64,000 nt of DNA, from positions 4,176,501 through 4,240,500 of the forward strand of contig NZ_CP061038.1 of the NCBI RefSeq assembly GCF_014490665.1, given 5' to 3'. The notes beneath the pieces were generated by a model. That model was not told where the DNA came from and did no database searches. It saw nothing but the letters and a program-made list of their open reading frames with translations. The first letter of the stretch is position 1. Every line of letters starts with the position of its first letter. The translations under genes were made by a program, and so were the position numbers. Shown piece after piece: positions 1 through 64,000 of this stretch. The stretch is from Sphingomonas alpina. GTDB taxonomy: Bacteria > Pseudomonadota > Alphaproteobacteria > Sphingomonadales > Sphingomonadaceae.

Positions 1-343
1 GCGCGCGCATCCATTGCAACGCGGCGGTGACATCGGGACGGACTTCGCGCTTGTAGCGGACAATTACCGGCTCTTCGGCCCCGACGGGGCGATAGACACT
101 GACGGCTTCCTCCTCATAGCCGATCGCGCGCTCGTACAGCGCGCGCTCCACGCGGTCGTCGGCCACGTCCTTGCCGAGCCGGGTCGCCTCGGCGAACTCA
201 GGGTAAGCAGCGCGCCAGCGAAAGATGGTGCTGCGCGCGACGCCGAACGCCGCGGCCAGCTCGCGATCGGTCAGGCCCTGGGCATAAAGCTCGCGAGCCT
301 GGCGGACATAATCGGGGTCGAAGGTCGAGGGACGTGTTTCCAT
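1..343 (-). CDS. Phage terminase small subunit-like protein (partial, runs off left edge)
   Basis: An open frame reads leftwards from an ATG at 341-343 to the window edge without a stop (114 codons). The N-terminus (METRPSTFDPDYVRQ) is followed by a helix-turn-helix around residues 20-50 (LTDRELAAAFGV, then STIFRWR). Next come the features usual in small terminases: an RALYERAIGYE segment and a PDVTAALQWM stretch, resembling the PDTTA-fWLKN region of that family. In phages the small subunit recognises packaging sites and works with the large terminase ATPase. Only the N-terminal part is visible and no other phage gene lies inside the window, so this may be the end of a prophage or an isolated remnant. 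The family call rests on motif memory, not on a search. Confidence 0.6.
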   Translation of the reverse strand, partial: METRPSTFDPDYVRQARELYAQGLTDRELAAAFGVARSTIFRWRAAYPEFAEATRLGKDVADDRVERALYERAIGYEEEAVSVYRPVGAEEPVIVRYKREVRPDVTAALQWMRA

Positions 344-407
344 GCTGCCGGGATAACGAGGCTTGCATGAGGGTTGAATCGAAGCGCACGATAAAGCGCG
401 CAGGTGA

Positions 408-435
408 GATATGGGACACCGGATTGTCCCATATC
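408..435. promoter_or_regulatory. Perfect 11-bp inverted repeat, candidate operator
   Basis: Arms GATATGGGACA and TGTCCCATATC are separated by 6 bp (CCGGAT). The palindrome sits in the divergent spacer, 65 bp upstream of the terminase-like start and about 50 bp upstream of the small secreted protein. A very AT-rich stretch (445-487) follows and would suit a promoter. Dyad symmetry with 17-bp centre-to-centre half-sites fits a dimeric repressor. No T-tract follows, so a terminator is unlikely. Confidence 0.45.
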
Positions 436-487
436 TTCGGTATGAACGTGAAATAATATAATTATATTTCAATGAGTTAATTAATAT

Positions 488-877
488 ATGCCGTTGAAAT
501 CCGTCATCGCCATCATGATGGCGGCACTCATGTGCGGCGCGGCTCAAGGGCAACGGCCTAGGGTCGACGGCACCATCATCGGGCCGCCGTCACTGGATTT
601 GCGGCGCAACCTGGCGGCAGCCGCCAATGACTATCTTCGCGACCTGCCCGTGGTCAAAGGCTCGGAAATTTCCGATGAAATCGCCCTTCCCGCCGCGCGA
701 AAGATGCATGCTGTCTGTGTACGCTGGAGATCATCCGGCCGGGCGCGCGACAACCCCGGCTTTTCCCCGATGTTCGTGACCATCACCGGCGGCTGGCTCG
801 CCGAAACCGCATGGCGGAACGATCCCCGTTGCCGGGATCCAAGGTTGAAATACCACCCATTTCCCGAGATGCGCTGA
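488..877 (+). CDS. Small secreted protein of unknown function
   Basis: A 129-aa protein with a typical N-terminal signal peptide: charged start MPLK, a hydrophobic stretch to about residue 18, then AAQGQ as a likely signal peptidase I site. The mature part is basic, carries two cysteines (around residues 77 and 115) that could form a disulfide, and shows no domain I recognise. It follows an AT-rich promoter-like region. No clear Shine-Dalgarno sequence precedes the ATG, so the exact start is uncertain. It stands alone, about 130 bp before the SGNH hydrolase gene on the same strand. Confidence 0.55.
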   Translation: MPLKSVIAIMMAALMCGAAQGQRPRVDGTIIGPPSLDLRRNLAAAANDYLRDLPVVKGSEISDEIALPAARKMHAVCVRWRSSGRARDNPGFSPMFVTITGGWLAETAWRNDPRCRDPRLKYHPFPEMR

Positions 878-1006
878 CGGACATGAAGCGGAACGCCGCA
901 TTGAGAGAGACCGGAGTTATTGCACCTGTCCCTAAAACCGCACAGAAACCCGTGACGGAAGCCTGCTGGCCTGAGGTTCACCCCATCATCCCCAAGGGAT
1001 CTGTCG

Positions 1007-2248
1007 ATGCATGCTTCGCCATTGAAATATGCCGCTGCCGGCGTGCTGCTCCTTCTCGCTGCCGCGATCGCGCCGGCCCAGTCCATAGCGAAGGACGCGC
1101 ATTGGGTCGCTGCCTGGGCTGCGGCAATGGACTCGCCCGGCCCGGCGCTACCGGCGCAGACGCTGCGCCAGATCGTCCGCCCCAGCATCGCCGGCAGCAA
1201 CGTGCGCATCCGCCTGTCCAATCTGTTCGGTACCGCGCCACTGACCCTCGGCGCCGTGCACCTGGCCAGGCGCGCTGACGGATCGGCGATCCAGCCGGCA
1301 AGCGATCATGTCGTGACGTTCGGCGGCAAGCCGGTGGTGACCCTTGCGAAGGGCGACGCCGTGCTCAGCGATCCGGTGGCATTGCCGGTGACCGCATTCG
1401 AGGAACTCGCGGTCAGTGTGTATCTGCCGCACGGCGCGGCGACATCGACCATCCACAGCGTCGGCAATCAGACCGTCTATATCGTGCTGGGGCGCGACAT
1501 GACCGCAGCGGCGACGCTTCCCACTGGCGACACCGACGACAGCCGCTATTTCCTCAGCGATGTCGAAGTCTCCGCCGGGGCCGACGCGCGCGTCATCGTG
1601 GCGATCGGCGATTCGATCACCGACGGCGTCGGCTCGACCGAGGAGCGCAACGCGCGCTGGCCCGATGCGCTTGCCGCGCGATTGCAGGCCGATCCGAAAC
1701 TCGCCGCGATTGCCGTCGTCAACGCCGGCGTTGCCGGCAACCGCATTCTCAACGATGCCGACAAACCCTATCGCGGCCCGAGTACGCTCAACCGCTTCGA
1801 CCGCGACGCGCTCGACAAGCCCGGCATACGCTGGATCGTGCTGCTGCAGGGCGGCAACGACATTTCGGCCGGCGAAGTGCTGACCTCGGCCAAGGCGAAG
1901 GTGTCCGCGGAGCAGATCATCCAAGGCATGAAGACGCTGATCGAATGCGCGCATGCGAAGGGCGTCAAGGTCATCGGCGCCACCTTGCTGCCCAAGGGCG
2001 GCACGACATTTCCGAAAGCGCCCTCGCCGGCGGCCGAAGCGAAGCGCCAGGCGGTCAATGCCTGGATTCGGGGCGGCGGCGCGTTCGATGCCGTCGTCGA
2101 TTTCGAGCGGGTGATGCGCGACCCCGCCCAGCCGGATCGCCTGCTGCCGGCCTATGACAGCGGCGATCATCTGCATCCCAACGATGACGGCTATCGGGCG
2201 ATGGCGGCGGCGATCGATCTGGGTTTTCTGAAGCGGGAGCAACGGTGA
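1007..2248 (+). CDS. Secreted SGNH/GDSL hydrolase
   Basis: A 413-aa exported esterase-type enzyme. A signal peptide spans about residues 1-29. An N-terminal beta-rich region (about 30-190) precedes the SGNH hydrolase domain. Block I is GDSITDG with the nucleophile Ser near residue 203, block III is the LLQGGND segment, and block V is DHLHPND with the catalytic Asp/His near 387 and 390. This layout is that of SGNH proteins acting on acylated carbohydrates or lipids; the substrate cannot be read from sequence. AAGGGA lies about 10 bp before the ATG. It appears monocistronic. Confidence 0.85.
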   Translation: MHASPLKYAAAGVLLLLAAAIAPAQSIAKDAHWVAAWAAAMDSPGPALPAQTLRQIVRPSIAGSNVRIRLSNLFGTAPLTLGAVHLARRADGSAIQPASDHVVTFGGKPVVTLAKGDAVLSDPVALPVTAFEELAVSVYLPHGAATSTIHSVGNQTVYIVLGRDMTAAATLPTGDTDDSRYFLSDVEVSAGADARVIVAIGDSITDGVGSTEERNARWPDALAARLQADPKLAAIAVVNAGVAGNRILNDADKPYRGPSTLNRFDRDALDKPGIRWIVLLQGGNDISAGEVLTSAKAKVSAEQIIQGMKTLIECAHAKGVKVIGATLLPKGGTTFPKAPSPAAEAKRQAVNAWIRGGGAFDAVVDFERVMRDPAQPDRLLPAYDSGDHLHPNDDGYRAMAAAIDLGFLKREQR

Positions 2249-3113
2249 CGGGCGGTTGTAACAGTCCACCACCCGGCGAGCGCCCCACAACGCGCTCACA
2301 CCATTCCAATAGCAACCATCGGGCGTGCTCCTGGATTATATCAACTCGCGTTGGTGATACCTTCCGCGGTGTTGGCGGTCCGCCAGTCTTGAGACTGCCT
2401 CTGCAATCTTTGTAGTAGGTTTGTTCGCGCAGAGGCGCGGAGGACGCAGGGATTGGATTTGCGCTGCCCTGGCATCCATTCCTCTCTGCGTCCTCCGCGC
2501 CTCTGCGTGAACCGGTCTTCTTCTATCCAGCCACAAGCCTGGAGTGATGCGGTATTATCAATGAGATCCGGTATTACCCCATTCCCGTAACTCCAAAACG
2601 TGCAGGTATAAATGGGGCCGCGACCGCACAGAAGCGTAACTCCAAAGTATTTAGGCCAAGCGAGGCATCGCAAATTGGCCGATAGCAGCAATACTCTCGA
2701 TACAACGAAATGGACACCAGCCAACAGTCGGAGGTTTTCGATCTGAATCGAATCGTTCCGATTTGGTAGATTTTGGAAGCCGCAGTGATCTTACATCTGC
2801 ATGACCCGAGAATAATCCAAATCGGATCGATACTCGATCAATCAATAACAGCACATGTGGGAACCGTTCAGCGCTTGTCCATGGATTCATTGAAAATATC
2901 GGATCGTTACTCGCCTTTATAGATCCACCGGAAACAACGACTCTGTATTGATCATGAACGCACTAGGTCTCTACGATAACTCGTGTTAGGCTACACCTAC
3001 GAGTTCAGGTGCACCTATGAAATTGACATCCGGGTCCCGCTGCATGCCCAATGCAGCGGCCGATCCTTGGCGACCATAGGCGTTGCAGCAGCGCCCAGGC
3101 TCCGGAGACGGCA
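2249..3113. other. Gene-poor, partly low-GC spacer
   Basis: About 860 bp without a credible gene. It holds the long inverted repeat at 2428-2507 and then, from about 2530 to 3000, DNA clearly poorer in GC than the rest of the window. Open frames here on the minus strand either run through the repeat or have unusual composition and no recognisable domain, so I do not call them. The last 100 bp lead into the 951-aa gene. Confidence 0.6.
2428..2507. repeat. 22-bp perfect inverted repeat, dispersed-repeat type
   Basis: The left arm (2428-2449, starting CGCAGAGGCGCGGAGG) is matched exactly by its reverse complement at 2486-2507, with a 36-bp centre. The CGCAGAGGCGCGGAGGACGCAG word is of the kind found dispersed between genes in many proteobacteria and often produces spurious open frames rich in Arg. 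As RNA it would form a very stable stem. No T-run follows, so it is a repeat element rather than a clear intrinsic terminator. Confidence 0.75.
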
Positions 3114-5969
3114 ATGATCGAACTGCTTCGTTTTCAGAATCTTCGTCCGGCCCAATCGATTTCGGGCGAAGAGCGCGACCAGATCGGCTTGCCGCTCTAT
3201 CCGGACCCGGGCCTCTCGGCGCTCGCCAACGACCTGATCGACGCCGCGGATCGCGGGCAGCACGACGCACTGTTCACACGCTTCCAGGACACCGGCAACG
3301 TCCTCACTGATCTGACCAAGGCCGATCCGGCGGTGCGCCTGCTCTACGACTGGCTCAACTTCAAGGCGCGCCCGATCCGCCTCGCCGATTTCAAGACGCT
3401 CGTCGCGGCGCTGCGGTGCGACAAGCGCTTCGACCTCGAACGGGCGTGGCGGCTCTTTGCCGATAATCTGCTGTTCGCGATCCATGCCGATCGGCTCGCG
3501 GCCAATTATTGCCTCGACTATCAGCTGCTCGTCCGCATCTGCCACCTGATCCGCGCGACGCTCGACCGGACCGACGACAGTTTCGCGGTCAAGCCGGACG
3601 TCACCGACGCCCTCATCGCTCAGCTGCTCGAACAATCGCTGCTGATTCCGCCCGGCGCGATCTTCAGCCGCTGCCCGAGCAAATGCCGCAAGATCGGCGG
3701 CAACCCCCTGCCGAACCCGAACCCCACTTTGGCCGATGCGACCACGCCCCCGCAGACGCCCACACCCACGCCGTCCGACGATCCCTGCCATTGCGAATGC
3801 GATACCGAGTGCAAGCCACCGGTCGACCACCGCGTCTGCATCCGCCCCTATATGGGCGATCTGTTCCTGATCCGCGAAGAACTGGCGCGCTACGAAGCCG
3901 GCGAACTCGCCGATATCGAGAATATCCTCGCGGGCGAGGCGAAGGTCCGCCACCACCGCATGCTCAACCGCACCGAGGCCAGCCTCGAACTCGAATCGAC
4001 CACCGAAACCTCGACCGAGCGCGATCACAGCGTCGCGGAGAAATTCACGCTCCAGGAAGAGGTCAAGTCGACCGCGGAGCAAAGGACCAACCTCGATGCC
4101 GGGGTCACCGCCACGCTCAAATATGGCGATTCGGTCACCGTCACGCCGCACGCCAATGTCACCGCCAATTGGGCCAAGTCGCAGTCGCAGAGCCTGGCGC
4201 GCGGCTATGCCAAGGACGTTGTCGACCGCGCGGTCACCAAGCTTGCGGAGAAGACCCGCCGGCTCCAGATCACCAAGACGCTGCGCGAGGTCGAGGAGAT
4301 CAACCAGCACAGTATCAAGAACGACGATCCCACCGCCGTGCATCGCGCCGGGCTTTATTTCTGGGTCAACAAGGTCACCCATGCCCAGGTGATGAATTAC
4401 GGCCGACACATGATGTTCGACCTGATCGTCCCTGAGCCTGCGGCGACGTTCAAGACGCTCTTCGCCAGGAAGCAGGCCAGCGATGTCGCGGTCGAGCAGC
4501 CCAAAAAGCCCGACATAACCGTCGCGAAGATCAACATGTCGGGATATGGCGAACTGCTCGCCAAATACGGCATCGCCAGCACTGAAGCGCTTGAGCCGCC
4601 CGATCCGATGATCTTCATTCAGTTCGCGCTGAGCGGTAACATCCCAAAGCCCGACGGCAACAAGTCGATGGCCTTCTCGTCACATGATATCAAATCGCCC
4701 GAAATCCCCGATGGCTATCGCGCGACGAAGCTGAGCTATGACGTACGCTGCTCGTCCGGGCATCCGGCAACCACCGGCGACAAGGATGAGGTTGCGGTTT
4801 CGGTGAATATCGCGGACTTCAACATCTTCACCCAGTCGCTCAACGAATATAAAAGCGGTGGCGGCAAGACCAATCAGGATTGGTCCGCAGCCGGCGAGCA
4901 TGTTCTCAAGGGTGAGGAGGGGAGCATTGCCGCCAGCTTCGCCGGCTTCTCCAGCGTCGCCCTTGCCCTCAACGCCTCATTCACGATCCAAGTCGAACTG
5001 AAGGCCGAGGCGTTCGATAAATGGCGGCTCAAAATCTATAATGCGATCATGAGCGACTATCTGCGCAAGCTCGAGGCATGGGAGCAGGCCAAGGCGCCCA
5101 AGGCCAGCCTGTTCGCGATCAAGGGCCGCAATCCCTTCCTCAACCGCGAGATCGAACGCAACGAACTCAAGCGCCACGTCATCGCTGCGCTGATGGGCAA
5201 TTACTTCGCCGGGATCGGCGCAATGATGGAGCGGGTCCAGCCCTGCGGCTATCCCGCGATCGACTTCGTCCAGCTCGAAAAAGACGCGCCGCTGATCCAG
5301 TTCTTCGAACAGGTGTTCGAATGGGAATATCTCACCTATCTCTTCTACCACAGCATGTGGGCGCGGAAGTGCAAATGGCCTGAGCTGATCGACGAGGATT
5401 CGGGCGATCCGCTGTTCGACAAATTCCTGACCGCCGGCGCTACGCGCGTCCAGGTGCCGGTGCGGCCCGGGATGGAGCATGTCTTCACCTGGTTCCTCGC
5501 GACCGGCCAGATCTGGGGATCGAGCGGCGAACCGCCGCTGCCTGGAGACGACGAATTCGTCGCGATGATTCAGGAGCTCAAGGAAGCGCGCCAAGGCGAT
5601 TATGACGAGCGCCCCGGCCTGGTCGACGTGACCAAGGGCAGCAACGTCCTCGCGCTCCACGACAGCGGCTATTATTGGGACGCGGTCGGCGCCGTCCCCA
5701 ACAAGCTGCTGCTCGACAATGATCGCGATCGCGAAATCCTGATCAACTACAAGGTCTATCGCATCGTGAAGGTCGAACAGGCCAAGGCCGGCGATACGAC
5801 CAAATGGAACATCACGATCAACGAGCCCTATCCGGATGCGTCCGCTGCCGACCACAAGCACGCGACCGGCGCGGTGTTCGTCGGCGCACCGTGGGAAGTC
5901 GTGATGCCGACCCAGCTCGTCTATCTGCGCAATCCCAAGGACGCGCTGCCTACCTATCCGCTGAGTTAG
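3114..5969 (+). CDS. Large cytoplasmic protein of unknown function (951 aa)
   Basis: I do not recognise this protein. The start at 3114 (MIELLRFQNL) is preceded by GGAGACGGCA; an in-frame ATG at 3051 lacks such a site. Visible layout: an alpha-helical N-terminal part (about 1-180); a Pro/Thr- and Cys-rich linker (about 184-245, including CHCECDTEC); then a conserved-looking YEAGELADIENILAGEAK segment leading into a long Glu/Thr/Ser-rich helical stretch (about 265-330). The rest mixes beta-rich and helical regions. There is no signal peptide or membrane segment. The stop is 4 bp before the first metallopeptidase-like gene, so the three genes are very likely co-transcribed. Function is open. 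Confidence 0.7.
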   Translation: MIELLRFQNLRPAQSISGEERDQIGLPLYPDPGLSALANDLIDAADRGQHDALFTRFQDTGNVLTDLTKADPAVRLLYDWLNFKARPIRLADFKTLVAALRCDKRFDLERAWRLFADNLLFAIHADRLAANYCLDYQLLVRICHLIRATLDRTDDSFAVKPDVTDALIAQLLEQSLLIPPGAIFSRCPSKCRKIGGNPLPNPNPTLADATTPPQTPTPTPSDDPCHCECDTECKPPVDHRVCIRPYMGDLFLIREELARYEAGELADIENILAGEAKVRHHRMLNRTEASLELESTTETSTERDHSVAEKFTLQEEVKSTAEQRTNLDAGVTATLKYGDSVTVTPHANVTANWAKSQSQSLARGYAKDVVDRAVTKLAEKTRRLQITKTLREVEEINQHSIKNDDPTAVHRAGLYFWVNKVTHAQVMNYGRHMMFDLIVPEPAATFKTLFARKQASDVAVEQPKKPDITVAKINMSGYGELLAKYGIASTEALEPPDPMIFIQFALSGNIPKPDGNKSMAFSSHDIKSPEIPDGYRATKLSYDVRCSSGHPATTGDKDEVAVSVNIADFNIFTQSLNEYKSGGGKTNQDWSAAGEHVLKGEEGSIAASFAGFSSVALALNASFTIQVELKAEAFDKWRLKIYNAIMSDYLRKLEAWEQAKAPKASLFAIKGRNPFLNREIERNELKRHVIAALMGNYFAGIGAMMERVQPCGYPAIDFVQLEKDAPLIQFFEQVFEWEYLTYLFYHSMWARKCKWPELIDEDSGDPLFDKFLTAGATRVQVPVRPGMEHVFTWFLATGQIWGSSGEPPLPGDDEFVAMIQELKEARQGDYDERPGLVDVTKGSNVLALHDSGYYWDAVGAVPNKLLLDNDRDREILINYKVYRIVKVEQAKAGDTTKWNITINEPYPDASAADHKHATGAVFVGAPWEVVMPTQLVYLRNPKDALPTYPLS

Positions 5970-5973
5970 GGCG

Positions 5974-6999
5974 ATGGCCGGCGCATCCGGATATGGCGCG
6001 CTCCAGCAGCCGGGCGGCGGCTATGGCGCGAGCCAGAGCCCGGTGCCGCTCTATGCGGCGAATACGCAGGCCAAACCGGGTGCGCCTGCCGCATCGTCGA
6101 GCCCGGCCGCGCCGCTCAATGCCGATCAGGTGACCGATGCGATGATGGCCTATTTCGCGCAGGCCTATCTCGACACCTATTTCCCGAAGCAGAACGTTCC
6201 CCAGCTTCGGGTGGGCAAGAAAATCCCCTACGAATTGGTCAGCGACCAGGGGATGGAGGCGGCGCTCAAGAAACAAGCGGAACTCGTTTACGAGCGTCTG
6301 CTCAAGGGGCGGTTCGACTTGAATATGCCCTGGGTCGAGGAGAAGCTGCACCTGTATTATGACAGCGACAAGCTCGGAAAGCCGCGCCCCTATCCCTATA
6401 GCAAGGCCAACCCGCCGACGCTGGAAGGCTTGGACCGGGAGGAGAAGGCGGCGTTGTTCGGTGCGCTGAAATCAGGACGGTTCACTGACATGAGTGGTGA
6501 GGCCGCGCATACGGTGGCTTTCTTCCAGCGCCCGGATACGCCCGGCGCGACGGGCAAGATGTTCGTCCGCAAGTTGGCGGCGGAAGACCCGACGTCCCAG
6601 TCCGAGCTGGCGGGCACGATCGCCCATGAGCTTGGCCATGCCTATGCCGATGCCAATTGGTGGGAATTCTATGATATCGCCAACGCCTTCGATCTGCCGT
6701 TGATCGAGAAGCTCACCGAGGGCATCGCCACCACTTTCGAGGAAAAATTGTCGCGCGCCTGGTGGGACCAGCAGCCGGGCGGCACCGAGCTTCCCATGAT
6801 CGGATATCGCAACGACAAGGATATCATGCGGCTGGGGCCGGAATTCTTCAAAATCCTCAAACAGGCAGGTTACGAGGCCTATTTTGGCGGCTGGATCAAG
6901 GTCGGCAACGTCAACAATGTCGCGAATACGATCATCGTGGGCCAGAGCAAGACGCGCTGGTCCTGGCCCTGGAAGGCGAAGAAATCCGGTGCGAAATAA
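5974..6999 (+). CDS. Gluzincin-like zinc metallopeptidase homologue, copy 1
   Basis: A 341-aa protein without a signal peptide. The first 45 residues are low-complexity (Gly/Tyr/Ser/Ala/Pro, for example YGALQQPGGGYGAS). The C-terminal half has the zinc motif HELGH, followed 26 residues later by a TEGIA motif whose Glu is a good candidate third ligand, as in gluzincins such as M1 peptidases. It begins 4 bp after the 951-aa protein gene ends and is a paralogue of the next gene. The HExxH plus Glu arrangement is seen directly; peptidase activity and target are inferred. The low-complexity N-terminus could be a targeting or docking tail. Confidence 0.7.
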   Translation: MAGASGYGALQQPGGGYGASQSPVPLYAANTQAKPGAPAASSSPAAPLNADQVTDAMMAYFAQAYLDTYFPKQNVPQLRVGKKIPYELVSDQGMEAALKKQAELVYERLLKGRFDLNMPWVEEKLHLYYDSDKLGKPRPYPYSKANPPTLEGLDREEKAALFGALKSGRFTDMSGEAAHTVAFFQRPDTPGATGKMFVRKLAAEDPTSQSELAGTIAHELGHAYADANWWEFYDIANAFDLPLIEKLTEGIATTFEEKLSRAWWDQQPGGTELPMIGYRNDKDIMRLGPEFFKILKQAGYEAYFGGWIKVGNVNNVANTIIVGQSKTRWSWPWKAKKSGAK

Positions 7000-7077
7000 T
7001 TCGGCGCCAGATCCTACGCCAAACTCGGCGATGATGCGCGTAATCTCCTGCGACCCGAGCCGGCAGGCCTGACAACC

Positions 7078-8082
7078 ATGACCGATGAATCCGGCTATGC
7101 TCCGTCCCGGCTAGATGGCGGAGGTTATTCGACCAGCCGCAATTCGCCCGCTCTCGCCGCCAATACCCAACCTCGGCCGGCGACCGCGCCGGCGGCCGCG
7201 GGTACCTCAATAACCCCCGCGCCCCTCGATCCTATGCGGGCGGCCGAGGCAATGCAGGCCTATTTCGCCAAGGATTATGTCGAACGCTTCTTCGGCGGAA
7301 AGCGCAACAAGTTGCTCCGCGTGGGCTGGAAAATCCCGATCGAACTGGTGAGCGACGCAGGAATGGAAGCCGCGCTCAAACAACAGGTCGGCGACGTTGT
7401 CGACCGGCTGCTGCGGGCCCGGCTCAAATATAACATGCCGGCGGTCGAAGCGCGGCTTCGCAAATATTATAAGGACGTGGGCGGGGTCTACCCGTACGGC
7501 GGCACACATCCGACTAGGGAAAGGCTGTCCTCTAACGAACGAGCGCAGCTCATCGGCGCCTCCGAGACCGGCTATGCCGGTTTGAGGAAGGAGGCCAAGG
7601 CGACGGTCGCCCTCTATGTGCGGCCACCCCCTGAGACCCCGAACGGCACCGGCAAGATGATCGTCCGCAGTTCCATCGCCGAAGTGCGCGGGTCGCAGCA
7701 CGAGCTCGCGGGTGCGATGGCGCATGAGCTTGCCCATGCCTATGCCGACCCCAGATGGTGGGACCTGCTCGATGTGATGGACGCCAATTTCCTGCCCCGA
7801 ACCGGTAAGCTTACCGAAGGTATCGCGGTGCATTTCGAGGAAATAATGACCGTGCGCTGGAACAGGGCGAACCCCGGCACGAAGAAGCCCGCGATTGGCT
7901 ATGAGAATGACCCCACGATCGCCGACACCGGCCAGTCCTTCATCGACCCGCTCGAGACCGACACTTTTCACGAGGCCTATTTCGCCGGCGTGCTGGGTTT
8001 CACCGACCCCGACAACCCCGACAAGACGATCGAGCTTGGCCGGAAGAAGGTGCATTGGGAATGGCAGTGGCACGTCGAATAA
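7078..8082 (+). CDS. Gluzincin-like zinc metallopeptidase homologue, copy 2
   Basis: A 334-aa tandem paralogue of the preceding gene. Shared landmarks are a Gly/Ser/Tyr-rich N-terminus ending in AANTQ, a KIP-ELVSD-GMEAALK block, TGKM-VR, then HELAH followed by AYAD--WW and the TEGIA Glu. The zinc site is therefore intact in both copies. Middle and C-terminal parts differ more, suggesting divergence in substrate or partner. It lies 78 bp downstream of copy 1, on the same strand, with no visible terminator between. No signal peptide is seen. Which protein it acts on, and its link to the 951-aa neighbour, are unknown. Confidence 0.7.
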   Translation: MTDESGYAPSRLDGGGYSTSRNSPALAANTQPRPATAPAAAGTSITPAPLDPMRAAEAMQAYFAKDYVERFFGGKRNKLLRVGWKIPIELVSDAGMEAALKQQVGDVVDRLLRARLKYNMPAVEARLRKYYKDVGGVYPYGGTHPTRERLSSNERAQLIGASETGYAGLRKEAKATVALYVRPPPETPNGTGKMIVRSSIAEVRGSQHELAGAMAHELAHAYADPRWWDLLDVMDANFLPRTGKLTEGIAVHFEEIMTVRWNRANPGTKKPAIGYENDPTIADTGQSFIDPLETDTFHEAYFAGVLGFTDPDNPDKTIELGRKKVHWEWQWHVE

Positions 8083-8169
8083 CCAGGTCGCGGCTTTTTC
8101 AAGCCGGCGCATCCGGTCAACGCCGCCACTGACCTGCTGCTCTGGATCCGCACGTCCAAGGCCGCGCGT

Positions 8170-8688
8170 TCAGCCCAACAGTGACGGACTCAGCAAGAGC
8201 AGCATCTTCACATCGATCGCCATGCCCTCGGCCCGCTTGCCAGCGACGAACGCCGGAAGATCGCTCAGCGCGACGCGGTGGACGACGATATTCTCGTCGG
8301 TCGTGCCCCCGCCTTCACTGACACGCTCGAGCCCGGTCGCGCGGACCAGCGTGAAGCCTTCGCTGACCAGGCCGGGCGATGACTGGAACTGGCCGAGCGA
8401 TTCGACCTGGGCGGGGCGATAGCCCGTCTCTTCCTCCAGCTCACGCGCGGCCGACGTCTCGATGCTCTCGCTCTCATCCTCGTCACCGACCAGACCAGCC
8501 GGCAGCTCCAGGCAAAGCCGGTTGAGCGGCACGCGAAACTGTTCGACCAGGATGACATGGCCATCGTCGATCGCCAGGATCACCGCTGCCTGGATATCGC
8601 GCGTGCGCGAGACATATTCCCATTTGCCGCGTTTCTTCACGGCGATGAAACGGCCCTCCCAGGCGGTTTCGACGGGGTCGGCGCTCAT
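8170..8688 (-). CDS. NUDIX hydrolase, ADP-ribose pyrophosphatase-like
   Basis: A 172-aa NUDIX enzyme. The complete Nudix box is present (G-x5-E-x7-RELEEETGY, about residues 66-88). The surrounding layout, with WEGRFIAVKKRGKWEYVSR at the start and VEQFRVP before the box, is typical of the ADP-ribose/nucleoside-diphosphate-sugar pyrophosphatase group, which hydrolyses ADP-ribose to AMP and ribose 5-phosphate. It is the last gene of a minus-strand operon; its ATG overlaps the stop of the upstream TPM gene by 4 bp. The exact substrate is not resolvable. Confidence 0.85.
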   Translation of the reverse strand: MSADPVETAWEGRFIAVKKRGKWEYVSRTRDIQAAVILAIDDGHVILVEQFRVPLNRLCLELPAGLVGDEDESESIETSAARELEEETGYRPAQVESLGQFQSSPGLVSEGFTLVRATGLERVSEGGGTTDENIVVHRVALSDLPAFVAGKRAEGMAIDVKMLLLLSPSLLG

Positions 8689-9371
8689 AATTCGATCAAC
8701 CTGTCCGGCAGTTCGTTGCGGTCGCCTTCGGTCTTGGGGAAATGCTCGGCGATGATCGCGCCGATCGCCGCGACCGCCGCCGCCATGCCCTCCCCGGGCT
8801 CACCCACCCGCACCTTATCGACCAGCGCCGCCATCGCATCGCCCCAGCGCTCCGGCGGCACGACCTTGTGGATCGCCTCATCGGCGACAATCTCGGCAAT
8901 GCGTTCATCGAGCGACAGAAAAAGCAGGACGCCCACCCGCGCCTCGGTCCGGCGCTCCGCCCCGACCTTGAAATATTGCATCGCGAGCCGCCGCACCCGT
9001 CGCGAGCGCGTCGCCCTTGGCGTCAAAGCCAATCGGAGCGGCGTCCAGGCAAGCGCATAGCGCACGGCGAGGAACAGCAGGGCTTCACCGATCAGCAGCG
9101 CGAAGAACAGGCTGCGCAGATCGGGCTCACTGGTCCAGCCGTTCGACCACCAGGCGATCTTCGATTCGATCGCCGCCGGGTTGAGCGCGACGATCGCCAC
9201 CAGCAACAGCATCGCCGCCATCGCATAATGCAACGCGACATCGCGGTAGAGATCGGACCGTTCGGTGACGATCGTGACGATCTCGCCATCGGTCCCGACC
9301 TCGGCCCTGGCCACCGCGGCGGTGACGAGCGCGTGGTCGGCCTCGCTCAGTTTCTTCAATCGCGCCATCAC
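8685..9371 (-). CDS. TPM-domain membrane protein
   Basis: A 228-aa protein with an N-terminal TPM-type segment, two hydrophobic membrane helices (about residues 48-66 and 86-108) and a C-terminal TPM-like region (ARVGVLLFLSLDERIAEIVAD and onwards). It resembles the COG3762 group of membrane-associated TPM (TLP18.3/Psb32/MOLO-1) proteins. Function in bacteria is not firmly established; links to envelope integrity and phosphatase-like folds are reported for the family. Both ends overlap neighbouring genes by 4 bp, so translation is probably coupled. Confidence 0.75.
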   Translation of the reverse strand: MMARLKKLSEADHALVTAAVARAEVGTDGEIVTIVTERSDLYRDVALHYAMAAMLLLVAIVALNPAAIESKIAWWSNGWTSEPDLRSLFFALLIGEALLFLAVRYALAWTPLRLALTPRATRSRRVRRLAMQYFKVGAERRTEARVGVLLFLSLDERIAEIVADEAIHKVVPPERWGDAMAALVDKVRVGEPGEGMAAAVAAIGAIIAEHFPKTEGDRNELPDRLIEL

Positions 9372-10174
9372 CAGTCCCCCGAAGCGCCGCCGCCGCCGAA
9401 CGACCCGCCGCCGCCCGAAAAGCCGCCACCGTCGCTGCCGCCCCAGTCGGAACCGCTGCTGCTGCCCCAGGACGATCCACCGCCGCCACCAAGGCCCGGC
9501 CCCCAGAGGATCACCGGGCTGGCGCCATTCCGGTAGCGTCTGCCCTTGGCGCGTCCGAAGATCATCGGGAAGACCACGAAGAACAGGATGATGATCCAGA
9601 AGATCGCGATCGCCGCACCATTGCCGCCGCTGCTGCTGCTTTTTGTGGCGGGGCGCTCGCTTGCCAGTTTCTGCGCGCGCGCTTCAGCCGCTTCGAGCGG
9701 CAATTTCATCTGCTCGCCGATCGCCGTCGCGCCCGCGACGACCCCGCCGCCCATGTCGCCCTTGCGGAATTCGGGCAGGATCGTGTCGCGGATAATCATG
9801 CTCGACAGCGCGTCGGTCATGATCGGCTCAAGCCCATAGCCGACCTCGATCCTGACCTTGCGCTCGGTCGGCGCGACCAGCAGGATGATGCCGTTGTTCG
9901 CATCCTTCTGCCCGATCGCCCAGGCGCGGCCGAGCTTGTAGCCATAATCCTCGATCGGATAGCCCTGCAGGTCGGGCACGGTCGCCACCACGAACTGGCG
10001 CGAGGACGCCTTTTCGATATCGGCCGACAGCTGATTGAGTTGCGTTTCCTGCTCGGGCGACAGCAAATTGGCCGCATCGACCACCCGGCCGCTGAGCGGC
10101 GGGAAAGTCTGCGCGCCGGCGAGCGAAGCGCAGCACAACAGTACCGACGCGATAAGATAACGAAGGATGTTCAC
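9368..10174 (-). CDS. Exported TPM-domain protein with Gly-rich tail (YgcG-like)
   Basis: A 268-aa protein starting at GTG (10172-10174), which overlaps the stop of the upstream gene by 4 bp. A signal peptide (about 1-21, ending SLAGAQ) precedes a TPM domain (about 25-170) with the GRVVDAANLLS and VRIEVGYGLEP landmarks. A membrane helix near 195-215 (IAIFWIIILFFVVFPMIF) and a low-complexity Gly/Ser-rich C-terminal tail follow. This matches the COG1512/YgcG type, usually encoded next to lemA, as here. The molecular role is unknown; location is inner membrane with the TPM domain outside. Confidence 0.8.
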   Translation of the reverse strand: MNILRYLIASVLLCCASLAGAQTFPPLSGRVVDAANLLSPEQETQLNQLSADIEKASSRQFVVATVPDLQGYPIEDYGYKLGRAWAIGQKDANNGIILLVAPTERKVRIEVGYGLEPIMTDALSSMIIRDTILPEFRKGDMGGGVVAGATAIGEQMKLPLEAAEARAQKLASERPATKSSSSGGNGAAIAIFWIIILFFVVFPMIFGRAKGRRYRNGASPVILWGPGLGGGGGSSWGSSSGSDWGGSDGGGFSGGGGSFGGGGASGDW

Positions 10175-10674
10175 GCGGCTTTCCTTTGCACGGTGCCGAT
10201 CTCGGTGATGATGCCGTCGACGCCGCCCTTGATTCCGCCGGGATAGTCGCCGTTGCGAAATGCCGGCAGGATGGCGGACTGGATGATCGCGCCCGCTTCC
10301 TCGTCCCGCAACGCCGATTCGAGACCATAGCCGACCTCGATGCGCACCTTGCGTTCCTTGGGGGCGACGATCAGCAACACGCCGTCATTGAAGCCTTTCC
10401 GCCCGATACCCCAGGTTCGCCCGAGGTTCACGCCGTACATCTCGATCGGATGGCCCCCGAGACTGGGGACTGTGACGACCACCAACTGGTGCCCGGTCGC
10501 TTTCTCCAGCGCGGCCGACCGAGCCGAAATCGACGCTTCGTCGGCGGGTGGCAACAATGCCGCCGCGTCGACGACCCGCCCGGTCAGTTCGGGGAACGGA
10601 TACCCGGGCGGTGTGACAGGCTTTGCCGGGGCGGCATCTCCGCACCCGGCGAGCAGCAATGAAAGGGCCAGCAA
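10171..10674 (-). CDS. TPM-domain lipoprotein
   Basis: A 167-aa protein with a short lipoprotein signal (MLALSLLLAGC, lipobox LLAGC) followed by a TPM domain that parallels the next gene: GRVVDAAALLPP, then ERKVRIEVGYGLES. The likely start is a TTG at 10672-10674, five bases after the lemA stop; no ATG or GTG is available between the two. The poor start suggests translation by coupling to lemA. It is the second gene of the lemA-TPM-TPM-TPM-NUDIX operon. Confidence 0.75.
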   Translation of the reverse strand: MLALSLLLAGCGDAAPAKPVTPPGYPFPELTGRVVDAAALLPPADEASISARSAALEKATGHQLVVVTVPSLGGHPIEMYGVNLGRTWGIGRKGFNDGVLLIVAPKERKVRIEVGYGLESALRDEEAGAIIQSAILPAFRNGDYPGGIKGGVDGIITEIGTVQRKAA

Positions 10675-10679
10675 TCGGA

Positions 10680-11273
10680 TCAGTTGCTGTTCCCGAAATC
10701 GACCGTCGGCGCATTCTCGGCACCCGGCGTGGTCGCCTGGAACGGCACCAGCGGCTTGGAACCGTAGAAGATCTTGGCGCCGACCGCGTCGGGGAAAGTG
10801 CGGATGCGCGTATTATAGTCCTGCACCGCCTTGTTGTAATCGACCACCGCGATGTTGATGCGGTTCTCGGTGCCTTCGATCTGCGACATGAAGGTCGAGA
10901 AATTGGCCTGGCTCTTCAGCTCAGGATAGGCCTCGACATTGGCGAGCAGCCGGCTGAGCGAGCCGTTGAGCTGGCTCTGCGCCGCCTGGAACTGCTGCAC
11001 CTTGGCCGGATCCGTCAGGTCGGCGCCAGTCACCTGGATCGCCGTCGCTTTCGAGCGTGCTTCGATCACGTCGGTCAGGATCGACTTTTCCGATGCAGCC
11101 GCGCCTTTGACCGTCGCCTGCAGATTGGGGATCAAATTGGCGCGGCGCTGATAGGCGGCCTGGACATCGGCCCATTTCGCCTTGGCATTCTCCTCCGCCG
11201 TCGGAACGCTGTTGATCCCGCAGGCGGACAGCATCGCGGCGAGGCCGATGGTGACGATGACACGAAACTTCAT
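10680..11273 (-). CDS. lemA: LemA family lipoprotein
   Basis: A 197-aa protein starting at ATG 11271-11273, chosen because GGAGAG lies 7 bp upstream; an in-frame start 33 bp further up lacks this. A lipobox (LSACG, Cys near residue 16) indicates membrane anchoring. The rest is the LemA helical bundle: YQRRANLIPNL, the AAQSQLNGSLSRLLA helix and EGTENRINIAVVDYN, all characteristic. LemA proteins are widespread and of unclear function, commonly encoded with TPM proteins. It heads the minus-strand operon ending at 8170. Confidence 0.9.
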   Translation of the reverse strand: MKFRVIVTIGLAAMLSACGINSVPTAEENAKAKWADVQAAYQRRANLIPNLQATVKGAAASEKSILTDVIEARSKATAIQVTGADLTDPAKVQQFQAAQSQLNGSLSRLLANVEAYPELKSQANFSTFMSQIEGTENRINIAVVDYNKAVQDYNTRIRTFPDAVGAKIFYGSKPLVPFQATTPGAENAPTVDFGNSN

Positions 11274-11354
11274 GATTAATCTCTCCAGCCCTTGCACGAC
11301 CATCATACTCGACTAGCCTTGCCGGGCGGAAGTTAAATCGGATGGAGGTGCATC

Positions 11355-11789
11355 GTGTTCAAGGAGTTCAAGGCATTCATCGCCCGCGGCAACGTGCTCG
11401 ACCTGGCCGTCGCGGTCATCATCGGCGCGGCGTTCGGCAAGATCGTCACCTCGCTGACCGACGATGTGATCATGCCGGTGATCGGAAAAATCTTCGGCGG
11501 TCTCGATTTCTCGAGCTATTTCATCGTGCTGGGCAAAGTGCCCGAAGCGCTGGCGGGGTCGTCCGACTATGCCGCGCTGAAAAAGGCTGGCGTGCCGGTG
11601 TTCGGCTATGGCGCGTTCATCACCTCGGCGGTCAATTTCCTGATCCTCGCCTTCATCATCTTCATGCTGATCCGCGCGGTGACCAAGCTGATGCCCAAGG
11701 CCGACGAGGCGCCGGTCGACGCGCCCGAACCGGCCGATGTCGCGCTGCTGCGTGAAATCAGGGACGAGTTGAAGAAGAAGTCGGTTTAG
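11355..11789 (+). CDS. mscL: Large-conductance mechanosensitive channel MscL
   Basis: A 144-aa inner-membrane channel that opens under membrane tension to relieve osmotic downshock. Recognised by the N-terminal [19 protein letters not shown], the first transmembrane helix with the [11 protein letters not shown] pore-lining segment, the periplasmic loop, the second helix ([16 protein letters not shown]) and the C-terminal charged helix ([13 protein letters not shown]). The start is GTG at 11355 with GGATGGAGG upstream. It is a single gene; downstream lies a strong repeat hairpin that may end the transcript. Confidence 0.95.
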
Positions 11790-11813
11790 TCCCGTCCGCC
11801 AAATCTCCTTCTT

Positions 11814-11946
11814 GCCCCTCCCTTTATGGGAGGGGTTGGGGAGGGTGCGATCGCGAAGCGCATCGCTCGGTGCGAAGCGCCGATCGAGGCATCGAGCCCC
11901 GCTCGACGCTGTAACCCTCCCCTGGCCCCTCCCATAAAGGGAGGGG
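11814..11946. repeat. Long inverted repeat built of nested hairpins
   Basis: The word CCCCTCCCTTTATGGGAGGG occurs near 11816 and its reverse complement near 11927-11947, about 80 bp apart. Flanking GGGGAGGGT and ACCCTCCCC extend the arms to about 32 bp with a few mismatches. Each arm is also a small hairpin by itself. Such GC-rich elements are common between sphingomonad genes. It lies between convergent mscL and the Rrf2 gene, so it could serve as a bidirectional transcript end. Confidence 0.7.
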
Positions 11947-11977
11947 AGTAGAAGAAGCTGACATTTGATATACGGCC

Positions 11978-12409
11978 TCAGGCCGCCGCGAGGTCCTCAG
12001 CGACGGCATCGGCCAGGCTGGTGCCGTCGAGGATGCGCGCGGTTTCGTCGCGCACGCGCGCCATGGCGATACGGATCGCGCAGCTCGTTTCGTCCTTGCA
12101 GTCCTTGCATGGGCGATACGCGGTGCGACTGACGCACGGCACGAGCGCGAGCGGCCCTTCGATCACGCGAATGATTTCGCCGAGCGAGATCAGATGCGTC
12201 GGACGCGACAGGCAATATCCGCCCATCTTGCCGCGATGGCTGTGCAGAAAGCCCGCTTCGCGCAGGTCGGCGAGGATCAGCTCGAGGAACTTGCGCGGCA
12301 CATTCGCCGCGACCGCGATCCGGTTCATCGGGATCGGCGGCCCTCCGGCGGGGGCTTCAGCGAGGAAGAGCATGGCGCGAAGCGCGTAACGGGAACGCTG
12401 AGTCAACAT
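11978..12409 (-). CDS. Rrf2 family transcriptional regulator
   Basis: A 143-aa regulator using the ATG at 12407-12409 (MLTQRSRYALRAM), the usual Rrf2 start; a longer in-frame start is possible. The winged HTH fills residues 1-80 (NRIAVAANVPRKFLELILADLREAGFLHSHRG). A Cys cluster follows: C-x8-C-x2-C-x5-C in the CVSRTAY to DETSC region. Rrf2 members such as IscR and NsrR bind a 2Fe-2S or 4Fe-4S cluster with three Cys in this position, so iron-sulfur or redox sensing is likely. It points away from the tmRNA gene. Targets are not visible here. Confidence 0.85.
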   Translation of the reverse strand: MLTQRSRYALRAMLFLAEAPAGGPPIPMNRIAVAANVPRKFLELILADLREAGFLHSHRGKMGGYCLSRPTHLISLGEIIRVIEGPLALVPCVSRTAYRPCKDCKDETSCAIRIAMARVRDETARILDGTSLADAVAEDLAAA

Positions 12410-12509
12410 GATACTATAGTCCATGCACCCGATTTGTGGCGAGCGAAAGGCCCAGTCGGGCTTTTCATTGGATTCTAATGCCCTATATTGGCCGTGTCGA
12501 AGGTTCGCC

Positions 12510-12843
12510 GGAGACTATGGTGATAAATTGCGGCGCATAATAGACGCAACGGACCCGGGGGCAGTACCCGGCGGCTCCACCACAACCGGCCCTTTCAGGA
12601 CCGGTCATGACGGGGCCGAAGCAGGATCGACGTGTGTTCAAAGGCGCTGTTTTTGCCCGGGCTGAGTAACCCGTTCAAGGCTCAAAACCACAAGTGCTAA
12701 CGATAACGAAGCACTCGCGATTGCCGCGTAACTCCAAGGCCTAACGGTCTAAGTTACTAAGGACGAAAGCGCGGTTGGGACCGCACCGGGCAACAGAAGC
12801 GGAAACCAGCGGTACGGGGGGCACCGGGCAACAGAAGCCCCCC
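12510..12843 (+). ncRNA. ssrA: Permuted two-piece tmRNA (alpha-type ssrA)
   Basis: The gene is circularly permuted as in Alphaproteobacteria. The acceptor piece comes first, with the T-arm and the 3' end CGGCTCC-A-CCA at 12572-12582. A short spacer follows, then the coding piece begins GGGGCCG at 12612; these seven bases pair exactly with CGGCTCC to form the acceptor stem. The tag frame is 12696-12728 with stop TAA at 12729-12731 and reads ANDNEALAIAA. Pseudoknot sequences follow, with the word CACCGGGCAACAGAAGC twice (12784 and 12822), ending in a G6/C6 hairpin (12816-12843). The RNA rescues stalled ribosomes with SmpB. The 5' boundary is approximate. Confidence 0.92.
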
Positions 12844-12868
12844 ACTTTCCTCTCCTATCGAGCCCCTC

Positions 12869-13258
12869 CTATCGGCCCCATTGCCGCGTGGCGAACGCGC
12901 GCGTGCCCAGGATCAGTACGGCGATCATTACCGCCTCGACCATCATCGGCGTGAAGCTGGTCGGGACGACTCCGTCGACGATGAGCGTGATGCAGCGCCC
13001 GGTCAGCGCGATCGCGAGCAGGATGATCGGCACCGCCAGCGGCGCGGCGCGGCGATTCCACGCACCATAGAGCGCGAACAGCCCGCCGGTCACGAACAGC
13101 GCGGCGAAATCGGCACGGATCGTCGCAAGCCCCTGGATTCCCTGTGGAACGATGAAGAATTTTGCCGCCATTTCCGCCGGCCTGATCAGAAAGGCGAAGC
13201 CCAGCACCAGGTTGAACAGCCCGACCAGCATCACGGCCGCGCGAATTGCCTGCTTCAT
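12869..13258 (-). CDS. Four-TM membrane protein, DUF4345-like
   Basis: A 129-aa integral membrane protein with four hydrophobic helices (about 7-25, 50-68, 73-92, 103-121). The pattern LVLGFAFLIRPAEMAAKFF at the start, a GxxxxDF segment and the overall size recall DUF4345-type proteins. No catalytic residues are visible and function is unknown. It lies between the tmRNA gene and the divergent MBL-fold gene, apparently as a single gene. Confidence 0.6.
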   Translation of the reverse strand: MKQAIRAAVMLVGLFNLVLGFAFLIRPAEMAAKFFIVPQGIQGLATIRADFAALFVTGGLFALYGAWNRRAAPLAVPIILLAIALTGRCITLIVDGVVPTSFTPMMVEAVMIAVLILGTRAFATRQWGR

Positions 13259-13350
13259 CCCATCATCTCCAAAGGCTTGCGATATTATGGCATTGCTAGT
13301 GCCGATTTATTGCCTCATGCTAAGTCTAGGACAAAATGGGGGAGAGCGGG

Positions 13351-14433
13351 ATGAAAAAGCGCACAACGGCGTTGATCGCGCTTGCCGCCATCCTGCTTAT
13401 CGCCGGCATGTCGGTAAAGCTGTTCCAGATACCACTCGCGACCGCGCTGCTCGAGCGGACGGTCGATCAGCGCGTCGGGCGCGATGCCACCGCCGGCTTG
13501 CCCGATGGCCTGCATGTGGCGCTGTGCGGCACGGGGTCGCCCTTTCCGGATCCGAGCCGCGCCGGGCCATGCACCATGGTCATTGCCGGCATGCGGATCT
13601 TCGTCGTCGATGCGGGCGAAGGCGGCGCGCGCAACCTGATGCTGATGGGCCTGCCGGTTGGCCGGATCGAGCGCCTGTTCCTGACCCATTATCATTCCGA
13701 TCATATCGACGGCCTCGGCCCGTTGATGCTGCTGCGTTGGGCCGGGACGCCCTCAACCTCGCCCCTGCCGGTCAGCGGGCCGCCCGGCGTCGAAGCGGTG
13801 GTCGCGGGGTTCAATCAGGCTCATGCCGCCGATAATGGCTATCGCACCGCGCATCACGGGGCCGCGATCATGCCGCCCTCCGGCGCCGGTGCCATTGCCT
13901 TCCCGTTTGTCCTGCCGGCGGCGGGCACGGGTCTGGTCATCCTCGACGATGCCGGACTTCGCATCACGGCGTTTCGCGTCAATCACGCGCCGATCTCCCC
14001 CGCGGTCGGTTATCGGTTCGATTATAAGGGCCGTTCGGTCGTGCTGAGCGGCGACACCGCCTTCTCGCCGTCGCTTGTCACCGCCGCGCGGGGCGCCGAC
14101 CTGCTCGTCCACGAAGCGCTGCAGCCGATGCTGGTGAAGAAGCTCACCGCTGCGTTCGAAGCGCGGGGGATCAAGAACACTGCGCAGGTCACGCGCGACA
14201 TCCTCAATTATCATACCACGCCGGAGCAAGCGGCCGACGCCGCACGGCTGGCCGGAGTCAGGGCTCTGGCGCTCAACCATATCGTCCCGCCAATGCCGAT
14301 GCGCTTTGCCTACCCCGCCTTTCTCGGCGACGCACATCGTCACTATAGCGGTCCGATCATGATCGGTGAGGATGGCATGATGTTCAGTCTACCCGCGGGC
14401 GGCACGGCGATGACCGAGAAGCCTCTGCTGTGA
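13351..14433 (+). CDS. Exported MBL-fold metallohydrolase
   Basis: A 360-aa protein. The start at 13351 (MKKRTTALIAL) is chosen because GGGGGAGAG lies directly upstream. An N-terminal signal or anchor helix precedes a metallo-beta-lactamase fold with the metal motif HYHSDH (in LTHYHSDHIDG). Further ligands are likely in NHAP, LSGDTAF and LNHIVP. The arrangement is close to RNase Z/arylsulfatase-type MBL hydrolases; with the signal sequence a periplasmic role is expected. The stop TGA overlaps the GTG start of the sulfatase gene, so the two are translationally coupled and may act on the same sulfated or esterified compound. Confidence 0.8.
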   Translation: MKKRTTALIALAAILLIAGMSVKLFQIPLATALLERTVDQRVGRDATAGLPDGLHVALCGTGSPFPDPSRAGPCTMVIAGMRIFVVDAGEGGARNLMLMGLPVGRIERLFLTHYHSDHIDGLGPLMLLRWAGTPSTSPLPVSGPPGVEAVVAGFNQAHAADNGYRTAHHGAAIMPPSGAGAIAFPFVLPAAGTGLVILDDAGLRITAFRVNHAPISPAVGYRFDYKGRSVVLSGDTAFSPSLVTAARGADLLVHEALQPMLVKKLTAAFEARGIKNTAQVTRDILNYHTTPEQAADAARLAGVRALALNHIVPPMPMRFAYPAFLGDAHRHYSGPIMIGEDGMMFSLPAGGTAMTEKPLL

Positions 14434-16244
14434 AGCGCGGCGTCATCCTGCCCGCGATCGTCGCCATGAGCCTGACGGCGACCGCACCAGCCCCGGCGCC
14501 CGCATCGGCCCCGCCCTCCGCGTCAGCCCTGCAGAAGCGCCCCAATATCGTCCTGCTGCTCGCCGACGACTGGGGTTTCAGCGATGTCGGCAGCTTCGGC
14601 AGCGAGATCCGCACCCCCAATATCGACGGACTCGCCGCGAAAGGCGTGCGGTTCAGCAATTTCCATGTCGCCGGATCCTGCTCGCCCACGCGCGCGATGC
14701 TGCAGACCGGGGTCGGCAATCACCGCGCCGGCCTCGGCAATATGCCCGAGACCATCCCGCCCGCCCATGTCGGCAAGCCCGGATATGATACTGTGCTCAA
14801 CGGCCGGGTGGTAACGATCGCACAATTGCTCCGCGACGCGGATTACCGCACCTATTTCACCGGCAAATGGCATCTCGGCCGGACACCGGCCAAATTGCCG
14901 CATGCGCGCGGCTATGACCGCGCGTTCGCGCTGGCCGATGCGGGCGCGGACAATTTCGAGGACAAGCCGATCCACGGCCTGTACGACAAGGCCGACTGGA
15001 CCGAAAATGGCGTGCCCGCCGCATTGCCCAGGGGCTATTATTCCTCGACCTTCATCGTCGACAAGGCGATCGACTATATCGATGGCGGCCGCGCCACGGG
15101 CAGGCCGTTCTTCGCCTCGATCAACTTCCTCGCCAACCATATTCCGGTCCAGGCGCCCGACGCCTATATCGCGCGCTATGCCGAGGCCTATCGTGGCGGC
15201 TGGAGCATCGTGCGCGCAGCGCGGCGCCAACGCGCGATCGATCTCGGCATCTTGCCCACGGCGCCGATGGCGACCATGCCCGATACGAAGGACTGGAACG
15301 CCCTGACGCCGGCCGATCGCGCCGCCCAGGCCCATGCCATGGCCGCCTATGGTGCGATGGCCGAAGCGGCGGATCACGAGATCGGGCGACTGGTCGCGCA
15401 CCTGAAGGCGACCGGGGAGTATGACAATACGATTTTCGTCTTCCTGTCGGACAATGGTCCTGAACCGACCGATCCGCGCAACCGGCTGCTCAACCGGCTG
15501 GTGCTCGGTACCTATTACGACTTCGACCCAGCGCATGCCGGGCAGCGCGGTACGATGACCTATATCGGCGCGAGCTGGGCCAGTGCGGCGGCGGCGCCAC
15601 TCAACGGGTATAAATTCACGGCTTATGAAGGCGGGCTGCGCGTGCCGCTGATCATCGCCTGGCCGGGCAATCCGACGATCAAGCCGGGCCGGATCGCCGG
15701 CAGCTTCGCCTATGTCACCGATCTGCCGCCGACCCTGCTCGCGCTTGCCGGTCTCGCCCCTCAAGGTCCGCGCTATCACGGCCGCACGGTCGAGCCGATG
15801 ACGGGTACCAGCCTCATGCCGGTGCTGGCGGGAGAGGCAGGACCTGCGCGCGACCAGCCGCTCGGTTATGAATTGTCGGGTAATGCCGCGCTGTTCCGCG
15901 GCGACTACAAGCTCGTCCGCAACCTGCCGCCGAGCGGCGACGGGCACTGGCAATTGTTCGATATCCTGCACGACCCGGGCGAAACGCGCGATCTCGCCCG
16001 GATCGACCCGGCGCGATTCCAGGCGATGCAGTCCGATTACCGCGCCTTTGCCGCGCGCGACCAGGTCCTGCCGATGCCGGCCGGCTACACCGCAAACCAG
16101 CAGATCAACGACAATGCTTTCCGCCATACCGCTTTGCCCAGGATCAAGCGGGCGGCACCATGGCTGCTGCTGATGCTGATGCTGGCGAGTCTGGCCGGCG
16201 GGATATACTGGCTGGTCAGGCGCCGCCGCACACGACGTCGATGA
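14430..16244 (+). CDS. Arylsulfatase with C-terminal membrane anchor
   Basis: A 604-aa sulfatase. A signal peptide (about 1-25) and a Pro/Ala-rich stretch precede the alkaline-phosphatase-like sulfatase fold (RPNIVLLLADDWG). The formylglycine motif is CSPTRA (C-x-P-x-R), and GKWHLG and SDNGPEP are standard family signatures. A C-terminal helix near residues 574-595 followed by RRRRTRRR looks like a membrane anchor with a cytoplasmic basic stop, so the enzyme is probably tethered to the inner membrane facing the periplasm. It starts with GTG overlapping the MBL gene stop. An anaerobic or FGE-type maturase is needed and is not in the window. Confidence 0.9.
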   Translation: MKRGVILPAIVAMSLTATAPAPAPASAPPSASALQKRPNIVLLLADDWGFSDVGSFGSEIRTPNIDGLAAKGVRFSNFHVAGSCSPTRAMLQTGVGNHRAGLGNMPETIPPAHVGKPGYDTVLNGRVVTIAQLLRDADYRTYFTGKWHLGRTPAKLPHARGYDRAFALADAGADNFEDKPIHGLYDKADWTENGVPAALPRGYYSSTFIVDKAIDYIDGGRATGRPFFASINFLANHIPVQAPDAYIARYAEAYRGGWSIVRAARRQRAIDLGILPTAPMATMPDTKDWNALTPADRAAQAHAMAAYGAMAEAADHEIGRLVAHLKATGEYDNTIFVFLSDNGPEPTDPRNRLLNRLVLGTYYDFDPAHAGQRGTMTYIGASWASAAAAPLNGYKFTAYEGGLRVPLIIAWPGNPTIKPGRIAGSFAYVTDLPPTLLALAGLAPQGPRYHGRTVEPMTGTSLMPVLAGEAGPARDQPLGYELSGNAALFRGDYKLVRNLPPSGDGHWQLFDILHDPGETRDLARIDPARFQAMQSDYRAFAARDQVLPMPAGYTANQQINDNAFRHTALPRIKRAAPWLLLMLMLASLAGGIYWLVRRRRTRRR

Positions 16245-16273
16245 ACGATTTGGCTATGCCGGCGACATGACGC

Positions 16274-17401
16274 TCACCGCCCGCCGATCCAGGTCGCGAG
16301 GGGCAGACCATCCTCGCTCAGCACAACCAGGTCGGCACGCGCGCCGACGCCGATCCGCCCATGGCTTGCCGCCAGCCCCAGGAAATCGGCCGGATTGCGG
16401 CTCGCCATGACCAGCGCCTCGGCCAAGGTCGTGCCAATCATGTCGCGCGTGTTGCGCACCGCCTGCGCCATATCGAGGTCCGATCCGGCCAGGGTGCCGT
16501 CGTCATTGACGCAGACGCCGTCGATCACCTCGACGCGGTGGCCCTGCAGGATGAAGCTCTTGTCGGCCTGCCCGACGCTGGGCATCGCGTCGGTCACCAG
16601 CATGATGCGGTCCTGCTTGGCGCGCAGTGCGACGCGCATCGTCGCCGGATGGACATGCCGCCCATCGACGATCAGCCCGCACCACGACCCGGCATCGTCG
16701 AGCGCCGCACCGACCGCGCCGGGCTCGCGCGAGGTCAGCGGCGACATCGCGTTGAACAAATGGGTGAAGCCGGTCAGCCCATGGTCGAGCGCGGCGCGGA
16801 TATCGTCATAGCTGCCGTCGGTATGGCCGGCCGCGACGATCACCCCCGCCGCAACGAGCCGCGCGATCGTTTCCGGCAAGGTCTTTTCGGGCGCCAGCGT
16901 GACCAATGTCCGGCCGCGCGTCAGCCCGGTGACGCTGGCAAATCCTGCTTCATCCAGGACGATGATCTTGCCGGGGTCATGGATGCCCTTGCGGTCGATA
17001 TTGAGGAACGGGCCCTCGATATGAATGCCGAGCACGCCGGGCACGCCCGCCTCGATCGCCGCATCGACTGCGCGCACGCCTTCGCGCACCGTGGCGAGAT
17101 CGTCGCTGATCAATGTCGGCAGGAATCCGGTGGTGCCGTAGCGACGGTGCGCCGCGCCAATCGTCGCGATCGTCTCGACCGTCGGCGCATCGTTGAACAG
17201 CACGCCGCCGCCGCCATTGACCTGCGTATCGATAAAGCCCGGCGCGAGAACCGCCCCGTCCAGATCGCGACGCTCGGCAAAGGCCGGTATATCGCCTTCC
17301 GGGACAATGGCGACGATGTGCGCGCCCTCGACGATCACCGCCAGGCCGGCGACCAGCATATCGTCGATCAGGGTGCTGCAGTTGAAGAAGGCAATCGGCA
17401 T
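16274..17401 (-). CDS. nagA: N-acetylglucosamine-6-phosphate deacetylase
   Basis: A 375-aa amidohydrolase that removes acetate from GlcNAc-6-P to give glucosamine-6-P. Landmarks: APGFIDTQVNGGGG near residue 53, GIHIEGPFLN with the metal-binding Glu, AGHTDGSYDDIRAAL, GLTGFTHLFNAM, and LVTDAMP with the catalytic Asp. It is the last gene of nagR-nagB-nagA on the minus strand; its ATG overlaps the stop of the SIS-domain gene by 1 bp (TGATG). The product enters the deaminase step encoded just upstream. Confidence 0.93.
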   Translation of the reverse strand: MPIAFFNCSTLIDDMLVAGLAVIVEGAHIVAIVPEGDIPAFAERRDLDGAVLAPGFIDTQVNGGGGVLFNDAPTVETIATIGAAHRRYGTTGFLPTLISDDLATVREGVRAVDAAIEAGVPGVLGIHIEGPFLNIDRKGIHDPGKIIVLDEAGFASVTGLTRGRTLVTLAPEKTLPETIARLVAAGVIVAAGHTDGSYDDIRAALDHGLTGFTHLFNAMSPLTSREPGAVGAALDDAGSWCGLIVDGRHVHPATMRVALRAKQDRIMLVTDAMPSVGQADKSFILQGHRVEVIDGVCVNDDGTLAGSDLDMAQAVRNTRDMIGTTLAEALVMASRNPADFLGLAASHGRIGVGARADLVVLSEDGLPLATWIGGR

Positions 17402-18435
17402 CAGACGGTTTCGGTCACTTTGCGGAGATTGGGCGGGCGATCCGGATCATGGCCGCGCCGGACGGACAGCGCGTTCACCGCGCGGTAGAAGGACTGGATC
17501 TGCAGCATCGGCTGGATCGCCGGCGGCGCCGCGACCGAGGGCAGGGTAACTGCCCCAGCGATCTCGACCCCGGTACAGAATACCGTGCCGCCGCGTGACA
17601 CCGCTTCGGCGACCAGCGCATCGACACCTTCGCCGGTCTCGTCGCCCTGGCGAAACACAAGTAGCGGGAAATCGGGGCCAACCAGCGCCATCGGCCCATG
17701 CCGCACCTCGGCCGCGCTGAATGCCTCGGCATGCAGGCCGCAGGTTTCCTTGAACTTGAGCGCCGCTTCCTGCGCGATGCCGAGTCCGAGTCCGCGCCCG
17801 ATCACATAAAGTCCGCGCGAGTCGGCCAGTCCTGCGACCAGCGGAGTCCAGTCCGCCCCCCAGGACTGTGCAAGCAATGCCGGCGCGGCGTCGAGCGCGG
17901 CCGACAATTCGGCATCCTCGGCCCAGGCCGAGACCAGATCGAGGATCGCGGCCAGGGCGGCAATATAGCTTTTGGTGGCCGCCACGCTGCGCTCCGGCCC
18001 GGCCTGCAGCGGCAAGGGTGCATCGGCCAGCTCGGCGAGCGGTGAAGTGGCGTCGTTGACCATCGCCGCCAGATACGCACCGCCCGCGCGCCCGGCCTCG
18101 ACCACGCTGAGCAGGTCCGGGCTGCGTCCGGATTGCGAGATGGCGAGCAGCAGCGTGTCGTCGAGCTGCTGTTGCGCGTGATAGACCGAGCTGATCGACG
18201 GCGCCGCCGAAGTCACCGGCACGCCGACCACCGTTTCGATGAGATATTTGGCGAAGGTCGCCGCATGGTCGGAACTGCCGCGCGCGCAGGTCGATACCGA
18301 ACGGGGCGGCGCGGTGCGGAGCCGGGTCGCCAGCGCGGCGATCACCGCCGCATTGGCGCCGCGCTGGCGCGCCACCACTGCGCTCGCCTCGGCGGCTTCG
18401 GCGAACATCAATGTCGATTCGGGAAGGATCGTCAT
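17401..18435 (-). CDS. nagB-II: Glucosamine-6-phosphate deaminase, SIS type (NagB-II)
   Basis: A 344-aa protein with two SIS (sugar isomerase) domains, carrying CARGSSDHAATFAKYLIE and the ISQSGRSPD phosphosugar-binding motif, and ending DPDRPPNLRKVTETV. It belongs to the GlmS-isomerase-like/AgaS group that replaces classical NagB in many Proteobacteria, converting glucosamine-6-P to fructose-6-P and ammonia. The position between nagA and a GntR-type regulator supports NagB-II rather than GlmS, as the glutaminase domain is absent. Its ATG overlaps the regulator's stop by 4 bp. Confidence 0.88.
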   Translation of the reverse strand: MTILPESTLMFAEAAEASAVVARQRGANAAVIAALATRLRTAPPRSVSTCARGSSDHAATFAKYLIETVVGVPVTSAAPSISSVYHAQQQLDDTLLLAISQSGRSPDLLSVVEAGRAGGAYLAAMVNDATSPLAELADAPLPLQAGPERSVAATKSYIAALAAILDLVSAWAEDAELSAALDAAPALLAQSWGADWTPLVAGLADSRGLYVIGRGLGLGIAQEAALKFKETCGLHAEAFSAAEVRHGPMALVGPDFPLLVFRQGDETGEGVDALVAEAVSRGGTVFCTGVEIAGAVTLPSVAAPPAIQPMLQIQSFYRAVNALSVRRGHDPDRPPNLRKVTETV

Positions 18436-19172
18436 GCCAGTGCATTCAACTCCGCGACGAAATCATAGGCATCGCCGCGATACCAGCTATGCGTGGTCTC
18501 GATCGCGCGTCCATCCTCGAGGAAACCGCGCCGCTCGATGAACAGCCCCGGCGCGCCGGCCTGGATATCGAGCAGCTTTGCCTGTTCGGCATTGAACAGC
18601 ACCGCACGCAGGCGCTGCAGCGCGCGGACCGGGCGATGCCCGGCGGCTTCAAGCGCGGCGTAGAGCGACACGCCGACCACATCGAGCCCGGGCAGGCCAA
18701 AGCCCGGTATGGTCGAATATTCCAGCGCCATCGGTTGTTCATCGGCGTAGCGGATGCGGTGGAAGCGGAACACGCGCGATCCCGGGCTGAGCCCAAGCGT
18801 CAACGACTCGTCCGAATTCACCGCGCCCTCGGTCTGTGCGATCCATTCGCTTCGCGCGGTACGGCCGCGCGCCGCCATATCCTCGGAAAAAGAGGTGAGC
18901 TTGGAAAATTGCTTCTCCACCCGCCCGCCGACAAAGGTGCCCGCACCTTGGCGGCGAGTCAGCATGCCGTCTGCGACCAGTCCGTCGATCGCCTTGCGTA
19001 CGGTGATTCGCGAGATGCCGAATTCGGTCGCGATGTCGCGCTCGGGCGGCAACGCTTCCTGCGGCTTGAGCGCGCCCGCCTCGATCCCGCGACGCAACGC
19101 ATCCTGCATTTGCTGGTAGAGCGGGGCACGGACGCTGTCGTCCAGCACGCCGATCTTTTCGGCCAGATTCAT
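18432..19172 (-). CDS. GntR/HutC-family regulator of GlcNAc use
   Basis: A 246-aa regulator: N-terminal winged HTH (YQQMQDALRRGIEAG, ALPPERDIATEFGISRITVRKAIDGL, residues about 20-80) and a C-terminal UTRA ligand domain (about 100-240, ending WYRGDAYDFVAELNAL). UTRA regulators of this type sense phosphosugars; by position glucosamine-6-P or GlcNAc-6-P is the likely effector. It heads the nagB-II/nagA operon and is divergent from the TonB receptor, so it probably controls both through half-sites in the spacer. NagQ or NagR would be the usual name; I leave the symbol empty. Confidence 0.88.
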   Translation of the reverse strand: MNLAEKIGVLDDSVRAPLYQQMQDALRRGIEAGALKPQEALPPERDIATEFGISRITVRKAIDGLVADGMLTRRQGAGTFVGGRVEKQFSKLTSFSEDMAARGRTARSEWIAQTEGAVNSDESLTLGLSPGSRVFRFHRIRYADEQPMALEYSTIPGFGLPGLDVVGVSLYAALEAAGHRPVRALQRLRAVLFNAEQAKLLDIQAGAPGLFIERRGFLEDGRAIETTHSWYRGDAYDFVAELNALA

Positions 19173-19229
19173 AAGCTAAGCATCCCCACTCTCTGGCCCG
19201 CCTCCCGGCACCCTGTGTCGCCGGCATGC

Positions 19230-19372
19230 ATCCTTATAAGACCAATTAAATACCAGTTTCCACAATAAAATGACCATTTTGGATATCGTTCGGTAAAAAA
19301 GATGCTTGACGCTGTCATTGGTATGAAACATGTTCTGCGAATTGGTCTGGCATTGGTAGTCAATTGGCACCG
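19230..19372. promoter_or_regulatory. Divergent nag control region with repeated TGGT half-sites
   Basis: The spacer between the GntR gene and the TonB receptor is AT-rich. AGACCAATT at 19239-19247 recurs inverted as AATTGGTCT at 19340-19348. Each is followed by a second TGGTA-type half-site (TACCAG at 19251; CATTGGTAG at 19350). CATTGGTA also occurs at 19316. TGGTCT/AGACCA half-sites are typical of GntR/HutC repressors such as DasR. Operator function is inferred. Confidence 0.5.
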
Positions 19373-19410
19373 TCAGACCGAATCAGGGCAAGGGCATGGG
19401 GAGATCGGCA

Positions 19411-22119
19411 ATGACCGTTATACGACTTCTGGCAGCATCAGTGAGCACGTTCGCATTGGCCGCATCCGCCCATGCGAAGACCGCCGACACACCAATCAGC
19501 AGCGCGCCATCGGGCACCGTTCAGGCCGCACCGGCTGAGCCGGGCGCCGAGGACGACATCATCGTCACCGGCATCCGCGGGTCGGTCCAGGCATCGATCA
19601 ACGCAAAGCGCGAATCGAGCGTCATTTCCGACGTGCTGACCGCGGAAGATATCGGCAAATTCCCCGACAAGAATGTCGCCGAGGCGCTGCAGCGCCTCCC
19701 CGGCATCGTCGTCAACCGCGAATTCGGCGAAGGCGAGCGCGTGTCGCTGCGCGGCACTGCGCCCAATCTCACCAAGACCCTGGTCAATGGCCATTCGATC
19801 GCGACTGCCGACTGGTTCATCCTCGATCAGGTCGCCTCGACCCGCAGCTTCAACTATCTGACGCTGCCCGCGGAAATCGTCGGTCAGCTCGAAGTCTACA
19901 AGAGCCCGCAGGCGGACGTGGAAGAAGGCGGCGTCGGCGGGACGATCAACGTCCATACGCGCAACCCGCTCGACCTCAAGCCGCTGACCGTCTCGGCATC
20001 CGTGCAGGGCGTCTATTCCGACCTGTCGGGCAAGGTCGACCCACAGATCTCGGGATTGTTCAGCTGGAAGAATGCCGATGAGACATTCGGTATCTTGATC
20101 GGCGGCATCTATCAGAAGCGCCAGACGCGCCGCGACGGCATCGAAGTCTTCGGCTACACCCCCTTCTCGGTCGGCGGTGGCCAGACCGCCTTGTTCCCGA
20201 CGCTGATCGGCTCGGCGCTGTTCAAGCAGAATCGCGAACGGTACGGCGGCAATATCGGCATCCAGTTCCGTCCGTCGGATGAACTCGAAATCAATGTCAC
20301 CGGACTCTATTCGCGCTTCAACGCGGACAATTTGAACCTGAATTATCTCGCCTGGCCGGAACGCGCGCTCGGCAGCGGCGGAACGGTCACCAACCCGACG
20401 ATCGTCAACGGCGTCGCCGTCGCCGGCACCGTCACCTCGAGCAACAATGCCGGCAGCGGCGCCCGCGCCGTGGTCTATGACGCGATCGACCGCCAGGCCT
20501 ATGCCGAAACCTATTCCGCCGATCTCGACCTCAAATACAAGCCGACCGATCAGCTGACCGTGCATTTCAAGGCCGGCTGGACCAAGGCGACCGGCGCGAC
20601 ATCGAACGAGAATTTCCTCGAAACGGCGGGCACCGGTTCGTTCAGCTATGATCTGCGCGGCAAGGCGCCGCAGGTGAAGTTCACCTCGCCCAACCCGACC
20701 TCGCCGGCGAACATGCTGATCGACTTCTCGCGTATCCAGTCGGTCACCAATGAGGATGAAGAGAAATACGCCTATCTCGACCTCGAACATGAGGTCGACT
20801 GGGGCCCGTTGAGCGCGCTCAAGGTCGGTATCAAATATACCAATCACGACCGCACCGCGCTGCGCCTGGCAACCAATGGCGGCGTGCTTACCCCTGGCCT
20901 GATCTGCGGCGGTGCACCGTGCACCGCTGCCAGCTTCGCGAGCGGCCATGGTACGCCGGACGACTTCCTGGACGGCCTCGACACCCCCGGAGCGCTGAAC
21001 AATTACTGGACCGTCGATCCGGCCAAGCTCGGCCAGATCTATGGGTCACAGGCAGCGGCACTGACCGCGAAGTTCGTGGTTCCCGGCAATACCTATTCGA
21101 TCAACGAAAAAACCTATGGCGGTTATGCCCTGGCGAAATTCGGTGGCGAGGGCTGGCGTGCCAATGTCGGCGTCCGCGTCGTCAAGACCGACCAGACCTC
21201 GACCGGCAGCCTGATCGGCGGTGCCAATCCGCAGTTCACCAATCCGTTCGGTGGCTATACCCCGACCACCTCGGACCGGTCCTATACCGACGTACTGCCG
21301 AGCGCGAACCTGTCGGTCGACCTGTCGCCCAAATTCGTGCTGCGCTTCGCCGCGGGCAAGACCGTCACCCGGCCCGATTTCGTCGACATCACCCCGGGCG
21401 TCGATCTCAACGGCACGCTGCTGACCGGTCAGGGCGGAAACCCGAACCTGAAACCGTACCGCGCCAACCAGTATGACGTATCGCTCGAATGGTACCCCGA
21501 TGCCGAGACGATCGTCGCGCTGGCGGTGTTCTACAAGGATATCCAGTCGTACATCGTCAACCGGTCATCGGTCGAAATCCTGCCCGGCACGTTCGTGCCA
21601 GGCACTCAGCCGGCATCGTGCGTCCCGGCAGGGGGCGGCAATCCGAATCTGTTCAACTGCCCCTTCTCGATCAACCGCCGCTCCAATGGCGACGGTGGCC
21701 GCAACCAGGGCTTCGAATTCCAGGTTTCGCGTCCGATCTGGGGCGGGTTCGGTGCGATCGCCAACTATACCTATTCGGACGCCAAGGCGAACGATGGCGG
21801 TCCGATCCCCGGCAACAGCAAGCACTCGTACAACCTGACCGGCTATTATGAGAACGACCTGGTCACCGCGCGGCTCTCCTATACCTACCGCTCGGCCTTC
21901 TTCATCGATATCGACCGCTCGGCACCGCTCAACCAGGCATCCCTGTCCTCGCTCGACGCGTCGCTTGGCTTCAACGTGACCAAGAATGTCACGCTGACGG
22001 CGGATGCGGTGAACCTGACCAACCGGAGGATCATCCAATATTCCGGCACGCGGGATCGGGTGCGCAATATCTACGACAATGGACGTCAGTTCTACTTTGG
22101 CGCACGCTTCAAGTTCTGA
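19411..22119 (+). CDS. TonB-dependent receptor for (GlcNAc)n
   Basis: A 902-aa outer-membrane receptor. The start at 19411 is preceded by GGGGAGATCGGCA. Signal peptide about 1-23 (ending SAHAKT); a plug domain with VTGIRGSVQASINAKR, FPDKNVAEALQRLPGI and SLRGTAPNLT; then the beta-barrel ending in FKF with a terminal Phe. The plug signature is that of the TonB-Xanth-Caul group common in sphingomonads and Caulobacter. Its place in the nag locus, next to GH20 and the GlcNAc PTS, makes chitooligosaccharide or GlcNAc the likely ligand. Energy comes from TonB-ExbBD elsewhere. Confidence 0.9.
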   Translation: MTVIRLLAASVSTFALAASAHAKTADTPISSAPSGTVQAAPAEPGAEDDIIVTGIRGSVQASINAKRESSVISDVLTAEDIGKFPDKNVAEALQRLPGIVVNREFGEGERVSLRGTAPNLTKTLVNGHSIATADWFILDQVASTRSFNYLTLPAEIVGQLEVYKSPQADVEEGGVGGTINVHTRNPLDLKPLTVSASVQGVYSDLSGKVDPQISGLFSWKNADETFGILIGGIYQKRQTRRDGIEVFGYTPFSVGGGQTALFPTLIGSALFKQNRERYGGNIGIQFRPSDELEINVTGLYSRFNADNLNLNYLAWPERALGSGGTVTNPTIVNGVAVAGTVTSSNNAGSGARAVVYDAIDRQAYAETYSADLDLKYKPTDQLTVHFKAGWTKATGATSNENFLETAGTGSFSYDLRGKAPQVKFTSPNPTSPANMLIDFSRIQSVTNEDEEKYAYLDLEHEVDWGPLSALKVGIKYTNHDRTALRLATNGGVLTPGLICGGAPCTAASFASGHGTPDDFLDGLDTPGALNNYWTVDPAKLGQIYGSQAAALTAKFVVPGNTYSINEKTYGGYALAKFGGEGWRANVGVRVVKTDQTSTGSLIGGANPQFTNPFGGYTPTTSDRSYTDVLPSANLSVDLSPKFVLRFAAGKTVTRPDFVDITPGVDLNGTLLTGQGGNPNLKPYRANQYDVSLEWYPDAETIVALAVFYKDIQSYIVNRSSVEILPGTFVPGTQPASCVPAGGGNPNLFNCPFSINRRSNGDGGRNQGFEFQVSRPIWGGFGAIANYTYSDAKANDGGPIPGNSKHSYNLTGYYENDLVTARLSYTYRSAFFIDIDRSAPLNQASLSSLDASLGFNVTKNVTLTADAVNLTNRRIIQYSGTRDRVRNIYDNGRQFYFGARFKF

Positions 22120-22196
22120 CCAACCAGGCGGGCCGGCGCCGTGCCGGTCCGCCGCCATTGTCTTTTGACGCAGATCGAGGGCCGCCCGTGCCGCGC

Positions 22197-24467
22197 ATGA
22201 TCCAGTTCCTCCCGACTCTCCCGGCGATTGTCGGGAGTTTTTTATGCACCACCCCGGTCGCCGCGCAATCGGTCGTTCCGGCGACCGCTCAACCGGTAGC
22301 ATTGCTGCCCGCACCGCAATCGCTGACCAGCGCTGAAGGCGGGTTCACGCTGACCGCGATCAGCGGCATCGCCATTCCGGCTGGAGACGATGGCGCGCGC
22401 AATGCCGCTGATCGTCTGGCGGAATTGCTGCCACGCACCGGCGGGCCAAACCTCAGCATCAAGCCCCACGGCACGATCCGTTTCGAACGCGTCCCTGGCA
22501 TCGCTGCCGAAGGCTATCGCCTCACAACCTCATCCAGCGGCGCCACAATCCGTGCGAGCGACGATGCCGGCCTGCTCTACGGCGCGGTGACATTGTGGCA
22601 GCTCGCCCGCCCCGGCACGGGCGGTACCTTCATTCCCGCCGTCACCATCGCCGATGGCCCACGCTTCCGCTGGCGCGGTCTGATGCTCGACAGTGCGCGG
22701 CACTTCCAGTCGCCCGAATTCGTCAAGCGCCTGCTCGACGCGATGGCGGCGAACAAGCTCAACACCTTTCACTGGCATCTGGTCGACGACCAGGGCTGGC
22801 GCATCGAGATCAGGAAATATCCCCGGCTGACCGGGGTCAGCGCCTGGCGCCTGCCAGCGACCGCGCCCGGCGCACCGCCGCTGCCGCGCACCGGCGGCTT
22901 CTACACGCAAGAGCAGATCCGCGAGATCGTCGCCTATGCCGGCAAGCGGGGCATCACCGTGGTGCCGGAGATCGAAATGCCCGGTCATGCGCTGAGCGCG
23001 ATCCGCGCCTATCCCCGTCTCGGCATGGGCGTGCCCTTGCCCAGGGGCGTGGAGAGCGACTGGGGCGTCTTCCCCTGGCTCTACAATACCGACGAGCCGA
23101 CCTTCACTTTCCTGCAGGACGTGCTTGACGAGGTCATGGCGCTGTTCCCGTCGCGTTACATCCATGTCGGCGGCGACGAGGCGGTGAAGGACCAGTGGAA
23201 GGCCTCGCCCAAAATCCAGGCACAGATGAAATCGCTCGGCATCGGCAGCGAGGACAAGCTGCAGAGCTGGTTCATCCAGCGCATCGGCCGCTATCTTGCC
23301 GCGCATGACCGGCGGCTGATCGGCTGGGACGAGATTCTCGACGGCGGCATCACGCCCGATGCAACAGTGATGTCATGGCGCGGCATCGACGGCGCAGTCG
23401 CCGCTGCCAAGGCCGGGCATGACGCAGTGCTGTCGCCGGCGCCGATCCTTTATCTCAATCACCGCCAGGGTGTGACCGCCGCCGAAGGAACCGGGCGCGG
23501 CGAGCTGATCACGCTTGCTCAGGTCTATGCGTTCGACCCTGCCCCCGCCTCGATCCCGGCCGAGCAGCAACGCCATATCCTCGGCGTGCAGGGCAATTTA
23601 TGGACTGAGCATGCCCGCACCGAAGAAGCCGCCGCGGCGGCGATCTTCCCGCGCGGCGCGGCGATCGCCGAACTCGGCTGGTCGAAAGCGCCGAGCGATT
23701 TCAGCGACTTCATCCGCCGCCTCGCGCCGCAAATGGCGCGGCTGTCGAAACTTGGAGTCGAGCCGGGCGCGGCCGTGTTCCGCCCGGTCACGACGCTCTC
23801 ACCCGACGGCGCCAAGGCAAAGGTGATCCTGTCCGGCCAGGCGGGCCTGCCACTGCGCTACACCATCGACGGTACCGCGCCCGGCGGCGCTTCGCCGCTC
23901 TACAGTGCGCCGCTCACTCTGACGATGCCGACTCGGTTGCGCGTCGCAAGCATTCTCGACGGTGCCGCCCAACCCGGTGCGATCGACCTCAACGTCACTG
24001 CCGCGACAGTCCGCCGCCGCGACGATACCGAGCTCAAGCTCTGCACCACGGGGATCGCGCTGCGCCTGGCCGACGACGCGCCGGCAAAGGGCCCGCGCGC
24101 GGCGTTCCTCACCGATATCGGCAATCCGTGCTGGATCTACCAGGCAGCACCAATGGACGGGGTGCGATCGATCACGATCGACGTCGGGCAGATGCCGTTC
24201 AACTTCCAGATCGGCCATGACGTGGACAAGATCCGTTTCCGCACCCCTGCCACGCCCGCCGGCGAAGTCGAAATCCGTGATGGCTGCGAAGGACCGAAGC
24301 TTGCCGTGCTTCCGCTCGCACCCGCCGCGCGGCGGCCCGGCGTGACGCGGCTGACCGCCTCCCTCAAACCAATGAGCGGCGCGCATGACCTGTGCATCAC
24401 CTATACTGCCAGGGGCGTGAATCCGCTCTGGGCGATCGGCGCAGTGCAACTCGTGACGGCGCCATGA
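22197..24467 (+). CDS. Beta-N-acetylhexosaminidase, GH20
   Basis: A 756-aa secreted enzyme that releases terminal GlcNAc/GalNAc. The start at 22197 gives a normal signal peptide (MIQFLPTLPAIVGSFL, cleavage near VAAQS); a GTG at 22188 is an alternative. Then a GH20b-type N-terminal domain (about 35-150) and the catalytic barrel with FHWHLVDDQGWRIEI and the HVGGDEA motif holding the catalytic Asp-Glu pair, as in substrate-assisted GH20 enzymes. The C-terminal part contains a chitobiase C-terminal-like fold (RYTIDGTAP). An intrinsic-terminator-like hairpin lies inside the signal-peptide codons. Its stop overlaps the next ATG (ATGA). Confidence 0.93.
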   Translation: MIQFLPTLPAIVGSFLCTTPVAAQSVVPATAQPVALLPAPQSLTSAEGGFTLTAISGIAIPAGDDGARNAADRLAELLPRTGGPNLSIKPHGTIRFERVPGIAAEGYRLTTSSSGATIRASDDAGLLYGAVTLWQLARPGTGGTFIPAVTIADGPRFRWRGLMLDSARHFQSPEFVKRLLDAMAANKLNTFHWHLVDDQGWRIEIRKYPRLTGVSAWRLPATAPGAPPLPRTGGFYTQEQIREIVAYAGKRGITVVPEIEMPGHALSAIRAYPRLGMGVPLPRGVESDWGVFPWLYNTDEPTFTFLQDVLDEVMALFPSRYIHVGGDEAVKDQWKASPKIQAQMKSLGIGSEDKLQSWFIQRIGRYLAAHDRRLIGWDEILDGGITPDATVMSWRGIDGAVAAAKAGHDAVLSPAPILYLNHRQGVTAAEGTGRGELITLAQVYAFDPAPASIPAEQQRHILGVQGNLWTEHARTEEAAAAAIFPRGAAIAELGWSKAPSDFSDFIRRLAPQMARLSKLGVEPGAAVFRPVTTLSPDGAKAKVILSGQAGLPLRYTIDGTAPGGASPLYSAPLTLTMPTRLRVASILDGAAQPGAIDLNVTAATVRRRDDTELKLCTTGIALRLADDAPAKGPRAAFLTDIGNPCWIYQAAPMDGVRSITIDVGQMPFNFQIGHDVDKIRFRTPATPAGEVEIRDGCEGPKLAVLPLAPAARRPGVTRLTASLKPMSGAHDLCITYTARGVNPLWAIGAVQLVTAP
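22218..22243 (+). terminator. Intrinsic-terminator-like hairpin within GH20 5' coding
   Basis: CTCCCGGC (22218-22225) pairs with GTCGGGAG (22230-22237) over 8 bp with one G-T wobble and a GATT loop, followed directly by six T. It lies about 100 bp after the TonB receptor stop and inside the first codons of the hexosaminidase. It can end receptor transcripts or attenuate read-through into GH20 and the PTS genes, with translation of the signal peptide perhaps preventing the hairpin. Confidence 0.65.
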
Positions 24468-26926
24468 TCGTCCGGCTGCACGCGCCCATGACCGGCTGGG
24501 CATTGCCGCTCGACCAGGTGCCCGACCCGGTCTTTGCCGATCGCATGATGGGCGACGGCTTCGCGATCGATCCGCTCGACAATATGGTCCGCGCGCCGTG
24601 CGACGCGACCGTCATCGCGGTCGCACCGACCCGGCATTCGGTGACGCTTCGCCTCGCCAATGATGCCGAGCTGCTGATCCATGTCGGCCTGGACACCGTC
24701 GCACTGGCCGGGAGCGGCTTTACCGCGCAAGTGCGTGACGGGGAGCAAGTGACGCTCGGCCAGCCTTTGCTGCTGGTCGATCTCGATCCTGTCGCGGCGC
24801 AGGCGAAGAGCCTGATCACGCCGGTAACAGTGACCAGCGACGGCTATGCGGTGACCTTGCTGACGATCGATGCAAGCGTGACGACCGGAGATCCGATCGC
24901 CGAGATCGCGCCAGTCGCGAGCAATGCAGCTACCGCCGACCTCGGCGAGGACACCGCGCATTGCACGATCCGCGTGCCGCTCGCCAACGGCATCCATGCC
25001 CGCCCCGCCGCGCGGATCGTCGCCGCGCTGAAACCCTTTACGGCGGCGGTGACGATCATTGCGCATAACCGCCCGGCCAATGCACGCAGCATCGTCGCCC
25101 TGCTGTCGGCCGGCATCCGGCACGACGACGAAATCGCCATCGGCGCGCGCGGCCCGGACGCGCGCGCCGCGATCGCCACGGTCGCCAGGCTGATCGAAGA
25201 AGGCATGGGCGAAGAGGCGCACGCCCCCGCCCCGGCCACCGCTCCCGCTGCCGCCATATCGGGCGATGGCCTGATCCACGCCGTTCGCGCCGCGCCTGGC
25301 CTCGCCATCGGCCCGATCTTTCAGTTCCGCCCCGGCGATGTCTCCGTGAGCGAGCAAGGCGCCGGCATCCCGGCCGAGACCGCAGCGCTGGACGCCGCGC
25401 GCACGACGCTGCTTACCGCCGCCGGTGGGACTGCCGGTGCGGGTGCCGACATCGCCGCTGCGCATCGTGCGCTGATCGAGGACCCGGAATTGCTCAGTGC
25501 GGCCCAGGCCCTGATCGTACGGGGCAAGAGTGCCGCCTTTGCCTGGCGCAGCGCGATCCGTGGTCATGCCGAGGCAATCCGCGCCACCGGTGACCGGTTG
25601 TTGATCGAGCGCATCGCCGATCTCAAGGATATCGAACGCCAGGTCATCGCCCTACTCACCGGGACCGAGGCGACACTGCCGACCCCGCCCAAGGGTGCGA
25701 TCCTGATCGCCGACGAATTGCTGCCCTCGCACTTCTCGCCGCTGGCCGAGGCCGGGATCGCAGGCATCTGCACGGCGTTCGGCGGCCCGACCGCACATGC
25801 TTCGATCCTTGCCGCCTCTGCCGGCCTGCCGATGCTCGTCGCCGCCGGTCCGGCGATCCTCGAACTGGGTGATGGACAACGGGTCGTGCTCGATGCCGAT
25901 CGCGCCACGCTCGACCCCGCGCCCGACACGGCCACGATCGACACGGCCACCGCGCGGCTGACGGAGCGCACCACCCGTGTCGCAGCCGAGGCAGCCGCCG
26001 CGCTCGACCTGTGCGTGATGGCCGATGGTACGCGGATCGAGATCGTCGCCAACCTCGCCAATGCTGCCGAGGCGGGGCGCGCCGTTGCGCTCGGCGCTGA
26101 AGGCTGTGGGCTGTTGCGTACTGAATTCCTCTTCCTCGACCGCGACTCCGCGCCGGACGAGGAGGAACAGCGCATGGCCTATGCCGCGGTCGCGGCGGGC
26201 CTTGGCGGTCGCCCGCTGATCGTGCGCACGCTCGATATCGGCGGCGACAAGCCGGTCGCCTATCTGCCCTTTCCGCGTGAGGATAACCCGGCGCTCGGCG
26301 CGCGTGGCATCCGTTTCTCGCTCGCCCGGCCCGATCTGCTCGCACAGCAGTTCCGCGCGATCCTTGCCGGAGTGCCGGCGGCGCAGTGCCGCATCATGCT
26401 GCCGATGGTGATCGATGCCGGCGAACTCGCCGCGGCGCGCGTGATCCTCGACGAAGCGCGCGCCGCGCTTGGCATCGACACGCCGGTGCCGCTTGGCGTG
26501 ATGGTCGAAACCCCCGCTGCGGCGATGCTTGCCGCGAGCCTGGCGCGTGAGGCCGATTTCCTGTCGATCGGCAGCAACGACCTGACGCAATATGCGCTCG
26601 CCGCCGATCGCGGCAATCCGGCAGTCGCGGCGAAAGTCGATGCGCTGCACCCCGCCGTGCTGCACCTGATCGCGCGCGCTGCCGAGGGCGCGCGCGCGCA
26701 TGGCCGCTGGCTCGGCGTGTGCGGCGGTATCGCCTCCGATCCGCTTGCCGCACCGATCCTGATCGGGCTCGGCGTGACCGAATTGTCGGCCACGCCCGCC
26801 GCCATCCCCGCGCTCAAGGCGGTGGTGCGGCAGCTTACCCTGGGCGATTGCGAGGCACTCGCCGAGCGAGCGCTCGCCGCAGCGACTGCCGCGGATGTCC
26901 GATCATTGCTGCAAAGGACCGCCTGA
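24464..26926 (+). CDS. Fused PTS protein: IIA(Glc-type)-HPr-enzyme I
   Basis: An 820-aa multiphosphoryl transfer protein. Domain order: IIA-Glc type (1-150; active His in LLIHVGLDTV, H73), HPr (about 165-250; GIHARPA with H178, Ser209 in NARSIVALLS), and enzyme I (about 270-820; GGPTAHASILA with H445, then the PEP-binding barrel with GCGLLRTEFLFLDRD and SIGSNDLTQYALAADRGN). It takes phosphate from PEP through all three sites to the IIB domain of the NagE permease encoded next, giving a self-contained GlcNAc PTS. ATGA overlap with the GH20 gene and 1-bp overlap with nagE indicate coupling. Known in Xanthomonas and Caulobacter-like nag loci. Confidence 0.93.
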   Translation: MIVRLHAPMTGWALPLDQVPDPVFADRMMGDGFAIDPLDNMVRAPCDATVIAVAPTRHSVTLRLANDAELLIHVGLDTVALAGSGFTAQVRDGEQVTLGQPLLLVDLDPVAAQAKSLITPVTVTSDGYAVTLLTIDASVTTGDPIAEIAPVASNAATADLGEDTAHCTIRVPLANGIHARPAARIVAALKPFTAAVTIIAHNRPANARSIVALLSAGIRHDDEIAIGARGPDARAAIATVARLIEEGMGEEAHAPAPATAPAAAISGDGLIHAVRAAPGLAIGPIFQFRPGDVSVSEQGAGIPAETAALDAARTTLLTAAGGTAGAGADIAAAHRALIEDPELLSAAQALIVRGKSAAFAWRSAIRGHAEAIRATGDRLLIERIADLKDIERQVIALLTGTEATLPTPPKGAILIADELLPSHFSPLAEAGIAGICTAFGGPTAHASILAASAGLPMLVAAGPAILELGDGQRVVLDADRATLDPAPDTATIDTATARLTERTTRVAAEAAAALDLCVMADGTRIEIVANLANAAEAGRAVALGAEGCGLLRTEFLFLDRDSAPDEEEQRMAYAAVAAGLGGRPLIVRTLDIGGDKPVAYLPFPREDNPALGARGIRFSLARPDLLAQQFRAILAGVPAAQCRIMLPMVIDAGELAAARVILDEARAALGIDTPVPLGVMVETPAAAMLAASLAREADFLSIGSNDLTQYALAADRGNPAVAAKVDALHPAVLHLIARAAEGARAHGRWLGVCGGIASDPLAAPILIGLGVTELSATPAAIPALKAVVRQLTLGDCEALAERALAAATAADVRSLLQRTA

Positions 26927-28605
26927 TGCGCCTCGGTCTCGACCGTCTCCAGCCGCTCGGCCGCGCGCTGATGCTGCCGATCGCCGTGCTGCCGGTGGCG
27001 GGGCTGCTGCTCCGCCTCGGCCAGTCCGACATGCTCGACATCGCCTTCATCGCAGCAGCAGGCCAAGCGATCTTCGCCAATCTCGGGCTGCTCTTCGCGA
27101 TCGGCGTCGCGGTCGGGCTGGCACGCGAGAATAACGGTGCGGCGGGCCTGGCCGGGGCGGTCGCTTTCCTCGTCACGGTCGAGGGCGGCAAAGTGCTGCT
27201 CACCGTGCCGCCCGAAGTGACGGCGGCATTCGCCGAACAGGCGACCCGCGATCTCGCCACCGCGGCGTGGAAGACCAAGGAGCTGGCCAAGCTCAGCGTC
27301 CCCGCCGGCATCCTGTCCGGGCTCGTCTCGGGCTGGCTCTACAACCGCTATTCCGGGATCAAGCTGCCCGATTATCTTGCCTTTTTCGGCGGCCGCCGCT
27401 TCGTGCCGATCGCCGCCGGGTTCGCCGGGCTGATCGGTGCTGCGGTCTTCGGGCTTGGCTTTCCGATCCTCGAAGGCGCGATCGACGCGCTCAGCCGCTG
27501 GGTGGTCAGCGCCGGGCCGATCGGGCTGTTCGTCTATGGCACGCTCAACCGGCTGCTGATCGTCACCGGGCTGCACCATATCCTCAACAATATCGCCTGG
27601 TTCATCATCGGCGATTATCATGGCGCGACCGGCGACCTGAATCGCTTCTTCGCTCGCGACCCCAGCGCGGGCGCGTTCATGAGCGGCCATTTCCCGGTCA
27701 TGATGTTCGGCCTGCCCGCCGCATGCCTCGCCATGTACCGCTCGGCCTTGCCCGACCGGCGCAAGGCAGTCGGCGGCATGCTGCTCAGCCTCGCGCTGAC
27801 CTCGCTGCTGACCGGCGTGACCGAGCCGATCGAATTCACCTTCATGTTCCTCGCGCCCCTGCTTTACGTCCTGCACGCCGTGCTGACCGGGATAGCGATG
27901 GTGGTAATGGATGCGCTCGGCGTCCGGCTCGGCTTCGGCTTTTCCGCCGGGCTGTTCGACTATGTGCTCAACTATGGTCTGGCGACGCGGCCGCTGATGC
28001 TGTTCCCGGTCGGTGCAGCCTATTTCGCGATCTACTATTTCGCGTTCCGCTACTGCATCCGGCGCTTCAACTTGAAGACGCCGGGCCGCGAGACCGAGCC
28101 GGCCACCGTCGCCACCGCATCGTCATCGTCGGACGATCAGGCGGCGGGGATCGTTCGCGCGCTGGGGGGATCGTCCAATCTGGTGTCGATCGATGCCTGC
28201 ACCACCAGGCTGAGGCTGAAGCTGGTCGATCCGGCGCAGGTCGATGAAGCGGCGCTCAAGGCGCTGGGCGCGCGCGGCGTGGTCCGGCCCGGCGGTAACG
28301 CACTGCAAGTCGTGCTCGGCCCGATCGCCGACCGCGTCGCGGGCGAGATGCGCGCGTTGTCGCACGGGGCCCCGCCAGTCGCAGCGCCGGCGATGGCCGA
28401 ACCGTTACCTGCTGAACCGAACGCAGCATGGGTCGCGGCGCTCGGCGGCGCGGCGAATGTCCTGGAGCTGTCGATCAGCGCCGGCCGCGTGCGTGCCCGC
28501 GTTGCCAATCCCGCCGCGATCCAGCGCGGTGCGATTACCCAAGCCGCGCCACGCGGCTGGAACGAGGTATCACCCGGCGTGATCCACGCCCTGGTCGGTT
28601 TTTAG
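26926..28605 (+). CDS. nagE: PTS GlcNAc permease IIC-IIB with extra IIB-like tail
   Basis: A 559-aa permease that imports and phosphorylates N-acetylglucosamine. The IIC domain (about 1-375) begins RLQPLGRALMLPIAVLPVAGLLLRLG and contains GLHHILNN and GVTEPIEFTFMF, both typical. The IIB domain follows with phospho-Cys425 in SIDACTTRLRLKL. After a Pro/Ala linker a second IIB-like segment (ALGGAANVLELSISAGRVRARV) aligns with the first, but the Cys is replaced by Ser, so it is probably not phosphorylated. The ATG overlaps the stop of the IIA-HPr-EI gene (TGATG). There is no IIA here because it is fused to HPr-EI. Confidence 0.92.
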   Translation: MRLGLDRLQPLGRALMLPIAVLPVAGLLLRLGQSDMLDIAFIAAAGQAIFANLGLLFAIGVAVGLARENNGAAGLAGAVAFLVTVEGGKVLLTVPPEVTAAFAEQATRDLATAAWKTKELAKLSVPAGILSGLVSGWLYNRYSGIKLPDYLAFFGGRRFVPIAAGFAGLIGAAVFGLGFPILEGAIDALSRWVVSAGPIGLFVYGTLNRLLIVTGLHHILNNIAWFIIGDYHGATGDLNRFFARDPSAGAFMSGHFPVMMFGLPAACLAMYRSALPDRRKAVGGMLLSLALTSLLTGVTEPIEFTFMFLAPLLYVLHAVLTGIAMVVMDALGVRLGFGFSAGLFDYVLNYGLATRPLMLFPVGAAYFAIYYFAFRYCIRRFNLKTPGRETEPATVATASSSSDDQAAGIVRALGGSSNLVSIDACTTRLRLKLVDPAQVDEAALKALGARGVVRPGGNALQVVLGPIADRVAGEMRALSHGAPPVAAPAMAEPLPAEPNAAWVAALGGAANVLELSISAGRVRARVANPAAIQRGAITQAAPRGWNEVSPGVIHALVGF

Positions 28606-29002
28606 AAGAACAAGCTGCTCCCCGGCGAAGGCCGGGACCCAGTCGGGAAGCAGCCTTGGCTGTCAACGTGATCATCGACATGACTCTCAAGGTGGATCAG
28701 CCCGATTCAACTTCCCTGCCAATCATGGCAGCGTCGAGCCGGACAGGACGTCACGACATCCCGCCCCGCTCTTTCGCATTGTTGGAAAACAAGGACTGGT
28801 TCCGCGCCTGCTGTTCCGGCGCAGAACAGCAATCGTCGATGCTGTTCTGCGCTGTTCCGATGCTGTTATTGAATAACAGCACGGACCGGGTTCAAGCTGT
28901 TGAAAATCGGTCCGTAATTTTGGCCGAAAATCCAACTTAACAGCATCGGAAAAAATTCGGCCGATTTACAGCATGAACGCATGCGAATCGGCTCCCTCGC
29001 TT
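28606..29002. other. Intergenic region with clustered GCTGTT/AACAGC words
   Basis: About 400 bp between nagE and convergent rhaT without a credible gene. After the nagE hairpin, the part from 28811 to 28945 holds eight copies of GCTGTT or its complement AACAGC, including the perfect hairpin GCTGTTAT-TGA-ATAACAGC at 28863-28881. The local GC content drops. Short open frames here have no recognisable content. Confidence 0.5.
28614..28654. repeat. Nested hairpin repeat after nagE
   Basis: CCCGGC-GAAG-GCCGGG (28621-28636) is a perfect short stem. It is enclosed by GCTGCTCCC and GGGAAGCAGC (28614 and 28645 onwards), which pair with one bulge. The CCCGGCGAAGGCCGGG word is the kind of dispersed sphingomonad intergenic element seen in many genomes. 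Placed 9 bp after the nagE stop, it can stabilise or end the nag transcript. Confidence 0.6.
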
Positions 29003-30070
29003 TCACTTGGCCAGCGCGTTGCCCACCCCGATGATCATCGTCGAGGCGATCAGGATCGCAATGCCGAGCCGCACGAGATTGCGTGTGCCCCCGCTCGCCG
29101 AGGCCCATTCGCGCAAGGCGAAGCCCCACAGGGTCGAGAACAGGATGATGCTCGCCATATGCAGCGTCCAGGACGAGAAGCCGAAGCGCCCCATCTGGCT
29201 TTCGCCCATCGTGTAGAAGAAGAACTGGAAGTACCACAACGTCCCACCCAGCGCAGCGAGCAGGTAATTGGCGCGCAGCGGCACTGCCGTGGCCGGTGCT
29301 ACCTTCGCGGCACGGCCGACAAATTCTCCCGCGCTGCCATTGCGCAGGATCAGGATCGCACACCAGATCAGGTTGGTGCTCAGGCCACCGAGCAGCACGA
29401 CGCACAGCACCGGCAGGCCCTGCCATAGCGGATCGGTGCCCGCCGCCAGCGTCAGCGTACGGATCGGCTGGCCGGCGTCGAGGCCAAAGGCGAAGCAACT
29501 CGACATGACGCCGGAGAACAAGGCGATGGCAAGGCCGCGCTTGAGGTTGAATTCGGCGACGCCGACGGTTGCCGTCTCACCGCTCGTTTCGCGTTCCTTG
29601 GCCTGGCCGGCGCGCGCAACGATGAGGATGCCGATCACCGCCACAAGGATGCCGAGCAGCGTGACCTGGCCGCTGGTCGTGGCGGCCAGCGCCGGCAATG
29701 TCCCACGAAAGATCGGCGGCCCGAGCGTACCGATCACCGTGGTCAGCCCAAGCGCCACCGCCATGCCGAGCGACAGGCCGAGATACCGCATGGTGAGACC
29801 GAAGGTCAGGCCACCCAGGCCCCAACCCGCGCCCCAGAACCAGCACCAGAACAAGGTTTCCCTCGGCACCGCGCCGATCACGCCGAACAGGTCGTGCGTC
29901 TGCAGGCTGGCGAACAGCCAGGGCATGACCAGCCAGCTGAACACGCCGCCGGTCAGCCAGAAAATCTCCCACGACCAGCCCTTGATACGCTTGTAGGGGA
30001 CGTAGAAGCTGGCCGAGGACAAGCCGCCGATCCAGTGAAACAACACGCCGAGCAACGGGTTTCCGTCCAT
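29003..30070 (-). CDS. rhaT: L-rhamnose-proton symporter
   Basis: A 355-aa integral membrane protein with about ten helices, matching RhaT: FHWIGGLSSASFYVPYKRIKGWSWE near the start, GWGLGGLTFGLTMRYLG-SLGMAVALG in the middle and the GTLWYFQFFFYTMGESQMG segment. It imports L-rhamnose with a proton. GGAGGGG directly precedes two adjacent ATGs; the second (30068-30070) has better spacing. It is the last gene of the rhaB-lldD-rhaT transcript. Confidence 0.92.
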   Translation of the reverse strand: MDGNPLLGVLFHWIGGLSSASFYVPYKRIKGWSWEIFWLTGGVFSWLVMPWLFASLQTHDLFGVIGAVPRETLFWCWFWGAGWGLGGLTFGLTMRYLGLSLGMAVALGLTTVIGTLGPPIFRGTLPALAATTSGQVTLLGILVAVIGILIVARAGQAKERETSGETATVGVAEFNLKRGLAIALFSGVMSSCFAFGLDAGQPIRTLTLAAGTDPLWQGLPVLCVVLLGGLSTNLIWCAILILRNGSAGEFVGRAAKVAPATAVPLRANYLLAALGGTLWYFQFFFYTMGESQMGRFGFSSWTLHMASIILFSTLWGFALREWASASGGTRNLVRLGIAILIASTMIIGVGNALAK

Positions 30071-30082
30071 CATCCCCTCCGT

Positions 30083-31228
30083 TCAGTCTTTTACGAGAAT
30101 GTCGGGCGTGATCGCCGCCACGTCGGTCACCCCGGTCAGCGCCATCGCCACGCGCATCTCGGCGGCGATCAGTTCCAGCACATGCGCGACGCCGCGCTCG
30201 CCGTCACCGGCCAGCGCATAGGCCCAGGCGCGACCAAGCAGCACGCCGCGCGCGCCGAGCGCGAGCATGCGCACCACGTCGAGCCCCGAGCGGATGCCGC
30301 CATCGGCCAGCACGGTGAGCCGGTCGCCGACCGCCGCGGCGATCGCCGGCAAGGCGTGCGCAGTCGACGGCACGCCGTCGAGCTGCCGCCCGCCATGGTT
30401 CGACACGACGATGCCGTCCGCGCCGAGCGTCGCCGCCTCGCGCGCATCCTCGACGTCGAGCAGGCCCTTGATGATCAGCGGACCGGTCCATTCGGTGCGA
30501 ATGAAGTCGAGGTCGCGCCAGGTCACGGTCGGGTCGAAATTGGCTCGCATCCAGGCGAAGAAATCCTCCAGCCCGGTCTTGCCCGCCAGTACCGAGGCGA
30601 CATTGCCGAGCCCGTGCGGCCGGCCGCACACGCCGACATCCCACGCCCAGCGCGGATGCAGCGCCGCCTGCCCGAAACGCCGCAGTCCGCCGCGCAAGCC
30701 CGGCGCGCCGGCAAGCCCCGAACGCAGGTCGCCATAGCGGCTGCCCGGCACCGGCATGTCGACAGTGAACACCAGAGCGGTACACCCCGTCTCGCGCGCC
30801 AATGCGAGCAGCTCGCGCATGAAGCCCCGGTCGCGGATCATGTAGAGCTGGAACCAGAAGGGCTGCGGGCTGGCCGCCGCGACTTCGGCGACGGTACAAA
30901 CCGACACGGTCGACAAGGTGAAGGGAATGCCCGCAGCGGCAGCGGCGCGCGCCGCCTGAGTCTCGCCACGCCTTGCATTCATCCCCGCCAGGCCGATTGG
31001 TCCAAGCCCCACCGGCATGGCCTGGCGCATGCCGAACAGGCTGGTCGACAAGTCGATCGACCCGACATCGCGCAGCACACGCTGACGCAGCGCGATCGAT
31101 TCGAGATCGGTGACGTTCCGGCGCAGCGTGGTCTCCGCATAGGATCCGCCGTCGATATAATCGAACAGGAATCGCGGCAGCCGCGCCTGGGCCAGCGCGC
31201 GATAATCGAGGATGTTCGCCGCCTTCAC
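30083..31228 (-). CDS. lldD: FMN-dependent L-lactate dehydrogenase-like enzyme
   Basis: A 381-aa alpha-hydroxy-acid dehydrogenase of the FMN barrel family. The GTG at 31226-31228 overlaps the kinase stop (GTGA) and gives the usual N-terminus ([28 protein letters not shown]). Active-site elements: [45 protein letters not shown] with the catalytic His and FMN-contacting residues, and [12 protein letters not shown]. Rhamnose breakdown through RhaEW yields L-lactate, so this enzyme would oxidise it to pyruvate and pass electrons to quinone. The substrate is inferred from the operon. Confidence 0.85.
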
Positions 31229-32634
31229 GCCGCCACCGCCAGCCCGGCAATGCGTTGGCGCCACAACTGGCGATAGCCGGTCAAATCCACGTCGAGCGGC
31301 GCAACCCGGTCCAACGCCGCGGGCGGCGCCAGCGCCGCATCGACCAGCCGGAGCGCACCATACGATACGTCGTTATGCGCAACTCCGGTATAGATGGCGG
31401 TGTCGGGCCGCAACGCCGCCAGCGCGCGCACGAACACCTGCGCCTCGGCAAAGCGCCCCTCGATCAGCAGCCGCTCGCGCGAGCCGATCAGGTCGAGCGA
31501 CGCGTCGGCGACCAAAGCCGCATAAAGGCATGCTGCGGCCCGCACCGCATAGGCATCCTCGGGCTCCGCCACCCACTCGCCCGATCCGGACGGGAAAGGG
31601 CCGACCCCGGGCATCATCGACGGCAAGGCCATCGCCCCCGCTGCCACCACCTGTTCGACCGCAGCGATCAGCGCCGGCTGATCGGGCTTGATGTCGACGC
31701 GGCGCGTGTCGATGCCGCTGAGCAACTCGATCTCGCGCCCGCCCATGAAGCGCGACGAGGGTACCAGGCACCCGCGCACATCGACATTGACCAGGCAATC
31801 GCGTGCCTCGGGCAGGTCGGCGATCTCGACCACCGCATCGGCGCCGGGCGAACGCATCGCCACGAACCAGGTCCCGGTCGACAGGATCGTCGCCTCATGA
31901 TCGCCAATCTCGGCAAAGGCGCGCGCGGCATGGAGCGCGGCGTTCGAATCGTGCAGCCCGGCATGGATGCGGACATCCGCCGGCAATCCGGTCCGCGCCG
32001 CCATCGCCGGGGAAATGGTCCCGATCACATCGCCGGCGCGGGCGAGCGGCGCGAACAGCGCCGCCCAGCCGCGCCGCTCGGCCATCTCCGACGGCCGCTC
32101 GTCCGCCGGGCGCCACAAATCGCTGTGGCAGCCAAGGCTGGTCACCTCCGACACGGCGACCCCCGACAACAGCCATGCCCAATATTGCGCCCAGGGCAGG
32201 ATCGTCGCCTCGCGCGTCAGCAATGCCGGATAAAGATCGTCGAGCAGATCGAGTTGCGCGCCGATATTGAGCCCGGCCGGCAGCGACGGCGAGCCCGTCG
32301 CGGCAAAGGGGTCACGGCCCGCATCATAGCGCGCGCGACGCTCGGCGGGCAGGTTTTGCTCATAATCGATCGGCGGCACGGCCAGTTGCCCGTTGCGCAG
32401 GATCGCGATCGCGGCGCCATGCGCGACGGGCACGATCGCGGCGATTCGGCCAAGCCCGGCGAAGTCGGCCAGCACCGTCGCCATCCACGCCTCGATTCCG
32501 TTCGAATCGAGCGCGGTATAATGCGGTCCGGCAATGATCTCATTGGCGCGCGTGCGTCGCTCGAGCAACGTTCCGCCATCCCACAAAGTGAGCTTGGACA
32601 TCGTCTTTCCGACATCGAGCACCACCGTCAGCAC
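31225..32634 (-). CDS. rhaB: L-rhamnulokinase-type FGGY kinase
   Basis: A 469-aa FGGY-family sugar kinase. N-terminal phosphate-binding [15 protein letters not shown]; central [12 protein letters not shown] with the likely catalytic Asp; ATP-site [11 protein letters not shown]. It phosphorylates L-rhamnulose to L-rhamnulose-1-P. It begins with GTG (32632-32634) after a GGGGG-rich ribosome site and is divergent from rhaEW. Kinases of this non-enteric RhaB type are usual in alpha-proteobacterial rhamnose operons. First gene of the minus-strand rha transcript. Confidence 0.85.
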
Positions 32635-32746
32635 GCCTTGCTACCCCCGCCCTAGATTAAATCTGATCATTTTTTATCGAACCTGATTGTTTACGACCAT
32701 AGCCTGTTGTAGAACGCCGTCAAACGAGAATGAGGGGATTCGACCG
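32635..32746. promoter_or_regulatory. Divergent rha promoter region with 20-bp-phased repeats
   Basis: The spacer between rhaB and rhaEW is AT-rich in its centre. CTGATCATTTTTTATC (from 32663) and CTGATTGTTTACGACC (from 32683) are similar and start exactly 20 bp apart, two helical turns, as expected for a DeoR-family regulator binding in tandem. The rhamnose regulator encoded at 36255 is the obvious candidate. Operator function is inferred from spacing and place only. Confidence 0.45.
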
Positions 32747-34863
32747 ATGGCCGATCGTACATCATCATTGCAGGCCGGTTCGGAAAGTCTGGCCTTCGCC
32801 GTCCCGGCCAATCTCTGGTCGGAACCGACCGCAGCCGTGCTGTCGCCGGAAAATCTGCTGCTCTATCGCTCCAATCTGCTGGGCAGCGACCTGACCATCA
32901 CCAATTTTGGTGGCGGCAACACCTCGGCCAAGCTGGACGAGACCGACCCGCTGACCGGCGAGACGGTGAAGGTGCTTTGGGTCAAGGGATCGGGCGGCGA
33001 TATCGGCTCGATGAAGCTGAACGGCTTTTCGACGCTGTATCTCGACAAGCTGATCGGTCTCGAGCGGCTCTATCGCGGGGTCGAGCATGAAGACGAGATG
33101 GTCGGCTATCTGCCGCACTGCACCTTCAATCTCAATCCGCGCGCAGCATCGATCGACACGCCGCTTCACGCTTTCCTGCCCTTCGCGCATGTCGACCATG
33201 TCCATCCCGATTCTGTCATTGCGCTGGCGGCCGCCAAGGACGGCGAAGCTGCAGTGCAGGAGATCTGGGGGGCGCGGTCGGCTGGCTCGGCTGGAAGCGC
33301 CCGGGCTTCGACCTTGGCCTGCGGTTGCGCGACCATGTCGCCGCCAATCCCGGCTGCATCGGCGTGGTGCTCGCCGGGCACGGCCTGATCTGCTGGGCCG
33401 ATACGTCGCGCGACTGTTACGACCGCACCATCGGCCTGATCGCCGACGCCGCGGCCTATCTCAATACGAAGCTGGCGCTGCGCCCCGATTTCGGCGGCGA
33501 GGTCGCGCCGACTCTCCCCGCCGCCGACCGCAAGGCCGCCGCCGCGCGGCTGATGCCGCGGCTGCGCGGGCTGATGACAGGTGAGCAGTCGAAGGTTGGG
33601 CATTTCTCCGACGATGCCGGGTCGCTGCAGTTCGCCGGGTCGGCCGATTTCGCCCGGCTCGCGGCGGTCGGCACCTCCTGCCCCGATCACTTCCTGCGCA
33701 CCAAGATCGCGCCGCTCGTGCTCGATCCGGCGCAGCTCGACGACGATGCCTATCTCTCGGCCCAGCTCGGCGCATACCGCGAGGGCTATGCCGCTTATTA
33801 TCAGCGCTGCGTCCATCCCGGCGATCCGGCGATGCGCGACCCCAATCCGGTGGTCGTGCTGATCCCCGGCATTGGCCGCATCACCTTCGCCGCCGATAAG
33901 ACCACCGCGCGGCTGGCGGGTGAATTCTACGGCAATGCGATCAACGTGATGCGCGGCGCCGAAGCGATCGGCGGCTATCTCGGTCTGCCCGAGCAGGAAG
34001 CCTATGACATCGAATATTGGCTGCTCGAAGAAGCCAAGCTGCAGCGCATGCCCAAGCCCAAGTCGCTGGCAGGCAAGATCGCGCTGGTCACCGGCGGCGC
34101 GGGCGGCATCGGCATCGCCAGCGCGGAACGGCTGCTCGCCGACGGCGCGTGCGTGATGCTGCTCGACCGCGATGCCCAGACATTGGCCGGCGCACGCGAG
34201 ACGCTTGAGCGCAAGTTCGATGCCGACCGGGTGCGGTCCTCGCTGTGCGACGTCACCGATGAAACGCAGATCGCCGCCGCCTTCGCCGATTGCGCGCGAG
34301 AATTTGGCGGGCTCGACATTCTGGTCGTCAATGCCGGTATCGCATCCTCGGCCTCGATCGAGGATACCAGCGTCGAGATGTGGAGCCGCAATTACGACGT
34401 GCTGGCGCAGGGCTATTTCCTGACCTCGCGCGAAGCCTTCCCGCTGCTGCGCGCGGCGGGCGGCGGATCGATCGTGTTCATCGGATCGAAGAACGGCATC
34501 GCGCCGGCGACCAACGCTTCGGCCTATGCCTCGGCCAAGGCAGCGGCGCTGCATCTCGCGCGCTGCCTCGCGCTTGAGGGCGCGCCGCACGGCATCCGCG
34601 TCAACACGGTCAATCCCGACGCGGTGATCAAGGGATCACGCATCTGGGACGGCGACTGGCGTCAGGAACGCGCCGATGCGCACGGCATCGATTCGGGCGA
34701 GGAGCTGGAGGCGCATTATCGCAACCGCTCGATGCTCAAACGCGACGTGCTGCCGGCCGATGTCGCCGAAGCCGTGGCCTTTTTCGCATCCGCGACATCG
34801 GCGAAATCAACCGGTAATCTGCTCAACGTCGATGCCGGCAACGCTCAGGCCTTTCCGCGCTAA
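32747..34863 (+). pseudogene. rhaEW: Rhamnulose-1-P aldolase/lactaldehyde dehydrogenase RhaEW, frameshifted
   Basis: The first part (32747 to about 33270) encodes the class II aldolase domain start, with FGGGNTSAKL and the metal-site HVDHVHPDS. The second part (about 33267-34863) continues the aldolase (CIGVVLAGHGLICW) and then an SDR domain with VTGGAGGIG and YASAK. The frames join at a run of six G (33267-33272): seven G would restore one 706-aa protein reading IWGGAVGWLGWKRPGFDLG. RhaE cleaves L-rhamnulose-1-P to DHAP and lactaldehyde, and RhaW oxidises the latter to L-lactate. The gene may be truly broken, slippage-corrected, or carry a base-calling error in a homopolymer. Everything around it looks intact, which favours an error or phase variation. 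Confidence 0.85.
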
Positions 34864-34890
34864 TAAGTGATGATTTGAGGGAGATACAGG

Positions 34891-36186
34891 ATGGCGAACG
34901 GCCCCGCGCTGACGCTCGACCAGATCGGTAGCCATAATGCCGAGCGCATCGATGCGCTGGCGGAGGATTATGCCGCGCTGGATCGCCAGCTGGCGCGTCG
35001 CGGCGTCGACATCGCACAGGTGAAGAGCGCGGTCGCGACCTTCAGCGTCGCGGTGCCGAGCTGGGGCGCCGGGCGTGGCGGCACGCGCTTCGCCAAATTC
35101 CCGATTCCCGGCGAGCCGACCAACATCCATGAGAAGCTCGAGGATTGCGGGCTGATCCAGCAGCTCGGCCAGGTCACACCGCGCGTCAGCCCGCATTTTC
35201 CATGGGACAAGGTCAGCGACTACGCCGCGCTGCGCGAGGAAGCGGCGAACCTTGGCCTCGGTTTCGATGCGGTCAATTCGAACACCTTCCAGGACCAGCC
35301 CGGCCAGGCGCACAGCTATCGCAGCGGCAGTCTGTCCTCGACCGATGCCGATGTCCGCGCCCAGGCGATCGATCATAATATCGAATGCATCGAGATCGGC
35401 CGCCAGCTCGGCTCGCGCGCACTGACCGTGTGGGTCGGCGACGGCACCAACTTCCCCGGCCAGCAGCATCTCGGCCGCTCGCTCGACCGCTATCTCGATG
35501 CGGCGGCGCAGGTCTATGCCGCGCTGCCCGGCGACTGGCGCATGCTGCTCGAACATAAATTGTTCGAACCGGCCTTCTACTCGACCGTCATTTCCGACTG
35601 GGGATCGTCGATGATGGCGGCGCAGGAACTGGGTCCCAAGGCGATGTGCCTGATCGATCTCGGCCATCACGCGCCCAATGTGAACATCGAACAGATCGTC
35701 GCGCGGCTGCACAAGGCGGGCAAGCTCGGCGGCTTCCATTTCAACGACAGCAAATATGGCGATGACGATCTCGACGCCGGCGCGATCAACCCGCACCAGC
35801 TGTTCCTGATCTTCAACGAGCTGGTCGAAGCGGCGCTCGAACCGCGCACCGGATTCGATCCGGCTTATATGATCGACCAGTCGCACAATGTGACCGACCC
35901 GATCGAAAGCATGCTCTGTTCGGCCGAGGCGATCGTCGGCTCCTTCGCCAAGGCGCTGCTGGTCGACCGCGAGGCGCTGCGTGCGGCGCAGGAGTCGAAC
36001 GACGCGATCATCGCCTTCCGCGCGCTGCGTCGTGCCTATGATACCGATGTGGCGCCGATTGTCGCGCTGGCGCGGGCCGAAGCCGGTGGTGCGATCGACC
36101 CGCTTGCGCTGTACCGCACGCTTGGCTGGCGCGAGCGCAAGGCGCAGGAGCGCAATACCGTCGGTCTGGGCGCCGGAATCGTCTGA
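34891..36186 (+). CDS. rhaI: L-rhamnose isomerase (RhaI type)
   Basis: A 431-aa TIM-barrel isomerase converting L-rhamnose to L-rhamnulose. It belongs to the RhaI group typical of Rhizobiales, Sphingomonadales and Bacillus rather than the E. coli RhaA group. Metal-site segments are LLEHKLFEPAFY, CLIDLGHHAPNVN and GFHFNDSKYGDDDLDAG. GAGGGAGA precedes the ATG by about 8 bp. It follows rhaEW by 27 bp and precedes the DeoR-type regulator, so the three form one operon. Confidence 0.92.
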   Translation: MANGPALTLDQIGSHNAERIDALAEDYAALDRQLARRGVDIAQVKSAVATFSVAVPSWGAGRGGTRFAKFPIPGEPTNIHEKLEDCGLIQQLGQVTPRVSPHFPWDKVSDYAALREEAANLGLGFDAVNSNTFQDQPGQAHSYRSGSLSSTDADVRAQAIDHNIECIEIGRQLGSRALTVWVGDGTNFPGQQHLGRSLDRYLDAAAQVYAALPGDWRMLLEHKLFEPAFYSTVISDWGSSMMAAQELGPKAMCLIDLGHHAPNVNIEQIVARLHKAGKLGGFHFNDSKYGDDDLDAGAINPHQLFLIFNELVEAALEPRTGFDPAYMIDQSHNVTDPIESMLCSAEAIVGSFAKALLVDREALRAAQESNDAIIAFRALRRAYDTDVAPIVALARAEAGGAIDPLALYRTLGWRERKAQERNTVGLGAGIV

Positions 36187-36209
36187 TGATCGGATATGCT
36201 TGCATCCGC

Positions 36210-36229
36210 GCGTATCAGGCGTGATACGC
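36210..36229. promoter_or_regulatory. 20-bp palindrome upstream of the rha regulator
   Basis: GCGTATCA-GGCG-TGATACGC is a perfect inverted repeat with 8-bp arms, 26 bp before the regulator ATG. A second palindrome, TTAAAGG-C-CCTTTAA (36241-36255), covers the ribosome binding site AAAGG and touches the start codon, so a hairpin could mask the site. An autoregulatory operator or translational control is plausible. Confidence 0.45.
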
Positions 36230-36254
36230 TGACGGGACCCTTAAAGGCCCTTTA

Positions 36255-37058
36255 ATGCACGCAGAAGATCGCGACCGACTGATCCTTGAGCTCATGCGCG
36301 AACGGGGATTCGTGTCGTTCCAGGAACTGGATCGCTCGCTCGAAGCATCGGGCGCGACCTTGCGTCGCGACCTCGACCGGCTGGAGAGCAACGGCAAGAT
36401 CGTCCGTGTGCGCGGCGGCGCGCGGCTGGTCGATGCGCCGGACTCACCCGCTGGGGCAGCGGGCGGCAATGACGGGCATCTGCGCGGCGTTCCGTTCCAT
36501 GAGAATGTCGAACGCAACCGCGCCGCCAAGGAAGCGATCGGCCGCGCCGCCGCCGCTTTGTGCAGCGCGGGCGAGACGGTGATCATCGACGGCGGATCGA
36601 CCACGCTGCAGATGTGCCCGCTGCTCGCCCCGCTCGAGCTGCATGTGCTGACCAATTCACTGCACATCGTCAGCGCGCTGATCGGCCAGCCCGGCACGCA
36701 TATCTCGATGCCCGCCGGCACGCTGTTTCGCGAACAGAACATCCTGCTCCCCCCGTTCGACGACGACGGGATGAGCCGCTACCGCGCGTCGAAGCTGTTC
36801 ATGGGCGCAGCGTCGATCGGCCGGCACGGCCTGATGCAGACCGACGTGCTGCTGGTCCATGCAGAACGCCGCCTGCTCGACCGTGCCGACGAAGTGATCG
36901 TGCTGGTCGACAGCAGCAAGTTCGGCGCGCCCGCCGGCCATGTCGTGTGTACTGCCGACGAGCTGGACGTGGTGATCACCGACGACGGCATCACCGACCG
37001 CGATGCGGCGATGATCGAGAAGGCCGGGATCAAGCTGGTGGTCGCCCCGACCTTTTAA
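36255..37058 (+). CDS. rhaR: DeoR-family regulator of rhamnose catabolism
   Basis: A 267-aa DeoR/GlpR-type regulator. N-terminal HTH (RLILELMRERGFVSFQELDRSLEASGATLRRDLDRLE) with the GKIVRVRGGA wing, then the phosphosugar-binding DeoRC domain: IIDGGSTTLQM, VLTNSLHIV, and VLVDSSKFG at the end. In Rhizobium a DeoR-type RhaR controls rha genes; by neighbourhood the same is expected here, with rhamnulose-1-P or a related sugar phosphate as effector. It is the last gene of the rhaEW-rhaI-rhaR group. Confidence 0.88.
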   Translation: MHAEDRDRLILELMRERGFVSFQELDRSLEASGATLRRDLDRLESNGKIVRVRGGARLVDAPDSPAGAAGGNDGHLRGVPFHENVERNRAAKEAIGRAAAALCSAGETVIIDGGSTTLQMCPLLAPLELHVLTNSLHIVSALIGQPGTHISMPAGTLFREQNILLPPFDDDGMSRYRASKLFMGAASIGRHGLMQTDVLLVHAERRLLDRADEVIVLVDSSKFGAPAGHVVCTADELDVVITDDGITDRDAAMIEKAGIKLVVAPTF

Positions 37059-37295
37059 AGCAGCAGCAATAATTCCAAGAACAGACTTAGCTCTACATTG
37101 TTTCGGAGCCGAAATGTCTAAGCCGTTAACTTAAATCCATATCGGCTCTTTATGTAGATTGTGCATTTTAACATATGCGCAACTCGAAACATGAACAATT
37201 TGTCATTTGACTAGCCTTTCCGTGCGCCTGCATCCTTCGGACGCCACAGGATCTCGAATCCGGTGGCTTAGGAGTAGAAAAGGAAGGGTAGTACC
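37059..37295. promoter_or_regulatory. AT-rich leader region of the peptide cassette
   Basis: This 237-bp gap is markedly AT-rich between 37060 and 37220. It contains an inverted repeat GAGCCGA (about 37106) / TCGGCTC (about 37143). TTGACT near 37207 could be a -35 element, with CATCCT 18 bp later a weak -10 candidate. No open frame is credible. The AGGAAGGG site at its end serves the first peptide gene. Confidence 0.35.
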
Positions 37296-37409
37296 ATGAC
37301 GTTCGAAGAAATCAGTACGATCGACGCACCTACCGACGCAGAATTCTGGGCAGGTGTCGCTGGAGGCGCCTTGGTTACGGTTGGAATAGGCTTGCTATTC
37401 ATCTCGTAA
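37296..37409 (+). CDS. 37-aa hydrophobic precursor peptide 1 (RiPP/bacteriocin-like)
   Basis: A small gene with a strong ribosome site (AGGAAGGG, 8 bp before ATG). The peptide begins MTFEEISTIDAPTD, an acidic leader-like half, and continues with a Gly/Ala/Val-rich hydrophobic half containing AGVAGGALVTVGIG and ending LLFIS. Gly spacing gives GxxxG-type helix packing motifs. The gene just downstream has the same length, the same MTFEEI start and a similar end. Together with the M50 protease, E1-like enzyme and exporter that follow, the likely role is precursor of a processed, exported membrane-active peptide. The sequence is seen; maturation is inferred. Confidence 0.75.
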   Translation: MTFEEISTIDAPTDAEFWAGVAGGALVTVGIGLLFIS

Positions 37410-37440
37410 TATTTCCACCTAACCAGAAGGAAACCTTATA

Positions 37441-37554
37441 ATGACTTTCGAAGAAATCGATATCGTCGATGCACCTGTGTCGGATCTGAGCGCCGGCATT
37501 GCCACGGGAATCGGCATTGGCCTCGGCATTCTCGGGCTGATGTTCGTCAGCTGA
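37441..37554 (+). CDS. 37-aa hydrophobic precursor peptide 2 (RiPP/bacteriocin-like)
   Basis: A second 37-codon gene 31 bp after the first, with AGAAGGAAA before its ATG. Leader MTFEEIDIVDAP matches peptide 1 at 9 of 12 positions. The second half is a glycine zipper (SAGIATGIGIGLGILG) ending LMFVS, parallel to LLFIS in peptide 1. Conserved leader plus diverged hydrophobic core is the usual pattern of RiPP precursor pairs or two-peptide class IIb bacteriocins, whose helices meet through GxxxG motifs. No Cys, few Ser/Thr, so lanthionine or heterocycle chemistry is unlikely. Confidence 0.75.
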   Translation: MTFEEIDIVDAPVSDLSAGIATGIGIGLGILGLMFVS

Positions 37555-37623
37555 CGGCTGGAAATGCATGGACCGGGGCGTGACGACCACGTTGCGCCCC
37601 GTACCCGACGGAGCAAGCGCCCG

Positions 37624-38691
37624 ATGCTGAAGGTCAAGGACAGCCTGGAATTCTATGCCCTGGAGGGTGGATTGTTCCACATTTACGACGTGTCGACCGC
37701 GCGCCATTTCAAGCTGGGGCAGCAGGAGGTCACATGGCTGAGGCTGCTCGACGGCACCCGCTCGCAGGAACAGCTGGCAGCTCGAATCCCGTTCGAATAT
37801 TTCCAGAAATTCGTCGCGACCGTCGCCCGCATGGGCCTGCTCGAAACGGCAGCGGCATCCAAGAAAGCGATTTCGCCGCTTAAGATCAAGGTGCTGAATG
37901 TCGATCCCGCCTGGCTGATCGACGCGCATCCACGATTCGCCCGAGTGTATCGCGAGATGCTGAGCTGGGCGACGCTTCCAATCTTTCTGTTCAATCTGTT
38001 CCTGATCGCGGCGCTGTTTCCGTTCGCACGGCCGGCATTGACCGGCTTCTCGGTCGGGTTCGGCATCATCCCTTTCTACCTGGCCTCAATCCTGGTGATC
38101 GGTCTGGTGCATGAGCTGTCCCACGCGTTTGTCGCGCGCTCCTATGGCGTGAAGGTGCCGCGGATCGGCCTGATGCTGTTCTTTCTTCACCCGGCCTTTT
38201 ACGCCGATGTCAGCGCCATCAACATGCTGACCGACCGGCCCAAACGGTTGCGCACGCTATTCGCGGGCATCCAGGCGAATAATCTACTCGTGACGGTCGC
38301 GCTGGTTGCGGCCCTGTTCCTGATCGGTACGCCGGCATTTCCCTATGCCATCCTGTTCGCCGGCCTCAACGCCATCCTGATCTTCGTCAACCTGATCCCG
38401 TTCGTCGAATATGACGGTTATTATATCTTCCAGGAGCTGGTTGGCGAGCCGAACTTCAATCGCAACGCCTTTATCAATGTGATGGGATCGACGCAGCGCA
38501 GGGCCGACTATGTCCTGTACTTCGCCGTCAGCCAGATATTCCAGGTGGCATTGGTTATCTCCGCGCTGCTCGTGTTGCGAACCGGGGCGAACCGGCTCTG
38601 GCCAAGCCCGATCGTCGATATCGCATTCCTGGTTCTGCTCGTCCTGACGCCGCCCATCCTGGGCATGCTGCGCTTTCGAGCGATGAAGTAA
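37624..38691 (+). CDS. M50-family membrane metalloprotease with PqqD-like N-terminus
   Basis: A 355-aa protein. An in-frame ATG at 37564 would add 20 residues; 37624 (MLKVKDSLEFY) is preferred as GGAG lies upstream. Residues 1-80 look like a small winged-helix PqqD/RRE fold (FHIYDVSTARHFKLGQQEVTWLRLLDG). The rest has six or more membrane helices with the site-2-protease zinc motif HELSH (H163, E164, H167) and a distal NLIPFVEYDGYY motif (D264). This matches the peptide zinc metalloproteases of RiPP loci such as YydH. It could cleave the MTFEEI leaders in the membrane. Confidence 0.78.
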   Translation: MLKVKDSLEFYALEGGLFHIYDVSTARHFKLGQQEVTWLRLLDGTRSQEQLAARIPFEYFQKFVATVARMGLLETAAASKKAISPLKIKVLNVDPAWLIDAHPRFARVYREMLSWATLPIFLFNLFLIAALFPFARPALTGFSVGFGIIPFYLASILVIGLVHELSHAFVARSYGVKVPRIGLMLFFLHPAFYADVSAINMLTDRPKRLRTLFAGIQANNLLVTVALVAALFLIGTPAFPYAILFAGLNAILIFVNLIPFVEYDGYYIFQELVGEPNFNRNAFINVMGSTQRRADYVLYFAVSQIFQVALVISALLVLRTGANRLWPSPIVDIAFLVLLVLTPPILGMLRFRAMK

Positions 38692-38696
38692 CGCGC

Positions 38697-40118
38697 ATGG
38701 CCGACTATCACCTGAACCCGTTCTGCTTTGTCACGGACACGCCGGGCGGAGTGATCCTGAATGCGGTGCCGGATTTGCGCGTCACGTTCGCGCATGAGCA
38801 CCGGGCGATCGTCGATGTGCTGATCGCGCGCGCGAGCGTGTCGGAACAGGATATGCTGAAGCTGATCGCACCGACGCGGTTACGCGAACTGGTCAGCAAG
38901 AAGGTGCTGCTGGAACGCCCGATCGAAGGGCTCGACGGACGCTATTCGCGCCAGCTCGGCTATTTCTCGATGACGTCCGACACGCCCGAGGCGTTCGGAC
39001 AAGCGCTGGCGAACGCTCATGTCCTGATCCTGGGCGTCGGGGCGATCGGCAGTCATGTGTTGTGGAATCTTGCCGCGATCGGCGTTGGCCGGATCACCAT
39101 CCTCGATTTCGACGTGGTCGAGGAAAGCAATTTCAATCGCCAGCTGATGTACACCCCCGCCGACCTCGGCCAGTTGAAGGTCGATGTGATCGCGGACGCT
39201 ATTCGCAAATTCAATCCCGAGATCGAGATCGTCGCGCTCAATCGAAAAATCGAATCGGAACGCGACGTCAGCGACCTGCTCGACGGCGTCAACCTGGTCG
39301 TGAAGGCGATCGACACGCCTGAGGAATCGAACAACTGGGTGAACTCGGCCTGCGTCGCCGCTCGCGTGCCCTTCGTGATCGGCGGCTTCCTGGACTATGT
39401 CGGCGTGGTCGGCCCCAATTATATTCCCGGCCGATCGAGTTGCTACGCCTGCTTAGGCGACCCAGGCCAGATCCGTCGGCTGCATGGCAAGGGGGCCACG
39501 TTCGCACCGCTGACGACCACCGTCGCATCGAAGATCGCAATGATCGCATTCAAGATCCTGATCGGCGACGATGAAAACTTTGCCGACAAGATCTTCAGCT
39601 ACGACACCCGCCTGGGCCGGTGGTTCGTCGAAGATGTTATCCCGGCAGCACAATGCCCGGTGTGCAGCAGCGCGCCTATCACACGTGAGACGATCGATCC
39701 CCGGCGCACCAACACGATCCTGTTCCGGTCACTGATGACGGCCGCCATGCTGATCACGGTCGTCCTGCGCGAGTATTTCGGGCAAGAGCTGATCGGCGTG
39801 CTGACATTCGCCGCCGTGCTCATGTCGATCCCCGTCATCGATGCGATCCAGGGTCACGACGCGGTGCGAACGCGCCGCGAATTCTTCGTCATCAGCGCAA
39901 TCTATATCGGATCGAGCCTGCTGGCCCTCATCCTTGGCGCAATAAATCATAACGACGTGATGCTGCCGCACAGCATGGCGCAGCTGTTCGATACCGTACG
40001 CGCAATCTGCATCGTCGTCACACAGGCAGCAATCGGAGTCACCGCCTTGTTCATCGGCATGTGCGGGCTGCTCGAATATGCGCCGAAGACCCTGTCCTTC
40101 TTCAATCAGGATATTTGA
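38697..40118 (+). CDS. ThiF/E1-like adenylating enzyme fused to a membrane domain
   Basis: A 473-aa protein. Residues 1-90 form a winged-helix-like part typical of RiPP-associated ThiF proteins. Residues about 100-330 are an E1/ThiF fold: GVGAIGSHVLWNLAAIG nucleotide loop, DFDVVEESNFNRQ with Asp and Arg for ATP, and two zinc CxxC pairs (C249/C252 and C320/C323). Residues about 345-465 contain four hydrophobic helices, which is unusual for this family. E1-like enzymes adenylate a peptide C-terminus or backbone; here the substrates are probably the 37-aa peptides. It starts 5 bp after the protease gene. Confidence 0.75.
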   Translation: MADYHLNPFCFVTDTPGGVILNAVPDLRVTFAHEHRAIVDVLIARASVSEQDMLKLIAPTRLRELVSKKVLLERPIEGLDGRYSRQLGYFSMTSDTPEAFGQALANAHVLILGVGAIGSHVLWNLAAIGVGRITILDFDVVEESNFNRQLMYTPADLGQLKVDVIADAIRKFNPEIEIVALNRKIESERDVSDLLDGVNLVVKAIDTPEESNNWVNSACVAARVPFVIGGFLDYVGVVGPNYIPGRSSCYACLGDPGQIRRLHGKGATFAPLTTTVASKIAMIAFKILIGDDENFADKIFSYDTRLGRWFVEDVIPAAQCPVCSSAPITRETIDPRRTNTILFRSLMTAAMLITVVLREYFGQELIGVLTFAAVLMSIPVIDAIQGHDAVRTRREFFVISAIYIGSSLLALILGAINHNDVMLPHSMAQLFDTVRAICIVVTQAAIGVTALFIGMCGLLEYAPKTLSFFNQDI

Positions 40119-40131
40119 GAGGAGTAGTATG

Positions 40132-40314
40132 ATGCAACGCCTGAAAGTCTTGATCATCTGTGTGGCCGCGCTGTTGACCATCCTGGCCGCGACCGTCGGA
40201 AAATGGAGCAGTCATGTCGCCCTGACCGACAATCAGGCGCTCGGCGCGATCTTCGCGGCCGAGTTCCTGCTGTTCATCGGCCTGATCTACTCGATGCGGC
40301 ATCACGCCGCTTGA
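40132..40314 (+). CDS. 60-aa two-TM protein (possible immunity protein)
   Basis: A small membrane protein with helices at about 5-22 (VLIICVAALLTILAATV) and 37-55 (LGAIFAAEFLLFIGLIY), a short hydrophilic loop and a basic end (MRHHAA). GAGAGGAG precedes two adjacent ATGs; the second has better spacing. It follows the E1-like gene by 13 bp. Small two-TM proteins often give self-immunity in bacteriocin clusters, so this is the first candidate; no direct evidence. Confidence 0.6.
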   Translation: MQRLKVLIICVAALLTILAATVGKWSSHVALTDNQALGAIFAAEFLLFIGLIYSMRHHAA

Positions 40315-40358
40315 TCGCCCGCGTCCAGACCGCAGCAATGCAGAAGGGAGCCAGCGGC

Positions 40359-41057
40359 ATGTCGTTGCTGACAACTTATCTCGTCATGCTCTTCGACCCG
40401 CGAAGAGCTTTTACTGCCGCGCTGTCCAGAAAGGTCTGGACGCTCCTCCTTCCGCTTACCCTTGCGATCGTGTTCACGGCCCTACTCAACATCTTCTATT
40501 TCTATCATGTCGATCTCGCCTGGCTCCGCGACCAGATGACGGCGACCATGCCCAAGGCGCAGCGCGATATCGCGCTGCCATTCTACACCCGCGGGCGGTT
40601 GATCGGCATCAGCCTGTTCGGCGTGGTGTTGCTGGCACTGGTGGTCAACCTGGGGCGCGCCTTCATCTTCTGGATCATCTTCAAGGTCCGCGGCGGTGAT
40701 ACCCAGCGCTTCACCCGCCTGTTCGCGATCGTGATGTGGTCGACGGCACCGCTCGCGCTGATCCTGCCGGCGGGCATATTGAACATCATGCTCGCGCCTG
40801 AGGGTCGGCTGGCGGGCAACGACGTGAATCCCGTATCGCTGAACCAGTTGCTGTTCCATCTGCCGCCCAGTTCGGGCTGGGGGCAGTTGCTGTCGACATT
40901 CAGCCTGATCAATATCTGGGAAATGGTGCTGATCGCGATCGGCCTGCAAGTCGTTGGCAATTTGAAGTTCACGCGCGCAGCGTTGATCGCCATCGCCCCC
41001 GATGCCTTGGTGTACGGCATCTGGGCCGCTGCCCTGCTCGCGAGCGGTTCCACCTGA
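40359..41057 (+). CDS. Yip1-domain-like membrane protein
   Basis: A 232-aa protein with about five hydrophobic helices. The start at 40359 (MSLLTTYLVMLFDPRRAF) has GGGAG 8 bp upstream. The N-terminal DPRRAF segment, the central ARFTRLFAIVMWSTAPL-like block (here TQRFTRLFAIVMWSTAPL) and the C-terminal helices resemble the Yip1 family. Bacterial Yip1 proteins appear beside MacAB-type transporters but have no settled role. Here it might support export or immunity. The stop lies 2 bp before the adaptor gene. Confidence 0.6.
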   Translation: MSLLTTYLVMLFDPRRAFTAALSRKVWTLLLPLTLAIVFTALLNIFYFYHVDLAWLRDQMTATMPKAQRDIALPFYTRGRLIGISLFGVVLLALVVNLGRAFIFWIIFKVRGGDTQRFTRLFAIVMWSTAPLALILPAGILNIMLAPEGRLAGNDVNPVSLNQLLFHLPPSSGWGQLLSTFSLINIWEMVLIAIGLQVVGNLKFTRAALIAIAPDALVYGIWAAALLASGST

Positions 41058-41059
41058 GA

Positions 41060-42301
41060 ATGAATCGCCGCATCCTATTGCCCGTGCTGGCGGCCTTCAT
41101 CCTGGTCTCCCCCTTCCTCGTCCGCTTCTTCGCGCGATCTGCCGCGACCGAGGTCGAGGTGGAGCCAGTTCGCCTGCGCGACATTCGCGAAACCGTGCTC
41201 GCGACCGGCAACCTCATCTACCGGCAACAGGCGCTGCTTTCGCCCGAGATCATTGCTCGCGTGAAAACCGTGCAGGTGAAGGAAGGTGACGAGGTGACGC
41301 AGGGGCAGGTGGTGATCACGCTGGAGGACGAGAATCTGCGCCAGGCGGCCGCGCAGCAGCGCGCGCAAATGGCAATCGAAAACGCCAACCAGGCGCAACA
41401 GCGCTTCAACGTCAGCAACCTGAAACTGCAGTTGGATCGCGTCACCAATCTGGCGGACAAGGGGTTCGTATCGAAGGCGGCCTATGACAGCGCCTATTAT
41501 GCGCTGAATGCGGCAAAAGCGAACCTGACCGGCACGGGAATGGCGGTCACGCGCGCGACCGCCGAGCTCAAACAAGCCCAATATGTGCTCGATCGCACGG
41601 TGATCCGCGCGCCGATGTCGGGCACAGTGGTCTCGGTCAACATCAAGACGGGCGAAACCGCGGTCCCAAGCGCGACCGGCATCCCGGGGTCGAGCCTGCT
41701 GACGATCGCGCGCAAGGAAACGATCATGGTCGACCTGAACGTCGACGAGAATGACGTCGGCCGCCTGGCACTGGGCAGCGAAGCGCAGATCATCTGCCCG
41801 ATGCTTCCCGATCGCGGCATTACCGGCCATCTGCGTGAGATCGCGCTGGCACCGCGACGTGCTGCCGAGGTGTTGCCGATCAATGACGCGACCGGCCGCG
41901 CCTATTCGGTCAAGGCAGACATTACCGGACCGCAATCGGGGCGTTTGCGCCAGGGCATGTCCTGCCGCGCAAAGATCTATACCTCGAGCCCCGCACCGAT
42001 CCTGGCGGTACCCGTACAGGCGGTACTGAGCGATCAGACAACGGACGATGACGGCATCAGCCTACCGCAGGATCGTCGCGCCGGAATCCGCAATTATGTC
42101 TTCGTGATCGACGGCGACCGTGTCGCGCGCCGCTATATTCGTGTCGGCAATGCAGATGATGCCTATCAGGCGGTCACCAGTGGCTTGCGCCGAGATGAGA
42201 AGGTGGTGGTCGGTCCCTATGCGGTGCTGAAATCGCTTGTCGACGGCGCGAAGGTCTCGTCCAAGCTCGGCCAGGGGGCGACCAATGGCGCCACTGATTG
42301 A
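41060..42301 (+). CDS. HlyD/MacA-type periplasmic adaptor
   Basis: A 413-aa adaptor of the membrane fusion protein family. An N-terminal membrane anchor (about 5-25) is followed by a biotinyl-lipoyl-like half (VKTVQVKEGDEVTQGQVVITL), a long alpha-hairpin with coiled-coil character (about 85-160), the second lipoyl half (VIRAPMSGTVVSVNIKTGE) and beta-barrel and membrane-proximal domains. It would link the ABC permease below to an outer-membrane factor. Its end overlaps the ATPase gene by 17 bp. Confidence 0.88.
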   Translation: MNRRILLPVLAAFILVSPFLVRFFARSAATEVEVEPVRLRDIRETVLATGNLIYRQQALLSPEIIARVKTVQVKEGDEVTQGQVVITLEDENLRQAAAQQRAQMAIENANQAQQRFNVSNLKLQLDRVTNLADKGFVSKAAYDSAYYALNAAKANLTGTGMAVTRATAELKQAQYVLDRTVIRAPMSGTVVSVNIKTGETAVPSATGIPGSSLLTIARKETIMVDLNVDENDVGRLALGSEAQIICPMLPDRGITGHLREIALAPRRAAEVLPINDATGRAYSVKADITGPQSGRLRQGMSCRAKIYTSSPAPILAVPVQAVLSDQTTDDDGISLPQDRRAGIRNYVFVIDGDRVARRYIRVGNADDAYQAVTSGLRRDEKVVVGPYAVLKSLVDGAKVSSKLGQGATNGATD

Positions 42302-42965
42302 ACTCCGGACGCTGAAGCGGACCTATATCGTCGGCTCGGAAACCATCTTCGCGCTGGACGGCGTGCATATGGCCGTTCGCCGCAACGAGTATCTCGCACT
42401 GATCGGGTCGTCGGGGTCGGGCAAATCGACCCTGATGAACATTCTGGGCTGTCTCGACCGGCCGACATCGGGCGAATACCTGCTCGATGGAACCGATGTG
42501 GCGGCGAGATCGGAACGCGCCCTGTCCGAGATACGCAATCGCCGGATCGGATTCGTATTCCAGAACTTCAACCTGTTGCCGCGCATATCGGCGCTGAAGA
42601 ATGTGATGCAACCGCTGATCTATCGGCCGGGATCGCGCAAGGACCGCATCGCCAGCGCCGAGCGCGTGCTCGACCGTGTCGGACTGCTCAACCGCAAGAA
42701 CCATTTGCCCAACGAGTTGTCGGGCGGTCAGCGGCAACGCGTGGCGATCGCGCGTGCTCTGGTGACGGCACCGTCGCTGCTGCTGGCCGATGAACCGACA
42801 GGCAATCTCGATTCAACCACGGCAGCGGATATCCTCCAGCTCTTCGACGAACTGCACGGCGAGGGTCAGACGGTCATCCTGGTGACGCATGACGAAGCGA
42901 TCGCACGGCGATGCCAGCGCCGGATCACCCTGCGCGACGGCAGGATCCTGTCGGACGAGAGCTGA
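42285..42965 (+). CDS. ABC transporter ATPase, MacB/LolD type
   Basis: A 226-aa ATPase. Start at 42285 (MAPLIELRTLKRTY), inside the end of the adaptor gene. Walker A GSSGSGKST, Q-loop FVFQNFNLLP, signature LSGGQRQR, Walker B LLLADEPTG, and the H-loop VTHDE are all intact. It belongs to the MacB/LolD subgroup that works with FtsX-fold permeases. With the adaptor and permease it makes a MacAB-like exporter, in Gram-negatives used for peptides such as microcins and toxins. Confidence 0.92.
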   Translation: MAPLIELRTLKRTYIVGSETIFALDGVHMAVRRNEYLALIGSSGSGKSTLMNILGCLDRPTSGEYLLDGTDVAARSERALSEIRNRRIGFVFQNFNLLPRISALKNVMQPLIYRPGSRKDRIASAERVLDRVGLLNRKNHLPNELSGGQRQRVAIARALVTAPSLLLADEPTGNLDSTTAADILQLFDELHGEGQTVILVTHDEAIARRCQRRITLRDGRILSDES

Positions 42966-42970
42966 CGCGC

Positions 42971-44200
42971 ATGGGCATGGTGCTGCAATGCCTGTTGCTT
43001 GCACTCGACAGCATCCGCGCTCGCCCTTTGCGGAGCGTGATCACGTCACTGGGCATCGTCGTTAGTGTGGCATCGGTCATCGCGGTGGTGTCGATCATCC
43101 AGGGCCTGTCCTATTCGGTGATCCGTAATTTCGAAGGGCTCGGCACGAATGTATTGACGATCCAGTCGTCAACGCCATTTCGCGAACAATTACTGGGTCA
43201 GTCGAACCGACTGCAGATGAAGGATTATCTGCTGATCAAGGCGAAGTTCGGCGATATCGGCCGGATCGTTCCCTCCTTCGCGCCCTTTGGCCAGTTCGGT
43301 GCGCGAATTTCGAGCGGTGCGGAAACCAACCAGACGCGAATGCTGGCGGCGACCGCGACCTACAAGGACACGATCAGGGTATTTCCCCGGATCGGCCGGT
43401 TCGTCACCGACAGCGACAACCGTTCGGCCCGCCAGGTCTGTGTGATCGGCGAGCAGGTACGCAAAAATCTGAAGCTGCCCGCCAACCCGATCGGCCAGTT
43501 CGTCGAGGTCGGTGGCTTTTCACTCAAGATCGTCGGCATCATGGAAACGCGCGGCGACCTGCTGGGGATCAGCCAGGATGATTATATGGTCGTGCCGTTC
43601 GCGATCGGGCAGCGGATCATGCCCAATGAAAGCCTGCAGGACATCACCATCCTGATCGACGTCACCGATCTGTCGCGGCTCGGCGAACTGCAGCGCCGCA
43701 TTGAGGGGACGCTACGCCAGGCCCATGCGTTGTCACCGGGACAGGACGACGATTTCCGCGTGCAGACCGCGCAGCAACTGACCAAGTCGGTGTCGTCGGT
43801 GACGGATTCGATTACCTATGTACTGGGTGGTGTCGTCGGTATCTCACTGCTCGTCGGCGGGATCGGCATCATGAACATCATGCTGGTGTCGGTGACCGAG
43901 CGAACGCGCGAGATCGGCATTTGCAAGGCGCTCGGCGCACCGCGCCACGTCATCCTGCTCCAGTTCCTGCTGGAGGCAGTCATCCTGTCGCTGATGGGCG
44001 GCGTGACCGGGGTGTTTGCCGGCTGGATCATCGGGCTGCTCGGCACGCTGTTCATTCCCGGCTTGCCTCCACCGATGATCCCGGGCTGGTCGATCGGGCT
44101 CTCGCTCGCCTTCTCGACCATGGTCGGCCTGCTGTTCGGTGTGATTCCTGCCGCCAAGGCCTCCGACCTCGATCCCCTGGCGGCGCTCCGCTACGAATGA
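42971..44200 (+). CDS. ABC transporter permease, MacB/FtsX type
   Basis: A 409-aa permease. Start at 42971 (MGMVLQCLLLALDSIRARPLRS) just after the ATPase stop. One N-terminal helix (VITSLGIVVSVASVIAVVSI), a large periplasmic domain (about 50-270), then three C-terminal helices with the FtsX signature GGIGIMNIMLVSVTERTREIGICKALGA and the end ASDLDPLAALRYE. This is the mechanotransmission MacB topology. It is the last gene of the peptide cassette; an 8-bp hairpin covers its stop. Confidence 0.92.
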   Translation: MGMVLQCLLLALDSIRARPLRSVITSLGIVVSVASVIAVVSIIQGLSYSVIRNFEGLGTNVLTIQSSTPFREQLLGQSNRLQMKDYLLIKAKFGDIGRIVPSFAPFGQFGARISSGAETNQTRMLAATATYKDTIRVFPRIGRFVTDSDNRSARQVCVIGEQVRKNLKLPANPIGQFVEVGGFSLKIVGIMETRGDLLGISQDDYMVVPFAIGQRIMPNESLQDITILIDVTDLSRLGELQRRIEGTLRQAHALSPGQDDDFRVQTAQQLTKSVSSVTDSITYVLGGVVGISLLVGGIGIMNIMLVSVTERTREIGICKALGAPRHVILLQFLLEAVILSLMGGVTGVFAGWIIGLLGTLFIPGLPPPMIPGWSIGLSLAFSTMVGLLFGVIPAAKASDLDPLAALRYE

Positions 44201-44221
44201 GGCGCCGGCGAGACGCCTCAT
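44197..44221. terminator. Hairpin between convergent genes
   Basis: ATGAGGCG (44197-44204) pairs perfectly with CGCCTCAT (44214-44221) around a 9-nt loop; the stem includes the permease stop codon. There is no T-tract, so it is a weak intrinsic terminator at best. It lies in the 36-bp gap between the exporter and the convergent GH3 gene. Confidence 0.4.
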
Positions 44222-44236
44222 CGTCTGGTCCTGACG

Positions 44237-46792
44237 TCAGGGCACCCGGGCAGTGCCGGTGATTTCGATCTCCTTCACCGCGCGAATATCGTCCGATGCT
44301 GCACCGATCAGCAACCGGTAGCGGCCGGGCCGCACCATCCATGCCTTTGCCGCCACATCGTAGGTCGCGAAGGCGCGGCGATCGAGCGTCAGCGCGACTG
44401 GCTTCACGCCGCCGGCCGGGACCGCCACCTTGGCGAAGGCCTTGAGCTGCTTGACTGGCTCAGTCGCGGCGCGATCGACTGGTGCGACATAAAGCTGCAC
44501 CACTTCCATCCCGTCGCGCTTGCCGGTGTTGCGGACATCAAGCGTGACCTTCGCCGTGTCGCCCGCCTTGATCCGCGGCGGTGCGACAGGCTTGCCATAA
44601 TCGAAGCTGGTGTAGGACAGGCCATGGCCAAAGGCGAAAAGCGGCTTCACCGAGCGCGCGTCAAAGCTGCGATAGCCGACCAGCAAGCCTTCGCCATAAG
44701 TACTGGTGCCCGCATCGATCTTGATCACGTCATCGCCATCGCTGGCCGGGAAGGTGACCGGCAGCCGACCCGACGGATTGACCTTGCCGGTGAGGATACC
44801 CGCCAGCGCGGCCGGGCCGGACTGGCCGGTGAGCCACATATCGACGATCGCCGGAACCTCGTCCTTCCACTTCATGGTCATTGCCGCGCCGGCATTGACC
44901 ACCACCACGGTCTTCCGGTTGGCCGCGGCGATCGCCGAAACGAGCTTGTCCTGGTCGCCCGGCAGGTCGATCGAGCTGCGGTCATAGCCCTCGCCTTCGG
45001 TCAGGCTGTTCGAGCCGACGATGACGATTGCCGCATCCGCCGACCTTGCCGCGGCAACCGCTGCTTCGAGCGACGGCCGCGGCACGCGCACGCCGAAATT
45101 GAGCGATTCATAGATCGACTTGCCGTTCGAATAGTCGAGCCGGATCGGATAAGCCTTGCCCGCCTCGAGCTCGATCGACGCGGTGCGTCGCCCGACCGGA
45201 AAGCCGATTACGTCGCGATTGTCGGGAACCGCCGCCGTCGATTTGTCGATCAGCGTCTTGCCGTCGAACAGCAGACTGCCCTTGCCAGTGCCGCGAATGC
45301 TGAATTCGTAGCGCCCCGACACCGGCGCCCAGAACAGCCCCTCCCAGCGCAGCGACAGATAATTGGCCGATTGCGGCCCGGCGACATTGCCGCTGATTCG
45401 CTTGAGGAAAGCGGTGGCGACATCGGTGGCAACGGGCGCGCCCGACTGGTCCGCCATGGCGTAATAGCTTTGCGTGAGCCCCTTTTTGCTTCGGCCGGCA
45501 TCCGGGCTGAACATCGCCGCCTCGGCTGCCGGGGGCACTTCCTCGCTATCGACGCCGGGCTGGTAGACGATCGTTACCCCGGGCAGCGCCGCGCGCAACG
45601 CGTCCAGCGGCGTGGCGATGGCATCGAACGGCTGCACCGCGGAACTGCCGCCGCCCTGAATGCGCGCCTTGGCCGCATTGGGGCCGATCACCGCCAGCGT
45701 CTTGATCGCCGGATCGAGCGGCAGCACGCCGCTGTTCTTGAGCAGGACGATCGCCTCTTCAGCGGCACGCTGCGAGATCGCGGCATGCGCGGGGCCGCCG
45801 ACCATGCCCCCGGTGCCAGCGGTGCCCTCGATCACGCCGCTGCGCACAATCAGACGCACCATGCGTCGTGCGGTCTCATCGATCTGCGCCGGCGTGACTT
45901 CGCCCGCCTTTGCGGCGGCGAGCAGCTTGGCCCCGAAATGCTGCGGCGGGCCGGGCATCTCCAGGTCGAGCCCGGCATTGATCGCCTTGGCGGTGGTGTG
46001 GGTCGCGCCCCAGTCCGACACGACGAAACCCTTGAAGCCCCATTCGGTCTTCAGCACATCCGCCAGCAGCCAGCGATTCTCGCCCGCATAGGTGCCGTTG
46101 AGCTTGTTGTACGACGCCATCACCGACCAGGGATCGAGCGTCTTCACCACCGTTTCGAAGGCTGGGAGATAAAGCTCGCGCATGGTCCGCTCATCGACCG
46201 CGGAGTTGGTGAAGAAGCGGTTGGTTTCCTGGTTGTTCGCGGCAAAATGCTTGATCGAGACGCCGACATGCTTGTCCTGCACACCGCGGACATAGCCGAG
46301 CGCGATCTGCGTGGTCAGCCAGGGATCCTCAGAATAGGTCTCGAAATTGCGCCCCCAGCGCGGCGTGCGCACGATGTTGACGGTCGGCGCGAGCAGCACC
46401 GACGCGCCATAACCCCGTGCCTCCTCGGCGATCGCACCGCCAACCTGCTGCGCCAGTGCGGGATTCCAGGTCGCGGCGATCGCCACGCCGACCGGAAAGA
46501 CAGTCGCGGGCCGGCCCTCGGGCGAGCGCACGCCAGTCGGTCCGTCGGTCATCTTGACCTCGGGAATACCGAGCCGGGGCACGGCCTGGCCGGTCATGCC
46601 GGTCGCGCCGGCCATCAGCGACACCTTCTCCTCCAGCGTCAGCCGGGCCATCAGGTCGTCGACCCGCGCCTCGACGGGCGCGGCAGGATCGCGGAACAGC
46701 ATCTTGTCCTTATCCTGCGCGGTACCGGGCGTTGCAATCAAAGCGCAGGAAACCAGCAACGCCGTCCGCGACAGGAGAACCCGCATCGTCAT
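44237..46792 (-). CDS. Secreted beta-glucosidase, GH3 with PA14 insert
   Basis: An 851-aa enzyme. Signal peptide about 1-25. The GH3 N-terminal barrel has MTDGPTGVR, GRNFETYSEDP, KHFAANNQE and the nucleophile Asp in FVVSDWGA. The second alpha/beta domain contains a PA14-type insertion (LRWEGLFWAPVSGRYEFSIRG, about residues 470-540). A fibronectin III-like domain closes the protein (LDVRNTGKRDGMEVVQLY). GH3 enzymes with PA14 remove terminal beta-glucose from oligosaccharides or aryl glucosides. It is the last gene of the GH78 operon, its ATG overlapping the upstream stop, consistent with deglycosylation of plant glycosides. Confidence 0.92.
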   Translation of the reverse strand: MTMRVLLSRTALLVSCALIATPGTAQDKDKMLFRDPAAPVEARVDDLMARLTLEEKVSLMAGATGMTGQAVPRLGIPEVKMTDGPTGVRSPEGRPATVFPVGVAIAATWNPALAQQVGGAIAEEARGYGASVLLAPTVNIVRTPRWGRNFETYSEDPWLTTQIALGYVRGVQDKHVGVSIKHFAANNQETNRFFTNSAVDERTMRELYLPAFETVVKTLDPWSVMASYNKLNGTYAGENRWLLADVLKTEWGFKGFVVSDWGATHTTAKAINAGLDLEMPGPPQHFGAKLLAAAKAGEVTPAQIDETARRMVRLIVRSGVIEGTAGTGGMVGGPAHAAISQRAAEEAIVLLKNSGVLPLDPAIKTLAVIGPNAAKARIQGGGSSAVQPFDAIATPLDALRAALPGVTIVYQPGVDSEEVPPAAEAAMFSPDAGRSKKGLTQSYYAMADQSGAPVATDVATAFLKRISGNVAGPQSANYLSLRWEGLFWAPVSGRYEFSIRGTGKGSLLFDGKTLIDKSTAAVPDNRDVIGFPVGRRTASIELEAGKAYPIRLDYSNGKSIYESLNFGVRVPRPSLEAAVAAARSADAAIVIVGSNSLTEGEGYDRSSIDLPGDQDKLVSAIAAANRKTVVVVNAGAAMTMKWKDEVPAIVDMWLTGQSGPAALAGILTGKVNPSGRLPVTFPASDGDDVIKIDAGTSTYGEGLLVGYRSFDARSVKPLFAFGHGLSYTSFDYGKPVAPPRIKAGDTAKVTLDVRNTGKRDGMEVVQLYVAPVDRAATEPVKQLKAFAKVAVPAGGVKPVALTLDRRAFATYDVAAKAWMVRPGRYRLLIGAASDDIRAVKEIEITGTARVP

Positions 46793-47127
46793 TTGATCGC
46801 CGCGAGATCGGCAGCGACCTGGGCCAGCTTCTCGGGCGTCAGCGCGCCGTTCGAAAAGGGCACGACCTGATTGAGGCTGGCGCCCTTGAACGTGTCGAAC
46901 TGCTCGAGCGAGGTCAGGCCAGGCAGATCCTTGTCGATCACTGCCTTGCCCGCCGGATCGGCGACGATATCGGCGAGGGGCGTATCGAGCGTGAACTTCG
47001 CACCCCCTGCCGGGGTGGCGGGGGCGGCTGGCGGGACTGGGGCGGGGCCCGACGCGGTCTGAGCGGTGGCGGCAGTGGCAGTGGTGGCGGCGATCGAGAG
47101 CGCGATCAGCGCGGCAGCATATTTCAT
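46789..47127 (-). CDS. Small exported protein of the glycoside operon
   Basis: A 112-aa protein with a signal peptide (about 1-22, ending TAQTAS), a Pro/Ala-rich spacer and a soluble C-terminal part ([23 protein letters not shown] and onwards). I recognise no catalytic motif. Both junctions are 4-bp ATGA overlaps, with the CoA ligase upstream and GH3 downstream, so it is expressed with them. Its tight linkage to a GH3 enzyme suggests a periplasmic helper role; this is inference only. Confidence 0.65.
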
Positions 47128-48824
47128 AAGACTTCCTTTTCCTGGGATGGGGAGAGCTCGGCGACCATCGCCTCGCGAATGAGATATTTCTGGATTTTGC
47201 CCGTCACAGTTGTCGGAAACACATCGACGAAGCGGATATGGCGCGGGATCTTGTAGTGCGCGATGCGGCCACGGCAGAAGGCGCGGATCTCGTCCTCGTC
47301 GCCGACGGCGTCAACGCGCAGGCGGATCCAGGCGCAAAGCTCCTCGCCCATGCGCTCGTCGGGAATGCCGACCACGGTCACGTCCTCGATCGCGGGATGA
47401 CGGTAGAGAAACTCTTCGATCTCGCGCGGCGAGATATTCTCGCCGCCGCGGATCACCATGTCCTTCAAGCGGCCGACGATGCGGCCATAGCCCTGGGCAT
47501 CGATCACCGCGAGATCGCCGCTGTGCATCCAGCCATCGGCATCGAGCACATCGGCGGTACGATCCGGATCGTCCCAATAGCCAAGCATCACCGAATAGCC
47601 GCGCGTGCACAGCTCGCCGGTCTCGCCCGCCGCGACGATCGCGCCCGCTTCATCGATCAGTTTGCATTCGAGATGCGGCTGGACCCGTCCGATCGTCCCG
47701 ACCCGCGCCTCCAGACCATCGCTCATTGCGGTCTGGAAGCTGACCGGGCTGGTCTCGGTCATGCCATAGGCGATCGTCACATCGCGCATGTTCATCCGCT
47801 CGATCACCTGGCGCATGACCGATTCCGGGCAGCTCGCCCCCGCCATGCAGCCTGTGCGCAGCGACGAGAGATCGACAGGCGTGCGATCGAGTTCGGCAAG
47901 CTCGGCGATGAACATGGTCGGCACGCCGTACAGGGCAGTGCAGCGCTCGGCCTCGATCGTGCGCAGCACCGTCGCCGGATCGAAGGCGGGGCCAGGATAG
48001 ACCATCGCGGCGCCCAAAGTGATGCTCGCCAGATTGCCCATCACCATGCCGAAGCAGTGATAGAGCGGCACGGGGATACAGATGCGATCCTCCGGCCCCA
48101 GCCCCATTGCGCTGCCGACGAAATACCCATTGTTGAGGATATTGCGGTGCGACAGCGTCGCACCCTTGGGCAGGCCGGTGGTGCCGCTGGTGAACTGGAT
48201 ATTGATCGCGTCGCGCGGGTCGAGCGTCGGTCCGATCCGTGCGAGTTCGTCATGATCGGCGGGCGTGGCGTGCGCAGAGATCGCGTCGAAGTCGAGCCAG
48301 CCCGGACGCGTCGCGCCACCGATCTTGGCGACGATCGCCAGGCTCGGCTGCCCCGGCGCCTGCAACCGCCCGGGCGCCGAGCCCGGCAGTTCGGGGCACA
48401 GCTGTTCGACCATGCCGACATAGTCGCTGGTCTTGAACTCGGCAGCGACGACCAAAGCGCGCAAGCCCACCTTGGCGATGGTGAAGCCGGCTTCCTCGAC
48501 GCGATAGGCGGGGTTGATCGTGACGAGGATCAGCCCGGCACGCGCTGCGGCGAACTGAGTCAGCGTCCATTCCGCGCAATTGGGCGCCCAGATGCCGATC
48601 CGGTCGCCGCGCTCCATGCCCATCGCAAGCAAGCCCGCCGCCAGCGCATCGGCGCGCTCGAGCAATTCGGCAAAGCTCCAGCGAATGCCCTGCGCGACCG
48701 AGACCAATGCGTCGTGCTCGCCCCAGCGACGCGCGGCGATGGCCAGCGCCTCACCGATCGTGTGCTCGATCAACGGAGGCGCATCGGCGCCATGGACATG
48801 GGCGAGAGACAGCGGTGCAGACAT
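47124..48824 (-). CDS. AMP-forming acyl-CoA ligase
   Basis: A 566-aa ANL-family enzyme. Start at ATG 48822-48824 ([12 protein letters not shown]), 4 bp after the esterase stop; a longer frame overlaps that gene and is rejected. Motifs: [16 protein letters not shown] (A3), [10 protein letters not shown] (A5), [26 protein letters not shown] region (A7-A8) and the catalytic Lys in TVTGKIQKY. It activates a carboxylic acid with ATP and CoA. In an operon with a tannase/feruloyl esterase the natural substrate may be a phenolic or aliphatic acid released from plant esters; sequence alone suggests the broad medium/long-chain FadD-like group. Confidence 0.85.
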
Positions 48825-48828
48825 GATT

Positions 48829-50427
48829 TCAGCTCGGCGCGACGCAGTCGAAATTGCCCGCATCGTCAGTCGATCCCGTGCCTTTCCAGCGTGCGACCTT
48901 GGGATAGGCGCACAGCGGCCGGGTGCCGAGCGCCTTGGCCGGCAAGCCGAAATAGGCGAAGATCGGATTGTCGTAGCGGGTCGCAACCATCTGCTCCGGT
49001 GCCGGACCACCCTGGCGCCACTGGTCGAGCGCGGTCAGCGGATCGAAGCCGGTGGCACCCGGACCGCCCAGGCAATGCGACAAGCCCGGCACCATGAACA
49101 GCCGGGTCGACGACGCTGCCTGACGCTGCATGCGCTTCAGATCTTCATAATAGTTGATCGTGTTTTCCGGCGGGATCGCAGCATCATACCAGCCATGATA
49201 GAGGATCAGCTTGCCACCGCGCTTGTAAAAGGCGCTGAGGTCAGCGCTAGCGTCCAGGATGCCGGCAAACTTCTTCGCAGCCAGCTTGGGATCGGCGATC
49301 GGATCATAATCTGTCGGCTGCCAGGCAGGGTTCGCATGGACCATATAGCGGTAGAATTCGGTGCTGAAACGGCCATGCTGTGCATTCGCGCCGGTCAGCC
49401 ACAGGTCCCAGGTACCGGCCACTGCCTCGGCCCCGGGCATATAGCCGGGGAAGATCGACTTGCCCTTCGCATCGACCGTGCCGCGATACAGTGCGCGCGC
49501 GGTTTCGACCTGTGGCGCGGTCAGGCAATCGGCGGCATCGCCAGCCTTGCATTGCAACACGCCTGGATCGAAGCTGCATTTGCGCGGATCGTCGATGACT
49601 TTGTCGGTCACACCATCCGCCGCATCGCATTTCGCCAGCGAGGCGGTCTGCAGCAGCTTCAGCTTGGCATTGGGGATGATCGAGTCGGGCTTGCCGAACG
49701 CAGCGCGGTGATCGGCCATGAAGCCGGCCATCAGCCGCGTCCATGGATTGGCCGGCGCACCGGCTATGATCGCGTCATAATCGGTCGGATAGCGCTGCGC
49801 CTCGTTCAGCGCCTCGCGCCCGCCATCGGAACAGCCATGGAAATAGGCAGCAGCCAGCGGTTTCGGATAATAGGAACCGACCACCTGCTTGGCGAGCAGC
49901 GCCGCGAGGTGATTGGCGCGGTGGCCGAAATCGACCACCTTCTCGGGCTCGTTCAACGCCCATTTCGCATCGACGTCATTGCTGAGATGTCCCATGTCGC
50001 TGCCGGTCGCGGCATAGCCCTTGGCAATGCCGGTGCGCATGGTCAGCGCAGGCAGAGTCAGCGTGCCGCCATAACCGCCATTGCCGGCGCCGAGCAGCTT
50101 GCCGTTCCAGGCCGCGCCCTCGGGCAGCCAGACTTCGATCTTCACTTCCGAACGCAGCGTCGGCTTCAGCACCGCATGGACGCGGCAAAAGGCGGCCGGC
50201 GCGGGTAGACCAGGCTTGCCGGCTTCAGTGGTGATCGCCTCACCCTGTTTTACCATCACCGCGCTGTCGATCTTGCCCTCGGCAATGGTCAAGCCGGTCA
50301 GCGATTCGCACGATCCGGCCGGCGCGGCGCGGACGCTCTCCACTGGAGCGAACATGGCAACGGCCGCCATGCCCATGGCTGCACCACCAAGCAATGCGAT
50401 GCCCAACCTCGGGCTCAAGCGTGTCAT
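48829..50427 (-). CDS. Tannase/feruloyl esterase family protein
   Basis: A 532-aa secreted esterase. Start at ATG 50425-50427 ([15 protein letters not shown]), overlapping the upstream stop by 4 bp; signal peptide about 1-35. The mature protein shows GAGNGGYGG, the nucleophile motif [10 protein letters not shown] (Cys next to Ser), a late Asp region ([10 protein letters not shown]) and the SHCLGG His-Cys pair, that is the CS-D-HC arrangement characteristic of tannases and fungal-type feruloyl esterases. It would cleave galloyl or hydroxycinnamoyl esters from plant glycosides in the periplasm or outside. Confidence 0.9.
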
Positions 50428-51338
50428 TTGCGGAGATATCCTTTCGCATCGAGCCATTGTTGCAGCTTTTCGGGCCAGACATCCGATGCCTTGCCGGTCT
50501 TGGCCATGCCGAAGCCATGGCCGCCATTCGGCACGGTGACATAGGTCGTGTCCGCGCCCGCGGCCTTCCACGCCTGTTGCAGTTCGTCAGCTTCCGGGCG
50601 GACGATCGGATCGTCATCGGCGACAAGGTCGAACAAGGGTGGCGCATTGGCCGGGACCGCCGCATGGCCTGCGATCAGCCCGGGATAGATGGTCACGAGG
50701 AAATCGGGACGGCTATCGGCATGATTGGCGAGCGTGGTCCAGACCGACACCGCACCACCAGCCGAGAAGCCCATCAGGCCGACCCGGCTCGGCTTAATCT
50801 TCAGCTCCTTCGCATGGGCGCGCACATAGCGCACCGCCTGTTCGCCATCGGCGGTGACCAGCGGCTGGAGCGGGTCGATCGCGCGCATCATCGCCGAGCG
50901 ATTGAGCAGCCGGCCGATCAGCGCACGCTGCACATCGTCGCCGGTCGCGATCAGCCGGTATTTCAACACGATCGCGGTGACACCCAGGCTGTTGAGCCAT
51001 TTGGCGACCGCAATGCCCTCATTCTCGATGCTCAGCAGATGGAAGCCGCCGCCAGGCGCCACGATCATCGCCGTGCCGTTGGCGATCTTGGGATCGGCCG
51101 GATAGACCAGCAGTCCCGGCACCGTGACGTTGCGCATGATCGTGCCCGGATTGGACGCTCGCAGCTCGGTGACCTCGGCGGGCATGTCGGGCAGGCGGCC
51201 GGGCGCGCCCTTGGGCCAGAGCGGGATCACCTTCTTGTCGATGGTGGTCGGCGTACCGGCGCTCGCGCACGCGGCCAGGCTCCAGGTCGCGGCCAGGCCG
51301 AGCGCGATGGCGCCGCCCAGAATCGAACGGCGCATCAT
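50424..51338 (-). CDS. Exported alpha/beta hydrolase (acetylxylan esterase-like)
   Basis: A 304-aa alpha/beta hydrolase. An N-terminal signal with a lipobox-like LAACAS suggests a lipoprotein. Oxyanion-hole segment VAPGGGFHLL, nucleophile GFSAGG, acid VADDDPIV and the His in NGGHGFGM form a full triad. The family includes BD-FAE/acetylxylan-type esterases that remove acetyl or other acyl groups from sugars. ATGA overlaps at both ends link it with the carboxylesterase and tannase genes. Confidence 0.85.
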   Translation of the reverse strand: MMRRSILGGAIALGLAATWSLAACASAGTPTTIDKKVIPLWPKGAPGRLPDMPAEVTELRASNPGTIMRNVTVPGLLVYPADPKIANGTAMIVAPGGGFHLLSIENEGIAVAKWLNSLGVTAIVLKYRLIATGDDVQRALIGRLLNRSAMMRAIDPLQPLVTADGEQAVRYVRAHAKELKIKPSRVGLMGFSAGGAVSVWTTLANHADSRPDFLVTIYPGLIAGHAAVPANAPPLFDLVADDDPIVRPEADELQQAWKAAGADTTYVTVPNGGHGFGMAKTGKASDVWPEKLQQWLDAKGYLRK

Positions 51339-52876
51339 TTCTTTTCTCCATCGCGAAGCTTCGCCAGCGCATCCAGCCCGGCGTCGGCGGCCGGGCGCGT
51401 CGCGGTCTCGCTATTGCCGATATGCAGCGCGACCGGCATCCTGGCGGTGTAGCGGTCCCAGCGCGGCGCGCCCTTGCGATTGGGGTCGCCGGTCCTGGCG
51501 AAGTCGCTCCAATAGGTCGACACCAGCGCCGCAGCCGCCCGGTCGGCGGCGCTCGGCGCAGGCTTCAGTGCATCGAGCGTGTCGAACACATAATTGATGT
51601 CGGAGGCATGCGGCGCGCCCTTCAGTTCGGCGCGCTTGGCTTCGGGCACATAGCCGAAGCGATAGACCCAGGTCGGGTTGCCGTTCGCGGCATGACGCCG
51701 GGCCAGCGCGATCGACGGTTCGATGAACACCACATCGCCGGCGATGCGATCATCGAACGATGCGCCATAAGCGGTGCGCACCGCGCTGACATCGCCGAGC
51801 GGCTTGATGATGCCGGCGGTGGCCGGTCCCTTGAACGGCGCGGGCAGAAAGCCGAGCTCATCGCTGTTCGCGCCGACAATATAGGGGATCCGTGCTTCCT
51901 TGCCCGCGGCGAAGATCGCATCGACGCTGTCGGTGACGATCTGGCCGTCAGTGATCCCGCCGGAGTAGGTCGCTTCTTCATTGTTGAGCAAGCCGATCTT
52001 GCCGCGCACGATATCGGTCGGGATCGCCCGAAGCGACGCGACATCCTCGCCCGCCCCGACCGATTTGGCAAAGGCGACGCCCTTGGCCTCGGCAGTGGCA
52101 AGGTCGGGCCACTTGTCGCGCCCGCCGCCCGACGAGGCGATGCCGCGCACGAACAGGCCGCGCGCCAACGGCGAGGCCATCAGCCGGTTGACCGACGCGC
52201 CGCCGGCGGATTCACCGAAGATCGTCACCTGCGCCGGATCGCCGCCAAACGCGGCGATGTTGCGCTTGACCCAGTTGAGCGCCGCGATCTGATCCATCAG
52301 GCCCCAATTGCCGGTCGGCGCGCCATTCGCCTCTTTGGTCAGTGCGGGATGTGCGAAGAAGCCGAGCCGGCCGATGCGATAGGTGAAATTGACCACCACC
52401 ACACCATGCTTCGCCAGCCGCAAGCCGTCATAGGGTGGCGACGCGCCCGATCCGTTGACGAAGCCGCCGCCATGGATCCACACCATGACAGGCAGGCCTC
52501 CCACCTTCTTGTTGGCGCCCTGCTTGCCCGGCTTCGGCGTCCAGACATTGGTATAGAGGCAGTCCTCGCTCATCGGCTGGCCGCTTATCGCGGCGTCGCT
52601 GGGCATCCAGGTCTGCGGGCAATCGTTGGCGAATTTGGTCGCGTCGCGCGGGCCGGCCCAGGCCGCAGCCGGCCGCGGCGCACGCCAGCGCAGGTCGCCG
52701 ACCGGTGGCGCGGCATAGGGAATGCCGCGGAACACCGCGACGCCGTCCGCCGTCAGCCCCTGCAGCGCGCCAGTTTCGATCGTGGTGGCAGGTGCGGCCG
52801 GAGTCTGGGCCGGGGCAGCAACCGCGAGGCATGACGCCATCACTGCAGCGCCCCCATAAACACGCGCGAAACTCAT
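51335..52876 (-). CDS. Type B carboxylesterase
   Basis: A 513-aa secreted carboxylesterase/para-nitrobenzyl esterase-type enzyme. Signal peptide about 1-24. FRGIPYAAPPVGDLRW near the start, the SEDCLYTNVW motif, HGGGFVNG oxyanion hole and the nucleophile elbow FGESAGG are standard. It hydrolyses carboxylic esters of broad type. Its ATG overlaps the stop of the GH78 gene (ATGA). Together with the next two hydrolases it gives three different esterases in one operon. Confidence 0.9.
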   Translation of the reverse strand: MSFARVYGGAAVMASCLAVAAPAQTPAAPATTIETGALQGLTADGVAVFRGIPYAAPPVGDLRWRAPRPAAAWAGPRDATKFANDCPQTWMPSDAAISGQPMSEDCLYTNVWTPKPGKQGANKKVGGLPVMVWIHGGGFVNGSGASPPYDGLRLAKHGVVVVNFTYRIGRLGFFAHPALTKEANGAPTGNWGLMDQIAALNWVKRNIAAFGGDPAQVTIFGESAGGASVNRLMASPLARGLFVRGIASSGGGRDKWPDLATAEAKGVAFAKSVGAGEDVASLRAIPTDIVRGKIGLLNNEEATYSGGITDGQIVTDSVDAIFAAGKEARIPYIVGANSDELGFLPAPFKGPATAGIIKPLGDVSAVRTAYGASFDDRIAGDVVFIEPSIALARRHAANGNPTWVYRFGYVPEAKRAELKGAPHASDINYVFDTLDALKPAPSAADRAAAALVSTYWSDFARTGDPNRKGAPRWDRYTARMPVALHIGNSETATRPAADAGLDALAKLRDGEKK

Positions 52877-55800
52877 TGGCTTGCTCCTGCCTCGAAGACG
52901 TGACGCCCGGCCGCGACCGAATAGACCGCAAAGCCGGTAGTGGTGCGCAGCAGTGTCGCATCCTTGGCGGCACTGCGCACCGGTCCGAAGCGCAGGGGAA
53001 CCCAGATTTCGCCGCTGCTATTGGCGGGAATCTCCGCCGCCAGCGTCAGCACGCCATGCTCGACCGCCCATCCGGCCGCGGCACGACCGCGGATCGTGTC
53101 CATCGTTGCACTGGCCGAGGCGAGCCCTGCGGGGATTTCCGGCCGTACCAGGACGCTGGCATAGCCTGGCTGGCCCGGCCGCAAACCGGCCAGGCGCTGG
53201 CGCATCCAATCGGCGATCGAGCCGAAATAATGATGGTCGCGTGAGCGGCTTTCGAGACTCCAGCTTTCGAACATCGTGCCGTGCCCGTTCTTGATCCACC
53301 AACCCCAGCTCGGTTCGTCTGTGCGCGTCGCGACCTTGTAGGCGAGATCGGCATGGCCATAGTCGCTGAGGATTTCGAGCAGATAGCGTGTCGCATAGAC
53401 GCCGGTACGCAGCCCGTTCTTCTCGACATCGGCAGCGATCGTATCGGCCACTGCCTGCTCCGCACCATCCGGGACCATGCCCATGGCCAGCGGCAGGACA
53501 TTCTGGATTTGGGTCGGCGCACCTGCCACACCCTTGGCGTCGGTCGTGCGGTAGTGCCGCGCTGTGCCATCCCAGTAACGCCGGTTATAGGCATCGCGGA
53601 TATTGCGGGCGAGCGCACCGTAGCGCTCGGCATCGGCTTGCTTGCCGATCACCGCCGACGATTTCGCCAATAGATCGGTCTCGAGAAAATAATAGGCGCT
53701 GGCGACCGCATCGATCCCGCCGCCACGCTGATTGACGAAATCGGCCCCGCCGGGCGACGACCATTCACTCAGTTCGAACCCTTCGCGGCGATAGTCGGGC
53801 GCCTTGAACCAGCCACCGGTATAATCGACCAGCCGCGCTTGCGCTTCATGCATCCGTTCCAGGATGCGGGTGTCGCCATAGGTGGTGTAAAGCTCCCAGG
53901 GCAGGACCATGGTCGCGACGTCCCAGGGCGTGGTCGGGCCCCAGATCATGTTCCAGCCGGGGCTGTTCTCATAACCATAATGCGGCGTGGAGGGCACAAT
54001 CTCGGGGATTTCGCCCTTGGCCGATTGCGCGTCGCGGAAATCGCCAAGCCATTTGGTCCACATGCGAGCGACATCCATGCTGCGCGCCGCCGCCCCGGCC
54101 GAAGCCTGTGCATCGCCGGTCCAGCCATTCTTCTCAAGCGTCGGCGTATCGGTCTGGAAGCCATGCATATTGTTGCGGATCGTCGCGATCGCCGCGGCAT
54201 CGATCTGCATCAGCAAGGCATTGCTGCTGCGGAATTCGCCGGTCGCTGCCACCGCGCTATGCGCAATGCGCGCGGTCAGCGCATCGGGACCGGGGGTACC
54301 GGGAAAGCCGTCGAGCTGGACATAGCGGAAGCCGCGATAGCCGAAGCGCGGCTCCCACTGCTCCACGCCACCGCCCGCCAGTGTGTAACGATCGGTTTGC
54401 AATTGCGCGTCGATCAGCCCGGCGGCCGGGACGACCAGGCCGTCCTCGCCAATGCGTTCGCTGGACAGCATCGACACCGTCTGGCCGCGCGCACCCGACA
54501 CGCGCAGCGCGGGCCAGCCGGCGATGATGCGGCCATAATCTAGCACCCAGGTGCCGGGCCGGACCTGCTTGATCGTGACCGGCTTGAGGTCGGCGACCGG
54601 GGCGATCGGCTCGACATTGGCAGCGACCAGTGCCCCCGTTGGCCCGTCGACGATGCGCGCAGATGCCCAGCGGCGGTCGGCAAAGCCGGGCTTGTCCCAG
54701 CCGTTCGGATGCAGCCGTGCGTCATAGCGCTCACCGCGATAGATCGAATCGGCCAGGGTCGGCCCAAAGGCAGTGCGCCAGCTCGCATCGGTCGCGATCC
54801 GCTGGCTCGATCCGTCGGCGAAATCGATCTGCAGCTGAGCGCGCACTGCCGGGTCGCCATGCCACGGCGCCTGTTGCCAATACCATTCATTGGGTTCGGT
54901 CAGCCCGTACCAGCCGCGCCCGAGTTCCGCACCGATCGCATTGGCGCCGGGGCGAAGCGCCGCGGTGACATCATAGGTCTGGTAGAGCACGCGCTTGTCA
55001 TAAGCGGTGTAACCGCTCGCCATTGCCGACGCGCCAATTACCTCGCCATTGAGGCTGAGACGCGGCCAGCCGGCGCCTGCGACATAAAGTCGTGCGCGGG
55101 CGATCGGCTTGGCCGGCACAGTGAAGGCGCGGCGCACCAGCGGCGCGGGCGCTTCGATCGGCAGGACGATATCGACCTTGGGCACACCTCCCGGCACGAC
55201 CAGCCCGTCCTTGGTGACATCGCCGCCGGTGAAGGCATTGTCGTTGGCGACAAAGCGCGTATCGAATGGCGCTGCGCCGGTCACGCGGACACGGTGGATG
55301 ATCGCCGCCTTCGGCTCCTTCGCGGTAAAGCCGATCGTACCATGAGCCACCGACGCATCGGTCAGCGTGTCGACGGTAACGCCGTCGATCGCAGTGGTCA
55401 GCCGGCCACCCGCCGCAGTGATCGACACGACATGGCGCCCATCGCCCAGCGCCGGGAGCGCCACGCGCTTCAGTTCGGTCACCTTGACCGCCGAAGAATT
55501 GCCGCCGGGATAATGCCGGACCTGCGCGATCAGCGCCGCGCCCTTGTCGGTCCGGGCGAGCGTCCAGACATAGGCCTCGCCATAGGTCTTGCCGATCGGC
55601 TGAGCACGAAACAGCAGGTCGACCGACTTGCCGGTCAGAGTCAGGTCGGTGGTGAAGGTGAAATCGCGCCAGTCATGATCGGCGCGCTTCGGCCCCGAAA
55701 TCCACTGCGCGGTCCAGTCGGCGGGCTTGAGCAGGCCCATTTCCCACCAGCCTGGCGCGCTCCAGCCGCTCGCCCTGCCATTCTCGTCCCAGGTCTGGAC

Positions 55801-56184
55801 CTGCCAGACGTAACGTTTTCCCGAATCGAGCGCCGGACCGGTATAGGCAATCTGGACATTGACGGCTGACACGACCTTTCCACTGTCCCACACTACTCGG
55901 TCGTTCGCCAACGCCGTCGCATCCACGCCGACACGGATGCGATAGGCGGTCTGACGTATGGCCTGCGTGTGCCAGGAAAGGCGCGGCGTGGTCTCGTCGA
56001 GACCAAGTGGTGCCGCGCTATATTCTACGCGCAGCCCGTCCGGGACATCCGTTGTGGCAGCCGCCTGACCCGTCACACCGGTCAGCGCGAAGCACAGCAC
56101 AAGCAGCACCGACAGCCGGTAACGACGGCCTCCAGTGATATGCGGTTTGCCGCTCGCTACACGATAGGCCGGCTGGCGCCGCAC
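52873..56184 (-). CDS. Secreted alpha-L-rhamnosidase, GH78
   Basis: A 1103-aa enzyme with an N-terminal signal or anchor (basic start, hydrophobic YRLSVLLVLCFALTGVTG). The start is GTG (56182-56184) after AGGAGAGGCGA. The N-terminal fibronectin-like and beta-sandwich modules (PDGLRVEYSAAPLGLDETTPRLSW; YVWQVQTWDENG) precede the alpha/alpha-barrel with DTPTLEKNGWTGDAQ, the usual acidic active-site segment, and the C-terminal beta-sandwich. It releases L-rhamnose from plant rhamnosides. It heads the minus-strand operon ending with GH3; the released sugar fits the rha genes 16 kb away. Confidence 0.92.
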   Translation of the reverse strand: MRRQPAYRVASGKPHITGGRRYRLSVLLVLCFALTGVTGQAAATTDVPDGLRVEYSAAPLGLDETTPRLSWHTQAIRQTAYRIRVGVDATALANDRVVWDSGKVVSAVNVQIAYTGPALDSGKRYVWQVQTWDENGRASGWSAPGWWEMGLLKPADWTAQWISGPKRADHDWRDFTFTTDLTLTGKSVDLLFRAQPIGKTYGEAYVWTLARTDKGAALIAQVRHYPGGNSSAVKVTELKRVALPALGDGRHVVSITAAGGRLTTAIDGVTVDTLTDASVAHGTIGFTAKEPKAAIIHRVRVTGAAPFDTRFVANDNAFTGGDVTKDGLVVPGGVPKVDIVLPIEAPAPLVRRAFTVPAKPIARARLYVAGAGWPRLSLNGEVIGASAMASGYTAYDKRVLYQTYDVTAALRPGANAIGAELGRGWYGLTEPNEWYWQQAPWHGDPAVRAQLQIDFADGSSQRIATDASWRTAFGPTLADSIYRGERYDARLHPNGWDKPGFADRRWASARIVDGPTGALVAANVEPIAPVADLKPVTIKQVRPGTWVLDYGRIIAGWPALRVSGARGQTVSMLSSERIGEDGLVVPAAGLIDAQLQTDRYTLAGGGVEQWEPRFGYRGFRYVQLDGFPGTPGPDALTARIAHSAVAATGEFRSSNALLMQIDAAAIATIRNNMHGFQTDTPTLEKNGWTGDAQASAGAAARSMDVARMWTKWLGDFRDAQSAKGEIPEIVPSTPHYGYENSPGWNMIWGPTTPWDVATMVLPWELYTTYGDTRILERMHEAQARLVDYTGGWFKAPDYRREGFELSEWSSPGGADFVNQRGGGIDAVASAYYFLETDLLAKSSAVIGKQADAERYGALARNIRDAYNRRYWDGTARHYRTTDAKGVAGAPTQIQNVLPLAMGMVPDGAEQAVADTIAADVEKNGLRTGVYATRYLLEILSDYGHADLAYKVATRTDEPSWGWWIKNGHGTMFESWSLESRSRDHHYFGSIADWMRQRLAGLRPGQPGYASVLVRPEIPAGLASASATMDTIRGRAAAGWAVEHGVLTLAAEIPANSSGEIWVPLRFGPVRSAAKDATLLRTTTGFAVYSVAAGRHVFEAGASQ

Positions 56185-56264
56185 TCGCCTCTCCTCAGAA
56201 CTCGAACATCGTCAAAGTGACGGCCGCCATCGTCCCGGAGGGGGTGATGACGGCCGCCATGGTA

Positions 56265-56531
56265 TCAGCAATCGAAATTCTGCGTCTCGGTGTAGGTGAT
56301 CTGGCCGGAGAGGAACGGCGACAACTGATAATCGCCATCGCAGAAGAATGTTTCGACGGAAATCAACTGATACCCATAGGCCGTGATGCCATAATGGATG
56401 AGCCCCGTTCGGACCGGCCCATGCGCCAGCGCGGTCCCCGGGGCCATGCCTGCCCCAACCAGTACCAGCGCGGAAAGCAGGCTTGCTACCTTCATACGTG
56501 TCATTGCACTCTTCAGTTTTCCGACCTTCAT
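56265..56531 (-). CDS. Small secreted protein with two cysteines
   Basis: An 88-aa protein. The start at ATG 56529-56531 has GGAGG 4 bp upstream, a strong reason to choose it. Signal peptide about 1-37 (MTRMKVASLLSALVLVGAG, cleaved near TALAHG). The mature part is about 50 residues, rich in Tyr/Thr, with cysteines in FFCDG and the terminal NFDC, probably a disulfide. I do not recognise the family. It lies 46 bp downstream of the TonB receptor and before the GH78 operon. Confidence 0.6.
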   Translation of the reverse strand: MKVGKLKSAMTRMKVASLLSALVLVGAGMAPGTALAHGPVRTGLIHYGITAYGYQLISVETFFCDGDYQLSPFLSGQITYTETQNFDC

Positions 56532-56576
56532 ACGGCCTCCTGTCAAATCACATTAGGTTTCCTGGAGCTTCTTTCG

Positions 56577-59306
56577 TCAGAACTTCTTGCGCAGACCGAC
56601 CGAGACCAGCCGGCCGAGCGTGCCGCCATTGGTGTAGCCGCTCTGCGTGTCGAAATAGGGCGGATCACGATCAAACACATTGTCGATATTGAGCGTCAGC
56701 AACGTCCCCTTGAGCACACCCTCATCCGGTAGTGCGTAGCTGAAGAACAGATCGACCGGTGCGAACGCGCCGACCCGCTTTTGCGACCCCAGGCCAATGA
56801 CCGGGAAACCCTGCCGGTAGTTCAGCTTGGCCTGAGCGGTGAAGTTACCGACCTGGCCGCCGGCAGTCGCCACCATCGCAAGCCGCCCGGTTCCGTTCTT
56901 CAGTTCATCGACGAAAGGATCGCCCTTCACCGCCTGATTCTTGCGATTGAGCGTATAAGTGCCGCTGACGCCGAGATTGATCGAGCCAAATCCGGTCGGA
57001 CGCAGATAGTTGATGTTGAAATCGATCCCGTCGACCTTGATCGCACCGATATTGCTGCGACGGGCATCGATCAGCACATAGGGGGTGATCGTCGGACCAT
57101 AGAGCGACTGAATGCTCGTCGCCCCGTTCAGCAGCAAATTACCGACCGCGGCCAGCGACTGGGCGAGTGTCGGGTTGATGATGTAATAGCTGGCATAGCC
57201 GGGGTTGGAGAACAGCACCGGCGACGTGAGCGGCGGGACCTGAATCGCGTCCTTGAAATGCACATTGTAGTATGTCGCGCTGACGGTCAGCCCTGGCGCA
57301 ATGGTTGGCTTCCAGTCGAAGCCGAGCGACCAGGTATTGGCCCTTTCCGGCTTCAGATCGGGATTGCCGCCGGCCAGAATGATCGTCGGACGGTTGAAAT
57401 CGGTGGGCAGACTGTTTCCGGCCCGAAAAGGGCTGATCTGAAGAATCTGCGCCCGCGAATCCGAAGTACTGGTCGTATCGGCCAGGCTGGGAGCATGGAA
57501 CGACGTACCGTAATTGCCGCGGATCGTCAGCTGATCGGCCGGCTTGTAGGTGAAGCCGACCTTCGGATTAGTCGTACCGCCATTGTCGCTATAATCATCA
57601 TAGCGGACCGACCCCGATAGTGAGAGCGCGCGCATGCCCGGGCCGCCATTGCCGTCTCCGAAGATCGGGATAAGCAGCTCGCCAAAGGCCGATTTCACGT
57701 TACGCGACGCGAAGGAGGCGATCGAATTGGTGAACACCCCACGCGGATTGAAGCTGATCTGCGACGCCAGATTTTCGTAATGATATTCGGCGCCCACCGC
57801 GAGGCGGACATTGCCGCCCGGCAGCTCGACCAGCGAGCCGTCGATCACGACGCGCGCCTCGGCAAGTTCCTGAATTGCGCGCCCGTAATTCTGGAAATTG
57901 CCGATTTTTGCCAGCACGGCCGGATTGGTTGCCGCTAGATTGTAAGGATTGAGCGCGGTCGCCGGGTTGAAGCTGGCGAGTGCCGCGTCCACTGCGCCGG
58001 TATTGATCGTATTTTCGAGCACAAGATTATAGCTGCGTCCGACGTTGGCCTCTGTGCGGACCTGCCAGTCCTTGCCGATATCGATCTTGAATCCCGGCGT
58101 GACGCCATAGGATTCGAACCGGGAGTTGCTCGTCATCGTCGGCCCGAACACGTTATCGAACGAGAGTGAAACAAGCTGCACCGGCGACGGACCAAGCGGC
58201 CGGAAGAAGGGGTTGATCGCCGTGATATTGGTGGTGCCCGAAACACCGGGCGTCTGACTCAGCGTCGTGGTGTCGCGGCGCGACCAATAAGCGGTTGCCG
58301 AAAATTCGATTGCATCAGACAATTGTTGCGTCAGCGATGCGAAGACCGTGTTGCGCTCCTCGCGCGGATAGAGATCGGAATAAGCGCTTGAATCGCACTT
58401 CTTCACCGATCCCGGCGTGAAGGTCGGCCCCGCAAAGGTAAGGCCGGTGAACAGATCGGTGAAGTTACCGCCTGGACAGACCGTTGAACTGAAATCGGTC
58501 CCGCCGCGGCCAGTATGATTTGCGGCCGTATAGTCGCGATCGCGATTCTGGATATTGTCGTGCCAGGCATAGGCATAAGTGAGCAGCAGCGAACCACTGC
58601 CCCAATCCTTGCCGGCAGTCAGGCTGGCATCAACGGTCTGATAATCGTCGGCAAAGCCGTAGCGGACGTTCGCCGCAACGCCGTTGAACCGGCTGCGGGT
58701 GATGAAGTTGACGACGCCGCCGATCGCGTCCGATCCATAAATCGCCGAGCCGCCATCGGGCACGATTTCGACCCGGTCGATCACCTCCGGTGGCAGGATC
58801 GAAGGATCGACCGTGGTCTGCAGAACGCCGGCACCGACCATGCGATGGCCATTGAGCAACACCAGCGTGGAGCTTCCGCCCGCCGCTGCGAGATTGCGGA
58901 TGTTCGGCCGCACGACCGGCAAAGCGAATGACGCTGTGCCGACCGGCACCGTACCGAAATTGCCGACCTGAGGAATGTCCGCGAGCAGATCATTGGCGGA
59001 CGCCACACCGGTCCTCAGAATGTCATCGCGGTTGAGGCCGACAACATTGGTGCCGACCGGCGCAACCCCGCGCAACAGGGTTCCGGTGACGACAATGTCG
59101 CTATTGTCCTGAACCTGATCGAGCACCACTTCCTGATTACCCGAAGCCGAATCGGCCTGTGCGTTGTCGACCGGCTGCGCAGGCGCGGTCTGCGCAAAGG
59201 CCGGGCCAGCCATTGCGGCGATCGCGACGGCCACGGCGGAAACACCGGCACGGAACGCGTAAGTCGCTGGTGACAGGACCGAATTAGTCTCAGGCCGCTT
59301 GATCAT
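56577..59306 (-). CDS. TonB-dependent receptor for plant glycosides (predicted)
   Basis: A 909-aa receptor. Start at ATG 59304-59306 with GGGGAGGA upstream; a longer frame exists without such a site. Signal peptide about 1-35 (ending AFAQTA). Plug: SDIVVTGTLLRG, LLADIPQVGNFG, LVLLNGHRMVG, IERVEIVPDGGSAIYGSDAIGGVVN-type motif (here VIDRVEIVPDGGSAIYGSD). The barrel ends SVGLRKKF with a terminal Phe. This is the DIVVTG group with LNGHRM/AIYGSDA, common in sphingomonads for aromatic glycosides and related compounds. Encoded ahead of GH78 and esterases, it likely imports their substrates. Confidence 0.9.
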   Translation of the reverse strand: MIKRPETNSVLSPATYAFRAGVSAVAVAIAAMAGPAFAQTAPAQPVDNAQADSASGNQEVVLDQVQDNSDIVVTGTLLRGVAPVGTNVVGLNRDDILRTGVASANDLLADIPQVGNFGTVPVGTASFALPVVRPNIRNLAAAGGSSTLVLLNGHRMVGAGVLQTTVDPSILPPEVIDRVEIVPDGGSAIYGSDAIGGVVNFITRSRFNGVAANVRYGFADDYQTVDASLTAGKDWGSGSLLLTYAYAWHDNIQNRDRDYTAANHTGRGGTDFSSTVCPGGNFTDLFTGLTFAGPTFTPGSVKKCDSSAYSDLYPREERNTVFASLTQQLSDAIEFSATAYWSRRDTTTLSQTPGVSGTTNITAINPFFRPLGPSPVQLVSLSFDNVFGPTMTSNSRFESYGVTPGFKIDIGKDWQVRTEANVGRSYNLVLENTINTGAVDAALASFNPATALNPYNLAATNPAVLAKIGNFQNYGRAIQELAEARVVIDGSLVELPGGNVRLAVGAEYHYENLASQISFNPRGVFTNSIASFASRNVKSAFGELLIPIFGDGNGGPGMRALSLSGSVRYDDYSDNGGTTNPKVGFTYKPADQLTIRGNYGTSFHAPSLADTTSTSDSRAQILQISPFRAGNSLPTDFNRPTIILAGGNPDLKPERANTWSLGFDWKPTIAPGLTVSATYYNVHFKDAIQVPPLTSPVLFSNPGYASYYIINPTLAQSLAAVGNLLLNGATSIQSLYGPTITPYVLIDARRSNIGAIKVDGIDFNINYLRPTGFGSINLGVSGTYTLNRKNQAVKGDPFVDELKNGTGRLAMVATAGGQVGNFTAQAKLNYRQGFPVIGLGSQKRVGAFAPVDLFFSYALPDEGVLKGTLLTLNIDNVFDRDPPYFDTQSGYTNGGTLGRLVSVGLRKKF

Positions 59307-59576
59307 CTTATCCTCCCCAATCGCCGGGCCATCGTACCCGATCGTTACCGTCGACTGCCGCGCCGGTTTCTCCGGCGTCCGCCGACGCATTTCATGCTGA
59401 CAATCACTCTCTTGTCAGCTCCAAGCATTATTGCTCTTTCACGATCACGTCAACGATCATTTTCGATCATTACGGGAGGGCAAGGATAGCTGAACCCAGA
59501 TTTGCAGCACCCAAAACCGGGCGCGAAAGCACGAGCGAACCGTCGGAAATTGTCCTGATCGAGATCGGCTGACCAC
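59307..59576. promoter_or_regulatory. Promoter region of the receptor/GH78 locus with CGATCA repeats
   Basis: The 270-bp spacer between the receptor gene and rtcR contains three copies of CGATCA at 59442, 59454 and 59464, spaced 12 and 10 bp, so on one face of the helix. They lie about 140-160 bp upstream of the receptor start. A phased operator or activator site is plausible. No regulator gene is next to it. Otherwise I see nothing in the spacer. Confidence 0.35.
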
Positions 59577-61169
59577 TCAGCCTGCGAGCTGCGACCATTC
59601 CAGTCCGAAGCGCGCCAGATATTTGCGCAAGCGATCGGCGTCGTTCGACGAGGCACGCCGCATCCGCGACATGGCAAACAGGCTACGCCCGGCGTCCGAC
59701 AGCGATCGACTGCGCCGGCAGACCGCGACGACATGTGCAAGCTGCACGCGGTCAAACGGGTCGAGCGCCTCCATCACCGCCGGATCGAGCAGATCGTCCA
59801 ACTCATCGCCCTGGGCTGCACCGTCGGCACGCCACAGTCGCGCCAGGCGTCCGATTTCGGCATCGACGCAGGCGCTGTCGATCCGACCCTTGGGTGAGAA
59901 GGTCGCCATACGCGTGACGCTGGCGGCGAGATCGCGAAAATTGCCCTGCCAAAAAGCGGCCGGGCCGACCGCGAAGGCGAGATAACGCTCGCGTGCCTCC
60001 CTGTTGAAGGTGACACGATTCCCCTCGCGCTCGGCAAAGCGATCGAGTTCATAATCGAGATTGGGCGCGATGTCCTCGCGCCGCTCTGCCAGCCCGGGCA
60101 GCGCGAAGGTCCACAGATTGAGCCGTGCGAACAAATCGTCGCGGAACCGCCCTTCCGTGACGGCGCGACCGAGATCGCGATTGGTTCCGGCGATCAGCTG
60201 GAAATCCGACGCCGATTCCTTGTCGGCACCCACCGGCAGGAAGCGCTTGTCCTCGATCGCGCGCAGGATCATCGCTTGCTCGTCGAGCCCGAGCTCGCCG
60301 ATCTCGTCGAGGAACAGCATGCCGGTATCGGCGGTGCGCAACAGGCCGAGCCGGTCGGCGGCGGCCCCGGTGAACGCGCCTTTCTTGTGCCCGAACAGCG
60401 CGGACATCGCCCCGTCGCCCTTGAGCGTCGCGCAATTGACCTCGACGAACGGCCCCTTCACCTGATGCCGTGACCGCTTCAGCTCATAGATGCGGCGCGC
60501 GAGCTGACTCTTGCCCGCGCCGGTCGGCCCCATCAACAGCACCGGCGCGGTCGAGCGCACCGCGACCTGCTCGATCTCGTCGACCAGGCGGTTGAATGCG
60601 GCGTTTCTGGTGTCGATGCCCGATTTCAGGAACGATGTGCTCTCGGCACTGACCGCGGCGAAGCGCGTGGCGATGCTGTCATAGCGCGACAGATCGAGGT
60701 CGATCACGTTCCAGCTGCCCGGCGCGCCGCTCGGTGCACCGCGATGCGGTTGGGTCTGCAGCAGCCGTCCGGGCAGATAGCGCGCTTCGCTCAGCAGGAA
60801 GAGGCAGATCTGCGCGACATGCGTGCCGGTGGTGATGTGAACGAGATAGTCTTCGGCATCAGGGTCGAACGGGTAACCGCGGGTGAAGTCGAGCAGCTTG
60901 CCGTAGACCTCTTCGAAATCCCATGCGTCGCGGAAGTCGATGACTTGGCGATCGACACTCGTCTCGGGCGAGACGCTGCCGATGTCCGAAGCGATATATT
61001 CCGCGAGCCGCGTATGCGGCGTGCCGTGCAGCATGACGAAACGATCGACACGCAAATCCTCATGCATCGTCAGCCCGACCGACGGGCGCCACTTGTTCCA
61101 GCGTTCCGGGCCGAATTTGCCGGCGTCCAGGGTCGACCCGAGAAATCCGATGACGACGAGTGGTTTCAT
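59577..61169 (-). CDS. rtcR: Sigma-54 activator of RNA repair, RtcR
   Basis: A 530-aa regulator. The N-terminal part (about 1-180; VVIGFLGSTLDAG, HGTPHTRLAEYIASDI, ITTGTHVAQICLFLLSE) is the CARF-like RtcR sensor domain. The AAA+ sigma-54 interaction domain follows with Walker A GPTGAGKS, the sigma-54 loop GAFTGA, and FLDEIGELG. The C-terminus carries the DNA-binding helices. RtcR activates rtcBA on RNA damage, the CARF domain probably sensing RNA ends or cyclic-phosphate RNA. It is divergent from the tRNA-rtcB-rtcA unit, which has a matching sigma-54 promoter. Confidence 0.95.
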   Translation of the reverse strand: MKPLVVIGFLGSTLDAGKFGPERWNKWRPSVGLTMHEDLRVDRFVMLHGTPHTRLAEYIASDIGSVSPETSVDRQVIDFRDAWDFEEVYGKLLDFTRGYPFDPDAEDYLVHITTGTHVAQICLFLLSEARYLPGRLLQTQPHRGAPSGAPGSWNVIDLDLSRYDSIATRFAAVSAESTSFLKSGIDTRNAAFNRLVDEIEQVAVRSTAPVLLMGPTGAGKSQLARRIYELKRSRHQVKGPFVEVNCATLKGDGAMSALFGHKKGAFTGAAADRLGLLRTADTGMLFLDEIGELGLDEQAMILRAIEDKRFLPVGADKESASDFQLIAGTNRDLGRAVTEGRFRDDLFARLNLWTFALPGLAERREDIAPNLDYELDRFAEREGNRVTFNREARERYLAFAVGPAAFWQGNFRDLAASVTRMATFSPKGRIDSACVDAEIGRLARLWRADGAAQGDELDDLLDPAVMEALDPFDRVQLAHVVAVCRRSRSLSDAGRSLFAMSRMRRASSNDADRLRKYLARFGLEWSQLAG

Positions 61170-61172
61170 ATC

Positions 61173-61188
61173 TTATCCCATAGGATAA
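61173..61188. promoter_or_regulatory. Palindrome directly upstream of rtcR
   Basis: TTATCC-CATA-GGATAA is a perfect inverted repeat with 6-bp arms, 4 bp before the rtcR start codon and covering its ribosome site (GGGATAAGAT then ATG). A repressor site or translational switch for rtcR is possible. Confidence 0.4.
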
Positions 61189-61317
61189 AATTTGCGCACA
61201 GCCTATCGAAAACTAAACCTTCATCATAGTGCGGCGCTGCATTGGCCCATGCTATAGCGGCCATATTACTGTTCAATATCAGAACGATAGAGATTTTTCA
61301 CTGCCGCTGCGCGCAGA

Positions 61318-61334
61318 CTGGCACGCCTGCTGCA
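61318..61334 (+). promoter_or_regulatory. Sigma-54 (RpoN) promoter for the rtc operon
   Basis: CTGGCACGCCTGCTGCA matches the -24/-12 consensus with GG and GC exactly 10 bp apart and only two deviations (C for the purine after CACG, and CTGC for TTGC). Transcription would start about 61345, upstream of the tRNA gene and rtcB. The divergent rtcR gene encodes the required activator. Its binding site should lie about 100 bp upstream, in 61190-61300, but I cannot define it. Confidence 0.85.
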
Positions 61335-61386
61335 ATAGTCATTACGTCCCGTTGGTTCGTCGAACATCCAGCAGGACGGCGCGGCG

Positions 61387-61414
61387 GGGGCGGTCGGAAT
61401 AGGCCGGCCGCCCC
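61387..61414 (+). other. Stable hairpin in the rtc leader
   Basis: GGGGCGG-T-CGG (61387-61397) pairs with CCG-G-CCGCCCC (61104 equivalent at 61404-61414) over 11 bp with one T-G wobble and a six-nt AATAGG loop. It lies between the predicted start site and the tRNA gene. No T-tract follows, so it is not a classical terminator; it may shape processing of the tRNA 5' end or act in RNA stability. Confidence 0.5.
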
Positions 61415-61435
61415 GGATCGCCGCCAATGAGATAG

Positions 61436-61512
61436 CAGGGCGTAGCTCAGTTGCGCAGAGTACCGGTTTTGGAAACCGGGGGTCGTTGGTTCAAATCCAG
61501 CCGCCCTGACCA
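61436..61512 (+). tRNA. tRNA-Pro (anticodon TGG) inside the rtc operon
   Basis: A 77-nt cloverleaf with encoded CCA. The acceptor stem CAGGGCG pairs with CGCCCTG, including the C1-G72 pair typical of bacterial tRNA-Pro. D-arm GCTC/GAGT; anticodon stem CCGGT/ACCGG with loop TTTGGAA and anticodon TGG at 61470-61472; T-arm GTTGG/CCAGC with loop TTCAAAT. The D-loop reads AGTTGCGCA, lacking the usual G18-G19 pair (C at 19), which is odd for a translating tRNA. It lies between the sigma-54 promoter and rtcB, 45 bp before the rtcB start, so it should be induced with RNA repair. Confidence 0.88.
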
Positions 61513-61557
61513 GCAATCGTGATGCCGCCCGGCGGCAGGACACAGTAGGAGGTCGCG

Positions 61558-62784
61558 ATGACCGAAGTGAATTTCGATTACCAGCATGTCGAGGGCGGGG
61601 TTCCGATCAAGATGTGGACGCGCGGCGTGCCGGTCGACGACAAGGCGCGCGCGCAGCTCGCCCGCGCGGCGCAGATGCCGTTCATCTTCAAGCATGTCGC
61701 GGCGATGCCCGACGTGCATGTCGGGATCGGCGCGACCGTCGGCTCGGTCATTCCGACCAAGGGCGCGATCATCCCGGCTGCGGTCGGGGTCGATATCGGC
61801 TGCGGCATGATGGCGGCGCGCACCTCGCTCGTCGCCAGCGACCTGCCCGACAACCTCGAAGGCGTGCGCGCCGCGATCGAACGCGCCGTCCCGCATGGCC
61901 GGTCGGTCGGACGCGGCAACCGCGACACGGGATCATGGGGCGATCCGCCGCCGGCGATCGTCGAGGCCTGGGCGACTCTGCTCGCCCGGTTCGAGGCGAT
62001 CACGGCGAAATATCCGCGTCTGAAGAACACCAATAATTTGGTGCACCTCGGCACGCTCGGCACGGGCAACCACTTCATCGAAATGTGCCTCGATACCGAG
62101 CAGCGGGTGTGGGTCATGCTCCATTCGGGGTCGCGCGGCGTGGGCAATGCGATCGGCAGCTACTTCATCGAACTGGCCAAGCAGGACATGCGCAAATGGC
62201 ACATCAACCTGCCCGACCAGGACCTCGCTTACTTCCCGGAAGGGACCGACCATTTCGACGATTATGTCGAGGCGGTCGGCTGGGCGCAGGATTATGCGGC
62301 GCTCAATCGCCGCATGATGATGACGAACGTGATCCGCGCCATTCGTGGTGAGATCACCAAGCCGTTCGACGCCGAGCTGGAAGCGGTCAACTGCCACCAC
62401 AATTATGTGTCGCGGGAGAATCATTTCGGCGAGAATGTGCTGGTCACCCGCAAGGGGGCGGTGCGCGCGGCGAAGGGCGTGCTGGGGATCATCCCGGGGT
62501 CGATGGGCGCGAAATCGTTCATCGTTCGGGGTCTCGGCAATGCGGAGTCATTCGACAGCTGCAGCCATGGCGCGGGGCGCGTGATGTCGCGCACCGAGGC
62601 TAAGAAGCAGGTGTCGCTGGCCGAACATATCGCCGCGACCGAGGGCGTGGCGTGTCGCAAGGATGTCGGCGTGATCGACGAAAGTCCCCGCGCCTACAAG
62701 CCGATCGAAGCCGTGATGGCGGCCCAGGCCGACCTAGTGGAGATCGTCCACACGCTGAAGCAGGTGGTGTGCGTGAAGGGGTGA
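61558..62784 (+). CDS. rtcB: RNA-splicing/repair ligase RtcB
   Basis: A 408-aa GTP- and Mn-dependent ligase that joins 2',3'-cyclic phosphate or 3'-phosphate ends to 5'-OH ends. Landmarks: AAMPDVHVGIGATVGSVIP, GVDIGCGMMAA with a metal Cys, GTGNHFIE, HSGSRGVGN, NCHHNY and the guanylated His in SCSHGAGR. AGGAGGTCGCG precedes the ATG. Its length fits the bacterial family of about 400 residues. Transcribed downstream of the sigma-54 promoter and tRNA-Pro. Confidence 0.96.
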   Translation: MTEVNFDYQHVEGGVPIKMWTRGVPVDDKARAQLARAAQMPFIFKHVAAMPDVHVGIGATVGSVIPTKGAIIPAAVGVDIGCGMMAARTSLVASDLPDNLEGVRAAIERAVPHGRSVGRGNRDTGSWGDPPPAIVEAWATLLARFEAITAKYPRLKNTNNLVHLGTLGTGNHFIEMCLDTEQRVWVMLHSGSRGVGNAIGSYFIELAKQDMRKWHINLPDQDLAYFPEGTDHFDDYVEAVGWAQDYAALNRRMMMTNVIRAIRGEITKPFDAELEAVNCHHNYVSRENHFGENVLVTRKGAVRAAKGVLGIIPGSMGAKSFIVRGLGNAESFDSCSHGAGRVMSRTEAKKQVSLAEHIAATEGVACRKDVGVIDESPRAYKPIEAVMAAQADLVEIVHTLKQVVCVKG

Positions 62785-62814
62785 CGCCTTTCACGCCGCC
62801 ATTGGAGGCCGCTC

Positions 62815-63234
62815 GTGAAGAAGATCCTGATGTGCAAAGGATGTGGTGCGCGGCTGACTACCGCGCTCGATATTCGGTCGGGCAAGGATCCGATGGTGCA
62901 AGCCCCCTTGCATAAAGATCGCGCTCCACTGACCGACTCCGGCATTGCATTCAAATCCTATGCGCCGATTACACGCTCCTATGGTGACGAGCGGGAGCCG
63001 CTGGATTTCATACCGCAATACTGGATCAATCCGGACGACCTGACCGATGCCGTCGGCAACACGCGCAATTCCCGTCGCTTGTCCGGCTGTTGCGGCCTCG
63101 CAGGCAGCAATGGGCCCAATCAGGTTTGCCGATGCGGCGCGGAAATCGGCACGCTACGAACGGACTGCTGGTCACCACGAATATTCATTCCGGAGCCGGG
63201 CCAAACATGGTGGGACGGCTGGTCGGAACAGTAA
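62815..63234 (+). CDS. Cys-rich zinc-ribbon-like protein in the rtc operon
   Basis: A 139-aa protein of unknown role. The start is GTG at 62815 after GGAGGCCGC. An N-terminal CxxC (MCKGCG) and later SGCCGL, VCRCGAE and TDCW suggest one or two zinc sites. A conserved-looking block YWINPDDL and GSNGPNQVCRCG recalls small proteins found scattered in bacterial genomes, but I know no function. It lies 30 bp after rtcB and 13 bp before rtcA, so it is part of the RNA repair operon and may bind RNA or a repair partner. Confidence 0.7.
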   Translation: MKKILMCKGCGARLTTALDIRSGKDPMVQAPLHKDRAPLTDSGIAFKSYAPITRSYGDEREPLDFIPQYWINPDDLTDAVGNTRNSRRLSGCCGLAGSNGPNQVCRCGAEIGTLRTDCWSPRIFIPEPGQTWWDGWSEQ

Positions 63235-63247
63235 ATGAGCAATTGAT

Positions 63248-64000
63248 ATGATCATCATCGACGGATCGGAAGGCGAAGGCGGGGGGCAGATCGTGCGCAA
63301 TGCGTGCGCGCTGTCGCTTGTCACCGGCCAGCCGTTCCAGATCACCAATGTGCGCGGCAAGCGGTCGAAGCCGGGGCTGATGCGTCAGCATGTCACCGCG
63401 GTCGAGGCCGCGCGCACGATCGGCAGCGGCGACTGCGACGGGCTGGCGGTCGGGTCGGGCGAGCTTGCCTTCCGGCCTGGCACGGTCGTGCCCGGCGAGT
63501 ATCGCTTCGCGGTCGGCACCGCCGGCAGCACCAGCCTGGTGCTGCAGACGGTCCTGATGCCGCTGATCCTGGCCGGCGCGCCGTCGCGGCTGATCCTCGA
63601 AGGCGGCACGCACAACATGATGGCGCCGCCGTTCGACTTCATCGCCCGCACCTTCCTGCCGATCGTCAATCGCATGGGGCCGACGGTCGACGCGCGTCTG
63701 ATCAAGCACGGTTTCTACCCGCGCGGCGGTGGCCGGATCGAAGTCGACATCACGCCGGCGCCGCTGCGGCCGATCGACTGTGTCGAGCGCGGCGCGCTGC
63801 TGTCACGCTCGGCGCTGGCGATGTTCGCCGGCCTGCCATTCGAGGTCGCCGATCGCGAGATCGCGACTGCGAAGAAGCTGCTCGGCTGGCCCGAGGAGGT
63901 ATTCGCGGTGCGCCAGCTGCCCGAGGAGCAGGGGCCGGGCAACATCCTGCTGCTCGAGGCAGCCTATGAGCATGTCACCGAAATCGTCAGCGGTTTCGGC
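63248..64000 (+). CDS. rtcA: RNA 3'-terminal phosphate cyclase RtcA (partial, right edge)
   Basis: The first 251 codons of a protein of usually about 340 residues, cut by the window end. It opens with DGSEGEGGGQIVRNACALS and RGKRSKPGLMRQHVTA, both hallmarks of RtcA, and continues with GTAGSTSLVLQ and GGTHNMMAPPFDF. RtcA uses ATP to make 2',3'-cyclic phosphate at RNA 3' ends; the catalytic His lies in the missing C-terminal part. No strong ribosome site precedes the ATG. Confidence 0.93.
   Translation, partial: MIIIDGSEGEGGGQIVRNACALSLVTGQPFQITNVRGKRSKPGLMRQHVTAVEAARTIGSGDCDGLAVGSGELAFRPGTVVPGEYRFAVGTAGSTSLVLQTVLMPLILAGAPSRLILEGGTHNMMAPPFDFIARTFLPIVNRMGPTVDARLIKHGFYPRGGGRIEVDITPAPLRPIDCVERGALLSRSALAMFAGLPFEVADREIATAKKLLGWPEEVFAVRQLPEEQGPGNILLLEAAYEHVTEIVSGFG

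Follow-up and report, generated by a model that had tools for sequence, protein, structure and literature searches.

In the window (the whole 64,000-nucleotide stretch of Sphingomonas alpina DNA that was analysed), positions 37296-44200 hold a cassette that probably makes a two-component RiPP from a pair of precursor peptides, alpha and beta, a judgement that leaves aside the bond formed on them. The nine same-strand genes with gaps of no more than about 70 bp reported in a preliminary description were all located there, on the forward strand, and the largest intergenic gap, from the beta peptide gene to that of the M50 protease, is 69 bp. Pfam assigned Peptidase_M50, ThiF, Yip1, HlyD_D23, ABC_tran and MacB_PCD/FtsX to the nine genes and no family to the two peptides; neither a radical SAM nor a YcaO domain was found among them, as had been noted before, and the same scan disclosed no regulator gene. 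The cassette lies in an island (37052-44236) that is missing from a same-genus relative (L030), which has 155 bp in its place: in a blastn comparison of window positions 30000-52000, the flanks at 32228-37051 (90.9%) and 44237-52000 (87.0%) matched the relative and nothing between them did. The GC content of the island is 60.1%, against 65.1% and 65.5% outside. The upstream intergenic region (37059-37295, forward strand, 44% GC, with inverted repeats at 37092-37199) is likely a promoter/operator, and a promoter scan gave no sigma-70-like site in it.

The alpha (37296-37409) and beta (37441-37554) genes, both on the forward strand, encode precursors of 37 residues, with the leaders MTFEEISTIDAP and MTFEEIDIVDAP, respectively, each followed by a 25-residue core ending in Ser. 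Both leaders are of the type MTFEEI..IDAP, so that the claim of one leader type stood, whereas the supposed twins turned out to be two distinct paralogous types; indeed, all ten peptide pairs found on the same contig (contigs being equated by identical size) consisted of one alpha and one beta. Both are members of a family that comprises 44 distinct sequences, with cores of 21-27 residues, and this family rules out chance short frames as an explanation of the two peptides. The leader/core junction [DE][AT]P is present in 44 of 44 and an acid follows the cleavage site in 43, while the last residue is Ser in 24, Cys in 19 and Gly in one (P0133); 19 of the 26 beta peptides end in Cys, and none of the 44 in Asn, which is the last residue of the microcin C precursor. 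The core of one alpha peptide, P0136, has neither Asp nor Glu, and no carboxylate other than the C-terminal one is common to all 44 cores.

The M50 site-2 protease with an N-terminal RRE (37624-38691, forward strand; PF02163) has another in-frame ATG upstream of its start, at 37564. Its residues H163, E164, H167 and D264 are invariant in 27 rows and, in the predicted model, residues 1-77 match RREs and residues 143-274 match site-2 proteases. By NCBIfam score it is closest to the daptide protease (NF041824), with 148 bits against a cut-off of 300; the YydH/LiaK epipeptide model gave 41 bits, also below its cut-off. The two models matched 27 and 25 of the 27 M50 proteins, respectively. Since weak partial matches to the daptide protease model (about 20 bits, none over the cut-off) appeared in 2 of 6 genomes and also in 6 of 14 control genomes, such a match means little by itself; judged by its score and extent, that of the window, which covers nearly the whole model, is meaningful. 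The E1/ThiF-like adenylyltransferase (38697-40118, forward strand) consists of an RRE (residues 1-75 approximately), an E1 domain (about 77-325) and four C-terminal membrane helices (about 335-470), the latter seen as four hydropathy segments that, together with the Pfam ThiF match, bear out the earlier view of a ThiF/E1-like enzyme with membrane helices. Among solved structures MccB was its best match in both sequence and fold, covering residues 2-325 with the RRE included, and PaaA matched too. An RRE fused to the E1 adenylyltransferase domain and an ATP site intact by motif, both traits of ThiF-like (TLAT) RiPP enzymes, are present: R148, K161 and D206, assigned to that site by motif, are invariant in 30 rows from several phyla, and so are four cysteines. 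A plain MoeB/ThiF housekeeping enzyme is ruled out by the RRE, the membrane domain and the gene linkage. E1 homologues occur in what we take, from the organism names, to be Pseudomonadota, Bdellovibrionota and Bacillota.

A small protein with two membrane helices by hydropathy (40129-40314, forward strand) had been described as a 60-residue two-TM protein; the helices were confirmed and the length corrected to 61 residues. At a guess, it is a candidate for immunity or escort. A two-helix open frame of 66 residues follows the permease gene in L021, a related locus. The four YknWXYZ-type exporter parts adjoin one another, all on the forward strand: a Yip1/YknW-like membrane protein (40359-41057; PF04893, E 3.5e-14; NF052650 YknW family, 57.7 bits, cut-off 110), a MacA/YknX-like periplasmic adaptor (41060-42301; TIGR01730, 154 bits, over the cut-off), a MacB/LolD/YknY-like ABC ATPase (42285-42965, overlapping the adaptor gene; PF00005, NCBIfam) and a YknZ-like, MacB-type permease (42971-44200; PF12704, PF02687). 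The YknWXYZ exporter of Bacillus, which according to passages of PMC4887032 pumps out a peptide toxin, has the same four parts side by side, but here the YknW model score is under the cut-off and the exporter is linked to a biosynthetic operon. L021 has the same four exporter parts; L023, another related locus, has no exporter beside its E1 gene, and this counts against the proposed two-component RiPP cassette.

The linkage of the peptide genes with the protease and E1-like genes, which the preliminary description had expected in relatives, is conserved. The alpha-beta-M50-E1 order recurs in L021 and L023, the two other loci readable as DNA, and three sets of adjacent locus tags are consistent with it, of which one (JWO25) is not independent because its peptides are identical to those of L021. 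Among metagenome contigs, taken as the same when exactly equal in size and not from gene maps of read DNA, 14 of 26 M50 homologues and 8 of 43 peptide matches share a contig with an E1 homologue. Given the order in the two other loci and the empty site in the relative, the layout goes beyond chance. A homologue scan of genome contigs with a single protein yielded one locus, L021, and further searches one additional genome (G169). With at most four candidates scored per genome, so that a miss is possible, 2 of 397 genomes were positive in the family search (the window's own counted), 1 of 398 in the phylum and 1 of 385 in the class search (its own in both), and none of 369 in another class of the same phylum. 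About 8000 candidates were scored in each of two homologue searches, the E1 one included; plasmids gave no E1 match at 1e-30, and none of the 12 E1 pattern matches in viral contigs was a relative. Taken by itself, the E1 domain has matches in 61 of 61 genomes (60 relatives plus the window's own), with identities of about 26-38% apart from the gene in the window, and such matches were left out of the family counts.

The nearest kin of the cassette are the daptides, for leader and protease, and the MccB/GrcB-type ThiF enzymes. The YydF epipeptide system, proposed before as the nearest known layout, also combines a peptide with an M50 protease, but the protease scores given above, the daptide-like leader and the closeness of the E1-like enzyme to MccB point elsewhere, and membership is ruled out by the lack of a radical SAM epimerase and the weaker M50 score (41 versus 148 bits). 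The first RiPP reading thus keeps its precursor pair, leader-binding domains, activating enzyme, protease and exporter and loses its YydF kinship. The cassette shares with daptides a site-2 protease fused to an RRE, more than one short and hydrophobic precursor, ABC export and an acidic leader that closes with [ED]AP, predicted here to be cut after the Pro. The daptide_123 model matched 31 of the 44 peptides at E up to 0.1; with daptide peptide models, the window alpha scored 23.0 (cut-off 25) and 24.7 (cut-off 40), and the beta 17.1 (cut-off 25). Daptides (Mpa/Dap system), which belong to Actinomycetota and Bacillota, differ in their invariant C-terminal Thr in place of Ser/Cys, in having the MpaC decarboxylase, MpaD aminotransferase, MpaM methyltransferase and MpaB where the cassette has an E1-like enzyme, in the rarity of an acid following the cleavage junction (1 of 11 precursors) and in cores that do not pair as alpha and beta. 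A tblastn search with MpaB, MpaC, MpaD and MpaM (from L033) at E 1e-3 gave no match to any of them, either in the 64-kb window or in L021 and L023; together with the missing C-terminal Thr, this rules out a true daptide.

The RRE plus E1 adenylyltransferase is shared with MccB (microcin C) and PaaA and, as described in papers, with GrcB, EnfB and IndF. The cassette enzyme adds to the MccB-matched part its four membrane helices and, in contrast to MccB and other ThiF-like RiPP enzymes, its substrates are pairs of hydrophobic 37-residue peptides and an intramembrane protease is encoded in the same operon. Precursors of GRC-type RiPPs (GrcB thiolactone) have, as here, an acidic side chain and a C-terminal Cys, which in the cassette family alternates with Ser in the proportions given above; they differ in their radical SAM gene, absent from the nine genes, and in the ring, which here would be far larger. 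A distant E1 homologue, P0050 (annotated RyT2_03620), also has C-terminal hydrophobic segments, and a section of PMC12250964 mentions Lactococcus sp. RyT2, by its label the same strain, as having a GRC-like cluster. As far as the description in part of PMC13252029 goes, TMcins resemble the cassette in having a precursor embedded in the membrane, a protease of the site-2 type, export by an ABC transporter and a small escort protein with two helices, but their protease is of another family (DUF3267), they have a disulfide instead of E1 chemistry and they are Gram-positive.

We envisage that the RRE domains predicted on the E1-like enzyme and the M50 protease would hold the leader, and that the membrane-anchored E1-like enzyme would adenylate a peptide carboxylate with ATP, after which AMP would be displaced by a nucleophile that most likely belongs to that peptide, as suggested by MccB, GrcB, IndF and EnfB. 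By analogy with daptides, the M50 protease would then remove the leader after the conserved Pro, the exporter would pump out the hydrophobic products, and alpha and beta might act together on competitor membranes. The bond that we tentatively favour, at somewhat less than an even chance, is a macro(thio)lactone that would link the acidic side chain directly following the cleavage site to that of the C-terminal Ser/Cys, after the model of GrcB, for which the mechanism text in PMC12250964 has the C-terminal carboxylate adenylated, at odds with a side-chain description elsewhere in that review. The acid-free core of P0136 argues against an obligatory Asp (thio)lactone. Also against the lactone, a ring from residue 2-3 to residue 25 needs a hairpin and the cores look like membrane helices; the topology is awkward as well, since, with the ATP site presumably on the cytosolic side, the core would have to be modified before spanning the membrane. 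The scores of the window peptides and M50 protease below the curated daptide cut-offs, and the Gly end of P0133, likewise count against the explanation as a whole. Its boldest form is rather doubtful: a new class of RiPPs whose membrane-embedded E1-like enzyme would cyclize two partner TM-type peptides at the membrane, to a macrolactone through Ser or a macrothiolactone through Cys, before their release by an RRE-guided intramembrane protease as a two-component membrane toxin.

The same cassette, with every cassette-level claim unchanged, may instead make another bond, the E1-like enzyme adenylating the C-terminal carboxylate itself in the manner of MccB, EnfB and IndF, a serious possibility that falls short of probable. 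The activated end could then react with the freed N-terminus to give a circular peptide, or with the side chain of the terminal Ser/Cys to give a beta-(thio)lactone; alternatively, an amine, lipid or nucleotide from outside could cap it and remove the negative charge of the C-terminus, which daptides achieve by another route. That this carboxylate is the sole one in all 44 cores, that MccB is the closest solved structure and that IndF and EnfB work on the C-terminal carboxylate, according to parts of PMC12150305 and PMC12250964, all favour it; the nearly constant Ser/Cys end and the nearly constant acid would, however, each have to be explained separately, since in the same sources the substrate has a terminal Ile for IndF and EnfB and a terminal Asn for MccB.

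Instead of membrane-active toxins, the peptides could be pheromones or other signals, with the intramembrane protease as their maturation enzyme, which we regard as unlikely. Site-2 proteases also serve signalling peptides, and this speaks for such a role. So do the quorum-sensing functions proposed for GRC and enterofaecin products in a portion of PMC12250964, but Pfam detects no regulator in any of the nine genes of the island, and two fixed partner peptides with an exporter of the type that, in the passages cited from PMC4887032, exports a toxin in Bacillus fit toxins better. That the E1-like protein is a non-catalytic docking partner, like the Ocin-ThiF of azole RiPPs, with the peptides exported unmodified after leader removal, is quite improbable: ThiF-like docking proteins exist in YcaO clusters (as sections of PMC12150305 report) and the M50 protease has an RRE-like domain of its own, so that modification is not strictly needed, but the invariance of the ATP-site residues and the four cysteines and the lack of a YcaO domain argue against it. 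A decayed daptide cluster that lost MpaB, MpaC, MpaD and MpaM and has an unrelated ThiF gene alongside can hardly be credited, for, while the leader and protease resemble those of daptides and the four enzymes have no match in the window, the linkage of the E1-like gene to peptides and M50 in many contigs already contradicts it and, according to part of PMC10036551, a C-terminal Ser or Cys is rejected by MpaC, the daptide dehydrogenase.

In the literature, no paper joining ThiF, M50 and a RiPP recognition element was found in main texts (supplements apart), nor, among the best-ranked matches listed, one treating RiPP, ThiF-like and daptide together; PMC12150305 mentions further ThiF clusters in its Figure S1, which may already show this family. 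A matched pair of membrane-loving peptides with a ubiquitin-E1-like enzyme, an in-membrane protease and export appears to be a combination that we have not found described. The conserved alpha/beta pairs, with their nearly fixed Ser/Cys end, make a small, testable system, and the union of a daptide-type leader and intramembrane protease with an activating enzyme of quite another kind points to a modular exchange of RiPP parts. An E1-like enzyme that has a membrane domain of its own and acts on peptides resembling membrane helices would bring ubiquitin-type activation into the peptide chemistry of the membrane interior.

Gene calling in the window placed nine genes on the + strand at 37296-44200, as the preliminary description had them: the alpha and beta precursor peptides of 37 aa each, an M50 protease, a ThiF/E1-like protein, a 61-aa two-helix protein, a Yip1 protein, an adaptor, an ATPase and a permease. 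Their domains were confirmed by Pfam and NCBIfam, and the largest intergenic gap was 69 bp. A xylose-isomerase-like gene and a DeoR gene lie on the left, and a GH3 hydrolase gene on the opposite strand lies on the right. The cassette forms a single island. In the same-genus genome G033, the window flanks 32228-37051 (90.9% identity) and 44237-52000 (87.0%) adjoin with 155 bp between them, where the window holds 7,185 bp, and the boundaries proposed earlier were therefore nearly exact, the unit being 37052-44236. With the M50, E1, Yip1, adaptor, ATPase and permease proteins as queries, no tblastn match was obtained in the 19-kb stretch of G033. The GC content was 60.1% within the island vs 65.1% and 65.5% outside, and the own genome yielded one match to the M50 family. 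Upstream of the alpha gene, an AT-richer region carries inverted repeats (37092-37199), possibly an operator or an RNA structure. The 155-bp stretch of the G033 empty site (locus L030, 14006-14160) displayed, as judged by eye, G+C-rich inverted-repeat-like arms and is perhaps a REP-type element.

The peptide genes are linked to those for M50 and E1, and the co-occurrence that had been put forward for checking was borne out by the DNA of two other loci, by locus tags and by a linkage proxy. Read as DNA, L021, from an alphaproteobacterial MAG, presents alpha, beta, M50, E1, Yip1, adaptor, ATPase and permease genes followed by a 66-aa two-helix open frame, while in L023 (9140-11985, genome G169) the alpha, beta, M50 and E1 genes stand without neighboring exporter genes, a minimal form of the cassette. 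The two-helix frame differs in placement, being after the permease in L021 (6883-7083) and between E1 and Yip1 in the window. Consecutive locus tags were found for JWO25_3494 (M50) and 3495 and 3496 (peptides), a set not independent of L021, as its peptides are identical, and adjoining ones for KUL17_14910 (E1) and 14920 (M50), and for GRF59_27560 (E1) and 27565 (M50). With about 8000 candidates scored in each search, at least 67 E1 proteins (E <= 1e-10) and at least 26 M50 proteins (E <= 1e-15) were retrieved. By the linkage proxy (longest contigs of exactly equal length, which can undercount since a cluster gives its longest contig only), the length equalled that of an E1 homologue for 14 of 26 M50 homologues and for 8 of 43 peptides, and that of an M50 homologue for 5 of the 43 peptides, among the matches listed. 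By organism name, E1 homologues occur in Sphingomonas, Thalassomonas, Alteromonas, a Bdellovibrionales MAG, Paenibacillus and Carboxydothermus. The family is rare in the sampled species genomes, being found in at least one besides the window's own genome in searches of 397, 398, 369 and 385 genomes (four or fewer candidates scored per genome). A more distant E1-like group was also seen (P0046-P0055, nine of ten fetched; P0050 is RyT2_03620), and its four checked proteins all had C-terminal hydrophobic segments; these segments were absent from P0057, another homologue.

A profile search with six peptides (E <= 10) yielded 43 proteins, all at 3.3e-4 or better and one of them (P0094) identical to the window beta peptide; with the window alpha they make up an alignment of 44 distinct peptides. 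All 44 share a leader/core border [DE][AT]P, followed by a core of 21-27 residues, and end in Ser (24), Cys (19) or Gly (1). Under a script rule on the core start devised in this analysis, 17 matches were of alpha type, all Ser-ended, and 26 of beta type (19 Cys, 6 Ser, 1 Gly). Ten out of ten pairs on longest contigs of equal length joined one alpha and one beta, a result reproduced in 0.6% of cases when the labels of those 20 peptides were shuffled. Between the window and L021 peptide genes, differences were commonest at the third codon position (14/8/24 and 11/9/22, one comparison per gene), an excess that would be expected if they are translated. The window cores bear negative side-chain charge (-2 and -1), unlike cationic bacteriocins, and a membrane action is therefore plausible by hydrophobicity only.

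We compared the family with three daptide clusters on Streptomyces plasmids, comprising 12 precursor genes (11 distinct). All 12 daptide precursors are Thr-ended, with cores starting GWW, GFW, GWA or GWG directly after AP, and an acid within the first four core residues occurs in 1/11 of them vs 43/44 here. The leader and the protease are common to cassette and daptides and the chemistry differs, because MpaP matched the cassette M50 (28% match; profile comparison probability 99.6%), none of MpaB, MpaC, MpaD and MpaM from one Streptomyces cluster was matched in the window or in L021 and L023, and MpaC, according to the portion of PMC10036551 available, rejects C-terminal Ser or Cys.

As described in the accessible parts of PMC12250964 and PMC12150305, RRE-ThiF enzymes adenylate a precursor carboxylate that is then captured by a nucleophile, the products being a Glu-Cys thiolactone (GrcB), a Trp-Ile bond (IndF) and an imide or amide (EnfB). 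Besides the leader, the class has two specific features, the acid just past the cut site and the Ser/Cys end. We tentatively place first, at somewhat less than even probability, a GrcB-like (thio)lactone that the E1-like enzyme would form from that acid and the C-terminal Ser/Cys, since it uses both features. A core without any acid, that of peptide P0136, favors activation of the C-terminal carboxylate instead, which we hold to be about equally probable. With either the (thio)lactone or the C-terminal product, the leader would next be removed by a cut after Pro, and the products would leave through a four-part YknWXYZ-type pump; in Bacillus, YknWXYZ removes a peptide toxin (PMC4887032, seen in part). 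TMcins provide a precedent for RiPP biosynthesis embedded in the membrane that involves a site-2-type protease and a two-helix escort (from the part of PMC13252029 consulted), and our guess is that the 61-aa protein may be a TMcin-like escort or an immunity protein. We infer the target of the peptides, their topology and the order of steps: a membrane-spanning core would have its C-terminus away from the cytosolic ATP site, so that either modification would precede insertion or the peptide would adopt a hairpin.

ThiF is not mentioned in the main texts, as far as available, of the daptide papers PMC10036551 and PMC12338566, nor M50 in the ThiF review, and M50 leader proteases are given for epipeptides and pearlins in the part of PMC10885120 consulted. 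In the literature searched, main texts including the accessible part of the RRE paper PMC12710340, no description of this combination was found. We rate the cassette as a RiPP family in which a leader and a protease of daptide type are combined with an MccB-type enzyme anchored in the membrane.
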